From Sphaerolaimus hirsutus (lineage: Eukaryota; Nematoda; Chromadorea; Monhysterida; Sphaerolaimidae): 64,000 bases of DNA. Position numbers and translations under genes: made by a program. Positions within the stretch are counted from its first letter, which is position 1. The number at the start of each line of letters is the position of its first letter. Positions 1-64,000 of this stretch are shown piece after piece. The stretch covers positions 29,560,315-29,624,314 of the forward strand of contig OZ038454.1 of NCBI GenBank assembly GCA_964036195.1. The letters run 5' to 3'. A model generated the notes under the pieces. The model saw only the letters and a list, made by a program, of their open reading frames with translations, was not told where the DNA came from and did no database searches.

Positions 1-128
1 TGGGGGGGGGGCACCAGAGTCTGGAGACAATGAAAGTGACACTGGCAATTTTTGCAATCAAAAATAGAATAAAAAGTGCACAGCTTGAGCCGTCCGACTT
101 GGTCAAACGGTCGATAAAATAATCTAGA

Positions 129-369
129 TATACTGGGCAGAACGCACGCTATGCATTTTTCGGAAGGAAACACTCCATCATGACGTCATCGCAAAAAGTT
201 TTTCAAGAACAAAATGTTTTAGGAACATTCACCGCTTGCAGGTGACTCCGCCTTTTTCTTTTTAAACTATTCTTTTTTTGATAAAGTGGGTACATAAGTA
301 TCCTGCTGGCGCGCTATCGACTAAGACATAAGTAATTTTGAACGCATATTCTGCAGTCGGCCGAGTATA
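129..369. mobile_element. TATACTCGGCGG-type TIR element
   Basis: Ends TATACTGGGCAG and GGCCGAGTATA are inverted. The interior includes CACGCTATGCATTTTTC and CATCATGACGTCAT. Three related copies are at 2809-3053, 39607-39827 and 47492-47734. About 240 bp, non-coding. Confidence 0.75.
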
Positions 370-1410
370 TTTTCAACGTGGTCGCAAAGCGACCGCAAAT
401 TTATCCGGTATCTATGAACCCATTGTTGCTATGCGCTCGTGTGCAGCTGTGTTTTGTGGTTCGGAAACTTGCTTCCATTACAATAGGGAATGGCAAAAAA
501 AATTTAAAAAATTTCAATTTAACTACCTATGGTAAAATGCGTTAAGGAATAGTTCATCATTTTTGGAAATTTCGGCTGTTGCGAACTAGTGCGTAGAATA
601 GGATAGATGACTACACCTACAGATTTGATGTAATCCATAAAGCACATCGTATAACCGAAATTTGGGAAACACAATTATGTTTTGAACAAAATTGAGTTTA
701 CCAGAATATAAAGTGTCTGTCAACTGATGTTAACGCAACGGTGATCAAAAATCATTCATTCTGATAATAAACTCAAATGCGTCTAAAACAGATTTATAAA
801 TTTCCCAAATTTCGACCGCATTGTGTGTATGCGGGTCCACACAATAATGTCGCAAATGGCAAAGCACACTGGTCGACAGATTCCTCATTCCGGTAAACTG
901 AAATCCATCCAAAGCTGATTTATCAGTTTCCGAAATTTCAGCCGTCAACTAGTTCACAGCACCAGCAAAAACTGGACGCCCCCCCCCCTAACCAGCCAAA
1001 TGTGCACAGACACCTCAACTTTAAAGTGCGAGCACCTGAAAGCCGCCACTGAGCGGCCATAATTTCAATCATCTAGAATGGTCGTATACGCGCAATATAT
1101 ATCGTGCCGACTGCAGACCAGAGTTGTTAGAATTACTGAACTTTCTTTAAAAGTATATGTAAAGTATAAGTATTTTTTACTCAACGCAAAGTACGCAAAG
1201 TATAGAAAATGTGAAATACTTTTTTCTACTCGTACTCATGCGTAAATGTACCTAAGTAAAATACGTTTTCCCATGAAAATGTAAAAACGAGTACTTTTCC
1301 ACCCTGGAAAACGTAACATCTACTACTTTTTACAAGTGAGAGTGAGTTTTACACTGAAAGACATAAAGATGTCGTTTTTTTGTAATCATTCAGTATTTTG
1401 TTAGAAAAAT
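370..1410. other. Non-coding stretch, repeat-derived
   Basis: No gene seen. It holds old repeat sequence with recurrent GTAAACTC-AAATGCGT motifs and, from about 1120, a TAAAGTA/TACGTAAATG-rich repeat that resumes after the inserted element at 1411-1844 and recurs near 42270-42560 and 57030-57420. Confidence 0.5.
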
Positions 1411-1844
1411 TACCGTATTACCTCGAATTATCCCCCCCCCTTGAATTAACCCCCCCCCCTCGAAACACCCCCCCCCCCTAAATTTTGGCTGAGGAAATAA
1501 TAAACCCCCCCCTCGAAATACCCCCCCTAAAATTGAGTGTAACGTGAACGTACATGACAAATACCGCAGTTTGTGATCTGTACAATGCAGAACACACGTT
1601 AAAACTGACCATTAAGTGACGTTAGGGAAGGGTTTTTGTGTATATACAGTATTATATGCCTATAAACACATATAAATCTACGTGATTGTTCGATTTTTCT
1701 ACGTCTGCGTATGGGGAATCTCCGAAAATTTCTGGCGAAATAATAGATCCCCCCTTCGGATAAACCCCCCCCTCGAATTATCCCCCCTCAAATTTTGCTG
1801 GCGAAATAATAAACCCCCTGGGGGTATTTCGAGGTAATACGGTA
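1411..1844. mobile_element. TACCGTATT-family TIR element with C-run arrays
   Basis: Perfect inverted ends TACCGTATTACCTCGAA and TTCGAGGTAATACGGTA. Inside each end are reiterated TCGAATTA-plus-C-run blocks (CCCCCCCC) on the left and right. It interrupts the AAGTA-rich repeat seen on both sides. Confidence 0.85.
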
Positions 1845-2289
1845 GATATTTCTTCAAAAAAAATTTTTTTTAGCTACAGACAGTTGTGATTTTAGCAACG
1901 AAATTACATTTTCTCTGTACACGTATACTTTTAGAATGTACGCGTAGAAGTGAGTACATTACTTCTTTTGAAGTATATGTAAATGTATTCACCGCGTACT
2001 CGCGTACCCTTATTTTTCGAGTAAATGTATGTACATTTTAGCAACTGTGCTGCAGATACTGTAGCTAGGTGGCTTCGCGTGGAAACAACGCGTACAAGGT
2101 ACCCATGATGAAATATGGAGCCTATTCTTGTCAGCGTGAAGCGTCCATCTAGCGGTGGGGGGGCGCCAATCTGGAAAACGGCGCCATGGCGCCATGAAGA
2201 CATAATGGCGCTGGCCGCAGAGTGCAGCGCCGCAAAGCGCAATGGCTACATAAATTGGGGCTAAATTGGCGCCAATTATAGTCGACAGA

Positions 2290-2806
2290 CATATCATTCT
2301 ACAAAATTGGAAAGTTATATTTTGTTCTTGTACGGAGCGAACGAGAAATTAAAATATTAAAAAAGAAAATGGAAAGATAATAAAAAGGAAAATAAAAATG
2401 TGCGGTTCTTTACGCACTCGTTTACTCCAATTTTTGTGCCGATAGGTGCTGCAAATTTTCGATTATACGTTTACCTACGTTTAATCTAATTCATATTTAG
2501 AAAAGTTACATGCTATCGATTCATTTTGAACAAAAATTGTTACGTTCAAAATTTTGAATTCAGAAAGCGTTCCCGCTTTGTATTTATTCAGATGCTGTCC
2601 ATCCAGACGACGCTTGGATGGCATCATGCCAAAAAACTCAACTACACTTAAACGGGGTTTTGAATTGTGCAGGCACAATTGAATAGTTTCATTCCGTATA
2701 TGCGTAAGCACGAGTCACCAAAACAGAGTTCTACGGGTTGGATACAGCGTGCATGATATGACATCATGCAACTCATTGTATAGTATCATGTCCGCCGAGT
2801 ATACTA
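2290..2806 (-). repeat. Dispersed repeat with a conserved 76-codon open frame
   Basis: Reverse-complement paralogue of 43036-43351 plus 43766-43990. Both copies keep an open frame (2481-2711 here) containing VVEFFGMMPSKRRLDGQHLN and KYKAGT. Most differences between the copies change the amino acid, so coding constraint is not evident. No recognised domain. Confidence 0.55.
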
Positions 2807-2808
2807 GG

Positions 2809-3053
2809 TATACTCAGCGGACCGCACGCTATGCATTTTTCCGAAGGAAAAACTCCATCATGACGTCATAGTCAATAAAATAAAAATCGTTCCAGCAAAA
2901 AAAATAAAATTCCTCGTTTGTGCGCGACTCCGCCTTTTTCTTTTTAAAATATTCTTCTTTTTTGTGAAAGTGCATACATAAGTATCCTGCTGGCGCGTAA
3001 TCGACCAAGACATAACTAATTTTGGGCGCATACTTTGCGGTCCGCCGAGTATA
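2809..3053. mobile_element. TATACTCGGCGG-type TIR element
   Basis: Ends TATACTCAGCGGACCGCA and TGCGGTCCGCCGAGTATA are nearly perfect inverted repeats. The interior is like 129-369. Confidence 0.85.
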
Positions 3054-3340
3054 TTTAAACTACAATAAGCATTGAAAATGGGTGACTTTAAAAAAAATTT
3101 AATTCAATATATCTCAGAAAATCACTCAAAATGAAAAAATGATCAAATCTGCCGATATTTTCAATACCTCACAAATCTCACAGATATTTTTTCAATGCTA
3201 CCTGCGATGGCGCCACTTGGTCGTGACTCCATTTTGACGTGGCGCTGGCGCTGGCGCCATTCCGCCACTAATTGCATCCGTGACTGTTCAGATCAAATCG
3301 ACCCCTTTTTCTTTTTAATGTTAACTAATCATAATAGCCT

Positions 3341-3712
3341 AAATCCTCGAATAAGACCCCAGGGAAGTTATTTTTTCGTCAGACGTTTTGGAGGGGCGAG
3401 TTATTATTTCCCCAGGAAACTTGGACTTAATTCATTGTATGGATGCAGTATGTAAACTCGTTTAATTAAAATATTTCACCGTCCAATAACAACAAAACAA
3501 TGTGTATACACTGCATACACATAATGTATCTGCTGTCGCTGTCATAGGCTACTATTCTTTTATAAATAGTTTTGTATTGTATCCTTTTCATCAGAGGGAG
3601 GAGTTTTTAAGGGGGGGGGGAGTTATTAAAGGGTTTTTTTCGCTCACCCCGCCAGCAGGGGGGACTATTTCAAGGGGGGGTTATTCGAGGGGGGTCTTAT
3701 TCGAGGGTTTTC
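3341..3712. mobile_element. C-run array element (TCCTCGAATAAGACCCC type)
   Basis: Inverted ends TCCTCGAATAAGACCCC and GGGGTCTTATTCGAGG with G-run blocks inside. Related to the TACCGTATT family but without the outer TACCG. Confidence 0.6.
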
Positions 3713-4294
3713 AGGTGTTTTTCACACTTATTCTCAAGAATTAAGATATTTAGGATCAGACGAATTTTAGAAAAACAAAACAACGGTAGCTTCTTTGGTA
3801 TACTAGACATTTACCCTGTAAAGGGTAAAGTCCAATGTTGAATATCATGTGAAATGTCACACATTAAATGTCGTGTAAAATGTAAACTGTCATGCAAAGT
3901 GTCAGGCAAAGTGTCAATTGTCAAGCAAAGTTCATCAGGGGGAATTCTCGACTGCAAAATGAGATTTTTTCTAACGTAAATTGCAAAATTGATTACATAA
4001 AGTGCATGGATTATACATGCCTCTAAATTTAGGTTTCCAAGTGATTTTATATTGAAATTTTATTGAAAAATCCAAAACTCTAAAAATGGCGGACCATGCA
4101 CGTTGAGTTTTTGATATTTCAAAGAGATAGATTACTACTATATACACTTATAAGTAATCAATTTCATGGTTAAATTTCAACAAATTCCAGCTTATAACCC
4201 CCGGCTGAAACTCAACTGCTCGTCCAGGACGATCCAACATGAGATGATCATGAAACAGAAAGAACTTTCCCTACAACCCAATAAATGCGTGCTA

Positions 4295-4760
4295 CTGGCA
4301 CACTCCCAGGACCTGTAAAATGACACATTTTCATTTACCGTATATACTCAAATAATTCCCCCGCCTTAAAAATCCCCCCCCCCCGAAATAATTCCCCCTC
4401 TTAGACGTGTGAGGAAAAATAATTCCCCCCCCTCGAAAAATCCCCCCCTTTAGGCATATGGTAAAGTTTTGCATCCAATTTGAACAGAAATTACATGTTA
4501 TTTCGTAAGTGAATCATATTTAATGACATCAGTTCATATAAACATGCTTAAAATTTTTGACGAAATAATAATTACCCCCTTGAAAAATTCCCCCCTTGAA
4601 TAGTTCCCCCTCAAAAAAGTCTGACAAAAAATAGTTCCCCGGGGGATTATTCAAGTATATACGGTACTTTCTTCACTGAAATTTGACATTCTTCATCGCA
4701 TATTACATGACTTTGGACATGTTGGATGACATTTGACATTTTCCAGGGTCTCGAAGTGGC
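4295..4760. mobile_element. Introner-type palindromic element, intergenic copy
   Basis: Left end CTGGCACACTCCCAGGACCT followed by GTAAAATGACAC; right end TTTGACATTTTCCAGGGTC then TCGAAGTGGCAG. These are the inverted ends of the family that forms KLHDC10 introns 1 and 9. Nested inside at 4336-4666 is a TACCGTATA-type element. A degenerate relative lies at 3815-3945. Confidence 0.65.
4336..4666. mobile_element. TACCGTATA-type element nested in introner-type element
   Basis: Inverted ends TACCGTATATACTCAAATAA and GTATATACGGTA, with AATTCCCCC blocks. Confidence 0.8.
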
Positions 4761-5007
4761 AGCAGAGGCGGTAAACATGTTTCGTTATGCACATATTATA
4801 TACTCGGCACACTCGGCAGACACGATACTCTACAAACAGATAGGAGTTATGTCTTCAGCTGGCAGACGGCCAGCCGAGAACTTATGGAAGGCGTGCTGAT
4901 GGCCAATTGATGACCATCAACACGACGTGATGGCGAGAGTTGATGATGGTGACGAAAGTGATCACGTCATGATGGTGTGTTTCCTCGAGAAAAATGTACG
5001 ACGTAAT

Positions 5008-5450
5008 TAGGGTGTCAAAAAAAATTTTTAACGGAAAACGGAAAGGTAAGGTAAAATTTTTTAACTTCACGGAAAACGAAAAACGGAAAGGTAAAAAACT
5101 TATCGGCCGGAAAACGGAAACGGAATAGTAAAAAATTTCACTCAGCGGAAAATGGAAAACGGAAAGGTAAAAAATTATCATCCGGAAAACGGAAAACGGA
5201 CAAATGAAATGCCGGAAAACGGAAAACGGAAAGTGAAATTTTCACGGAAACGGAAAAAATAAAGTGAGATTTGCACAGAAATGGACAAATATGAGGAGGA
5301 AAACCTGCATGCAAGTTTGCCTGTTTGGCTTTGATTGTAGTAGCTGTACATTCTGCAACTATAAATCATGCCAGTGACTTCACTTGTAGTTCAAGCTTAA
5401 CTGAACCAACAAAAAATCATCAAAAGGTAGCAAAAGTACACTACAACAAC
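5008..5450. mobile_element. Truncated TAGGGTGTC hAT-like element
   Basis: Starts TAGGGTGTCAAAAAAAATTT, then arrays of ACGGAAAACGGAAAGGT. The stretch matches the reverse complement of 19240-19686, including CAAGCTTAACTGAACCAAC. The other end is missing. Confidence 0.75.
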
Positions 5451-5725
5451 AATCAGAATTTAGCAAAAGTGAACCTTGATGTATCTGAACAGTAAAAAGT
5501 ATACTCAGCAGACTGCAAAGTATGTGTCCAAAATTACTTTGTGTTTTTTACAGACTTGGGTACAGAGAAAATTCAATTTAAATGCGCGTACAAAAGAATT
5601 TGCGCTTTGCCAATGAATAAGGAATTGAGCAAGCGAGCAATTGATGCCTCTCGATGTCATCAGTTGACAGTCAACTGAAAAACGGGGTTCAAATGCCTTT
5701 TAGTTAAGTTGACAATTGAAACATA

Positions 5726-6282
5726 TAGGGTGGCCCACGTCAGCCGCGCGGTTTCAATTTGCTCCCAACACGACAATTTTGAATGAAAACAGCTCAAATT
5801 TGGTATGGAGGTAGATAAATGTTCCCCTATTTGTTGTGTTAAGTGCACGGTTCCACATCACAAAAATCATGTCGGAACGTGAAGCACAGTTTAATACATG
5901 TTTGAACGTAGCGCATAGTTTCAATCGTCTACCAAAGCACCAATTGTTCACAAAAATAGTCCAAATTTGGCATGGCAATAGATAAATGTACCCTATTTAG
6001 TATGTTACGTGCACACATTCATATCACAAAATTTGAACATTTATCACATCATATGAAAAACAACGTCACTTCACAGGACCACCTACAATGGTACACGTTC
6101 AAACATGCAAATATGAAACTGTGCTTCTCGCGCTGACACTAAATCTTGCGATATGAAATAGTGCACTTAACACAACAAATGTGGTACATTTACCTACCCC
6201 CACACCAAATTTGAGCAATTTTCATTCAATATTGACGTGTTGGGAGCTAATTGAAACCGTGCGCCTGACGTGGGCCACCCTG
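5726..6282. mobile_element. Mariner-like hairpin TIR element
   Basis: Long inverted ends TAGGGTGGCCCACGTCAG and CTGACGTGGGCCACCCTG, continued inward by CGCACGGTTTCAATT. Flanked by TA on both sides. The interior is also partly inverted (GATAAATG...CACTTAACACAACAAAT). 557 bp, no gene. Confidence 0.75.
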
Positions 6283-6480
6283 TATTTTCTGGACCCCCAC
6301 TGTCAAGCCAAGAAGAGACATAGAACGACCATGCAGTCCGCTATTATGAAAAAAACGCGTTATATATTTATTATAAGCGCCTAATATTTAAAAGTTGACA
6401 GCCAGTCCGCGTTCACCTGAAAAGTATACCGTATTTCTTCTAATAGAACGGCATACCTCTCATAGAAGGGCACCTGCAAT

Positions 6481-7227
6481 TAGGGTTCAAACGGGATCCC
6501 GATCCCGAATCCCGAGAAATTTCGGGATTTTGTGGCTCGATCCCGATCCCGAAACCTCAATCCCGATCCCGATCCCGAAATTTGAAAAAGCCAATCCCGA
6601 TCCCGATCCCGAGATTTTGAAAATCCCAATCCCGATCCCTCAAAGATGCCCCAATCCCGATCGCGATCCCGGAAACATCAACAGACACAAAAGGTGCCAG
6701 AAATGGCACTTTTAAAGGCCCATCCATTTTGTATGCAATGTGCAAAATTTTTGCGCGCGAGCGCGCATTTGCCCACCTCCCTCTATATCTCTGTTGCGTG
6801 GGCATGGACACCACTACAATTAACTTGATACAGTGCCCATTACCATAGTTTAAGGTTAATACACATGCATATAGGGTAGACAGTGGTGTGAATGACAAAA
6901 TGCCAGGCAGCCCATTTCGCAGTGCCTAAATGAATCTATAGCATTTTTTTGTATGCCAATTTAATCCAACTTTCTGCCATCCATTTTTTTGGTGTTTGGG
7001 ACGTTTTGTTAAATATCAGGGGGAAAAACACTGAAAACCAATTTTTTAGGTCCAAATCCCGATCCCGAAAAAACGCCAATCCCGATCCCGTTCCCGAAAT
7101 CTCAAAAAGCCGATCCCGATCTCGATCCCGATCCCCAAAGGTCAATCCCGATCCCGATCCCGATCCTAAAATCTCAAAAAACCAATCCCGATCCCGATCC
7201 CGAAAAGTCAATCCCACTTGAACCCTA
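6481..7227. mobile_element. hAT-like element with ATCCCG arrays
   Basis: Ends TAGGGTTCAAACGGGATCCC and GGATTGACTTTTCGGG, the latter leading into ...TTGAACCCTA. TSD CCTGCAAT / CCTGTAAT (one mismatch). Each end carries about 150-200 bp of reiterated CCCGAT hexamers. The interior has no gene. Confidence 0.85.
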
Positions 7228-7248
7228 CCTGTAATAGAATGGCAGGTA

Positions 7249-9229
7249 TAAACTGGTGGCACATATAAATGAGAAACCCGGTACCTCGTTTTTCACAACA
7301 ACCTCACAGGCAACTGTGCAGCCCAATATGGCTGCCATTTTTTCTGGGGGTGCCCACAACATTTGTCTACATATATGCCAAGTGGCACCCCATGGCACCA
7401 CCCTGTTCTTCTGCTACAGATTGATGAAGTTTTTTTGCCAATTTTTTCCCGGAAAATATAAATGAGAATTTTCAAAAAACCAAACAAAATATAGCTGCGG
7501 TAAAGTGTGCAGCAATTTTTTGGTGTGCTGACAACACAAGGGATGATTACACTTGTGTTGGTGCTTTTTCAAAAAATAAAAATTCCTTGTGGCTTGCCAA
7601 AAGCCATATTTTGACCGGCTGGTCATTTGTGGGTATATTTTGACCCCCATTCCACTACCCCCAGTTAAAAATGGCCCCAATATGCAGACATGTGCTATGA
7701 AGCCATCTTAACAACTATTTTGAACTTTGTCCTAATCCAAATTGTGATTGTAATTGAAAAACCATGATTTTCAACTTTCTGGACATGACATAGTTTTTTG
7801 TCTGACCCATTAAAACTAGATACATAGCACATTGCCCATTGGCCCCAATAGATTTTTTACAGATAATTAGTGCCCACATTGAATGGGCACAATTATTTTG
7901 TTATTTGTGCTGTGACATTGCAGGCGTCGGACACGCTGTCACGCAAGTGCCCTCTTTACACAGGGCCATTTTTATCCTTTGCTATAAAAAATATTTGAGT
8001 GCAAAAACGGGGCCCAGGAGCAGCCATATGTTGCCCCTGACACTGAACAAGCCAATTCTGGCCCCCATGTGCTCCATGAATAGCTTGGGATAGTGGATTG
8101 TCCACGTTCTAAAACCTATGTTTTTCTCAAAAAAAATGTTTCAGTTTGATCAACAACGCCATCATTGTGTGGGGGTTCTGGGGACTCTGAGGGGGTAAAA
8201 AAGTTGTACATAAACACCTTCCCGATCAAGTCCGGCCGCCTATTTTTTTTTTCATTTCGCAGGCCATATCTGGGGTTGCGGGAGGGGTGGAAAACTAAAA
8301 CTTGGGTGGTATATAGGCGCAACCCCCCACTACCCCGCATGAATAAATGGGGCAGCGGCGACTCACTATAGAGGGGGGTCGCCATATACGTGAAAAAAAT
8401 TTGCAACGTTTTCACTGTCCCGCACAGGTCCGGCCCCCGGTTGATTTCTTACACTGCGGGTCCCGTATCTCCAGCTGTGGGAGGGGTATAGATCTAAAAT
8501 TTTTGGGGATGTGTCGTTAACACCCCTCCCCTACTATATACTGGCCAGGCGGTTCTTGGCAACTCACCCCACACTGTGGTGAGTTGCCAAAGACCGCCTG
8601 GCCAGTGTATAGTAGGGGAGGGGTGTTGGCGACGCGTCCCCAAAAGTTTAGATTTATACCCCTCCCACAGGTGGAGGTACGGCACCCGCAGTGAAAGAAA
8701 TCAGTGGGGGCCGGACCTGTGTGGGACACTAAAAAAGCTGCAATTTTTTTTTGCACTCGGCGACCCACCCTGTAGGGGGTCGCCGCGACCCCTTCAATTC
8801 ATGCAAAGTAGAGGGGCGTTGCGCCAATATCTACCCCAAGTTCCAGCTTCTGGCGCGTCCTAGAACAGGAGATAGGACGTCAGAAGTAAAATAAAAAATG
8901 GGGGGCCGGACTTGATCGGGAAGGTGTTTACTTTGAATCTACCAATGTTAAAAAAACTTTTTGGTCTCAAATGTCCAGAAAAAAAATTATTGAAAATTTC
9001 AATTTCATCGGGAACAAAAATTTGTATGGAATTCTCATTTATATTTTCCAGAAAAAATGTGAAAAATTTTTTTTCCTGCACCATAGGTGGCCTGAGGGAG
9101 GTGCCCCCTAGGGTATACATAGTAAATACTTGGGGGCACCCTCACACAAGATGAAAGCCTAACAGCTTGCACGTGGGATTTGTATAATACAATTAAGTGA
9201 TTTTCTCATTTATATTTTCCACCAGTTTA
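7249..9229. mobile_element. TAAACTGGTGG-type TIR element
   Basis: Inverted ends TAAACTGGTGGCACATATAA and TTATATTTTCCACCAGTTTA. A second copy occupies 17562-21338. The interior is non-coding. This copy carries the 716-bp palindrome 8213-8928, absent from the other copy. Confidence 0.75.
8213..8928. mobile_element. 716-bp full-length palindromic element
   Basis: Ends AACACCTTCCCGATCAAGTC and GACTTGATCGGGAAGGTGTT. The empty site in the related copy (GTTGTACATACTTTG near 21030) shows a TA duplication, typical of Tc1/mariner-type insertion. The two halves are inverted copies across the whole length, centred near 8570. Confidence 0.85.
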
Positions 9230-9286
9230 AATCAGATTGGTACAGTGCACAAACTCAAAAACATTTTAAAAAGGGGGAGTGCAAAC

Positions 9287-9955
9287 CAACGATGGAAAAA
9301 ACACAGAAATTGAACACAGAAACTAATCGAGTTTCTGTATTTTTGTTTGACACAGAAACACGGAAACTCATAAATTTTGAAAAACTCAAAACTCAAATGA
9401 GTTTTTTTTGGAGAACACAGAAACACAGAAACACGGGAACACAGAATGTTTTTTGAGTTTTTGAGTGTTTTTTCAGCGAAGCAGTTGAATGCACATTAAT
9501 AAAGTTAAACTAAACAAGATAAGATATGCATGTATAGTATGTAAATATGTACACAATGTATTCATATTATATAATGTTACAAAAAAAAATTAAAGATGGC
9601 ATGCACATCTCATGGTGGATTTGACAAATTAAGTTTCGTCATTTAAGTATACGTTATTACCTCGAATTATTACCATTATTATTATTATTATTAGAATTAT
9701 GTGCAGAACCAATATTTTATAAGAAAACCACTGTTTCCAGATCGAAATGCTGTGAATCAGAATTTTTGGGGGGAAAACTCGAATTTTTTTGGAAAAAAAC
9801 TCCAAAAAACTTGAGTTTTTACAACAACAAAAAAAAACAGAAATAAAAACAGAGATACTCAAGTTTTTTCGAGAAAAAAACTCAAAACACAGGTATTCAT
9901 TTTTGAACAACTCAAAACACAGAAAGTGTTTTTTTGGAGAACTTACCCATCGTTG
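9287..9955. mobile_element. hAT-like element with ACACAGAA arrays
   Basis: Short inverted ends CAACGATGG and CCATCGTTG. TSD GTGCAAAC / GTGCGAAC (one mismatch). Subterminal arrays of ACACAGAAAC / GTTTCTGTG on both sides. Confidence 0.7.
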
Positions 9956-11319
9956 GTGCGAACATCCAATGTTTTCAGATAATAACTATGATTCAGGGTG
10001 TTTTACACATTTGGTTATGTTTGAATTGATGCTATGATGTTTAAATTGTTCATGTTTCATTAATACTACGATGTTCAAATAAGAATGTCTGAAAAGGTTA
10101 GTGAAAAAATAGAACGGCAGCCTCCAATAAAATGGCAGGTAAAACAGTTGACAAAAAAAACGGCGCTCTTCTATTAGAAAAAATAGGGTACTCAGTAGGG
10201 CTCGAGCTCGACTCGACTCAACTCGACACGTGACTCGGGGGTAAAATTGGGTACCGACTCGACCAAAAAAATATGGCCCAAACTCGAGACTCTAGGTTTT
10301 TGCCTGACTCGACTTGAATTTTGGCAAATTTCGAGTCGGGGTTCACCTTTGAATCATGACAAAAATATTTAATTTAATATGCATTTTTAAACACATTTTT
10401 CAAAACATTGGCACTCAAGTGCACATTTCGACACCGAATGCAAAATATATCATTTATTGGCTTGCCATATGCATTGAATGATGTCTCAAATTGAGTTTCT
10501 GATTGCAATACAAATCTACAGAATGAAGCACACCATCTCAAATATGTTGTGCAATGTTGGCACATATCCTAAAACATCTAATGTGGTTGAATAAACTTCG
10601 TTTCGAATTGGTATGAATAAATGAATATGAATAGAACAATGTTTGGCCAGTAAGTGTCTTAGTCACCTTTTCTATAATAGGTGGTGTTGCATGGGGTGAG
10701 CGAGCCCCCACCAGCCTCTGTAAACAAACACTTTCATTCAAAAATACTGCATAAACCTCCAGTTGTAGCTGATTATCTTCATATGATAGATGGTCATGTG
10801 TTCTTTATTAAAATACAAAAAAAAATATGTGTTCCTTACAAAGGAAATTGATTTCCATTCCCTGCCTTGGTTTTACATGTAATTTGCTGGCTGGTTTAGG
10901 GATGTAATTTTTTCAATGATTTCCTTTGAAAATTGCACTTATTATAAAAACCGGGTCAATAAAATATGTTGCTTTTCCATTGCCAGGCTCGTTTTTGTAG
11001 CTTTTTTGTGGCAACATCAAGATAGTGAAAATGTGTGACAAAAAGTTATAGTTTAGCTTTATCTCCACCTATACAATTTCGAGAGAACTGCACGCTAAGG
11101 ATGCTTCAATGCAAAAGATAGGAGGCACAATCACAGGCCTCATTGTGCCCGATTCGTGTGTGTTTTTGCACACAATGCAGTCACTATTTATTAGTACAAA
11201 TGCCCTTTACAAACACGATCCCTTTACAATCTTGACAAACAGGGTTAGTAGATGGCAAAGTTGCTTCCCAAGAATGCAATTGCACATGTATAGGGGGTTG
11301 ACTTGAGTTTTTAGGGGCT

Positions 11320-13310
11320 GAGTTTACAATTCAGGGTTGAGTTGATGGGTGTTGATAAATTAGGGTCGAGTTGACAGAAGTTTAAAGATAAGGGGCTGTT
11401 GACACATGTTTAAAAATTAGAGGCTGAGTTTATGGGAGTTGAGTTGATGGGTGTTTGCCAAATTAGGGGCTGAGTTTATGGGAGTTAACAATAACATTAC
11501 CATAATCCTTAAGTGAGGCCCCCGGGGCTAAAAAATATAAATTGTGATATAATGCATTTGTGGGTTACTGATTACAATGATTTGAAATATGCACTCCATT
11601 CTGACAGTACATTATGATAACCCTGAAATTGAACCCAAAATGGGGCCAAAATTTTCAAATTGTGAAATGATGCATTGTGGGTTTCTAATTGCACTGATTT
11701 GATATATAATGCACTCCATTTTGACACTACATTACCATAACCCTGAAAATGAACCACTGGGGCCAAAAACTTTCAATTTGTGAAATGATGCATTTTTGGG
11801 TTTCTGGTTGCACTGATTTCCAATTTAGGTTTCTGATTGCACTGATTTGATATATGCACTCCATTGACACTACATTACCATAACCCGAAAAATGTACCCA
11901 TGGGGCCAAATACTTTCAATTTGAGAAATGATGCATTTTCAGGTTTCTGATTGCACTCATTTGAAATATGCACTTCATTTTGACACTACATAACCATAAC
12001 CCTGAAAATGAACCTCTGGAGCCAAATCTTTCAATTTGTGAAATCATTCATTTTTGGGTTTCTGATTGCACTGATTTCAAATTTGGGTCTATGATTGCAC
12101 CAATTTGATATATGCACTCCATTTTGACACTACATTACCATAACCCTAAAAATGAACCCATGGGGCCAAATACTTTCAATTTGAGAAATGATGCATTTTC
12201 GGGTTTCTGATAGCACTCATTTGAAATATGCACTTCATTTTGACACTACATTACCATAACCCTAAAAATGAACCCCCTGGGCCAAAAACTTTCAAACCAT
12301 AAAATGATGGATTTGTGGGTTTCAGAGTGTAGCTATTTCAAATATGCCCAGGGCTTAAAAAATTAGAAATTGTGAAATGATTCGATGTGGGTTTCTAATT
12401 GCACTGATTTGAAATATGCAATCCATTTTGACACTACATAACCCTGAAAACTACATAACCATAACCCTGAAAATGAACCTCTGGAGCCAAAAACTTTCAA
12501 TTTGTGAAATCATTCATTTTCAGGTTTCTGATTGCACTCATTTGAAATATGCACTTCATTTTGACACTACATTACCATAACCATAAAAATGAACCCCCTA
12601 AGCCAAAAACTTTCAAATCATAAAATGATGCATTTGTGGGTTTCTGATTGTAGCGATTTCAAATATGCACTCCATTTTGACACTACATTACTAAAACTCT
12701 GAAATTGAACCCCTAGACCCAAAAATTTCTATTTGTAAAATGATGCATTTTGCAGGTTTCTTATTGCACTGATTTGAAATGACTCAATTTCAACTCTACA
12801 TTACTGTAAGCCTTAAATTGAACCCATGGGGCTAATAAATTAGAAATTGTGAAATGATGCATTTGTGGCTTTTTGATTGCCTTGATTTGAAATATGCACT
12901 TCATTTTGACACTACATTATCATAACCCTGAAAATGAACCCCCAGGGCCAAAAATTTTCAAATCATAAAATGATGTGTTTGTGGGTTTCTGATTGTAGCG
13001 ATTTCAAATATGCACTCCATTTTGACACCACATTACTAAAACCCTGATAATGAACCCCTGGGCACAAAAACTTTCAATTTGTGAAATGATGCGTTTGTGG
13101 GTTTTTTATTGCAGTGATTTGAGATGTGCACTCCATTTCTACTCTACATTACCATAACCTTTTAAGTCTAACCCTTGGGGCTAAAAAATTGAAAATTGTG
13201 AATTGATGCATTTGTGGATTGATGATAGTGATTTTTTGAAATATTCATACCATTTTCACACTACATTACCATAAACCTGAAAATGAGTTTACGGGAGTTT
13301 CCAAATTAGG
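11320..13310. repeat. Satellite array, about 120-bp monomers
   Basis: Reiterated monomer with landmarks ATATGCACTCCATTTTGACA, CTACATTACCATAACCCTGA, AACTTTCAATTTGTGAAATG and ATGCATTTGTGGGTTTCTGA. About 14-15 diverged units. The short edge at 11320-11480 is the minisatellite motif that also follows the array. It lies wholly inside the hAT-like element. Confidence 0.9.
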
Positions 13311-13690
13311 GGCTGAGTTTATGGGAGTTTCCAAATTAGGGGCTGATTTTAAGGGAGTTTCCAAATTAGGGGCTGAGTTTATGGGAGTTTCTAAATTAGG
13401 GGCTGAGTTTATTGGAGTATCCAAATTAGGGCTGAGTTTACAGCAGTTTCCAAATTATGGGTTGAGTTTACAGGAGTTTCCAAAATTGGGGGCTGAGTTT
13501 ATGGGAGTTTTCAAATTAGAGGCTGAGTTTATGGGAGCTTACAAATAAGTGGCTGAGTTTATGGGAGTTTGCAAGTTAGGGGCTGAGTTTACAAGAGTTT
13601 GCAAGTTAGGGGCTGAGTTTATAGGAGTTTCCAAATTAGGGGCTGAGTTTACAGGAGTTTCCAAACTAGGGGCTGTGTTTACAGGATTTA
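13286..13690. repeat. 30-bp minisatellite
   Basis: Tandem GGGAGTTTCCAAATTAGGGG-CTGAGTTTAT units. The length is mostly a multiple of three, so a frame reading (MGVSKLGAEF)n stays open; there is no other sign of coding. Confidence 0.9.
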
Positions 13691-14215
13691 GAGGGGTCCC
13701 CATGGGGTGCCATTTTTGGGGGGTCTCCAGGGGGTGCCATTTTCTGGAGGTACATATGGGGGTGCCATTTCAAGGGGGTCCACATAGGGTGCCATTTTTT
13801 GGGTGGTCCCCAGGGGTGCCATTTTTTGGTGGTCCTCAGGGGGGTGCTATATTTTTTTTTGCAGGGGGGTCCTAAGGGGGTGCCATTTTGGGGTGGTCCC
13901 CAGGGGGTGCCATTTTTGGAGAGTCCCCAGGGGGAGCCAACTTTGGGTGGGTCCCCAGGGGGTGCCATTTTTGTGGGGGTTCCTAGGGGGTGCCATGTTT
14001 GGGGGGTCCCCAGGGGGTGCTATTTTGGGGGGTCCCAAGGGGGTGCCATTTTGGGGGGTCCCTAAGGAGTGCCATTTTTCGGTGGTCCTCAGGGGGTGCC
14101 ATATTTGTGGGGCCCTAGGGGGTCTCATTTTTGGGCGGTTCCCAGGGGGTGCCACTTTTGGGGGGTTCCCCAGGGGGTGCCATTTGGAGGGGGGTCCCCA
14201 TTGGGGTGTCAGTTT
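13690..14215. repeat. G-rich minisatellite, about 28-30 bp
   Basis: Tandem GGGGGTCCCCAGGGGGTGCC-ATTTTT units, continuing directly from the 30-bp minisatellite. Confidence 0.88.
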
Positions 14216-14834
14216 TTGCAAGCCTCTGAGTAGTGGGTATCTATAGCAGGATTCTCTCCAACCTTCAGTTGGGTTTTGTGGTTCTCTACAATTAATACCA
14301 CAAGGATTTACAAACACAAAAAGAACAGCAAAGCACAAATGTAACCAATTAAAGATTACAACAAAGTTTGACACCTTGCAAAAACCACACTATCATATCA
14401 CAAAACCTATACCACACAGAATGCACACTGCACACCATCATACCAAATCGCAAACTGTCCACATTTTACTACCGAGTTTCATGCCCAACCATTTTACAGT
14501 TAACAGTTTTACATTTTACCAACCAAGTTTACAAAAATCCATTCCAAAACATTGCATCTTTGGTATTGGTCTTGTTATTGTTGGTACATTACATACTGCA
14601 TTTCAAAACACATGCCTAGCATGTGGGCAAACTTAACTAAAGTATCATATTTTCTCCAATGGTATTAATTGTAGAGAACCACAAAACCCGACCAAAGGTC
14701 GGAGAGAATCCTGCTAGTCCTGATACGAAAATGAACTGTTGGCATTAGACATCATGAAGTGTGTGTGAAAACTGGTAGAGAACCCAGTATCTGATATTTC
14801 TGCAAGCATCATTCTAAAAAGTAACACATCCGAC
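14216..14834. other. Interior of the 4.8-kb element, no gene seen
   Basis: Unique-looking AT-rich sequence. GGTTCTCTACAATTAATACC near 14280 recurs inverted (GGTATTAATTGTAGAGAACC) near 14660, so this part is itself framed by an inverted repeat. Confidence 0.5.
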
Positions 14835-15070
14835 ATGACTCGAGACTTGAGATTTTGGCCTGACTCGACTCGACTTTTCAGTAACTCGCCCGAGTCGACT
14901 CGCCGACTAGACCGGAAAATTTTTGGGATTGCGACTCGAACTCGAGTTTGAAAAAAATCGAGCCCTAGTACTCAGAGTCAATCTTTAAGCGTGCGTTCAA
15001 ACTACGAAAACACCATCCGTAAGCACCTCAAGCCAAAAAATCAATCAGGATGGTTTACATGCGCAATAAA

Positions 15071-15462
15071 TACTGTATTATCTCGAATTAACCCCCCCCC
15101 CTCAAAATTGACTGGGGAAAGAATACCCCCCCCCTTGAAATACCCCCCCCCCCCTCTGCAACGATGTACATCATATATGCAATGTACATGATGTATTTAT
15201 TACTGCTGATTTGTATCGCAGCTACACAGACTAGTTTGTGTAGCTACCTACGTTTTTATGTCCAAATATATCCTGTTTAGACGGATTTATTACCTGTTTT
15301 GGGTACGAAAATGTCTACTCTTTACTACGATCCTTACGAAAATTGCTGACGAAATAATAAAACCGCCGCTCGAATACCCCCCACCCTTGAATTGACCCCG
15401 CTCAAAAATTATTGCTGGCGAAATAATAAACCACCATGGGGGTATTTCGAGGTAATACGGTA
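15071..15462. mobile_element. TACCGTATT-family TIR element
   Basis: Inverted ends TACTGTATTATCTCGAATTA and TATTTCGAGGTAATACGGTA with C-run blocks inside each end. Confidence 0.82.
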
Positions 15463-16447
15463 TGTAGAAACGTCTACCCACGCTTAGACGATGTGCTCGT
15501 ATCGTTTTCAGATTGAATCAAAACGGCGCCGCGCACACTAGTTAACTAGAAATTTAACTGGCAGTAAACTAGAAATTTTGTAAAGTCGTAAGTCAACTTT
15601 GAATGGCATTTGAGTTTACTTAAATGAGGTGTTCCGTCAACTACAGTTGGCGGAGAGTAAAAATAAGTAATTTCAGTAAACTGAAATGCGTTCGAGGCCG
15701 ATGACAGAGTCATAAAAAGCGTCATCGAAAAACTAGTGTGTACAGATTACTGCATTGAAGCACGAGCTTCAATGAATGCTTGTTTGAGACAGCAGGCTTA
15801 CAGATAGCATTTTGATACAATTGATTTTGTAAATATTGCTTGAAAAATGCTGGAAAATTCCGCAAAAATATAAAAAAATTAAATTTCTCCTGGAATTTCG
15901 GAATGCGATTAAAACTACCTGACTGGAAAGTCAGGATGGGAAAACGTAAATCACACGAAATTTGTGAAATATTTACATAAATACGTCTAATTAAAATGTA
16001 TAGGCAACGTGGGTACCTAAATACATTGGTGGTCGGAAGATAGAACGGACCAATAAACAACATTCGATTTGATGACACAGACTTCTTTTTCTGAACATAG
16101 AAATTATAAATAAACAATGTACAAAAAGTGGCATCCCACAGGGATAGTAAATCGCTCATTCAAACTGATAAATGGCATGAAATTTGGGGGTTAGTGTTTA
16201 GCCTGACGTGTGCACCGTCATTATTCACAAGGGACATTATCAGAGGGGGTTATTTTTTCGTCAGGATTTTTATGAAAATCAATGACCACTTTCTCACACT
16301 GACACAGGAAAATGTAGTCAACTTCACCACTATTTGTATTAAGTTAGTATCAATTTCATACAAAACACTGTTTTACTGGTTTTTATGTATTTAAAACGGG
16401 TCCCAGCTGACTCAGACCAGGGGATATTTTAAGGGTTTTCTCTAGGA
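15463..16447. other. Non-coding stretch, no gene seen
   Basis: Old repeat sequence. It includes GTAAACT-rich motifs and, near 16240-16290, a partial C-run-type end (GGGGGTTATTTTTTCGTCAG). Confidence 0.4.
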
Positions 16448-16771
16448 TACAGTATGTCCTCGAATTATCAACCGGGGGTATTTCTAGGGTGTAATTATTT
16501 CGCCAGAATTTTCTTGAGCAACCAACCAGTACTTATTTTTGGGGGTATTTCGAGGAAGGGGGGTTATTAATTCATAGTGGCTATTTTGAAGGGGGTATTT
16601 CGAGGGAGGGGGGTTACTAATTCATAGTGGCCATTTTGAAGGGGGTATTTCGAGGGAGGGGGGTTACTAATTCATAGTGGCCATTTTGAAGGGGGTATTT
16701 CGAGGGAGGGGGGGGGGGGGTTATAATTCACAGTGGCCATTTTGAAGGGGGTATTTCGAGGAAATATGGTA
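16448..16771. mobile_element. TACCGTATT-family element with internal tandem units
   Basis: Ends TACAGTATGTCCTCGAATTA and TATTTCGAGGAAATATGGTA. The interior holds four tandem units of about 60 bp (GGGGGTATTTCGAGGGAGGG-TTACTAATTCATAGTGGCCA). Confidence 0.8.
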
Positions 16772-17716
16772 TACGGTATCCAAGAAAGTATCGCCTCAAT
16801 CAGTCATGTTAAATACTATTTTGTGCGCCACGGCTGTTCAGGAAATAATTTCGTTTGAGTATGCCAAGCCAATTGACAGACGTTACGTGACATACGCGGA
16901 CATACGTAATTACGTAAACTTTAACATAAATTTACGTACCATGTAGAGTAACGGAGGTCAGGCAGCAATGGCAAAGACATGACAAATCAAATTTCGCGCA
17001 CCCCAAATTCAAATTTGCAAAATGCACATAAATTGGGTTGATCGAAACGCTCTGCATTGTTGCGAAAACGTTTTAGGTACTTTTACTCGAACTGTCAAAT
17101 ACCGAGTAAACACGTTTACTTCCCTCTCGAAGAAGTACCTTAACTCGGTTTTACATACGTATTCTTTTTCAAAGCATCTAAGTACAGAAAACGTTTTTAT
17201 TCTATCAGGCTGTAAAATAAGTTTCTTACATTTTTTGCGATCTCATAGAAATGCAGATTCCTGCATCCCATTCTGTTGTACATTGGCCGATGTTGATTAG
17301 GGTTCAAACGATATATCGTATCGAATATCGGATATCGACCATTTTTTAATATCGAATATCGACATCGAAAATTGTGAAAAAATATCGAATATCGACCATT
17401 TTTTCGATATATCGAACCTGTATTGTGTCCCTAAGTAAAATTATTATTTGTTATTTGTCTGATACACATTGATTCATCATGTTTCTTTCTCCATTTTCTA
17501 CTTTTGAGTGATGTAAACCTTGTTAAAGTTACTTGTACCATTCACATTTCAGTAAAGATATAAACTGGTGGCACATATAAATGAGAAACCAGGTACCTCG
17601 TTTTTCACAACAACCTCACAGGGAAACGTGCAGCCAAATATGGCTGCCATTTTTTCTGGGGGTGCCCACAACATTTGTCTATATATATGCCAAGTGGCAA
17701 CCCATGGCACCAGGGG

Positions 17717-19686
17717 TAGGGTGTCAAATTTCCGTTTCCGTTTTCCGTTTCCGCCTTTCCGCAGGAAAATTTTTTACCTTTCCGTTTTCCGTTTTCCGGC
17801 AGACGAAAAATTTTTACCTTTCCGTTTTCCGTTTTCCGGCAGCCAAAAAATTTTTATTTTTCCGTTTTCCGTTTTCCGGCAGCTGAAAATTTTTTACCTT
17901 TCCGTTTCCGTTTTTCCGGCCCATTTTTCCGTTTTCCGGCTGAAAAATTTTTACCTTTCCGTTTCCGTTTTACCAGGCCATTTTTCCATTTTCTGGCTCA
18001 ATTTTCAGTTTTCTGGCATTTTTCCATTGTTTTTCCAATCTGTATTTATCTTCAATTGGCTCATTCCATGTGTTGTTTTTGTCTCTTGGAGCAGCATTGA
18101 CAACTGGGATTTCAGGGTCAGTGAAACAGGTGCTGTGAACCCAATTGGGTCATATGCTGACACCAATAATTTATTCAAGTTTCATCTGGTTGGTGTTGTG
18201 ATGCTGTCAATTTGCAATTTTGGTGTTGATATTGCCAGCATGTCCGTTTGGTGATTTTATTTCATGCCCATTATTGCGACAATTTTATTCACCTTTGGAC
18301 TCCTGTCGTTTTCTGCTATTTCATTCATGACTGATCTGGAGTTTGACAGCCATTCCCTCATGTTCATAGAACATTGGTTAAAAAAAGCTTTGACTTTGTA
18401 ATATAGTTCTAAAGCTTCAACTTCATTCGTGACACTCATGATGAAGTTATCGACGTAAATGTTGTTTATTATCATCGCCAACTGGTTTCGTTCCCCTTCA
18501 TTTTCTTCATATTCATTCATGTTGTTTATTGTCACATTTAAATGGTATTTTATGACTGCTCCCAAAATTGCTGGGCTGCAGACAAGTCCAAACAGTACGC
18601 GTTTAAAACAGAGTACTATTAAGTTATTTTCAGTTACTGGTTTTGAGGCATCTTTCAGCCAGAAAAATTGTGTGTAGTCTCTAGCTTGGTCATGCAATCC
18701 TATTTGCAAAAATGCCTTTTCAATATTGGCAATTAATGCTAGATTGCCTGCCCTGAACCTCAGGAGTAGGCCCAGTGCTAATGGTGTTGTAATTGCTCCT
18801 CTAAAAAGGCACTCGTTGAAACTGGGCTTACCTGCCGACCCATCGTACACGATTCTGCATGATGTCGATTTGCCCAGCGTGATTACTGGCTGGTGTGGCA
18901 GGTAATGAATCCCCTTGTTGTCTGTTTTGTCATCACAGATCTCAATTATTCCCTTTTCTAGTTGGTCATCCAAAACTTTCCAGTATTGTTCGAATAAGTT
19001 TGGATCTTTGTTGAATCTTCTTATCAGTGATTTAAACCGCACCAAGGCTTCTGCTTTTCCCATGGGCAGGTCACTGATACTCTCTTTATACGGCCAGTCA
19101 ATATAGTATTGTTTGTTGTTGTTGAATTTTATGCTATTTATTATCATCTCCTCTGCAATGTTGTCATCAATTGCATAGGGGTCATCAGTGATTCCCACTG
19201 CTTCTAGACTGTGAAATTGTCATCATGTTTCCTTTCCTATGGCCACTATGGCTACTTTTTGATGATTTTTTGTTGGTTCAGTTAAGCTTGAACTACAAGT
19301 GAAGTTACAGGCATCATCCATAGTTGCAGAATGTACAGCTACCACAATCAAAGCCAAACAGGCAAACCTGCATGCAGGTTTTCCTTCTGCAAATTTGTCT
19401 ATTACCGTGCTGATTTCACTTTATTTTTTTTCCGTTTCCGTGCAAATTTTGCTTTCCGTTTTCCGTTTTCCGGCATTTCATTTTTCCGTTTTCCGTTTTC
19501 CGGCCGACAATTTTTTTTTACCTTTCCGTTTTCCGTTTTCCGCTGAGTGAAATTTTTTTACCTTTCCGTTTTCCATTTTCCGGCAGAAATTTTTTTTTTA
19601 CCTTTCCGTTTTCCGTTTTCCGTAAAGTGAAAAAATTTTACCTTTCCGTTTTCCGTTTTCCGTAAAAAAAAATTTTTGACACCCTA
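17717..19686. mobile_element. TAGGGTGTC hAT-like element with TTTCCG arrays (fourth level)
   Basis: Ends TAGGGTGTCAAATTTCCG and TTTTTGACACCCTA. Perfect TSD ACCAGGGG at 17709-17716 and 19687-19694. TTTCCGTTTTCCG arrays at 17728-18010 and 19430-19670. It carries the Pao reverse-transcriptase fragment. Confidence 0.92.
18257..19198 (-). pseudogene. BEL/Pao-type reverse transcriptase fragment
   Basis: A 313-residue open frame with Pao reverse-transcriptase landmarks: HQPVITLGKST..RIVYDGSAGK (residues about 102-124), ANIEKAFLQIGL (157-168), FGLVCSPAILGA (203-214), YVDN (248-251) and MREWLSNS (280-287). The first catalytic Asp, expected in the DIEKAF motif, is Asn158, and motif C reads YVDN. No gag, protease, RNase H, integrase or LTR is visible. 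It is therefore a truncated and probably inactive remnant. It lies inside a hAT-like element (17717-19686), between that element's TTTCCG arrays. Confidence 0.88.
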
Positions 19687-21599
19687 ACCAGGGGTATCTT
19701 GAATTTTGACCCTCCGAGTGGTTGGATAGATAGCAAATCGCTCCTCCAGAGGGATAGATAGCTGTAAAAATTTTCTGGGGGGGGGTTGGGGGGGGTTTGG
19801 GGGGGGGTTGTGGTGGTTCGATATATTGGCTTTTTCGGGGCATAGAAGGAAGAAAAGGGAGAAAAATCGCTAAAAGTAGGTGTAAAATAGCTCAAAATGG
19901 GTATACAAGAGCATATAGTACTTAAAATAGCTGAAAATAGGCAGTTAGACGCATGAACCAGTGATTTTGGAGGTGAAAATCTATATATAGGTATGAAAAA
20001 TAGCGATTTTGAGCGAAAATTGGGGTATAGTTTCTGAAAAATCGCTCCAGATAGGTAGATAGCTGGGCGATTTGGGGGGGGGGGGGTTTAGGGGGTAGTA
20101 GCCCAAAATTTTGCCTCCGGGATAGATAGATAGCTGAGCGGCCTCCGGGATAGATAGATAGCTGGGCAGTTTGGGGGGGGGTAACCCCCCCCCAACCCCC
20201 CCCCCCATTCGAGACCCCTGCATGGCACCCCCCTGTTTGTCTGCTATAGATTGATGAAGTTTTTTTGCCAATTTTTTCCCGGAAAATATAAATGAGAATT
20301 TTCAAAAAGCAAACAAAATATAGCTGCGGTAAAGTGAGCAGCATTTTTTTGGTGTGCTGACAACACAAGGGATGATTACACTTGTGTTGGTGCTTTTTCA
20401 AAAAATAAAAATTCCTTGTGGCTTGCCAAAAGCCATATTTTGACCCGCTGGTCATTTGTGGGTATATTTTGACCCCCATTTCACTACCCCCAAATAAAAA
20501 TGGCCCCAATATGCAGACATGTGCTATGAAGCATTCTCAACAACTATTTTGAACTTTGTCCTAATCCAAATTGTGATTGTAATTGAAAAACCATGATTTT
20601 CAACTTTCTGGACATGACATAGTTTTTTGTCTGGCCCATTAAAACTAGATACATAGCACATTGCCCATTTACCCCATAGATTTTTTACAGATAATTAGTG
20701 CCCACATTGAATGGGCACAATTTTTTGTGATTTGTGCTGTGACATTGCAGGCGTCGGACACGCTGTCACGCAAGTGCCCTCTTTACACAGGGCCATTTTT
20801 ATCATTTGCTATAAAAAATATTTGAGTGCAAAAACGGGGCCCAGGAGCAGCCATATGTTGCCCCTGACACTGAACAAGCCAATTCTGGCCCCCATGTGCT
20901 CCATGAATAGCTTGGGATAGTAGATTGTCCACTTTCTAAAACCTATGTTTTTCTCAAAAAAAATGTTTCAGTTTGATCAACAACGCCATCATTGTGTGGG
21001 GGTTCTGGGGACTCTGAGGGGGTAAAAAAGTTGTACATACTTTGAATCTACCAATGTTAAAAAAACTTTTTGTACTCAAATGTCCAGAAAAAAAATTATT
21101 GAAAATTTAAATTTCATCGGGAACAAAAATTTGTATGGAATTCTCATTTATATTTTCCAGAAAAAAATGTGAAATTTTGTTTTCCTGCACCATAGGTGGC
21201 CTGAGGGAGGTGCCCCCTAGGGTATTTATAGTAAATACTTGGGGGCACCCTCACACAAGATGAAAGCCTAACAGTTTGCACGTGGGATTTGTAAAATACA
21301 ATTACTTGATTTTCTCATTTATATTTTCCACCAGTTTAATTAACCATGTGTGCAACCACATGAAAATTTACACAATATGCCACTTGAAATATGCCTTGCT
21401 ATACCAAAAGCAAATCGCAATATCGAATATCGAAAATATCGAAATATCGAATATCAAATATCGACGATTTTTTTATATCGAATATCGAATGTCGATATCG
21501 AGGTTCCATTTCGTATCGATATCGAATATCGAGTTTCAGAAAAAAATATCGAATATCGATATCGGAAAGTCATATCGTTTGAACCCTAATGTTGATGCC

Positions 21600-22430
21600 C
21601 TCCGAGTATGTTGGGGTTTGGGGTCTGGGCTATGACGGATTGTTATGGTTTGCACAAATAATCCCCCAGTCCCAAGATAAGGGGGGTCTATAAAATGGTG
21701 GTCATTTTGCATGGATTATCTGCACATTGATTTTGGAGCTTAATAACTTGGCCATTTCTGGGCCCATTTGGATCATTCAACAATTAAAATGATCGGGACA
21801 ACCTGAAGATTCCATTTTTGCGGTCGGTTGAGTGATCTATAAATTGCGTATGCCGATTTGACCCGGTGTTTAAACATGAAAAAAAGTCGTAATAATAGTT
21901 TTAATAGACAGTTGTTTTGAACATGCTATCATATACTTCAGACAAAAAGAATAAATCTGGCCCAAAAATTATTTCAAAATCTCTTTCCAATCAAAAGTTA
22001 CAGCACTTCAAACTTCCACCCCCAAACCATAAATATAAATTACCGCATGAAGAACAAAGCATGCAAATTCAAAACTCCATATCTCGGCCATTTCCTTGCC
22101 GATTTTCACCTATGAATGCTTAAAATGATCAGAATGACCTGTAGATTTCATTTTTATGTTCTGATTATCTGTATGCACTGTTCTTCATGCTGTTATTTTA
22201 TTCGCGGGAGGTGAAAGTTCAAAGTGCTATAACTATTGATTGGAGAAAGATATTGAACTCATTTTTGTTTTATATAAATCATCGCTGTCTAAAGTATATG
22301 ATTGCATGTTAAAAAAATTATTTTTTTTTGTTCAAAATCCGGGACAAATCGGCATACGGAATTTACACATCACTGATCCCATTGCAAAAATGGAATCTTC
22401 AAGCTGTCCCGATCATTTTAAGTGTCGAAT
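21600..22430. repeat. Left part of a large duplicated segment
   Basis: Begins near TATGTTGGGGTTTGGGGTCT. 22212-22430 matches 57980-58195. Related stretches are at 31700-32035, 32710-33208 and 33865-33975. No gene. Confidence 0.7.
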
Positions 22431-23329
22431 GGGCCTCCACACGCTAGTTGACATCGCATTTCAGAGTCAACTCAGAGTCAACTAGTGTTTCAGTTGACGC
22501 AATCACTCACCACTTGACTTTTTTAAAAGAGCATACGCGTTAACCCATATTTTTGGCATTTAGCTCATGTATTTCATTGAAAAAGTCAACTGGAAAAATC
22601 CATTCTCAGAAACGAGTTGACCCTGCTTTCTACGATGCAGTTTGTGTGATTTAAAGAGTGTTATGTGATAGACCATAATTAATCTGATTTTTTGACACCT
22701 AATTATCATATATTGTGTGAAGCATAACCAAATGAAAAATTATTTGCATGTTCCATATTCAAAATTTTTTTATTGTTTACATGTGTGAATGCTTGTTAAT
22801 TAGATAGTTGTTTCATGTACTATAAATGTCTGTGAATTTTTCTGTACTAATTCTCATTCGTAATAAATTTTTTTGAAAGAATAAAAAATCTTTTTCTTTA
22901 AACGGAAATTTATTTTTCATCGCACAACACGGAATCACATCATAATGCCAACATAACCAAATGAAAGGCAAAATAAACGCGAACACAGCAGTATTTTTTT
23001 TGAAAGAATCACTTAACACAAAAGAAAGATATGAATTTTTCAATATTTCAAACTTCAATAATTTTAAAAAGTTTTCCTGGCAAGTTATGACAGCACTGAA
23101 TGTGAAATTTGATATACTAAAACTATTGAAGCAAGTAACACAAGAAATTTCAAAAAACGGCAGCTTTTTCAATTTTTAACACCTAAATATCTAACTCTGA
23201 AAAAAAATTGATGAGTTGACACTGACAGTTTACGAAAATATGTCAACTGATTCATTTCACCCAGAAATGGATCAGTTGACATAACATTTAAATCTGACTC
23301 ATTAACTCAGAAATCTTGCCAGTATACAG

Positions 23330-23790
23330 TATCTTTTTGTATAAAAAAAAACATAATTAATTAAAATAAAAAATTAAATTAAATAAGGAAAATTTAATTG
23401 AAATATAAATAAAAAAGTTATAAAAATAGGAAGAAAAAATAAAAATAAAAATTATAAAATTCATAAATAAAAAGTAATTATAATATGAAATAATAATAAT
23501 AAAAATTATACAATTCAAGTAAAAATATAAAAAAATTAGTAAAAATTAAAATGAAAACAATAAAATTTATAAAAAAAATAAAAATGATTGAAAAATAAAA
23601 AATAGATAAAATACCCATGAAAATAAATATAATAAAACTTTAAGAAAAAAAAAATTTAAAAAATGGACATTAAAATATAAGTAAAAACATTTAAACAAAT
23701 AAAAACATAAAATTTTAATAAAAATAAAAATAATTTTAAAAAAATAATAATAATATAGCAAAAAATATAAGTGTAAAAATAAATTTAAGG
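23330..23790. repeat. A-rich low-complexity tract
   Basis: Almost only A and T with scattered G (AATAAAAATAAAAATTATAA-like) for about 460 bp. Confidence 0.85.
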
Positions 23791-24594
23791 ATGCACATAC
23801 TGCACACACAAATCAGCACTTGCAGAAATGAACAGAATCACCTAGTAGTGTCCCTTGTGATAGTAATATCTGGTGCAGCTGCCTCTGCATCAACAAAATC
23901 AGAACATTAACATTGAAAAGCATTGTTTACTGAACACATGAAGTGTAGAAAAAAATTTGAAGTTGACAAAATGTCTATGTAGCTTATGTCAATATGCGTA
24001 TGCACTCATAGTATACAAAAAACGCGATGTCAACTGACTTGGAAATTTTGAACAAAAAAAATTCTCACACTTTTTTGAACTGTTCCTTTGCAAAAAGTTC
24101 TTCTATGAAAGATGCGCATTATTTTTCTCTATGTGTACCTAAAATTTCGTATAAATAGAATGTAAATTGGATAAATAAAGTTACTTTTGGAAAGTCGGCG
24201 AGCGCTGAGTCAACTGCCGGAAATACGCACTTTTGCATACGTTTTTTGATGTTTTCATACGATTTTGGGTACTTGACATCGTACGCACAACACTTGTGTC
24301 AACTGAAATGAAAAAAAACGTATACTAGCGTACGCAGCGTACACTTTCAGCTCAGTTGACATTTTCGATCATGATTTTCACTTTTATTGAAACTTTTGAA
24401 ACAGCCAAAAAGTCAATTCAATGGACACTGTAAATGAAAATGTCAACTGCAAATGTAAACACAGATAAGTTGACATTTATGGTTGCATGTTGTCATTTAT
24501 GTTGCTTATAGTTATATTTATAGATTGAAAATGTCAACTTATATAAGTTTGAGTGTGTGTGTAAGTGGTTGGCTCCACCTCATAATTGAAAAAA

Positions 24595-24754
24595 GGGCCC
24601 ACACAGGCTAGTTGACATCGACACCAAATGTAAAGTCCCAAACCAAACTGATCCCCATTCAAAGCTTGCTTTCAGGATTTGAAAAGCAAGCTTTGGATTG
24701 GGACAGGAAACAGTTGACTTTTTCTGTCGTTGTCAAGTAGCCTGTGTGGGGCAT
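24595..24754. mobile_element. Short GGGCCCACAC TIR element nested in the 3.6-kb element
   Basis: Inverted ends GGGCCCACACAGGCTAGTTG and AAGTAGCCTGTGTGGGGC. AAGCTTGCTTTC / GAAAGCAAGCTT-like palindrome at the centre. Same family as its host element. Confidence 0.78.
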
Positions 24755-27700
24755 AGTAGTAAAGTAAACAATATATAAGTTGACATTTTATAGACTAATC
24801 CATTCTTAACTCTATTGATACTTTCAGGAGAGTGGCAGCAGGGGGCGGTGTCCGAAGTGAAATGGCTTGAATGTTTTCTGGAATTAGTGGTTTTGTTTGG
24901 TATTTCGCGATGATTTTTGAGTATTTTTGAATTTTTGGAAAGATTTGAATGTGCTTGTTTTTATAATAATTTGGAAAGTTTTTGTTTTGTTGTTAATAGT
25001 AAATAGATAGCAGATATAAATTCTTTGTTAGACACAAAAGTGCAACTTTTAAAGAATAACTAAATTTTGAATTTTTTTTTACCTTGAATTTTCAAAATAA
25101 AAATTTTAAAAAGTTGTGTCAAAAGCTGTAAATTTTTTTTTGAAAATATATGCAAAAATGCAACAATTAAAGTTTTCATGTTTGCTATTTTCAATCTCCA
25201 AATTGTTCAAGTTTAAAATGAATTTCCTCTGTTTGTTTTTCTTAAAAAAATTTGATATGTAAAGATTATCTGGTTCAAAATTTTTTAACTTGTCAGTCAA
25301 CCCAAGTATTCTGTTGTTTTAGTTGCTTAAAATACTTTGTTTTTTTTTGCTGTCTTGTTACTCACTTTGCGTGATTTGTTGGCAGAATGTAATTGTAATA
25401 GTAACTATACATGAAATCATTTGAGCTTGTGATTTTTCAATTTATTACATTAAATAAAGTAGTTAAATGAAAATGTAAATCAAAAAGAAATTAAATTTTT
25501 ATTTTATACAAATTGTGTCTGGAAACAACAGTAAATTACATGAAATATAAAGCAACATTTAAAAGGCAACATCACTATCACATGAAAAAATACATCACTA
25601 TCACTACTTTCATCATTAACCTTTCAAGTTATCCTATTTTGGCAAATCAAAATAAATAAATTACTGCAAATTGTGTATGTGTACGCAAGAAAACAGGAAA
25701 AATACATCACTATCACCACATTTCATCATTAACTTTTGAAGTTATCCAATTTTGGCAATTCAAAATGAATAAATTGTGTACGCGTATGCAAGAAATTGTA
25801 TAAGTATGCAAAATCTCATACGCGTACGTTTTTTTGCGTTCGCGTATGCCAAAAAAACATACGCGTATGCTTTAGTTGACTCGGCCAGTGACACAAATAT
25901 CTGTACTGCCCAAATTTACTAGTTGACATTATCACTAGTGTGTACGCGGTCAACTAGAGTCAACTGAGAAAAATTTCAGTTGACTCTGAGTTGACATTTT
26001 ACATGCGAAAAATGCGATGTCAACTAGCGTGTGGAGGCCCAATGATCCAAATTGATGTTCTGATGTCAAAATGTCGCTAAGTTCTCACTAAAGATACTAT
26101 GTTCAAATGAAAATCGAAAGTTTGACGAAAAGAATAGAACGGCATCCTCCAATAGAACGGCACATCCAATAGAACGGCAGGTAAAAAAGTTGACGAAAAA
26201 AATAGAACGGCGCCGTTCTATAAGAATAAATACGGTAATGGGCGGCGCGGCAGCACTAAATCATCATTGTGGCTAGCTATCGAATATGCGCGCGGCCACT
26301 GATTCGCAATGGCACTCAGTCACGGTGAAAATGTTGCAGCCTGAACTGGAATTGCGCGAACCGAATAGATTTGGTCAGTTGTGACTTGTGGGAGCTACTG
26401 TATCTGGTTTTAGAAACTGTATTTTGAACTGTAACTAGGTACATATCTGTTTTTGGCCATTTCGGTTTTGTAAGAGTGTCGCGGATGTTGATTGTACAGG
26501 GTACGACACGATCACCTATACTTAATGACTTCACGTGACTTTGAGATATGCTTTCAAATAATTCGGTAACCCACAACAGTTTTCTACAGTTTTTGCTGGA
26601 CGATGACGTCTAATAAACACCCCTACACGTATAGCAGACAATGAAGGTTAAAATAAATCTATAGTAATGTAAATAACACAAAAGCATTCCTACATTTTCA
26701 CATCGTTGCCAATGGAAGAAAAGAAGATCTGGTTAAGGCAGCTTCAGCTAGATCTCAAATATATAATACCTATGTATTTACATTTATACATGCATCTGAC
26801 TGGAAGAAAAGCCACATGCAAATGCGCAGGCTGATGCACACAAACCAAAGTGTTACATTTCACATACAAGCTCATATTACATACAAGCTCATATTACATA
26901 CTCGCTCACACTATGTCTTGCTAGTTGCCATACACGCTCGTGTGCACAGATAACTACGCTTTTTTAACATTTTACTAGAGGCCAGTTCTGCTAGTGGTAA
27001 AGTGAAGAACAAAAACTGCTGATGAGTAATGTAAAATGACAAATGCAAGTAAAAGTAAAGTAGAGTAAAACCCCCTGCGTGATACACATCAATTCAGGCA
27101 GTGTCATGTTATGGCAATGCATGTGTCTGCATAATGTGCAATGTGCATACATACACAGCAGATAATGTGTGTGGTAAGTGCCCTAAAGTGGTCTGAAATG
27201 CCCCCCATGTTCACACTTCAACACCTGACCAGAGATGGAATGCACTTCACAGAAACTTCATGGATTTCTTTACTAAATTGTTTATGTTTAAAATGCTTGG
27301 AAATTTTGTGAAGTGTGTTGAAGTGTCTCATGAAGACACTCCACTCAGCAGATCACCAGTACCGTTTTGCTGTTATAGGAGTGTTTGTGTATCTGTATAA
27401 ATAAATAAATAAATAAATTTCATCATATTCATGAAATGTTTCACTCAAGTTTTATCTCAAAAATATTCTCTCAAATCACAAATTAATCAAGTGATGAAGC
27501 AAAAGTATGTGCTATGTGCAGAACAATAAATATACATAGTAGAAAATTCAAATCATTCAAAAATACAATCAATTAAACATAATCCCATGAAATTCTCAAA
27601 AATTGAATCAAATCTCAGGGAAATAAGAGAAAATACAAAAAATACAAGAGTTGTCAGTTTTGAAAATAAAAAAATTTCCAGCATTTTTGGAATACAATGT

Positions 27701-28383
27701 GTACTCACACTTGTATGTGTAGAGCACAGGCTTCCCTGGGCATGTGTGGAGAGACAAACTGTCACCTGGGCAAAGTGCCATATGGGCTTGTATGTTATGT
27801 GGGATTCACCCACACAAATCCATACTCACAGCGCAGAAGTCATTTGATTGCATTTTCTGCCAAAACACCGCCCCTGTTTCCATCTGTTTTAGAGAAGATG
27901 CGTAAAATGAGCAGTGCATATAAATATTTTTTATGTATTCAGTTATTCAAATATGTATAAAATACTTTTAGCGTAATGTTTGTCATTATTCAAATATTTG
28001 TCAAATCCAATTATACTAAAAGCAACACAGTAAATAACAGTGCACTGAACATAGAAACATATTAAAAATGTAGATATTTAAATTCAGTTTTTTTGCAGTT
28101 GGATACCCCTTAAACAGATTTTAAATTGTCATAATGCAGAGTTTGTAAACTACTGTTGACGGATATCAAAAATAATTCATTCTGGTAAACTCAAATGTGT
28201 TCAAAACAGTTTTTGAAATTTTCGATGTCAGCCAGTGTGCGTAGACACAAAGATGCTTTAATAGTGGGAAGTAAATATGCTTCCGCAGTGATTAGAAAAA
28301 TTGACGCCATTAAAAGCCAAACGGTAATTGTGAACTTTTTGCATGCAGCACAGTATTTAATTAGCGCAGTCTCATAAATTAAG

Positions 28384-28678
28384 TACTGTATTTGCTCGAC
28401 TAATCCCCCTGGGGAATTATTATTTCATTAAATTTTTTTGAGGGGTGAATTATTATTCAATCACAAAATTCAAGCATGTTTTATCAACTCATTCCACAGA
28501 CAGTGCTTTATTAACACAATAACATGCCATTTTTGTTCAAATAAGACATTACAAATTTATCATATGCCTTAAGGGGGAGTTATTCAAGGAGGGAATTATT
28601 TATTCCTCACTCATCATACAGGGAGGAATTATTCGAGGTTTTGTTCTCAGGGGTGGAAGTATTCAAGCAAATATGGTA
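28384..28678. mobile_element. TACCGTATT-family element (TACTGTATTTGCTCG type)
   Basis: Ends TACTGTATTTGCTCGACTAA and TATTCAAGCAAATATGGTA, with AATTATTATTC blocks. Shared with the duplicate at 60956-61256, so it is older than the duplication. Confidence 0.8.
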
Positions 28679-28782
28679 TCTTTGCGTGCAAATGTCTAAA
28701 ATAAACAGTGGCATAATTCTCCTCAATGACCAATTCTAGGTAATAGAAAACACAAATGCATGCACACCGGTGGAATAGGCAC

Positions 28783-29491
28783 TAGGGTTGGCCGATGTTA
28801 GTTTTATTTAAAAAAAACGTTGTTGTTTTTTTAAACACGATGTCCGAAACATTGTTTTTTTAAAACATCGGCCGAAATTTTTAGTACTAAGCACTAGGTA
28901 TTTGTCATAATTTTTGCGCGCAAGCGTGCAATTTCACACATAAATAGACATGGTTGGTGGTTGTTTTCATTGGTTTTGTGGCATTTTTAGTATCAAAGCT
29001 TCCATTTCTATGTGCTACCATGGGTAAATAAGTCGTCATATGTTGCTGTAGTATATAATATTGAGGTAATGTGCTTCCATGTACCTCCACAGTGTGTAAC
29101 TTCACTCCCAAAGTAACAACCTCCTTTTATAACCTTGATTGATACCTATTCCATGCCAAACTTCACTTGAAGTGATGAACATTAGACTTTAAGGCGATAT
29201 ATGAACACGTCGACAAAAAATGGACATTTTTGACACAAATCACCACTTATAATGCTATCCCATGGCTCCACAGCCATTATATGGTCATGTATAACATTAC
29301 ACAGTATTGTCACATGTCTGATATACCTATATATGTTGACCCAGGAACATATATGGGAGCTTTTAAAACTAAAAAAGCTTTAAAAAAAGCTTTAAAGCTA
29401 AAAAAAACTTTTTTAATAAAAAAACGTTTTTAATTTAAAAAAACGTTTTAAAAAAAACATGGCGTTAAAAAAAGGTTTTTTTCCAACCCTA
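28783..29491. mobile_element. TAGGGTTGG hAT-like element
   Basis: Ends TAGGGTTGGCCGATGTTA and TTTTTTTCCAACCCTA. Perfect TSD ATAGGCAC. Subterminal AAAACGTTTTTT arrays. Present at the same place in the duplicate (61360-62036). Confidence 0.92.
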
Positions 29492-29569
29492 ATAGGCACA
29501 CTACTTTTGTGTATGGAAGGCACGTAAATGTGTATATTTATGTGTTGACTTTGTGGGAGTAGGAAGATT

Positions 29570-29788
29570 GGGCCCACACACGCTAGTTGACATTGCAAGT
29601 TCGTGTCAACTCAATCACAGCTAAATAACACAACAAAAATTTAAGCATCACACGAAACAGAAACAATGAAAATGTGACTGACATACATTAAAATTTAATA
29701 TGCTCTATCAGATAGGAAAGTTGAAATCACACAATTCACTCAAATTAAGTTGACACGAATTCAGTTGACATGCAACGTGTGTGGCGCC
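29570..29788. mobile_element. GGGCCCACAC TIR element
   Basis: Inverted ends GGGCCCACACACGCTAGTTG and CATGCAACGTGTGTGGCGCC with GTTGACA-rich interior. Also in the duplicate at 62116-62334. Confidence 0.82.
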
Positions 29789-29972
29789 AATGGAACGATG
29801 GCAAACGAAAATCCAAAAGCGTTTTTGAATTTTCGAATTTTCTTGGATTTTTCGAATTCTTAACTACCGTTAGAAGAACACTTTAACATCGATTCTGGTA
29901 TTTTTTTGTAAAAATGCATATTTCAACTGATAATCACGTCAATTTCCCATGGATTCCCATGGAATCCCTTTA

Positions 29973-30375
29973 AGCGGCGTTTACACGGTCTCGTGTGCCG
30001 ACAAAAAATCGAGTGAAAAAGTTCCATAATTCCGGAATAAAGTTCCATATCTGCAACGTAAGGCACTGAAGTATACTCACTAGTTAAGTGTACACACATG
30101 CCAATTTGCAGATTATTTGCGTGTGTCGTTCAAGAGTTAAAAGCAAATTAGGTACACTTGTCGGTTCGGTTTCAAAACGAAAACCGAACCGACAAATGTA
30201 ATTTGTTTTTAAGTCGTGAACGACATGCCCGAATTATCTGCAAATTGGCATGTGTGTACACTCAACTAGTGAGTATACTTCACTGCTTTGCCTTGCAGAT
30301 ATGGCACTTTATTGTGGAATTATGAAACTTTTTGTCTTCTTTTTTGTCGGCACAAAATGCAGTGTAAACGCCGCT
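29973..30375. mobile_element. 403-bp hairpin element with TTA duplication
   Basis: Ends AGCGGCGTTTACACGGTC and GTGTAAACGCCGCT. Flanked by TTA on both sides; the duplicate near 62515 is empty (CCCTTACTAAAATGG). The arms are inverted over nearly the whole length around ACCGAACCGACAA near 30185. The 3-bp TTA target suggests PIF/Harbinger-type mobilisation. Confidence 0.88.
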
Positions 30376-30719
30376 TTACTAAAATGGACACGCAGTAACC
30401 GATGGCAAAAATTCTTGAAAATGACAACATTAAAACTTGATTACAACGATATTTTACGAGCTAATTTTTGGGGGGCGTGGTCATTTCACAAAAGAATTCA
30501 AACTATTCAAACAATAAAATAAAAACAATTTCCCATCGCCGCAGTATGGCAGAATTTGCGGTCGCAGTAATGCAGCAAGGTTTGCGGGCTTATCGGGGTA
30601 GAAATTTGACACTGCCAAACGATTTGAAGCGTCGATTTGGAGTTAAACCGAAAAGAAAACGGTGCATCGGTGCTACCGTAACGTGGAAAATGAAAGCCCG
30701 CACGAGTTGACAAAATGAT

Positions 30720-30933
30720 CCTGGGGGCAGTCCCAAGCCCTGTAAAGTGTAAAGTAAAGTGTCAAATGTAAAGTCAAATGCAAAGTAAAGTGTCAAATGT
30801 AAAGTAAACTGTCAATTGTCATGCAAAGTTCAGTAATAATTTTTGTTTTGTTTTGATTGCCAGTTTACTTTGCATTAGACTTTACATTTGACACTTTACT
30901 TTACACTTTACAGGGCTTGGGATTGCCACCTGG
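30720..30933. mobile_element. Introner-type palindrome, intergenic copy with known empty site
   Basis: CCTGGGGGCAGTCCCAAGCC then CTGTAAAGTGTAAAGTAAAG; right end CTTTACAGGGCTTGGGATTG then CCACCTGG. The duplicate at about 62855 lacks it (ATGATCAGGTTCTCC). The sister copy 41556-41756 lies in KLHDC10 intron 10. Confidence 0.88.
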
Positions 30934-31142
30934 TTCTCCCGATCTCCCGTCTTATTAGATATTTTACAGCGATGCGCGTAAACAAGATAATTGCAATGCT
31001 TTCAGTTGTTAATCGCGGGAAATGGATACAACTCGTAAATAGGCCATTGGCTTGAGTATGGCGGGATTTCCCGTTTACCCATAAATGAACCACTGACCGT
31101 ACCGCATGCGTTTTGTAGATTTGGACCCTGCGGGGGTTTATA

Positions 31143-31578
31143 TACCGTATTTCCTCGAAATACCCCCCCAGTTTAATACGCCCCCCCCCTCTCGAGACCA
31201 CGATGAAACAATCACCCCCCCCCTCGAAATACCCCCCCCCCCCAGATTGAGTGTAAAGAGAACGTACATGACAAATACTGCAGTTTGTGTTCTGCGTAGT
31301 GCAGAACACACGTTAAAACAATGTTGGAATCACGTTAGAACAGTGTTTATACCATCTACGTACTAATATTAGTATACAGGGGTTGATACATGTCAGTTAT
31401 TGATGCATTTTTCTACCCCAGCGCACATCACAAACCACGATTTTGTACTAGGATTTCAAAAAATTTCCTGTGAAATAATACCCCCCCTCCTCGAAATACC
31501 CCCCCTCGTTTACCCCCCCCCCTCTCGGGAGCACTATGAAACAATCACCCCCGGGGGGTATTTCGAGGAAATACGGTA
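31143..31578. mobile_element. TACCGTATTTCCTCG element with C-run arrays
   Basis: Ends TACCGTATTTCCTCGAAATA and TATTTCGAGGAAATACGGTA are perfect inverted repeats. Both ends have CGAAATAC-plus-C-run blocks. Confidence 0.9.
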
Positions 31579-32038
31579 CATAGTATATCGCTATTCCGGA
31601 GGGATAGATATTTAGCTTAAAAAATGTGGGGGGTTATGAAGAAAAGGGGAAAAATCGCTAAAAGTAGGTTAAAAATGGCTCAAAACAGGTATATAAACAT
31701 ATATAGTATTAGTTTGAAGTTTAATTTTTTGAAGCTTAATAACTGGGCGATTTCTGGGCCGACTCAGATCGTTCGACACTTAAAACGATCAGGACAACCT
31801 GCAGATTAAATTTTTATGGTCGGATTAGTGATGTCTAAATTCCATATGCCGATTTGATCCGGTTTTTGAACATGAAAAATAACCGTAATAACAATTTTTT
31901 TCAAAATGGTTATTTTGAGCATGCTAACATATAAATAGTTTAGACAAAAAGAATAAATCTGGCCCAAAAATTATTTCAATATCTTTCCAGTCAAAAGCTA
32001 CAGCACTTGATCACTTCCACCTCCAAACCATAAATAAA
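31579..32038. other. Repeat fragments, no gene seen
   Basis: A short GGGATAGATATTTAGC end, then sequence related to 21720-22100 (GATCAGGACAACCTGCAGAT). Confidence 0.5.
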
Positions 32039-32709
32039 TATTTACTCGAATAATTCCCCCGGGGAATTATTTTTCGTCAGACATTTTTGAGGGGGGAACT
32101 ATTCAAGGGGGGATTATTATTTCATCACAACTTTCAAGCACGTTTCTATCACACTACATAAACATGTATATCCTGGTCCTGTTTCCATTGATATACTCGG
32201 CGTACATGACACTCTGCCCTCGCACTGATTTATGTCTCGTGTTGGAAGCGTGCCAATCATATTCAAATCATGCGATTTACGTAAAAAGAGGGAAAAATTT
32301 ATCGATGTGAATATATTAATGAACAACATTATAACAACAATCAACTTTGTCCTCTTTTTCTGAAACTCGGACGCGTTAACCATCGTTGGCACACTTCCAG
32401 CGGGAACCACGCGTGCAGGGTGTAAAGTAACCGGAGTATATGCACATTCCATTGCATCTTTGCACCGGAATGTGCTGCATTTCTATTCGATGAATCAAAC
32501 CGCACAAAGCTCTTTTGTATGGTTTGGCTTCATCGTTTGTTTTTTGTTAAAAGCATATATCTACCGTCCGTCATTGCGGGGGGAGGGGATTATTCAAGTG
32601 GGGGGAATTATTTTTTCCTCACCTGTCTAACAGGGGGGAATTATTCGAGGGGGGATTATTCGAGGGGGGAATTATCCAAGTGGGGGGAATTATTCGAGTA
32701 AATACGGTA
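32039..32709. mobile_element. TATTTACTCGAATAATTCC element with nested repeat
   Basis: Ends TATTTACTCGAATAATTCCC and TTATTCGAGTAAATACGGTA. An inner part (about 32190-32430, with CACGCGTGCAGGGTGTAAAG) recurs inverted at 57650-57779, next to the assembly gap. Confidence 0.7.
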
Positions 32710-33216
32710 GGTATAAATTACCGCATCAAGAACAAAGCATGCAAATTCAAAACTCTACATCTCCACCATATCTCAGCTGATTTTCACCTATGAATGCTTA
32801 AAGTGATCAAAATGACCTGTAGATTTCAATTTTATGTTCCAATTATCTTTATGCACTGTTCTCACTGTGCAGTTGTTTTATGAGTGAGAGCCGAAAATTC
32901 AAAGTGCTATAACTTTTGATTGGAATGAGATATTGAAATAATTTTTGGGCCAGATTTTTCCTTTTTGTCTAAAGTATATGATAGCATGTTCAAAAACATC
33001 ATTTTATCATGTCCAAAAACCGGGTCAAATCGTCAACCGGAATTTAGACATCACTTATCCGATCATAAAAATTGAATCGGCAGGTTGTCCTGATTATTTT
33101 AAGTGCGTAACTATCTGAATCGGTCTAGAAATGACCGAGTTATTAAGCTTCATAGTCAATGTGTAGATCATCTGTGCAAAATGACCACCTTGTTATAGAC
33201 CCCCTTATCTCGGGAC

Positions 33217-33856
33217 TAGGGTTGGAAAAAAACGTTTTTTTTTAACTCAATGTTTTTTTTAATAAAAAAGCTCCCAGATATGACCTTGTGTCAACATATA
33301 TGGGTATATCAGACAGAGGCAATACTCTGTGATGTTATATATGACCATATAATGTCTGCGGAGCCATGGGATAGCATTATAAGTGGTCATTTGTGCCAAA
33401 AATATCCATTTTTTGTCGACTTATCATCCGTATATCGCCTTATAGTCGAATGTTTGTGACTTCAGGTAGTTTGGCACGGAATAGTGATCAAACAAGGTTA
33501 TAAAAGGAGGTTGTTACTTTGGGAGTGAAGTTACACACTGTGGAGGTACATGGAAGCACATTACCTCAATATTATATACTACAGCAACATATGACGGCTT
33601 ATTAACCCATGGTAGCACAAAGAAATGGATACATTGATACTAAAAACGCCACAAAACCAATGAAAACAACCACAAATGTCAATTTGTGTGTGAAATTGCG
33701 CGCTTGCGCGCAAAAATTTTGCAAAATACCTAGTGCTTAATACTAAAAATTTCGGCCGATGTTTTTTTTATAAAAAAACATTTCGGACGTCATGTTTTTT
33801 TATTAAAAAAACGTTGTTTTTTAAAAAACGTTTTAAAAAAACATCGGCCAACCCTA
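33217..33856. mobile_element. TAGGGTTGG hAT-like element, inverted orientation
   Basis: Starts TAGGGTTGGAAAAAAACG, ends AACATCGGCCAACCCTA. Perfect TSD CTCGGGAC at 33209-33216 and 33857-33864. Confidence 0.92.
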
Positions 33857-33989
33857 CTCGGGACTGGGGGATTATTCGAGCAAACCAAAACAATCCGTCA
33901 TAGCCCAGACCCCAAACCCCAACATATTTACTCGAACGGCATCAACATCGCCCAATGTACAACAGAATGCGACTCAGGAATGTATGTGT

Positions 33990-34280
33990 TTAGTTAAAAA
34001 TTGAACTTATTTAGTTTACAACGTAATACACAAAATAGCTGAAAATAGGCAATAAAAGACATGAAACGTGATTTAAGATGATAAACTATAAAAAGGTGTG
34101 ATAATTGACGATTTTGAGTGAAAATTGAGGCTAAATTTCTAAAAAATCGCTCCAGATAGTTAGATAGCTGCGCGATTGGGGAGGGGGGGGGGTAAGTCGA
34201 TAGTAGGTATAAAAATTTCCCTCCGGGATAGATAGATAGCTGGCGGACTTGGGGGATGCAAACCCCCCCCCCCATAGTAA
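33990..34280. repeat. GATAGATAG-type repeat fragment
   Basis: Contains AAATCGCTCCAGATAGTTAG, long G runs and CTCCGGGATAGATAGATAGC. Related to 20000-20220, 42890-43036 and 48380-49030. Confidence 0.65.
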
Positions 34281-34894
34281 ACCCGTAGAGTATGATTTAC
34301 CGTAAAGCCGTACCGTATGCCACCACAGCTATAGGTTCAACCCCGGGTCAAAAATTGGAATTACTGGAATTGGAATGGTAAACCGCAAATGGAATTGAAA
34401 AATACGTGAGATAAATAAATGCAAGGAAGGAAGAAACACGTGAAAATAAGCAGTAAGTGATGGAACTTAATGCGAAAAATTGTCTTCCCAGTAAAAATTC
34501 TTTCAATTTCTCCAGTTAATCGCGAAAATAGTGTAAATTTCATCATGTACATCGCGAGTAAAAATGGCAATGAAAATGCCATAAACATTTATTTACATAG
34601 CACAGACGACAAGCGGTAAACGGATTAATTTTTAATGAATTTAGATCGAAATGGGGAAACGTTTCAGCTGGGAGTGCGTGCTCGAAAATGCAATTTAATC
34701 GCACACCTAATGCAGTTTATACGCAAAAAAAATAAAAGCGAACGCAATTTTAAGAAACAACCGTTCAGCGCTGGCATCCAGCAAAATCCAGCCGCTATCA
34801 CATTTTTATCATCTTCAATCTCTTGTAGTTTTGCGCAAAAAACCATACAATGTCATGGCGTCATTTTTATGACCGTTTGAACACAGACACTTCA
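34281..34894. other. Non-coding, downstream of KLHDC10
   Basis: No gene seen. A minus-strand AATAAA at about 34590 could serve as polyadenylation signal but is more than 700 bp beyond the predicted stop. Confidence 0.35.
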
Positions 34895-35105
34895 GAGCCC
34901 ACACAAACTAGTTGACATCAAAATTCGTGTCAACTAAATTTTGGTTAATTTTGTGATTTCAATTTTCCGATGTGATACACAACGGCAACAGTGAATTTTA
35001 TATCGTGACACTTGATTTTCATTGTGATGCTTAAAAATTTCTTTTTGTGATTTAGTTTACATTCAGTTGACATGAATTTGTGATGTCAACTAGTTGTGTG
35101 GGCCC
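34895..35105. mobile_element. GGGCCCACAC TIR element
   Basis: Ends GAGCCCACACAAACTAGTTG and CAACTAGTTGTGTGGGCCC. About 210 bp, with GTTGACATGAATTTGTG near the right end. Confidence 0.85.
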
Positions 35106-35323
35106 ATATAGATGTTAAATGTGGTTATTGAATACAAGCATTTATGGAGAAGGAAATTTCGTCTTCATATCAAAATTTCAATCGACTGGTAAACACAACA
35201 GTACACAACTAATGAACACGAAAGGACCAGATCTAGAAATTGAGCATCTCAATACATGTAAATCATTACAAATTTGATTAAAATCCAGTGTCCAACGAAC
35301 TCACACGCAGATGTTAAGCGGCC

Positions 35324-35726
35324 TCAACACTTTGAACTGGCGGCGGCGCGTCCCCGCAAACATGTTTGGCAATGTGCCAAGGCAGACCTAACTTGTGTAG
35401 ATCTTCGGTCTGCATGCGGACCTGGGGAGAAATTTAATTGGCCGTTACGCTTGTTTTTTTTGCGGATCCGTCCGATTACATAGTTGTCTCCACAGTGCAT
35501 TTCCACCATTCCGCACGCAACAAAAACAATAAACGAAATAACCAATAACCAATCGGGCAGCCCGACAAAAAAACCCGTCGGGCAAATTAAATCGCGCACC
35601 AGGTGCGGTTGCGAACGCAACAGCGCGTCGAGGGCCAACGAAATGAGTGTTGGCGCGCTGCCAAGCCAGGCGCGGTGCACTGCGGCCGTGCGCCGCCGCG
35701 CCGCCTTGTCTACGACGCCGCCGAAA
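35324..35726 (-). CDS. KLHDC10: KLHDC10 exon 12 (terminal)
   Basis: Acceptor CTCTCAG; encodes FGGVVDKAARRRTAAVHRAW, then LGSAPTLISLALDALLRSQP and HLVRDL. This aligns without gaps to GGVVN...KRT..L.K.WL..PSLLELAWEKLL..FPNL of KLHDC10, including the VHL-box-like helix. The frame stays open to a stop at 35324, about 75 residues past the usual C-terminus, with a hydrophobic WLLVISFIVFVACGM stretch. A donor at CACCTG|GTGCGC (about 35610) could instead lead to a further exon that I did not find. Confidence 0.8.
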
Positions 35727-38700
35727 CTGAGAGTTTTTTTTGGGGGGGGGGGGCGTTATTCAAAGTGTTGATGGTATAAAGAGATTCACCACGTAAAATG
35801 ACGAATAAAGTAAAAAGTAACATGAAACGTGGCACTCCCCTCAACGGGGGGGGGGGGGGGGGTTATATGACGTGGATGAGGCCTCCAAATCCAAAAGTCG
35901 ACAAGTCCACAAAATGTGCTTTTCAGTAAATCGCATTTCAAGTTTCAAATCCAATTTGTGGTCTGTGCAGCCTGTCCAATGTGGCTCTCTCATGCTTTCC
36001 ATTAAGTTCCATATGTTGACAATAAACTGTCAAATTTTCAGCCCCTGCTCTCAATGTACAGGGGTGGGCATTTTCAGTTACCGCTGGAAAAACGCGATAG
36101 CTTGAGCTATGGTTGAGCTATCACAGTGAAATTTTAACACAATCGAGTAGACTCCATAGGACACCTATTCTGAAGTTTGCAACCAAAACGGCCACATTTT
36201 GTGTGGGTTATGGAACACACAGTTTTTTTGTGTAATTTTGTGTCTTAACCCCCTTTATCTCGGGACTGGGGTACTGTTCAAGAAAAAAAAAGAATTTGGT
36301 CGTAGCCCCGACCCCAAACCCCAACATATGTACTCAAAGGGCATCAAAATCGGCCAATGTACGACAGATTGGGACGACGCCAAAGCCAGTGACCCCCCCC
36401 CCCTCAAATACCACCCTTGATTTATCCTATCGTGACGCCGAGTCACAAAATTACACTAAAAACTGTGTGTTCCACAACTCACCCAAAATGTGCCCGTTTG
36501 GGTTGCAAACTTCAGAATAGGTGTCCTATGGAGTGTACTCTATTGTGTTAAAATTTCACTGTGATAGCTCAACCGTAGCTAAAGCTATCGCGTTTTTCCA
36601 GCGGTAACTGAAAATGCCCACCCCTGTATATACGATAAATGGGGTGTCCATAAAATGCCATTTGGATATTTGCACAAAATCTGCAGCAAAATCCTATCAA
36701 CAAAAGTGGACTTGTCGACTTCTTGCTGCAAACATCTTCGGACTTGTCGACTTCTTGCTTTAAACGGCTCAGCAGCTGTGGACATCAAACACCCCTGGAC
36801 AACAAACACCCCCGGACAACAGCGTGCGCGCAGTGGGCCGCAATCACCTCTGGACAACAGCGGCGCCCGCCAAGCCGGCGCCATGGCGCCGCCGCCGCCG
36901 ATGTGCGAGCGGCGCACGCACTCGCGCGGCGCCCGGCTGGCGCCATTTCTGCCACGCGACTGCGACTAATTTCCTGCAATTGTTTTTTTGCCTTTAGCGC
37001 GCCGCCGCGCAGCACTGCAATCTAGGCCGCAGCCGCGCAGTCGTGTCAGCGGTCATCAAATAAATTTAATTACATAAAAATGAGGAGTCCACTTCCAAAT
37101 AAATAACTGAAGAAATTTGAAGATTTTCTGATCACTTCACACTTTTAGAAATAAACATAGTGTTAAGGGCATTGCCGACGCAGCATGTCAGCCCCTAATA
37201 GTGATGAGCCCAGCCGCCTCTGTAGTCTAGTGGTTAGGGCACTCGTGTTCTATACGAGAGGTGTGGGTTCGATTCCCGCCTGAGGCAAGTGCAATTTTGC
37301 ACTCTTTCTGGTGCCGCGACCGTGGATCATACGACGACGCCTGACCATCACACATGGCTGGCCGAGTGTGGTCCGAACACCGGTCTTTAAACAGCACGGA
37401 CCGCGATCCGCTGCTTTACCCCTACATCAGCACGATGTCAGGGATGACATCTCCGCAACGCCGCGAGGTGTTAAGGGCATTGCCGACGCAGCATGTCAGC
37501 CCCTAATAGTGATGAGCCCAGCCGCCTCTGTAGTCTAGTGGTTAGGGCACTCGTGTTCTATACGAGAGGTGTGGGTTCGATTCCCGCCTGAGGCAAGTGC
37601 AATTTTGCACTCTTTCTATAGTTGTTCAAATGTATTGACGTGTATTCGAAAAACAAATCAAGTAAAAATAAGTCAAGTCAATACGATTATTCTGATCATC
37701 AATTTATACTTTCCTATCTATATATTGTAAATATATTGGATATCAGCACTGCATGAAATTGATTGATAAGATTAGATTTGAGCAAACAATGCATGACAAT
37801 GCGTAAGGGTGGACGCGGCCGCCGCGCGGCAGAAATGGCGCCAGTGGGGCGCGAGTGCGCGCGCTGCTCACGCATTGGCGGCACCATGGCGCCGACTTGG
37901 CGTGCGCGTGCGATCAATGTGCGCGCGTCGCTGTTGTCCAGGGGTGATTGCGGCCCACTGCGCGCACGCTGTTGTCCGGGGGTGTTTGTTGTCCAGGGCT
38001 GTTTGATGTCCAGGGGTTATTCGCCGCTTTAAACAGTGTGGACTTGTCGACTTTTAGAAATCATGTCCCAACTTTTGATTGAAAAACACCAGAAAATTAG
38101 GAAAAAAATGTAAATAAAAAGTGAAAATTTAATATAAAAAATTGAAACAATTTTAAAAAATTCAAAAATTGAAGAAAAAATAATAAAAAAGGTGTTAAAA
38201 TTTTTTGTTAAATGTAAGTTTTTTTAAAAAATATTTGAAAAAATGTGAAAAAAATTGCAAAACAAATTTATAAAAATTGAAGAAAAACTAATGTTTTGGA
38301 GTCTATGGCACCACTCCATAAAAATGGCGCCACTTTGGGAGTCTGTCACCACTCCATAAAAATGGCGCCACTTTGGAGTCTGTGCCACTATGGAGTCTGT
38401 GGCGCCACTCCATTAAAATCGCACTACTTTGGAGTCTATGGCACCACTCCATAAAAATGGCGCCATTTTGGTGCCTTTGGCGCCAATCAATTCAAATGGC
38501 ACCACTATGGACTCTGTGGCACCACTCCATAAAAATGGTGCCACTTTGGAGTCTATGGTGCCACCCATAAAAATGGCACAGTTTTGGAGTCTATGGCGCC
38601 ACTCCCTGAAAATGGCACAGTCCACTAAACAAAGCAAAGTCCAGTAAAGAAAAGTGGACTTTCGACTTCTTGCATTAAAGAAATCAGGGCCGTATCCAGG

Positions 38701-41700
38701 GGGGGGGGCGGGGGGGGCTGCAGCCCCCCCCCCCTTCCCGGGGCTAGACCAGAAAGTGACTGGAAAATGCGACTTTTTGAAAACCAGCGTAAAAAATTTT
38801 TGCGCGCAAGCGCGCATTCTTCACCAGACATAACATATTATCATCACAGTGGCTCCATGTGGCCGCAAATCGTCATAATTACACTCAATGTTGTGCTTTT
38901 TGCTATTTTGTATGTATATTTACATACATAATCAGCGTTCCATGGTGCTGACGCCAACGCCAATGGCGCCATGGCGTGGCGCCTACTAATGGCGCCAGCG
39001 CCATGGCGCCATTCCGCCACTATGGTACTAAAATTTTAGGGGGGGTGGCTGAGCCCCCCCCCCCCCCTCGCCGGCCTCCGTAAACAAGCAGCCCCCCCGC
39101 TCAAAAATCCTGGATACGTCCCTGAAAGAAATGGACTTGTTGACTTTTTGTTCTAACTAGGCATGGACTTGTCGACTTCTTGCCCAAAAAATGTTATGGA
39201 CAGCTGAGTGGACTTGTCCACTTCTTGCACTCACAAACATTTTTGTTCCCAGCCTGGATCCATCTCCCTTATGGAAAATTTATGGACTTGTCGACTTTTA
39301 GAAATCACTGCCCATAGCAGATTTATCACATTTCTTGCATTTCACCCATAAAAACCCTTGCTCAAGGTGGACTTGTAGACTTTTAACCCAAAACTATGTG
39401 AACTTGTCGACTTCTTGCCCAAATTTTTAGCATTTTTCCCAAAAATGTCAAATTTGACACTATCGTATATAGGCATGTGAGGTCACAAAATTTATGGAAA
39501 ATTGTGAAAAATGGAAGGGAGTATCCCCTGATGACATTTCCGGAGCTAACTCGAAATTTTGAATTTTGGACTTGTCGACTTTAGAATTGGACGCCTGAAA
39601 TACATGCATACTCGGCGGGCCACACGCTATGCATTTCTGAAGGAAACACTGCATCATGACGTCATTGTCATTAAATTACGTCATTTTCATTGCCAATAAA
39701 AATTGAGCAAAAAACATTGACTCCGCCTTTTCCATTATTAGCGGTAGCACATACACAAGTATCCGTCGGGCGCATTATCTTCAAAGACATAAGTACTTTT
39801 GCACGCATACTTTGCAGTCCCCTCGAACAAGATACATGTTCTCAACCTCCCCAACCACCAGTAAACCCCCAAAACCCACCAATAAACACAGTTGTCAGGC
39901 GTGATGCAGCCGGCGTGGAAGAACACCGCTTTGGGCAGCGACGCGTCCAGACGACGCCACTGCAACTCGCCCGACTGGCCCGGGGCGTCCGCCTGGAACG
40001 AGGGGGGTAGGTGCAGCGCCCACACGTCCGACAGGAGGTCGATGTCTCTGCAGGGTCAGTTGAGGGGGCATGGAAAAAGGGGCTATAAAGCCCTGACCGT
40101 CCCGAACGTTGTGATCACGTGTTGTTGATGCTACGTTATGTTACTTTTGTGTATCGAAACTAGGGGATTTGAGGATTGTTCTTATTTTCTAAAGGCACTC
40201 TGCCGGGGGTATCCCATTGAGACAAAAGTGCTTTGGGACAACAGTAGCTTTGATACAACAAAAATGCTCATTGAGACAAAAGCTACTTTGATACAATAGT
40301 TTGTGCATTGGTACAACACCCTGTGCATTGGTACAACATTTGTTGCTTTGATACAACACCTGTCGCTTTCACGTGTAAGCATCCATTATATTATGAATGA
40401 CATAATACCTGCAACATAATATTGAGACCTTATTGAATTTCCTGCACCTGTTTGTAAGAGAGCAAATTAGAGTGGAACATAAAAGTTTTCGGCATGCCCA
40501 AAGGATTTAAAGTGGCCGAATGCTGCACAAAGTGCCAACACACACTGCGTGCACTGATTAAAGTGATTAAATGTGCAAATTTTTTAAAACTTTTTTTGGA
40601 GCTGAAACACTACCTGGAACTGGACCCGGCATCAACATTGTAATTCCAGGGAGTTCATTTTGAACACTAGTTTACTGAACTAGTGTTCAATTTTTTTATA
40701 CTTTTTTACAAATAAGGTTTTTTTCAAACCTTATTTTTTCAATTTGCACGTTGGCAGCATCTGGCAGCATTTGTGCAGTATCTGGTCACTTCAAATCCTT
40801 TGGGCATGCCAAAGCGTTTATGTTCCGGCTCTGATTTTCTCTCTTACAAACAGGTGCAGAAAATTCAATGAGGTCTCAATATTATGTTGTATCAAAGCGA
40901 CAAATGTTGTACCAATGCACATAGTATTGTACGAATGCACAAACTGTTGTATCAAAGTAGCTTTTGTCTCAATGAGCGTTTTTGTTGTATCAAAGCTACT
41001 GTTGTCTCAAAACACTTTTGTCTCAATGACGCACACTCCCGTGCCGGTGCACATGTAAACCCGGTGCACATGTAGGCTTGGTGCTCCTGTAGACCAGGGG
41101 CCAGTTCTGCAAGTGGAAAAGTTAAAGTAAAGTTTAATGATAAATGATGAGTGAAGAGACAAGAGTAAATTTAAGAGTAAAGTTAAATGACAAATCATTA
41201 GTTAAGAGATAAAAGTAAAGTTAAGAGTCAAAACAAGTGTAACCAAATCTTATTTTTCGTATCCAGATCTTATGTTTTTGTATCCAAATCTTATTTTTCG
41301 ACATAAGATTTGGATACAAAAATAAGATTTGGATACGAAAACAATAAGTTTTGTAAACAATTGCTTGACTCTTAACTTTACTCTTATCTCTTAACTGATC
41401 ATTTGTCATTTAACTTTACTCTTGTCTCTTAACTCATCATTTATCATTTAACTTTACTCTTAACTTGCCATTTGTCATTTTACACAACTCTTATGTTTTA
41501 ACTCTTAACTTGTCCACTTGCGGAACCGGCACCTGGTGCTGTATGCCCGCTACATCCTGGGGGCAATCCCAAGCCCTGTAAAGTGTAAAGTAAAGTGTCA
41601 AATGTAAAGTCTAATGCAAAGTAAACTGTCAATCAAAACAAAAAAAAAGAAGATTTGATTACTGAACTTTGCATGACAATTGACAGTTTACTTTGCATTT

Positions 41701-44700
41701 GACTTTACATTTGACACTTTACTTTACACTTTACAGGGCTTGGGATTGCCACCTGGAATACTAGGCATCACAACACTCGATCTGCTCTGATTTTCCTTCA
41801 ACCATAAAGCAGCTAAAAAATAGATTTGTCTCAACCCAACTACAACGCGGGACGGAAAGTCTCACAAAATTTAAAGAGATAATCAAAACCCTTCAAAAAT
41901 CACAATAAATCCCAGAAAAAACGGTCAGCCCAAGAATGACGCACCTGGCCGCGGCGGCAGCATCGACTGCAGCCAAGTGCTCGTCGTACTGCGGGCCGCA
42001 CACGCCGCCCAACATGAACACAGTGCTGTCGCGCTCGACCAGGGGCCACTCCCACACCCTGGGGAATGACTTGCAAAATGTCAAATGTCAAAGTTATGGA
42101 AAATGTCAAACTACCTGTAAAAATAATGAGAATTTAATTTTTTACGTGTCTTTTGACAACTTGCTGGTAATTTACAAAACGTTTTACACTCTGCATGACA
42201 TTTCAGGGGATGGTCCGGCCGTAAAGTAAACCCGGCCGTAAAGTAGAGGGTGCTACTTTAGGCCGGGCATCATTACGGCAGAGTTGTTTAAAGTACTGAA
42301 CTTTTTTCAACGTAAAGTATTTTATTTTTAGTCACACCTGAATACAGAAAACGTAAAGTAAAAATTTTCTACTTTTACGCTGCGTAAAAGGTGAGTAAAT
42401 GTAAATATCTGTAAATGCTCGTTTTCTGTACTCGCGTCTATCAAAAAGTACGCGAGTAACTGCGTACCGGTATTTTTTCGGGAGAAACGTAAACGTATTT
42501 ACGCAGCACTCGAGTATACGTATTTATCGAGTAAACGTAAATACGTTTGTACAACTATGCATTACGGCCGGATTTACTATACGGCCGGGTTTACTTTATG
42601 GCCGAGATCCCGCCGACATTTCACTTTATACAAAGCATTTTACATGATGTCTGCCACTTTGTACGACATTCTACAGGACATTTTAACCGACTTCTGCCAC
42701 GTTGCATGACATTTAACATTCTACAGATCATTGTACAGGGTCTGGACGGGCACCAGCGCGTGGCACTTGCGTGCGCGCGGGTAGCCCGACGTCGGGTCGG
42801 GCAAGGTGGGCACGGACGCCCAGCGCCACTCGCCCGACGACATTGAGAACACGTCCAGCTGGATTGCAAAAGTACCGCTTTTCTGCAGGGGTCTCGAATG
42901 GGGGGGTAGGGGGTTACCCCCCAAACCGCCCAGCTATCTATCTATCCCGGAGGCCGCTCAGCTATCTATCTATCCCGCAGACAAAATTTTGGGCTACTAC
43001 CCCCTTAACCGCCCCCCAAATCGCTCAGCTATCTATACTCGGCGTACATGATACTATACAATGAGTTGCATGATGTCATATCATGCACGCTGTATCCAAC
43101 CCGTAGAACTCTGTTTTGGTGACTCGTGCTTACGCATATACGGAGTGAAACTTTTCAATTGTGCCCGCACAATTCAAACCCCCCCCGTCAATATGTAGTT
43201 GAGTTTTTTGGCATGATGCCATCCAAGCGTCGTCTGGATGGACAGCATCTGAATAAATACAAAGCGGGAACGTTTTCTGAATTCAAAATTTTGAATGTAA
43301 CAAGTTTTCGTCAAAATGAATCGATAGCATGTAACTTTTCTAAATATGAATTACCGTATTTCTTCGATCTTATTGACGTGTTCGATTACATTGGCTTGCT
43401 CGATTACATTGGCGGGTCTGTGGGGCATGTGAAAAATACATTGCCCTGCTCGAATACATTGCCGTATGAACAAAATTGACGTGGCATGATCCGATTAATC
43501 TCTTGATGTTTGCCGCCATACATACGAGCACCGTCTGTTCTGCCTATGTTTTGCTTTTGCTATCTACTCAGACGGTATTGTGCAGCATTATGTCACAAAT
43601 TTACAATGATTTGCACGTATGTCACTAAATGCATTTGAATGATGAATACTATCTGAAAAATATATTGCCGTGCTCGTTTACATTGACGTGCTCGTTTACA
43701 TTGGCCCCCCAAAACCGCTTATGAAACAATACATTGGCGGTCAATATGATCGAAGAAATACGGTAGATTAAACGTAGGTAAACATATAATCAAAAATTTG
43801 CAGCACCTATCGGCACAAAAATTGGAGTAAACGATTGCGTAAAGAACCGCACATTTTTATTTTCCTTTTTATTATCTTTCCATTTTCTTTTTTAATATTT
43901 TCATTTCTCGTTCGCTCCGTACAAGAACAAAATATAACTTTCCAATTTTGTAGAATGGTATGATTGACATATTTACGACTCACTGTGCACCGTTTTTCTA
44001 CCGTATTTAAGATGTATCGCACTTCACTGTTCAGTAAGATGTTGAATTTCATTGACGCTCAGCGAAGCGAAACATAAGTGGACCAAACGGGCGTGGGTCG
44101 GTGCCAAAGTAAAACCGGTGCCCAAGTACGCCCGATGCCCAAGTATAAAGACCGGTGCCCAAGTACGCCCGGTGCCCAAGTAAAGTGCCCGTACTTGTGC
44201 ACTTTACTTGTGCACCGGGCGGCTGTTTACTTGGGCAACACTTGGGCAACACTTGTGCATTACTTGGACACGGTTGCGTCGGGCCGGGGCGGGCTGGGTT
44301 TACTTGAATTGGAATTCGGGAATTTTCTGTTTTCTGGGGAATTGGAAGTTTCATGAAATGTCATGAAAAGTGTCAAAAGTCATGGAAAATGCCATGCAAA
44401 ATGGCAACTGAATTGCCGATTTGCAGGGCATTTCTCATGACTTTTGACACTTTTCATGACATTTGAAATTTTACAGGTAGTTTTACAGGGTCTGCGAAGT
44501 TGAATTGAAGTTGAATTTCCTCGAAATAACCCCTGGTGCCAGTCGTAAATCCTGTAAAATGTCAAATGTCATGAAAAGTGTCAAAAGTCATGGAAAATGC
44601 CATGCAAAATGGCAACTGAATTGCCGTTTTGCAGGGGATTTCTCATGACTTTTGACACTTTGACTTTTGACATCTGTGTGTTTCGGGGTATGTTGTATGA

Positions 44701-47700
44701 GAATAGCAATGCTGGGTGGGTATGTGATCTGCACCGCTTCTATCGCTCCCATACGCTATCGTCCCCCATATCGCTCCCATACTTGTGCACCGGGCAGGGC
44801 GCTTGCACCTTGGGCACCGGGCGTACTTGGGCACCGGTTTTACTTGCGCACCGGCTCAGCGTCGACCAAACCTGTATAATATCATGTCTGTCAAGTTTAC
44901 CTATCTGGAACGATTTTTAAGAAACTATACCCCAACTTTCACTCAAAATCGCTATTTTTCACACCTTTTCATAGATTTTCACCTCCAAAATACTAGTTTT
45001 CGTTCCTATTTGCTTATTTTCAGCTATTTTTATTACTATATGCACTTGTATACCCATTTTGAGCTATTTTACACCTACTTTTAGCGATTTTTCTCCCTTT
45101 TCTTTCTTCTACACCCAGAAATAGCCTATATTTCGAACCACCACACCCCCCCCCATTTTTTCCAGCTATTTATCTATCCCGAAGGCCTTTCAGCTACCTA
45201 TCCAACCACTGAGGGTCAAATTCAAGATACCCCTGCTTTTCTGAGAAACGTCAACTAACGTCGCTGCACACACTATAAAATAAATAAAACCAATAAAAAT
45301 TTTAAAATTTAGTAAACTCATTAGTCAGTCTTGAACGCATTTGAGTATGCCCGAATGAGCTATTTTTACTAGTTAACTCAACTGTCATTCAGGTTTATTT
45401 AAGAGTTTACCAATTTTTGTGTTTACTGGCAGTAAACAAGTGTGTTTTTCGAAAGTATACTGGCAGTAAACGAACCTTTTCAAAGGGAAACGCAGTGAAG
45501 CGAGTGCCGCCTCCGAAAACAAATAGATTGTCTCCCCGCGCCACCACCTCGTGTCTGTACCTGGCGCGCGATATCGACGCGTAGTTGCCATTGCCGTCGT
45601 CGAATAGCCGTGTCCATCTGGGTTTATAGGGTCGATTCGTCCGGTTGATTTGGATGAGTCGACAACAAAGACTCTCGTTTCTATGGCCGGTTCTATTTCT
45701 AGGCTTCAACGCTTTTTATGATAAAAAACGCAAGCATCAGAAGCATCAAAAATTGCGCCAAAAGTTTCACTAATTCACAAGGTGTTATGCATTTTGAGGT
45801 ACCCAGTGAATAGATATTGGACATTTCAGCTGCATTTTTTAAATATAAAAAAGGTTTCGATGCTTACGTTAAAAAACCATTTTGCAAAATGTTCATCCAT
45901 AATCACCACTTACCCATGAAAAGTTACAGACACGTTGCGCTGTACTTTCATGAGTCACTTTCCTCAGGTTCATTTTACGTGACACTGTATGAAGGTATAG
46001 ATAATCGTAATTTAAAGTTTGGAGTATGCAATACCCACACACCAGTATTGGGTATAGGTATTTTGAGTATGGGTATTTGGGGTATATTGTTGGTTATTGA
46101 TATGCATGGTATAGCCTTTGGGTGACACACATGTAACTAACTACACAAACTTTAGTGAATTGACTCCATTGTAGATCAGTACTTTTAATGGTACCATTTG
46201 GGAAGCACATGAAGATCGGTACCTTTAAAAGCACAAAATCAGATAGATGTAGATCGGTACTTTTACCCATAAAATGAGTTTTTGCTTTGAAAAGTGGCCA
46301 TCTGACATCGGTACTTTCAGAAGCACAGAAAAATGCGCAGATCGGTACCTTTAAAAGTACAATTTTGAAAAAAGTGTGTAGATCGGTACTTTCAAAGATA
46401 CAAACGCTTGTAGATAGGTACTTAAAAAATTTCCGAAACTATATTTTGCGATTTTTTTGCATTTTTCGACCCCCCATATCTCAAAATTGAATTTCGCACC
46501 CCCCACATATTCTATATTTTTTTGAAGCGCATTTTTATCGGGACCCCAAAAATCGTCCTAACTCAAATTTAAAAAAATTGTAGATTGGTACTTTTATAAG
46601 CAGACCCTGCTTATAAAAGGCACTGGATCAGGGGCGTATCCAGGATTTTCGAGCGGGGGGGCTGCTTGTTTACGGAGCCCGGCGAACGGGGGGGGGGGGC
46701 TCAGCCCCCCCCCTTGAAATTTCGCATACAAAGTGACAGAATGGCGCCATGGCGCTAGCGCCATTCATAGGCGCCACGCCATGGCGCCATTGGCGCTGGC
46801 GCCAGCGCCAGAAACCGCTGTATATGTATGAAATACCCGTTCATACACAGTGGAGGGTCCACAATTTCAGGGGAGGTCGCGCGCCAGCGCGCGAAATTTT
46901 TTGCACCTACCATGAAATATGTATAGGAAAAGTTGCTTTTCCCGGGATTTTTTAGGTCTCACCCCGGGAGCGGGGGGGGGGGGCTGCAGCAACCCCCGCC
47001 CCCCCCTGGATACGTCCTTGCACTGGATATTGGGTGGCAGCATTGACCGTACCGTACCGTTCACCGGAAAATAGAAACTTTACCGTACCGCACAGTTCAC
47101 CGCAAAGCCATACCGCATTGGACACGATTCACACACCTGACAATCCACTCTGAGGGGTCAGCGGCGCTCGCCTCGATCTGCAGCGAGTGCACGCGCATCG
47201 AGTAGCTGTGCCCGTTCGTCCCGCCCACCGTCGCGAACTTCGTGCTACTCAACGGCGTCAATGCCTGTTGTGATTTGTGGCTGGCAAAGTAATGCTAAAT
47301 GAAAGACACGGCGAAATGTTGACATTTGAATTCTTGCATACGGGGGTACGAAGATTTATTTGGATTTTTCGAGGTGTAGAAAAAAGATAGACTAATCGCT
47401 CAAACTAGATGATACATATAGCTGAAAAATAGGTCTAAAATTGCCAGAAATGGGTTAAAAGTAGCTAACAATACGTAAATAAATTTATAAGTATACCCGG
47501 TGGACCGCACGCTATGCTTTTCTGAAGGAAACACTCCATCATGATATCATCGTTAGTAAAATTATCATAATTCCAGCAAAAATATAAAAACATTCCTCGT
47601 TTGTACGCGACTCCGCCTTTTTCTTTTTTAAATATTTTTCTTTTTGTGAAAGTGCATACATAAGTACCAGCTCGTGCGTTATCAACCAATACATAAATTA

Positions 47701-50700
47701 TTTTGGTCGCATACTTTCCGGTCCGCCGAGTATACATGCATAGCCAATGTAGCAATTTTGAAAGTTCGCTCCACATACATAGATAGCTAGTATGAGCGAG
47801 TTTTATTGCTGGGGGGTGTTCTGTCCGATTTGGGGGGTAACCCCCTAGCACCCCCCCTACCTGTCCATAAGCGGGCGCGGGGGGTTGCCCAGCGGGATTG
47901 AGTCTAGTCCATCGGCCGGCCGACTCTCCGCGCAGCCAGAACAGGTGCGCGTCGCTGGTGGCCGTCTCGCCGAAGGGCACCGCCGTCCCGCCCAGCACTA
48001 GGAGGGCGTGCCCGCCCAGCGCCCGGCACACTGTGGGGGGCGGGGGTAGGCTTTAAAAGGTTGGAGGTCAGGCAGGGTTTTTGTAGATTTGGACTCCCGC
48101 GGGGGTTCATATAGATAGTACATCGCTCCTCCGGGAGGATAGAAAGCTGAAAAAACATTTTGGGGGGGTTTGGGGGGGTTGGGGGGTGTGGGGGGTCGCG
48201 GGGGTTCAATATATAGGCTTTTCCAAGGTATAGGAGGAAGAAAATGGGACAAATCGCTAAAAGTAGGTGAAAAACAGCTAACAATAGGTATATAAGTACA
48301 TATAGTACAATAATAGCTGAAAAAAGGCAATACGGAACATGAATTAGAATTTTGAAGGTGAAAAACTATAAATAGGTACGAAAATTAGCGATTATGAGCG
48401 AAATTTGATTTATTTTTCAAATAAATTTTAATTATTATTTAAATCGCTCCAGATTGATAGATAGGTGGCCGATTTGGGGGGGGGGGGGGGGGTGGGGGTT
48501 AGGGCATAATAGCCAGTTGCGTAGCCTGGGGGGCGGGAGGGGGGTGGCCGCCAGACATAAAGGTTGCCCAGAATGGCACTTTTCTATACCGATTTCGTAG
48601 GTTGTATTCAAAAAATATGCACGCAAGCGCGCATTTCGCCCCTCACAAACTCTGTTATTGTTATCTACGTCGCATTAGTATAAATACCGCTTCAAATTGC
48701 TAAATACGGTACAATTTTACAATACATTTCGGTATAAAATTTTTCTTATATTGTAACCATTGGCGTCAACGCCGCCGCCAATCACGCAATGGGCGTGGCG
48801 CCTACGAATGGCGCCAGCGTCATAACACCATTTCGCAATTATAGGGGCCAATTTTGAGGGGGGGCACCGCCCCGCCCCCGTTCGCCGGGCTCCGTATAAG
48901 ATCCGCCACCCCCGCTCAAAAATCCAGGCTACATCACTGATAGTAGCGAAAAATTACGCCGCCGGGATAGATAGATAGCTGAGCGGATTTGGGGGCGGGT
49001 CACACCCCCAACCCCCCCCCCCCCTACTAGACACCCGAGGTCAGGTAAAATACCCTGTAAAAATCAAATGACATACAAAGTGTCAGAAGTCATGCAAAAT
49101 GTCTAATTCCTTAAATATTTTTGTACAGGACCTTTGACATTTTTCGCGACATTTTACATGACTGTTCACACTGAACACGGCACTTAGGGTTCAAACGATA
49201 TATCGTATCGAATATCGAATATCGGATATCGACCATTTTTTAATATCGAATATCGAATATCGATATCGAAAATTTTGAAAAAATATCGAATATCGAATAT
49301 CGATATCGAAAATTTTGAAAAATATCGAATATCGATATCGAATATCGACAATTTTTTCGATATATCGAACCTGTATTGTGTCCCCAAATTCCCTTTTCAT
49401 TTTCATTTTGAGATGTTTATGGTTGATCTGATGTGCTTATAGTACTGTATTTGATGAGTAAAAGTACAGTATTTGTAATGTCATTGTTGTTGGAGTGCTA
49501 AATCTGAAGCCAGAAAACGCTGATATACTTTTTTTGCAACATGCCCTTAAGCAATTAGGTTAGGATGAACTGTAATATCTACCAATTGTTTTTTGTCTGA
49601 TACACTTTGATTCATCATGTTTTTCTTCTATTTTCTACCATTGAGTGATGTAAAGCTTGTTAAAATCACTCGCACCATTCAAATTTCAGTAAAGAGATGA
49701 TTAAACATGTGTGCAACCACATGAAAATACAATATGCCACTTGAAATATGCCTTGCTATACCAAAAGCATATCGCAATATCGAATATCGAAAATATCGAA
49801 ATATCGAATATCGACCATTTTTCAATATCGAATATCGAATATCGATATCGAGGTTCCATATCGTATCGATATCGAATATCGAGTTTCAGAAAAAAATATC
49901 GAATATCGAATATCGATATCGAAAATTTTGAAAAAATATCGAATATCGAATATCGATATCGAAAAGTCATATCGTTTGAACCCTAACGGCACTTGACATG
50001 TGACACGCGTGGGAAAGCCAAATGCCCCCGAAATGTGCGCACCTAGGGTTGGCCGATGTTTTTTTTAAACGTTTTTTTTTTTAAACGTTGTTTTTTTTTT
50101 AAAAAACATGACGTCCGAAATGTTTGTTTTTTTAACAAAAACATCGGCCGAAATTTTTAGTACTAAGCACTAGGTAATTTGCAAAATTTTTGCGCGCAAG
50201 CGCGCAATTTCACACACAAATTGACATTGGTGGTTGTTTTCATTGGTTTTGTTGCATTTTTAGTATCAAAACATCCATTTCTATGTGCTACCATGGTGAA
50301 TAAGCCGACATATGTTGCTGTAATATATAATATTGAGGTAATGTGCTTCCATGTACCTCCACAGTGTGTAACTTCACTCCCAAAGTAACAACCTCCTTTT
50401 ATAACCTTGTTTGATCACCATTCCGTGCCAAACTTTACCTGAAGTCACGAACATTCGACTATAAGGCGAAATACGAACAATATGTCAACAAAAAATGCAT
50501 ATTTTTGACACAAATCACCACTTATAATGCTATCCCATGGCTCCACAGCCATTATATGGTCATATTTAACATCACAGAGTATTGCCAGTGTCTGATATAC
50601 CTATATATGTTGACACTAGGTCATATCTGGAAGCTTTTAAAAAAAAACGTTTTTTTTTTTTAAACGTTTTTTTTTATTAAACATCGAGTTAAAAAAAAAC

Positions 50701-53495
50701 GTTTTTTTTCCAACCCTATGCGCACCCGAGCCAAGCGAACGCACTAGCGAAGGAGGCCATCTGCGTGGGGAAGTGTCCGCGGGTGCGCAGGCGCTGCCAC
50801 AGTCCCGTGGCCGTGTTCAGGCGCCACAGCTCGCGCAGACACGTCTCTTCGTCGTCCATGCCCAGGTCCGCGTGGATCATCTGCCAGGGCACCGGTCGCT
50901 TGGCTAACCCTAGGGCTTTGCGGTAAACGCTCAACGGTACGGTAAGGCTTCTATTTTTAGGTAAACGTATAACGGTAAATTTCGGAATATGCGGTAAACG
51001 ATATGGTAAATTTCGGAATATGCGGTAAACGATATGGTACATTTCGGAATTTGCGGTATATAGCACGATACTGAAAATTTCTGAAATTTTAGTAACTGGT
51101 ACAGTTAATTTCCTAATTTGCGGTAAAATTAACCACAAATCTCTTGAATGTCAATTTGTTGACGAAAAAAAAACAATTTTGCAACTTGACAGTATCTAAA
51201 TGATGGTCAAACCGGGGCGTATGGATTGTATCCCCCGAGGGAATATATAAAATGTCCATCGGCGTCGGAGCAAATTCTGTGTCCGCTGCGAGCTATGGGC
51301 CATCCGCCTGAAATGTCACATAGAAATGGCAAGTACAATGGGCTGTTTAGATTTTTATCTTGCACCAGTCCCGCACTAGGGATGGCGCCGCTTTTCGAAC
51401 CGTTTAAAAAGGCACCTTTGTTAAACAAGCGCAAAGATCTCAGCACCTTTTAAAAAAATTTCTGAAATCTTGCACATTTTTGGTCAGTTTTGCTAGTTTG
51501 TGGGTAACCGACCCTAAAATGAGCGGGGGTGGCGGATTGTATACAAAGCCTGGCCAGCCGCCCCCCTAAAATTGTAGCCCTATAATAGGAGAATGGAGCT
51601 TTTTCCATCCCAATCCCGCACACTGTAAAGTTCAAAGTAAAATCGTCAAACGTCACAGCAAGCACCACAAAAAATGGCTTTGAATTTAGCATTTTACCTG
51701 CAGCCACATCGTTCTGGCGGCGGCCAAATGACGAAAATCGACCGGGCGACACTTGACCTGGGGCAATGGGACACAATAGAAACAAACGGGGCAGGCCTGA
51801 TACGCACATCTGCCCGATACGCACATGTGCCCGTTTTTTTCACTTGACACTTTTTCAAGTGATTTTCAGATATGAGTGAAGTGAAAAAAGTTCACTAATG
51901 TCATTGCGCAACTTTTTTCACTTTACTCATATCTGAAAATCACTTGAAAAAGTGTCAAGTGAAAAAACGGGCAAATGTGCGTATCGGGCAGATGTGCGTA
52001 TCAGGCCTGCCCCGTAGAAACAAACAAACGTAGAAACTGACAAATTGTCTACACAGAGAAGTTCACTTTTTATTAGTCATTCTAATCTCCGTCAACTGCA
52101 ACATACTGACACCCCATTCCGGTAAACTCAAATGAATTTAGACCTTTCCAAATATCTCAAAATCTCCCAATAAAATCACTGGACGAAAAAAACAGTAGCC
52201 AAACAAACTAGCACGTCCGCCGGTCGACGAGCCAGCACTGGAGACACTCCCAGACCCCGTAAAGTGCTGTGTAAAGTGTAAAATGTCATGTAAAATATCA
52301 AACAATTAGAAAAATTAGAAAATGTCACATGCTACAGTAGGGTTAGAAAAAAATCCATTTTTTCAAACGCCCCGACTTTGTAAAAAATAGTTTTAAATTG
52401 TTTTTGAAATTAAAATCAGATTTTTTAAATGATGGTGTAGAGCAAAAATGTGTGTATTTTATATGTTAAGCGTCCGTATGTCTACTGTGGTCAGGGGTAT
52501 CCTAGATTTTGACCCTGCGGTGGGTTAGATAGAAGCAAATCGCTCCTCTGGATGAATAGATGGCTGAAAAAAGGTGCAGAAGGCACAAGAAGTCGTCACT
52601 TTGCATTACAATTAAGGCGTCCAATTCTAAAAGTCGACAAGTCCAAATATGAAAATTTCGAGTTAAGCCCGGAAACGCCATCTGGGGCTACTTCCGCACA
52701 CTTTTCATCATTTTCCATAAATTTTTTGACCTCACATGCCCATCTGGCATAGTGCCAAATTTGACATTTTTGGGGAAAAATGCAAAAAAATTAGGCAAGA
52801 AGTCGACAAGTCCATATAGTTTTGGGCTAAAAGTCGACAAGTCCATCCTCCGCATCCTTTTTTATGGGAAAAAACGCAAGAAATGTGATAAGTCCACTAT
52901 GGGCACCGATTTCTAAAAGTCGACAAGTGCATAAATTTCCCATAAGGCAGGCCCAACGCGGGCGGGAACAAAAATGTTCTCGCGTGCAAGAAGGCGACAA
53001 GTCCATTTCCCTCCCAAAAACAGTTTTGCTCTGACCGAATGGAATTTTATGGACACCCCATTTTGCACATATAGGTTGAGATCAGGGGCTGAAAATTTGA
53101 CACTTTATTGTCAACAAATGGAACTTAATGGAAAGCATGAGAGAGCCAAATTGGACAGGCACCACGGGCCTGGAATTGGGTTGGAAACTTAAAATGCGAT
53201 TTACTCAAAATCTCATTTTGTGGACTTGTCTTTTAGAATTATGCGCCTGAATTGCTATTTTTCAGGGCACTTTACACGACCGTTGACACTTTGCACAACA
53301 TTTGCCATTTTTCACACTCCACACTTCACTTTCCAGAGTGCGAGAGTGCCACCTAGACGCCGCACTTCTGCGATCCGAGTCCGGCGCCAGTTCCAAATCG
53401 CCGTCCAGCTCCATGGGGTCGCTGCCGCTCGACGAATCGTCGCTGCCCGCCGCGCCGCCCAGAACGTTCTGCAGCAGCCAATTCAGACCCGCCAT
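35324..53495 (-). CDS. KLHDC10: KLHDC10-like kelch-repeat protein, 12-exon gene model
   Basis: Twelve minus-strand exons join in frame to about 1692 nt (563 residues plus stop). In order they match KLHDC10 (Drosophila slim): an acidic/Ser-rich N-terminus; ARSGHR..GGYNP; LRELWRLNTATGLW; LLVLGGTAVPFGE; YGQ; TVGGTNGHSYS; RYRHEVVARGDNLFVFGGGT; LDVFSMSSGEW; ARKCHALV; LSDVWAL; FFHAGCITPDNCVY; FGGVVD; and a C-terminal VHL-box-like segment. In the family, KLHDC10 is a six-bladed kelch propeller that serves as substrate receptor of a CUL2 ubiquitin ligase for C-terminal degrons; slim is linked to ASK1 oxidative-stress signalling. Function here is inferred from orthology. The product is longer than the roughly 440-residue human protein because of a longer C-terminal reading frame, loop insertions at exons 9-11 and a different N-terminus. 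Exons are GC-rich; introns (about 0.3 to 4.2 kb) are mostly transposon. The span includes introns; the exons are listed separately. Confidence 0.9.
36059..36626. mobile_element. CAGGGGTGGGCA inverted-repeat element
   Basis: Arms of about 140 bp: CAGGGGTGGGCATTTTCAGT ... and ACTGAAAATGCCCACCCCTG, both including AACGCGATAGCTTGAGCTAT-like and GGTGTCCTATGGAGT parts. TA flanks both ends. The middle resembles 33860-33975. Confidence 0.8.
36741..36990. repeat. GC-rich inverted-repeat arm, left
   Basis: Contains GGACAACAAACACCCCCGGA, GCGCGCAGTGGGCCGCAATC and GGCGCCATGGCGCC. It pairs with 37800-38060 (GATTGCGGCCCACTGCGCGC, TGTTGTCCGGGGGTGTTTGT). Confidence 0.82.
37216..37287 (+). tRNA. tRNA-like gene, best read as Arg (anticodon TCT), copy 1
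   Basis: A 72-nt cloverleaf can be drawn: acceptor GCCTCTG/CTGAGGC with one mismatch; D arm GTCT-AGTGGTTA-GGGC; anticodon arm CTCGT-GTTCTAT-ACGAG; T arm GTGGG-TTCGATT-CCCGC; discriminator A. Box A (TAGTCTAGTGGTTAGG) and box B (GGTTCGATTCC) are intact. A small GTGCAA/TTGCAC hairpin follows. The identical flanks of both copies also fit a tRNA-derived SINE head, so activity is uncertain. Confidence 0.75.
37524..37595 (+). tRNA. tRNA-like gene, best read as Arg (anticodon TCT), copy 2
   Basis: Identical in sequence to the copy 308 bp upstream, including the leader from about 55 nt before the tRNA and the hairpin tail after it. Same arms, anticodon and internal promoter boxes. It lies antisense inside KLHDC10 intron 11. 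Confidence 0.75.
37800..38060. repeat. GC-rich inverted-repeat arm, right
   Basis: Reverse-complement partner of 36741-36990, about 0.8 kb away. The tRNA-like pair lies in the loop between the two arms. Confidence 0.82.
38300..38640. repeat. GGCGCCACT satellite patch
   Basis: Tandem units of about 40-55 bp with TTTGGAGTCTATGGCACCAC and TCCATAAAAATGGCGCCA. Confidence 0.85.
38685..39124. mobile_element. CAGGGACGTATCCAGG hAT-like element
   Basis: Ends CAGGGCCGTATCCAGG and CCTGGATACGTCCCTG. Perfect TSD AAAGAAAT. Palindromic GGCGCCATGGCGCC-rich centre and TTGCGCGCAAGCGCGCA. Confidence 0.92.
39607..39827. mobile_element. TATACTCGGCGG-type TIR element, degraded
   Basis: CATACTCGGCGGGCCACACG at the left, GCATACTTTGCAGTCC at the right. 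It ends about 50 bp from the donor of KLHDC10 exon 11. Confidence 0.7.
39880..40047 (-). CDS. KLHDC10: KLHDC10 exon 11
   Basis: Encodes DIDLLSDVWALHLPPSFQAD, then GELQWRRLDASLPKAVFFHA and GCITPDNCVY. It matches LGDIWKLNLQTFQW...VYFHCAAVTPAGCMY. Acceptor CCCTGCAG, donor TATTG|GTGGGT. The split codon with exon 12 rebuilds the family's MYIHGGVV block as VYCFGGVV, with no gap. Confidence 0.92.
40190..41050. mobile_element. Foldback element of ATCAAAG/CCAATG motifs
   Basis: Arms of about 230 bp: left reads CCCATTGAGACAAAAGTGCT, right reads inversely with CACTTTTGTCTCAATGACGC. Both alternate TTGTATCAAAG, TTGTACCAATGCACA and TTGTCTCAATG. Centre near 40630 (GAACACTAGTTTACTGAACT). In KLHDC10 intron 10. 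Confidence 0.85.
41098..41530. mobile_element. GCCAGTTCTGCAAGTGG TIR element
   Basis: Ends GCCAGTTCTGCAAGTGG and CCACTTGCGGAACCGGC. The interior is inverted arrays of AAGAGTAAAGTTAA / TTAACTTTACTCTT around AAATCTTATTTTTCG. Partial relatives near 26990 and 59100. Confidence 0.82.
41556..41756. mobile_element. Introner-type palindrome in KLHDC10 intron 10
   Basis: CCTGGGGGCAATCCCAAGCC then CTGTAAAGTG; right end CTTTACAGGGCTTGGGATTG then CCACCTGG. Nearly identical to 30720-30933. Confidence 0.88.
41945..42058 (-). CDS. KLHDC10: KLHDC10 exon 10
   Basis: Encodes VWEWPLVERDSTVFMLGG, then VCGPQYDEHLAAVDAAAAA. It matches the family's NDVFICGG blade, with a longer Ala-rich loop after the Gly-Gly pair. 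Acceptor TTCCCCAG, donor GGCCAG|GTGCGT. The first roughly 20 nt mirror the 3' end of exon 9 as the right TIR of the intron-9 element. Confidence 0.88.
42038..42757. mobile_element. Introner-type element forming KLHDC10 intron 9
   Basis: On the minus strand the left TIR is CTGGTGCCCGTCCAGACCCT then GTACAATG; the right TIR is CATTCCCCAGGGTGTGGGAG then TGGCCCCTGG. The donor and acceptor lie inside the TIRs, so about 20 nt of TIR on each side is exon. CTGGT is repeated at both edges, consistent with a target duplication. Interrupted at 42215-42605 by another element. Confidence 0.75.
42215..42605. mobile_element. CCGGCCGTAAAGTAAACC TIR element
   Basis: CCGGCCGTAAAGTAAACCCG at the left and CGGGTTTACTTTATGGCCG at the right. 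The middle has ACGTAAA/TTTACGT-rich repeat sequence. Nested in intron 9. Confidence 0.7.
42737..42858 (-). CDS. KLHDC10: KLHDC10 exon 9
   Basis: Encodes LDVFSMSSGEWRWASVPTLP, then DPTSGYPRARKCHALVPVQT. It matches IHAYNLETNAW...P.ARRCH of the family. Acceptor GCAATCCAG, donor CCT|GTACAATG. The last roughly 20 nt (from CTGGTGCCC) are the left TIR of the element that forms intron 9, so the VPVQT tail is probably transposon-derived. A 2.35-kb hAT-like insertion lies 28 bp upstream of the acceptor. Confidence 0.9.
43036..43990 (+). repeat. Dispersed repeat, second copy, split by a TACCG element
   Basis: Inverse of 2290-2806. The empty site there (CTAAATATGAATTAGATTAA read on the other strand) shows that the insert at 43354-43763 duplicated TA. 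The 76-codon frame persists from 43126. Confidence 0.75.
43352..43765. mobile_element. TACCGTATTTCTTCG element with demonstrated TA duplication
   Basis: Ends TACCGTATTTCTTCGATCTT and GATCGAAGAAATACGGTA. The internal motif is CGATTACATTGGC / GTTTACATTGACGTGCTC instead of C runs. Confidence 0.92.
44070..44870. repeat. GGTGCCCAAGTA inverted arrays with introner-type inserts
   Basis: Left array CCGGTGCCCAAGTACGCCCG-like at 44070-44290; right array inverse (GGGCGTACTTGGGCACCGG) at 44780-44866. Between them lie two introner-type palindromes (44344-44500 and 44533-44697: CCTGTAAAATGTCAAATGTC ... CATTTGAAATTTTACAG). Confidence 0.72.
45236..45475. other. 5' part of KLHDC10 intron 8
   Basis: Non-coding. 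GTAAACT-rich old repeat (CAGTAAACAAGTGTG, CTGGCAGTAAACG). Confidence 0.5.
45476..45617 (-). CDS. KLHDC10: KLHDC10 exon 8
   Basis: Encodes WTRLFDDGNGNYASISRARY, then RHEVVARGDNLFVFGGGTRF and TAFPFEK. It matches the highly conserved RYRHEIAHDGQRIYILGGGT blade. Acceptor AAACCCAG, donor AAG|GTTCGT, phase 0. Confidence 0.93.
45618..46170. other. KLHDC10 intron 7, proximal part; no other gene seen
   Basis: AT-rich intron sequence. An open stretch at 45817-46125 has no recognisable domain. Confidence 0.5.
46170..46610. repeat. GATCGGTACTTT tandem motif patch
   Basis: Irregular tandem units with GTAGATCGGTACTTTTA and AAAGCACAAAA spacing of about 40-60 bp, in KLHDC10 intron 7. Confidence 0.75.
46629..47020. 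mobile_element. CAGGGACGTATCCAGG hAT-like element
   Basis: Ends CAGGGGCGTATCCAGG and CCTGGATACGTCCTTG. Perfect TSD CACTGGAT. GGCGCCATGGCGCC-type palindromic interior. In KLHDC10 intron 7. Confidence 0.92.
47149..47264 (-). CDS. KLHDC10: KLHDC10 exon 7
   Basis: Encodes ALTPLSSTKFATVGGTNGHS then YSMRVHSLQIEASAADPS. It matches the blade containing YVFGGTTGYIYS...LDLNTREW. Two donors are frame-compatible. GA|GTGGAT at 47149 reconstructs the conserved Glu-Trp with exon 8 and is chosen here. The stronger consensus TCAG|GTGTGTG at 47137 would add four residues (EWIVR before WTRLF). Confidence 0.82.
47492..47734. mobile_element. TATACTCGGCGG-type TIR element
   Basis: Ends TATACCCGGTGGACCGCACG and CCGGTCCGCCGAGTATA. 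In KLHDC10 intron 6. Confidence 0.85.
47861..48030 (-). CDS. KLHDC10: KLHDC10 exon 6
   Basis: Completes an ATG-coded Met across the junction, then encodes CRALGGHALLVLGGTAVPFG and ends in APAYGQ. This matches LLVFGGTGIPFGES...YGQ of the family. Acceptor CCCACAG, donor CAG|GTAGGG, phase 0. Confidence 0.92.
48072..49036. mobile_element. GATAGATAG-type element with 8-bp duplication
   Basis: Starts GCAGGGTTTTTGTAGATTTG and ends CTACTAGACACCC. Perfect TSD GAGGTCAG at 48064-48071 and 49037-49044. Contains another hAT-like element (48514-48939). In KLHDC10 intron 5. Confidence 0.85.
48514..48939. mobile_element. CAGTTGCGTAGCCTGG hAT-like element
   Basis: Ends CAGTTGCGTAGCCTGG and CCAGGCTACATCACTG. 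TSD ATAATAGC / ATAGTAGC (one mismatch). Diverged relative of the CAGGGACGTATCCAGG family. Confidence 0.85.
49045..49176. mobile_element. Introner-type palindrome core in KLHDC10 intron 5
   Basis: ACCCTGTAAAAATCAAATGA and CATACAAAGTGTCAGAAGTC face the inverse GGACCTTTGACATTTTTCGC and GACATTTTACATGAC. It is the part of intron 5 left after removing the three TSD-flanked insertions. Confidence 0.6.
49185..49985. mobile_element. hAT-like element with ATATCGA arrays
   Basis: Ends TAGGGTTCAAACGATATATC and ATATCGTTTGAACCCTA. Perfect TSD ACGGCACT. ATATCGA arrays at both ends. Short version of 17298-21588. Confidence 0.93.
50044..50718. mobile_element. TAGGGTTGG hAT-like element near exon 5
   Basis: Ends TAGGGTTGGCCGATGTTTTT and TTTTTTTTCCAACCCTA. 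Perfect TSD TGCGCACC. TTTAAACGTTTTTT arrays. Its edge lies 26 bp from the exon 5 donor. Confidence 0.93.
50745..50880 (-). CDS. KLHDC10: KLHDC10 exon 5
   Basis: Encodes MIHADLGMDDEETCLRELW, then RLNTATGLWQRLRTRGHFP and TQMASFA. This matches the family's acidic loop followed by FRELWRYHFATGVW. Acceptor CCTGGCAG, donor GCTA|GTGCGTTC. A hAT-like element (50044-50718) sits only 26 bp inside the following intron. Confidence 0.92.
51213..51307 (-). CDS. KLHDC10: KLHDC10 exon 4 (first kelch blade)
   Basis: Encodes GWPIARSGHRICSDADG then IYSLGGYNPYAP. This matches the family's P.ARSGHR...YVFGGYNP signature, with the kelch Gly-Gly pair. Acceptor GACATTTCAG|GC, donor CCG|GTTTGACC, ending in phase 0. 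Confidence 0.88.
51698..51757 (-). CDS. KLHDC10: KLHDC10 exon 3
   Basis: Acceptor TTGCCCCAG, donor GCAG|GTAAAATGC. In the frame forced by exon 4 it encodes SPGRFSSFGRRQNDVAA, corresponding to the basic, poorly conserved stretch before the first kelch blade. The intron that follows begins GTAAAATGC and ends GTGACATTTCAG, like the introner-type ends described elsewhere. Confidence 0.6.
51788..52014. mobile_element. 227-bp near-perfect hairpin with 11-bp duplication
   Basis: Arms of about 105 bp starting GGGGCAGGCCTGATACGCAC and ending GTGCGTATCAGGCCTGCCCC, almost no loop. TSD TAGAAACAAAC at 51777-51787 and 52015-52025. The long duplication suggests Mutator-like mobilisation. In KLHDC10 intron 2, 31 bp from the exon 3 acceptor. 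Confidence 0.9.
52215..52237 (-). CDS. KLHDC10: KLHDC10 exon 2 (23-nt microexon)
   Basis: After acceptor TCTCCAG, the bases T-GCTGGCTCGTCGACC... encode SAGSSTGG plus one base before donor C|GTGCTAG. It is placed because it is GC-rich like the other exons and restores frame between exons 1 and 3. Its small size makes it the least certain exon; an alternative would splice exon 1 elsewhere. Confidence 0.5.
52238..53352. mobile_element. Introner-type element forming KLHDC10 intron 1
   Basis: On the minus strand the intron begins GTGGCACTCTCGCACTCTGG then AAAGTGAAGTG and ends ACTTTACGGGGTCTGGGAGT then GTCTCCAG. The ends are imperfect inverted repeats of each other and match the intergenic family. 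The splice sites sit at the element's outer edges. Confidence 0.72.
52612..53250. mobile_element. AAGTCGACAAGTCC-type element nested in intron 1
   Basis: Ends AGGCGTCCAATTCTAAAAGT then CGACAAGTCC, and GGACTTGTCTTTTAGAATTA then TGCGCCT. Several internal AAGTCGACAAGTCCAT copies. Short relative of 35878-39597. Confidence 0.82.
53353..53495 (-). CDS. KLHDC10: KLHDC10 exon 1 (start codon)
   Basis: Begins with ATG at 53495 after a C-rich upstream stretch. It encodes 47 residues starting MAGLNWLLQN, then a Ser/Asp/Glu-rich disordered stretch (DDSSSGSDPMELDGD), and ends with two bases of a codon before donor AG|GTGGCACTC. N-termini of this family are poorly conserved, so assignment rests on strand, GC content, position and the in-frame join to exon 2. 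The start is the first ATG in the open frame. Confidence 0.7.
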
Positions 53496-53644
53496 AGGGG
53501 GGCTGGGGTTAGATTGGGCTGGCTTGGGGGTTTTGGGGGGTTTGTTGTGGGGGGTTGGTGGGCGAGTTGAAGGTTGAGTACGCGATTGAGTTCGCGGTTG
53601 GCATTCGGGAAACTAGTTGGAAACCTGTTTTGAATGGATCTGTT
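53496..53644 (-). promoter_or_regulatory. Likely KLHDC10 5' UTR / proximal promoter
   Basis: A 149-bp stretch upstream of the start codon, C-rich on the coding strand (CCACCAACCCCCCACAACAA, CCCAAGCCAGCCC). No TATA box identified. It is cut off by a hAT-like insertion at 53645. Confidence 0.4.
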
Positions 53645-54291
53645 TAGGGTTGGCACTTGATTTTTTAACTGATTTTTTTTTAAATCACAGGGTGGAAACT
53701 GATTTATATTTTTTTTTATCAAAATGAAAAATTTCTGGTAGACTTACACTAAGTATTCTGCAATTTTTTCGCGCGCGAGCGCGCCATTTCCATAACACAT
53801 TACCATTGGTGGTGTTTTCATGGGTTTTGGGGCATTTTTAGTGTAAAAAAATGGCATTTATTCATACTACGGTGTAATAATAAGCTGTGATATGCTAGTG
53901 TAGTATATAATATCCAGCCAATGGCTCCCACATACTTCTACAGTGTGTAGCATCACTGGAAATGTATTAGCCTTCTCTTACAACCTTCTTTAAGCACTAT
54001 TCCATGCTGAACTTCACTTGAAGTCACGAACATTCGACAAAAGGTGATATACGTAATATGTTGGCGAAAAATGGATATTTTTGAAAGAAATCGCTACTTA
54101 GAATGCTATTCCATGACTCCACAGTCATAATATGACCACAATAGACATAACAATACATTGTCTGACACTTAACATACTCATATTTTTTTCTCTACATCCC
54201 CATTTTGGGCGATTTTAAAATCTGATTTTAATTTAAAAAATCATTTTTTTAAATCAAGGCGTTTAAAATAATTGATTTTTTTCCAACCCTA
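53645..54291. mobile_element. TAGGGTTGG hAT-like element upstream of KLHDC10
   Basis: Ends TAGGGTTGGCACTTGATTTT and TTTTTTCCAACCCTA. TSD GATCTGTT / GATCTGTC (one mismatch). AATTGATTTTTTT-like arrays. Interior diverged from 50044-50718. Confidence 0.87.
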
Positions 54292-54967
54292 GATCTGTCA
54301 TTGTTAAATAATGAGTTTGCTAAAAATGATAGTTTTTTCGCCGTCGAGAGAAGTCGTCGACGCCCCATCCGGGTAAACTCAAATGCGTACAACCTGATTT
54401 ATCAGTTTCCGAAATTTACACTGTTTCGAAATGCTACAAAAGTGTGCGAGTTTCCCAAGTTTCTGTGCTGTGCTACTCTGCGCAGCGACTTATGTCCTAA
54501 ATTTATTTGGTTCTCGCTAAATAGTCAATGAATTATAAATATAACGTCAGACGTCTATGGCCTGTGCGAAAGACAAATCTTGAAAATTCTTGCAAAGCGA
54601 TCAGGGGCTTTCCTAATCAGGCTTTTCTTTTTTGAAGTTAACAACGTATTTGGATACGTACGAGTAGCTAAGTTCCTACACCAGTAATACGGAATTTGAT
54701 TTTCGGCATCCCCTAACCGCGGGTGGGCCCCCCCACATCAAGCACAAAAACGCACATTGTATGTACGTATTTATTGTCGATTCCCTGTGGCAACCAATTG
54801 TCAACTTGAGGTTTCTGTATCCAAATGTGTACTTTTTCTTTTGGCATCATATTTATTTTTTACAATACATGCTCCAATTGAACGGTGTTGCATGGTCGCA
54901 ATTCCAATGCACGTCATTCACGTTTCACTTAGGCATTTGTATTTAGAAAAACAAGTTGGGAATAATT
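54292..54967. other. Non-coding stretch, no gene seen
   Basis: Unremarkable sequence with old repeat motifs (GGTAAACTCAAATGCGT at 54370). Confidence 0.4.
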
Positions 54968-55743
54968 CCCGTATTCCCTCGAAATACCCCCCGACTGGAA
55001 TAAGGTACATTATGTATGCAAGGTACATGATGTATTAATTGATGCCAATATGCATCGCAGCTACACATAAGACTAGTTTGCGCTACCATCTACGTTGATA
55101 CCGTGTTACCTCCAATATAAGGCATCCCTCTAATATAAGGTACCCTCTGATATAAGGTATACCTTTAGGCAATTTTGAACGCAACGAAATAAATATAAGG
55201 TACCCTGTAATATAAGGCATACCTCTAATAAGGCACAGCTGGCTGCGTGCCAAAACACGCAAAATAATAAAAACGGTTGCTAAACATGACGGAAAATGAT
55301 GAAAATGGTGCCGAAGGGCACTGCGATGACTCTTCGTCGACTTCCGCCGCTGAAAAGTGTGTCAGTTTACGGTGGCACAATTCACTCGAAGAGAAACTTT
55401 GAATTGTTGACCAGACGAAAATCTGGCGAAAAAAATTGAAGGTACCCTCTAATATGAGGTACCCTCTAATACAAGGTATGATTTTTGGCTCTAAAAATCT
55501 GACGAAAACAATATAAGGTATACCTTATATTAGAGGTAATACGGTATGTGTAAATATAGCCTGTTTTATCACATTTATTTCCAGTTTTGAGTATGTAAAA
55601 CCTCATCTTTACTGTGACACATCTCGAAAATTTCTGAGGAAAAAATAAAAACCGCTCGAATAAGCCCCCCTCGCAAAACGCCCCTCAAAATTTTCACTCT
55701 GAAAAAATAAACCCCCTGTGGATATTTCGAGGAAATACGGTAC
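54968..55743. mobile_element. CCCGTATTCCCTCG element with nested relative
   Basis: Ends CCCGTATTCCCTCGAAATAC and ATTTCGAGGAAATACGGTA. It is split by 55099-55546. Confidence 0.75.
55099..55546. mobile_element. TACCGTGTTACCTCC element with ATATAAGG arrays
   Basis: Ends TACCGTGTTACCTCCAATAT and ATTAGAGGTAATACGGTA. Reiterated CTAATATAAGGTACCCT at both ends; same terminal logic as the C-run elements but a different inner motif. Confidence 0.87.
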
Positions 55744-56491
55744 TTTTATATACATATATAGGTATATACACCAACGCAAGCTGATAAAAATATTTTACCT
55801 TTGTTTATAGGATAAATATTAATACTGCTCAAGTAGTGCGTTGCTAATGTGCGGTGAAGCGGTGCACTCTTTCGGAAACATCAGGATCTCAAACATCAAA
55901 CATAACATACCTAAGTTTTATCCCGGTAATTATCTACTCAAAATCAAAGTAAAATAACCTGAGTGCTTTCTATGTAGCTGTATGGTTTAGTTAGCACTTC
56001 CCACAGTTTGCAAGGGTTAATATTTTTTAAATAGTGAGTCGATGTATTTTATCATAAAATGAGATGAAAAAGTTTAAGGTTTCTACATGTTCCAAGAAAT
56101 TACTTAATAAACAAAGTTATGTTTTCATATCGCATAAAATTACTACATTTATTGGACACATCAGATAAACCATGCAATAATTTACATAAAATAAAACATT
56201 TTCAATAACTGGGACAAAACTTATTAAAGCATCTAATAAGCCCCTTAGCCACCTTACGTCTGGATCCATGAAAATATTAATTAGTGTTAAACATGCTGAA
56301 GGTAAAATCATGATAATTAGACTGTGTATCACCCAAGTCCAGACCCCTCACTTCTCTCAAATGTATTCGTGACTTGATAATGGAACAACATTTAAGGTGT
56401 CCAGCATAGCTATGACGATTCAATCAATTTATTCAATTCTCACATGACAACCACAGTTGTTAAGGTGTATTTACATTTACTCAAAATTACA
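55744..56491. other. Non-coding stretch, no gene seen
   Basis: AT-rich. The open frame 56117-56332 (minus) has hydrophobic runs but no recognised family and no neighbouring exon. Confidence 0.4.
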
Positions 56492-57010
56492 TACCGTATT
56501 TCCTCAAAATACCCCCAGGGGGTTTATTTTTTCAGAGTGAGTATTTTGAGGGGGGTTAAACGAGGGGGGCATTTCGAGGAAGGGGGGTTATTATTTCGCC
56601 AGATTTTTTTTGAAATCCCAGTACTAAATTGGTGTCTGTAACATACACAGACGTCAAAGAATGCAACAAAAACCGCTATCTATAAGACTTTATAGGCTTT
56701 TATATGTATGTAGACGGTATAAACCCTCTTCTAACATAACACAGTCATTGTTTTTCATGTGTGTTGTACGTTTACCGGTCACAAACAGTAGCTTTTGTCA
56801 TTTACGTTCTCTATAAACTATATTTGGGGGGGGTATTTCGAGGGGGGGGGGGTTATAAACTCATAGTGTCCATTTTGAGGGGGGTATTTCGAGGGGGGGG
56901 GGGTTATAAACTCATAGTGTCCATTTTGAGGGGGTATTTCGACGGGGGGGGGGGTTTCGAGGGGGGATATCGAGGATTTCGAGGGGGGGGGATATCAAGG
57001 AAATACGGTA
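56492..57010. mobile_element. TACCGTATTTCCTC element with G-run tandem units
   Basis: Ends TACCGTATTTCCTCAAAATA and ATCAAGGAAATACGGTA. Three internal GGGGTATTTCGAGGGG-TTATAAACTCATAGTGTCCA units, resembling 16448-16771. Confidence 0.85.
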
Positions 57011-57414
57011 TACTCGACTACTGGGTAAATGCATACACATTTGCGTACTTTTGAAAAGTATTTACACGTGTACAGAAAATGTATTTTTTGTTGCTAAAGT
57101 AAAGAAACCTTGTAGAAATTATATCATTTTCCTATTAAAATGCTAAATAATCACAAAAAAAGATGTCTGTTATGTCTTCCAGTGTAAAAATCGATCCGAC
57201 AAGTATTAGTTTTTACATTTTCCATGAAAGTACCCACTTTACATACTCAAACTCTGAAGAAAGGTACTCGCTTATACATTTTTCCGGTGGAAAAGGTACT
57301 CAATTTCACATCTCCTGGAAAAAGTATTTTACTCACATTTACTAATGAGTACAGGTAAAAAATATAGTTGACATTTTCTGTACCCAGATATGAGTAAAAA
57401 AAGTATTTTACATA

Positions 57415-57560
57415 TACCGATTTCCTCGAAATACCCCCAGGGGGTTTAATTTTTTCAGAGAGGAAATTTTGAGGGGGGTATTGCGAGGGGGGGCTTATTC
57501 GAGGGGGAGTATTATTTCGATAGAAATTTTCATGAATATCTTAGTAAAGAGTACTCTTTT
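57415..57560. mobile_element. TACCGATTTCCTCG element, partial
   Basis: Left end TACCGATTTCCTCGAAATAC with G-run blocks. No matching right end before the gap. Confidence 0.65.
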
Positions 57561-57779
57561 TTCATACCTAAAACCGGTAAAAACGTAAGAAAATAGTATA
57601 TATTGGAACATATCGGGTATATAGACGTACCTACATCTGTATACCATATACTCCGGTTACTTTACAACCCTGCACGCGTGGTTCCCGCTGGAAGTGTGCC
57701 AACGATGGTTAACGCGTCCGAGTTTCATAAAAAGATGACCAAAATTGATTGTTGTTATAATGTTATTCATTAACATATT

Positions 57780-57979
57780 NNNNNNNNNNNNNNNNNNNNN
57801 NNNNNNNNNNNNNNNNNNNNNNNNNNNNNNNNNNNNNNNNNNNNNNNNNNNNNNNNNNNNNNNNNNNNNNNNNNNNNNNNNNNNNNNNNNNNNNNNNNNN
57901 NNNNNNNNNNNNNNNNNNNNNNNNNNNNNNNNNNNNNNNNNNNNNNNNNNNNNNNNNNNNNNNNNNNNNNNNNNNNNNN
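57780..57979. other. Assembly gap (200 N)
   Basis: Exactly 200 N, so probably a placeholder of arbitrary size. The left flank is the inverse of 32300-32430 and the right flank matches 22212 onward; the missing sequence is probably repeat. Confidence 0.99.
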
Positions 57980-60037
57980 TGAAAGTTCAAAGTGCTCTAA
58001 CTATTGATTGGAGAAAGATATCGAACTCATTTTTGTTTTATATTAATCATCGTTGTCTAAAGTATATGATTGCATGTTCAAAAAAAAATTTTTTCTGTTC
58101 AAAATTCGGGTCAACTCGGCATACGGAATTTACACATCACTAATCCGATTGCAAAAATGGAATCTTCAGGTTGTCCCGATCATTTTAAGTGTCGAATGAT
58201 CCAAATTGATGTTCTGATGTCAAAATGTCGCTAATTTCTCACTAAAAATACTATGTTCAAATGAAAATTGAAAGTTTGACGAAAAGAATAGAACGGCAGC
58301 CTCCAATAGAACGGCAGGTAAAAAAGTTGACGAAAAAAATAGAACGGCGCCCTTCTATTGGAAGAAATACGGTAATGGGCGGCGCGGCAGCACTAAATCA
58401 TCATTGTGGCTAGCTATCGAATATGCGCGCGGCCACTGATTCGCAATGGCACTCAGTCACGGTGAAAATGTTGAAACCTGAACTGGAACTGCACGAACCC
58501 AATAGATTTGGTCAGTTGTGACTTGTGGGAGCTACTGTATCTGGTTTTAGAAACTGTATTTTGAACTGTAACTAGGTACATATTTGTTTTTGGCTATTTC
58601 GCTTTTGTAAGAGTGTCGCGGATGTTGATTTTACAGGGTATGACACGATCAGCTATACTTAATGAACTTCACGTAACTTTGAGATATGCTTTCAAAAAAT
58701 TCGGTAACCCACAACAGTTTTCTATAGTTTTTGCTGAACGATGACGTTTAATAAACACCCCTACACCTATAGCAGACAATGAAGGTTAAAATAAATCTAT
58801 AGTAATGTAAATAACACAAAAGCATTCCTACATTTTCACATCGTTGCCAATGGAAGAAAAGAAGATCTGGTTAAGGCAGCTTCAGCTAGATCTCAAATAT
58901 ATAATACCTATGTATTTACATTTATACATGCATCTGACTGGAAGAAAAGCCACATGCAAATGCGCAGGCTGATGCACACAAACCAAGTGTTACATTTCAC
59001 ATACAAGCTCATATTACATACTCGCTCACACTATGTCTTGCTAGTTGCTATACACGCTCGTGTGCACAGATAACTACGCTTTTTTAACATTTTACTAGAG
59101 GCCAGTTCTGCAAGTGGTAAAGTGAAGAACAAAAACTGATGAGTAATGTAAATGCAAGTAAAAGTAAAGTAGAGTAAAACCCCCTGCGTGATACACATCA
59201 ATTCAGGCAGTGTCATGTTATGGCAATGCATGTGTCTGCATAATGTGCAATGTGCATACATACACAGCAGATAATGTGTGTGGTAAGTGCCCTAAAGTGG
59301 TCTGAAGTGCCCCCCCCCATGTTCACACTTCAACGCCTGATCACGCCTGATCAGAGATGGAATGCACTTCACAGAAACTTCATGGATTTCTTTACTAAAT
59401 TGTTTATGTTTAAAATGCTTGGAAATTTTGTGAAGTGTGTTGAAGTGTCTCATGAAGACACTCCACTCAGCAGATCACCAGTACCGTTTTGCCGTTATAG
59501 GAGTGTTTGTGTAACTGTTTAAATAAAATAAAAAATTTCATCATATTCATGAAATGTTTCACTAAAGTTTTATCATTCAAAAATATTCTTTCAAATCACA
59601 AATTAATTAAGTGATGAAGCAAAAGTATGTGCTATGTGCAGAACAATAAAAATACATAGTAAACAATTCAAATCATTCAAAAATACAATCAATTAAACAT
59701 TATCCCATGAAATTCTCAAAAATTGAATCAAATCTCAGGAAAATAAGAGAAAATACAAAAAATACAAGAGTTGTCAGTTTTGAAAATAAAAAAATTTCCA
59801 GCATTTTTGGAATACAATGTGTACTCACACTTGTATGTGTAGAGCACAGGCTTCCCTGGGCATGTGTGGAGAGACAAACTGTAACCTGGGCAAAGTGCCA
59901 TATGGGCTTGTATGTTATGTGGGATTCACCCACACAAATCCATACTCACAGCGCAGAAGTCATTTGATTGCATTTTCTGCCAAAACACCGCCCCTGTTTC
60001 CATCTGTTTTAGAGAAGATGCGTAAAATGAGCAGTGC

Positions 60038-60483
60038 CAGGGACGTATCCAGGATTTTTGAGCGGGGGGGGGCTGCTTGTTTACGGGGGCCGGCGAACGG
60101 GGGGGGCTCAGCCCCCCCCCCTAAAATTTTTCCCTATATAGGGACGGAAAGGCGTTTTGGCGCTAGCGCCATACATAGGCGCCATGCCATGGCGCCATTG
60201 GCGTTGGCGCCAGCACCAGGAACCGCTTTATATGTATGTAAATATGCATACATATACAGCGAAACTCGCAAAAAATGTGTTCATTTTCAACGATTTTGGT
60301 CTAAAGGGACCGATCCGTTGAAAATACCATGTGCGGAGAAGCAATTGCGCGCCAGCGCGCAAAAATTTTCAGAAACATCGAAAAATATATAGGAAAAGTT
60401 GGATTTTCCGGGACGTTTTAGGTCTCACCCCGGGAAGGGGGGGGGCTGCAGCCCCCCCCCGCCCCCCCCTGGATACGTCCTTG
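60038..60483. mobile_element. CAGGGACGTATCCAGG hAT-like element, copy-2-specific
   Basis: Ends CAGGGACGTATCCAGG and CCTGGATACGTCCTTG. Perfect TSD AGCAGTGC at 60030-60037 and 60484-60491. The empty site is preserved in copy 1 near 27910. Confidence 0.95.
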
Positions 60484-60955
60484 AGCAGTGCATATAAATA
60501 TTTTTTATGTATTCAGTTATTCAAATATGTACAAAATACTTTTAGCGCAATGTTTCTCATTATTCAAATATTTTTCAAATCCAATTATACTAAAAGCAAC
60601 ACAGTAAATAACAGTGCACTGAACATTGAAACATATTAAAATGTAGATATTTACATTCAGCCTTTTTGCAGTTGGATACCCCTTCAACAAGATTTTAGAT
60701 TGTCATAATGCAGAGTTTGTAAACTACTGTTGACGGATATCAAAAATAATTCATTCTGGTAAACTCAAATGTGTTCACAACAGTTTTTGAAATTTGGGAT
60801 GTCAGCCAGTGTGCGTAGACACAAAGATGCTTTAATAGTGGGAAGTAAATATGCTTCCACGGTGATTAGAAAAATTGACGCCATTAAAAGCCAAACGGTA
60901 ATTGTGAACTTTTTGCATGCAGCACAGTATTTAATAAGCGCAGTCTCAAATTAAG

Positions 60956-61256
60956 TACTGTATTTGCTCGACTAATCCCCTGGGGAATTATTATTTCATT
61001 AAATTTTTTTGAAGGGGGAATTATTCAAGAGGGGGGGGGGAATTATTATTCAATCACAAAATTCAAGCATGTTTTATCAACTCATTCCACAAACAGTGCT
61101 TTATTAACACAATAACATGCTGTTTTTGTTCAAATAAGACATTACAAATTTATCATATGCTCTAAGGGGGAATTATTCAAGGAGGGAATTATTAATTCCT
61201 CACTCATTATACAGGGGGCATATATTCGAGGTTTTGTTCCTGGTATGGTATGGTAT
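60956..61256. mobile_element. TACCGTATT-family element, duplicate of 28384-28678
   Basis: Ends TACTGTATTTGCTCGACTAA and a decayed GGTATGGTA. Internal AATTATTCAAG blocks. Confidence 0.75.
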
Positions 61257-61359
61257 CTTTGCATGCAAATGTCTAAAAACAACAGTGGCAGAATTCTCCT
61301 CAATGACCAATTCTAGGTAATAGAAAACACAAATGCATGCACACCGGTGGAATAGGCAC

Positions 61360-62036
61360 TAGGGTTGGCCGATGTTTTTTTAAAAACGTTTTATTTTGAA
61401 AAAACGTTGTTTTTTTAAAAACACGAGGTCCGAAACGCTTTTTTTATAACATCGGCCGAAATTTTTAATACTAAGCACTAGGTATTTTGCAAAATTTTTG
61501 CGCGCAAGCGCGCAATTTCACACGTAAATAGACATTGGTGGTTGTTTTCATTGGTTTTGTGGCATTTTTAGTATCAAAGCACCCATTTCTATGTGCTACC
61601 ATGGGTTAATAAGCCGTCATATGTTGCTGTAGTATATAATATTGAGGTAATGTGCTTCCATGTACCTCCACAGTGTGTAACTTCACTCCCACAGTAACAA
61701 CCTCCTTTTATAACCTTGATTGATACCTATTCCGTGCCAAACTTCACTTGAAGTCACGAACATTATACTATAAGGCGATATACGAACGATATGTCGACGA
61801 AAAATGGACATTTTTGACACAAATCACCACTTATAATGCTATCCCATGGCTCCACAGACATTATATGGTCATGTATAACATCACAGAGTATTGTCACTTG
61901 TCTGATATACCTATATATGTTGACCCAGGAACATATATGGGAGCCTTTTAAAAAAACGTATAAAAGAACGTTTTTAATTAAAAAAACGTTGTTTTTTTCA
62001 AAACATGGCGTAAAAAACGTTTTTTGTCCAACCCTA
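61360..62036. mobile_element. TAGGGTTGG hAT-like element, duplicate of 28783-29491
   Basis: Ends TAGGGTTGGCCGATGTTTTT and TTTTTGTCCAACCCTA. Same TSD ATAGGCAC as its partner. Confidence 0.92.
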
Positions 62037-62115
62037 ATAGGCACACTAGTTTTGTGTATGGAAGGCACATAAATGTGTATATTTATATGTTGACTTTGTG
62101 TGGAGTAGGTAGATT

Positions 62116-62334
62116 GGGCCCACACACGCTAGTTGACATCGCAAGTTCGTGTCAACTCAATCACAGCTAAATAACACAACAAAAATTAAAGCATCACACA
62201 AAACAGAAACATTGAAAATGTGACTGACATTATGTAAAATTTAATATGCTCTATCAGATAGGAAAGTTGTAATCACACAATTCACTAAAATTAAGTTGAC
62301 ACGAATTCAGTTGACATGCAACGTGCGTGGCGCC
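62116..62334. mobile_element. GGGCCCACAC TIR element, duplicate of 29570-29788
   Basis: Ends GGGCCCACACACGCTAGTTG and CAACGTGCGTGGCGCC. Confidence 0.82.
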
Positions 62335-63212
62335 AATGCAACGATGGCAAACGAAAATCCAAAAGCGTTTTTGAATTTTCGAATTTTCTTAAATTTTTCG
62401 AATTCTTCATTACCCTTAGCAAAACACTAAAACATTCTGGTATTTTTTGTAAAAATGCATATTTCAAGTGATAATCACGTCAATTTCCCATAGATCCCCA
62501 TAGAATCCCTTACTAAAATGGACACGCAGTAACCGATGGCAAAAATTCTTGAAAATGACAACATTAAAACTTGATTACAACGATATTTTACGAGCTAATT
62601 TTTGGGGGCGGGGTCATTTTACAAAAGAATTCAAACGATTCAAACAAAAAAATAAAAACACTTTCCCATCGCCGCAGTATGGCAGCATTTGCGGTCGCAG
62701 TAATGCAGCAAGGTTTGCGGGCTTATCTGGGTAGAAATTTGACACTGCCAAACGATTTGAAGCGTGGATTTGGAGTTAAACCGAAAAGAAAACGGTGCAT
62801 CGGTGCTACCGTAACGTGGAAAATAAAAGCCCGCCCCCGAGTTTACAAAAATGATCAGGTTCTCCCGATCTCCCGCCTTATAAGAAATTTTACCGCGATG
62901 CGCGTAAACAAGATAATTGCAATGCTTTCAGTTGTTAATCGCGGGAAATGGATACAACTCGTAAAACGGTCCATTGGCTTGAGTATGGCGGGATTTCCCG
63001 TTTACCCATAAATGAACCACTGACCGTACCGCATGGGTTTTGAAGATTTGGACCCCCGGGGGTTTATATGAGTCAGTCTACGAGTCAGTAGCCAAAAGTT
63101 GGACACATCAAAAAAAATTTATTTCCTTAAAGTGTTGCTTGTATAACACTGATAAAAAAATGATACTTCATTTTTTCTGTTTCCTCTTATATATAGCAAA
63201 ATTGAGCATTTT

Positions 63213-64000
63213 AGCATGGAATGGTGACATGAGGTGATCGCATCAAGACTGAGGCCAAAACTAAGGAGACGTAATGGCTATATTTTATACCGTTGCGTAG
63301 CTGAGAACACCCTCTTTCAGAATCCACAGCCTCCCCAGAAGCTCGCGTTAGCATATTAATACCTAAGATTTCAAAACGTGCTGCGCGCACTACTCTTGGG
63401 TGATCACATCTCATGTGAGGCCGGAACTAAGGAGACGTAACGGCTATATTTTATACTGTTGCGAAGCTGAGAACATCCCCTTTCAGAATCCACAGCCTCC
63501 CCAGAGGCTCGCGTTAGCATTTTTATACCTAAGATTTCAAAACGTGTTGTGCGCACTACTCTTGGGTGATCACATCGCATGTGAGGTCAGAACCAGGAAA
63601 AACTAAATGCTGTGGTCTATACCATTGGAAAGCTGAGAAAATTCTCTTTCAGAATCTACCACTCTCAAGAAGGTTCACGGTCACGATTTTATACCTAAGA
63701 TTTCAAAACGTGCTGCATGCACTACTCTTGGGTGATCGCATCTCATGTGAGGCCGGAACTAAGGAGATGTAACGGCTATATTTTGTACCGTTGCGAAGCT
63801 GAGAACATCCCCTTTCAGAATCCACAGCCTCCCCAGAGGCTTGTGTTAGCATTTTTATACCTAAGTATTCAAAACGTGCTGTGTGGCCTAATCGAGGGTC
63901 GATAGCATCACATGTGAGGTCGGAACCAGGAAAAACTAAATGCTGTGGTCTATACCATTGGAAAGCTGAGAAAATTCTCGTTCAGAATCTACCACTCTCA
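63213..64000. repeat. 166-bp satellite array, running off the window
   Basis: Monomer starts (GATCACATCTCATGTGAGGC or similar) fall at 63236, 63402, 63568, 63734 and 63901. Type A monomers contain AACTAAGGAGACGTAACGGC; type B contain CCAGGAAAAACTAAATGCTG. The order is A-A-B-A-B. Confidence 0.92.

Follow-up and report, generated by a model that had tools for sequence, protein, structure and literature searches.

A hairpin-shaped transposon family as an apparent source of new animal introns

A hairpin-shaped transposon found in thousands of copies appears to be a source of new introns in this animal genome. The family consists of nonautonomous, palindromic DNA transposons (MITEs) with terminal inverted repeats. 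As judged from sequence, it has landed in conserved coding sequence of at least two genes, KLHDC10 (at intron 8) and HSP60, where the copies carry their own splice signals and so appear to have become new introns. It is very probable that the family inserts at CWGG-like target sites and that some of its exon insertions can be removed by the spliceosome through two routes.

Structure, abundance and mobility of the family

The copies are short palindromes, 150-222 bp long in 22 of the 28 two-ended cases. Several have terminal inverted repeats and target repeats of about 5 bp around CWGG, which are imperfect in copies L058 and L062. The family is very abundant genome-wide: CATTTTACAGGG occurs 23,270 times (11,645 + 11,625) across the 348-Mb genome, far above its reversed control with 216 (92 + 124). 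In the window (the whole analysed stretch of 64,000 nucleotides), palindromic copies outside the coding model were confirmed. The young copy at 30725-30928 (minus strand) has CCTGG on either side (30720-30724 and 30929-30933), and the RNA fold of 30718-30937 reaches −111.5 kcal/mol (z −15.9). A diverged copy at about 4293-4767 has a second palindromic element nested in it (4336-4666), and a partial copy was detected by HMM at 3814-3930 (plus strand). Near-identical to the 30-kb copy and likewise palindromic is a young copy at 41561-41751 (minus strand, CCTGG at 41556-41560 and 41752-41756), the core of which is inverted relative to it.

A leave-out HMM was built from six half-elements of the window copies at 30, 41 and, in part, 4 kb, away from the claimed introns; in 20 Markov-3 shuffles the top match per shuffle reached 3.8-7.6 bits. 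The model matched both ends of an element at 52238-53352 (32.6 and 22.3 bits) and of 42059-42736 in KLHDC10 (27.6 and 18.4 bits). These scores, far above the shuffles, bear out the claim that the palindromic elements share their ends with KLHDC10 intron 1.

The copy at 30725-30928 is missing from a segmental duplication of its region that is about 90-96% identical; the matching place, 62856-62859 (plus strand), is an empty site (GATCAGGTTC). This site reads CAGG, unlike the CCTGG flanks of the filled site. This presence/absence between duplicates supports movement of the family after the duplication. Of the proposal of an active or recent introner family, the abundance, the splice-competent ends and the post-duplication movement are supported; "active" is not.

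Insertions in coding sequence and two predicted splicing routes

A transposase acting in trans would move the element into CWGG-like sites, the target repeats of about 5 bp arising on insertion, and exon-inserted copies would be removed by the spliceosome. In an outer route, with CAGG on the sense strand, the first target copy and the next base would form CAG/GT and the second copy would provide the AG acceptor. Splicing would then restore the original codons seamlessly, as in HSP60 and perhaps KLHDC10 intron 1. In an inner route, the outer 15-16 bp of each terminal repeat would be kept in the mRNA, as predicted for KLHDC10 intron 8 (36 nt). Because the CTGTAAA within the terminal repeat is TTTACAG when reverse-complemented, each end could act as donor or acceptor in either orientation.

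In the mitochondrial chaperonin gene HSP60, a copy lies within the coding sequence. Once it is taken out, 70 residues align to human HSP60 without a gap (89.1 bits), and excision would be seamless via CAG/GT...AG. With a modest score, this outer pair was the top in-frame splice solution (4.9, with runners-up at 4.7 and 4.6).

KLHDC10 (39850-53495) lies on the minus strand, which corrects the initial annotation; its hand-joined pieces match human KLHDC10 (9d8p, E 8.8e-47) and arthropod KLHDC10. The exons, with approximate edges, are at about 53353-53495, perhaps 52208-52237, 51213-51307, 50730-50912, 47860-48028, 47136-47297, 45473-45626, 42757-42890, 41945-42038 and 39850-40045. The copy that would make intron 8 (42043-42751, minus strand) has CTGGT as a direct repeat on either side (42752-42756 and 42038-42042), and conserved coding sequence adjoins both outer ends. 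Its arms (42052-42090 and 42707-42745) are 77% complementary and enclose a second, nested palindrome (42215-42604).

Splice-pair scoring predicts an inner-mode intron at 42059-42736 (minus strand, CCT/GTACAA...CCCCAG/GG), retaining 36 nt or 12 residues, VPVQTLVWEWPL. Its score of 5.1, though modest, is the best among in-frame, stop-free pairs; two in-frame pairs scoring higher contain stops. After excision the protein would read CH, 12 residues, GG. Of 13 homologues examined, 11 show this motif, six with the same spacing and five with 16-18 residues, and two lack it. The excised protein, its query typed minus the 12 residues, aligns to the human one (9d8p) without a gap there. Intron 8 seems to take its splice sites from within the repeats, which would add 12 residues to the protein. 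The strongest alternative, a rather unlikely one, is that splicing follows the seamless outer route alone, intron 8 being spliced in another manner and contributing no residues. The inner donor GTACAA is weak (−1.3), and recruitment of splice sites from target repeats is a known introner mode in the part of PMC9860276 available. Against this, the second target copy of intron 8 (CTGG) has no AG, and the outermost in-frame alternative, CTG/GTGCCC to GTCGAG/C, scores −4.8 versus 5.1.

Intron 1, nested copies and ordinary accumulation

The diverged element at 52238-53352 (minus strand), its ends matched by the leave-out HMM and with nested insertions, had been annotated as intron 1 (TAG/GTGGCA...CTCCAG/T). 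On one side of it lies the first KLHDC10 exon and on the other the next GC-rich stretch; GC is 0.66 and 0.70 in the flanks against 0.40 inside. The element ends hold, but the intron boundaries are fixed by neither frame nor homology, and the intron as drawn is one among many in-frame solutions and not high-scoring. Of the GT and AG said to lie at its ends, the outer pair is present and the inner motifs are lost (GGAAAGTG, TTTACGGGG).

Four further introns (9, 3, 5 and 10) had been named without coordinates; we equate them with introns 8, 2, 4 and 9 by a guessed one-exon offset. If this holds, "intron 9" was matched at both ends by the leave-out HMM. Of the cores claimed for the other three, that in intron 4 is a weak, degenerate copy (49053-49185; 8.7-10.1 bits, E 0.04-0.1), that in intron 9 (41554-41757) is the young 41-kb copy, nested off the boundary, and intron 2 gave nothing significant (best leave-out match at 51611, 7.9 bits, E 0.2).

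An ordinary MITE piling up in pre-existing introns, with the agreement at KLHDC10 exon edges due to chance or a later boundary shift, would fit the copies nested in older introns without making them. These are found in KLHDC10 introns 4, 7 (two adjacent copies, 44356-44661, by HMM) and 9, in two chaperonin genes (L043 and L045, off boundaries when read at base level) and in a PHD-finger gene (L081). Homology backs exon insertion for only two copies, and Pfam gave no match over the cut-off in ten empty-site reading frames from nine others. We nevertheless regard this explanation as improbable: the halves of HSP60 and of KLHDC10 at intron 8 are separated by the element alone (with its nested insertion in KLHDC10), and excision gives back the homologous protein without a gap in both. 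Insertion into pseudogenes or assembly errors, with nothing needing splicing, is very improbable, although the same contig carries two further matches to PF00118 (C1:27881363 and C1:27992694). The genome holds only two matches to the interrupted HSP60 stretch, its two halves, so a copy left unspliced would disrupt a gene that is probably essential. The remaining HSP60 segments are open, with 45-87% identity to the human protein, and the KLHDC10 exons are open and conserved.

Comparison with known introners and transposons

As a MITE that sometimes makes introns, the family appears, from its predicted splicing, to be an introner in the published sense. In the part of Gozashti et al. 2022 (PMC9860276) available, introners are nonautonomous and DNA-transposon-like, many with TIRs and TSDs of 3-9 bp, and their exon insertions yield introns whose splice sites come from the element itself, from the TSD or from both; these traits appear to recur here. 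Among animals and land plants it places introners in two groups only, both animals, and names copepods; tunicates, cited as an established lineage in the initial annotation, have no mention in the main text as available. The present family differs in that several of its copies sit within older introns and in its apparent use of two splicing routes. As in Aureococcus (legend of Fig. 2F-G, same source), both splice sites would lie on the element, with part of it and the target repeat staying in the mRNA as codons; there the transcript gains 12 bp and the TSD is 8 bp, while here the terminal repeats would contribute 36 nt (12 residues), a prediction confined to KLHDC10 intron 8, and the TSD is about 5 bp. 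Amoebophrya introner elements, from what is available of PMC7789003, likewise pair intron ends by inverted repeats and have short direct repeats at exon-intron borders, but were defined among non-canonical introns, whereas the introns predicted here are canonical GT-AG. Chapaev transposons share short TSDs with the family, although according to the available part of PMC4079192 their ends are 5'-CAC...GTG-3' with TSDs of 3-4 bp, compared with TGGCA/GCCAG-like ends and about 5 bp here.

Structure, copies and abundance of the element family

A profile trained on six half-elements from outside the claimed introns detected element ends in the window at KLHDC10 intron 1 (32.6 bits at 52238 and 22.3 bits at 53357) and at intron 8 (27.6 bits at 42038 and 18.4 bits at 42755); each of the 20 shuffled windows used as control gave a top score of at most 7.6 bits. 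Nested copies were also found at 44356-44661 and, weakly, at 49053-49185 (10.1 and 8.7 bits). KLHDC10 makes up 21% of the window yet holds six of the nine counted copies (binomial P 0.004); with KLHDC10 the only gene mapped in the window, this enrichment is only suggestive.

The two young copies at 30725-30928 and 41561-41751 have the inner ends GGCARTCCCAAGCCCTGTAAAGTG in common and carry CCTGG on either side. Their cores matched best in inverted orientation, which points to inversion of the core or to insertion of the element in both directions. An extended RNA hairpin is predicted for the copy at 30725-30928, with a folding energy of −111.5 kcal/mol and a z score of −15.9. Profiling of genome loci gave the end consensus CCTGGTGGCAGTCCCAGACCCTGTAAAATGTCAAATGTCATG, and the ends of the family resemble CCTGGTGGCAGTCCCAGACCCTGTAAAATG. 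Terminal inverted repeats, short length, high copy number, flanking repeats and an empty site identify the family as a MITE, presumably transposed in trans, with putative target-site duplications of some 4-6 bp. Among seven two-ended copies laid out side by side, target repeats were identical for the two young copies (CCTGG), for L060 (CCTGCG) and, with the frame moved by one base, for the copy at locus L046 (ACCTG, read as CAGGT when the coding strand is taken); the repeat of L059 was CTGG, and imperfect repeats were seen at L058 (4 of 5 letters matching) and L062. Other palindromic elements, with ends CCGTATATACTCAAATAATTCCCC and CGGCCGTAAAGTAAACC, were nested in family copies at 4336-4666 and 42215-42604.

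The copy at 30725-30928 lies in one side of a duplicated region (26041-31143 and 58195-63069, about 32 kb apart, four blocks with 89.6-95.7% identity). The second duplicate lacks it and reads AAAATGAT-CAGG-TTCTCCC at 62856, and the copy therefore appears to have moved after the duplication. At the occupied site CCTGG stands on either side of the copy. Directly at the insertion point the two sites are thus distinguished by one substitution plus one indel, and no exact target repeat is claimed from this pair.

The initial annotation had proposed an introner family in this genome. In the assembly (348,482,957 bases in 762 contigs), CATTTTACAGGG occurred 11,645 times on one strand and 11,625 times on the other; for the reversed control the counts were 92 and 124. 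Exact-pattern matches in viral contigs (one) and prokaryote genomes (three) look like chance by a rough estimate for the size of the collection.

Further features of the window are a minus-strand open reading frame related to reverse transcriptase (18260-19219, 320 aa), with PF00078, PF05380 and PF05585 among its Pfam matches, which we take to be probably BEL/Pao-like and for which a retroelement search returned no close relative; two tandem tRNA genes about 300 bp apart with identical scores (37216-37287 and 37524-37595); and repeat arrays at 13224-14205, 11511-13290 and 63190-64000 with spacings of about 30, 27-28, 116 and 166 bp.

Coding insertions in HSP60 and KLHDC10

The HSP60 gene was retrieved in a chaperonin search (PF00118, 57 matches). 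It is split by the copy at L046:3596-3791 (contig C1, about 28,022,595-28,022,790), where the sense strand reads GATGTGGCGCAG|GTGCCAGTCCC...GGGACTGCCCCCAG|GTAGCGACG; with the copy removed it reads PIGTRDDVAQVATISANGDKSIGKL. Across this join, a stretch of 70 residues gave a gapless alignment to human HSP60 that scored 89.1 bits. The outer pair of sites was the top in-frame splice solution, narrowly, with a score of 4.9 versus 4.7 and 4.6 for the next ones. A genome search for the joined stretch returned its two halves only, and the element profile gave no match in L046 outside the HSP60 copy.

For KLHDC10, minus-strand exon pieces from 51307 to 39850 were joined by hand into a query of 354 residues from which the intron 8 element had already been left out. 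This query matched human KLHDC10 (PDB 9d8p) with E 8.8e-47 and 163.6 bits, and also 13 database proteins at 25-34% identity. Matches named KLHDC10 came from arthropods (stomatopod, wasps, scorpion, mosquito and copepod), the best of them with roughly 30% identity, and the human protein scored at least as high. The measured exon stretches have 66-71% GC, the window 39%.

The coding halves flanking intron 8 (42059-42736, minus strand) end in ...RKCHAL and begin with VERDSTVFMLGG...; between them lies the element only, with a second palindrome nested inside. Removal of the element and one copy of the direct repeat CTGGT leaves CH, 12 residues and GG, the spacing found in human and in six of the 11 motif-bearing homologues (13 examined). 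The other five, including three wasp records and one mosquito, have a spacing of 16-18. When GT-AG pairs near the ends of intron 8 were scored in frame with splice-site matrices, the top stop-free pair was CCT|GTACAA at 42736 and CCCCAG|GG at 42059, both of them inner sites in the terminal repeats. This pair was outscored by two others, which contain stops. The predicted inner splice leaves 36 nt, coding for the residues VPVQTLVWEWPL. The same splice in the young window copies would add 37 nt (hand count) and shift the frame.

Judged from the genomic sequence, insertion into an exon appears to have created an intron in both genes, since excision would restore a protein homologous to the known ones. 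As expected of introners, the predicted HSP60 intron and predicted KLHDC10 intron 8 have sequence in common that extends to both splice boundaries or close to them. Among the copies examined, predicted element-derived introns number two secure cases and one possible so far.

KLHDC10 intron 1 and the fate of other copies

The possible case is KLHDC10 intron 1. The initial annotation had placed palindromic ends at the KLHDC10 introns, which holds for the element ends found in introns 1 and 8, and had drawn intron 1 at 52238-53352, a boundary assignment that did not stand. When sites were chosen freely from the start codon to the conserved GWPIARSGHR, in frame and within the score limits used, these boundaries came up no earlier than twelfth among the 26 two-intron solutions, and four single-intron solutions were obtained as well. 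The element itself is present in intron 1, with its inner GT and AG lost and its outer GT and AG retained. This pattern, together with GC-rich outer flanks (0.66 and 0.70), favours a possible element-derived intron. Intron 9 in the present numbering was rejected as an element-bounded intron, as its copy is nested at about 190 nt from the donor.

Further copies were examined in 49 sequences (268,336 bases), picked for copies or chaperonin genes, some overlapping, and hence not a random sample. They yielded 28 copies with both ends and 24 ends standing alone. Length was 150-222 bp in 22 of the 28 two-ended copies; eight, including those of KLHDC10 introns 1 and 8, had at least 0.55 GC in both flanks, and 11 showed outer AG|GT...AG on one strand. 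None of ten reading frames across the empty sites of nine copies matched a Pfam family above the cut-off. Base-level reading showed the chaperonin-gene copies in L045 (presumably CCT4) and L043 to be nested inside introns; L044, L054 and L056 carry copies as well. Locus L081 (603-1454), with three copies near exons of a PHD-finger gene that we assume to be BAZ2-like, was rejected as intron-making: all three are nested, two lie a few bases apart, and two are placed after a normal GTGAGT donor and ahead of the following exon. Making an intron is probably a minority fate of copies.

Copies at L064:1065-1270 (plus strand) and L067:2208-2401 (minus strand) end in AG|GT...AG, and the reading frame runs uninterrupted through the empty site, with no Pfam match; they are possible further new introns. 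The minus-strand flank of L070:1157-1505 reads CACCAG and then GTGAGAGT, resembling a target at an exon-intron junction. The myosin genes showed 55 gaps between neighbouring matches, among them an exon pair 192 bp apart with overlapping match ends (C6:9419045-9419238), an HSP60-like signature. Near-equal myosin matches at C9:18413573-18413845 and C524:705-977 are perhaps two haplotypes, and this pair could reveal presence or absence of copies.

Proposed splicing routes and comparison with known introners

Tentatively, and with confidence somewhat short of even, we propose that this MITE family, with about ten thousand copies or more (an estimate resting on 23,270 exact end motifs, two or more of which may sit in one copy), continually supplies new introns through two splicing routes in the same ends. 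In the outer route, splice sites would be borrowed seamlessly from the target repeat, which would need AGG on the coding strand. In the inner route, donor and acceptor would lie in the terminal repeats and add a fixed peptide: CTGTAAA at one end of the palindrome reads TTTACAG at the other, a pairing that would supply both sites at no cost whichever way the element lies. Which route works would be set by the middle base of the CWGG target, read on the coding strand; CAGG versus CTGG would be a concrete rule for telling whether a new insertion does harm.

A very abundant animal MITE that splits HSP60 and can still be read as a seamless intron would make the birth of an animal intron directly accessible to testing, and copies of differing age together with the unfilled duplicate site allow comparison.

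Comparison systems are the introner elements of Amoebophrya (PMC7789003) and Chapaev (PMC4079192). Chapaev has 5'-CAC...GTG-3' termini, which the present family, with its TGGCA/GCCAG-like termini, does not fit. According to the 2022 survey by Gozashti et al. (PMC9860276), introner families range from 5 to over 2,000 copies; many introners have terminal inverted repeats or target-site duplications, splice sites can be taken from the latter, and one case adds four residues. The same survey reports introners in only two groups among animals and land plants, both of them animals, and argues that little ancestral loss, rather than recent gain, is the likelier reason why these two kingdoms have many introns.
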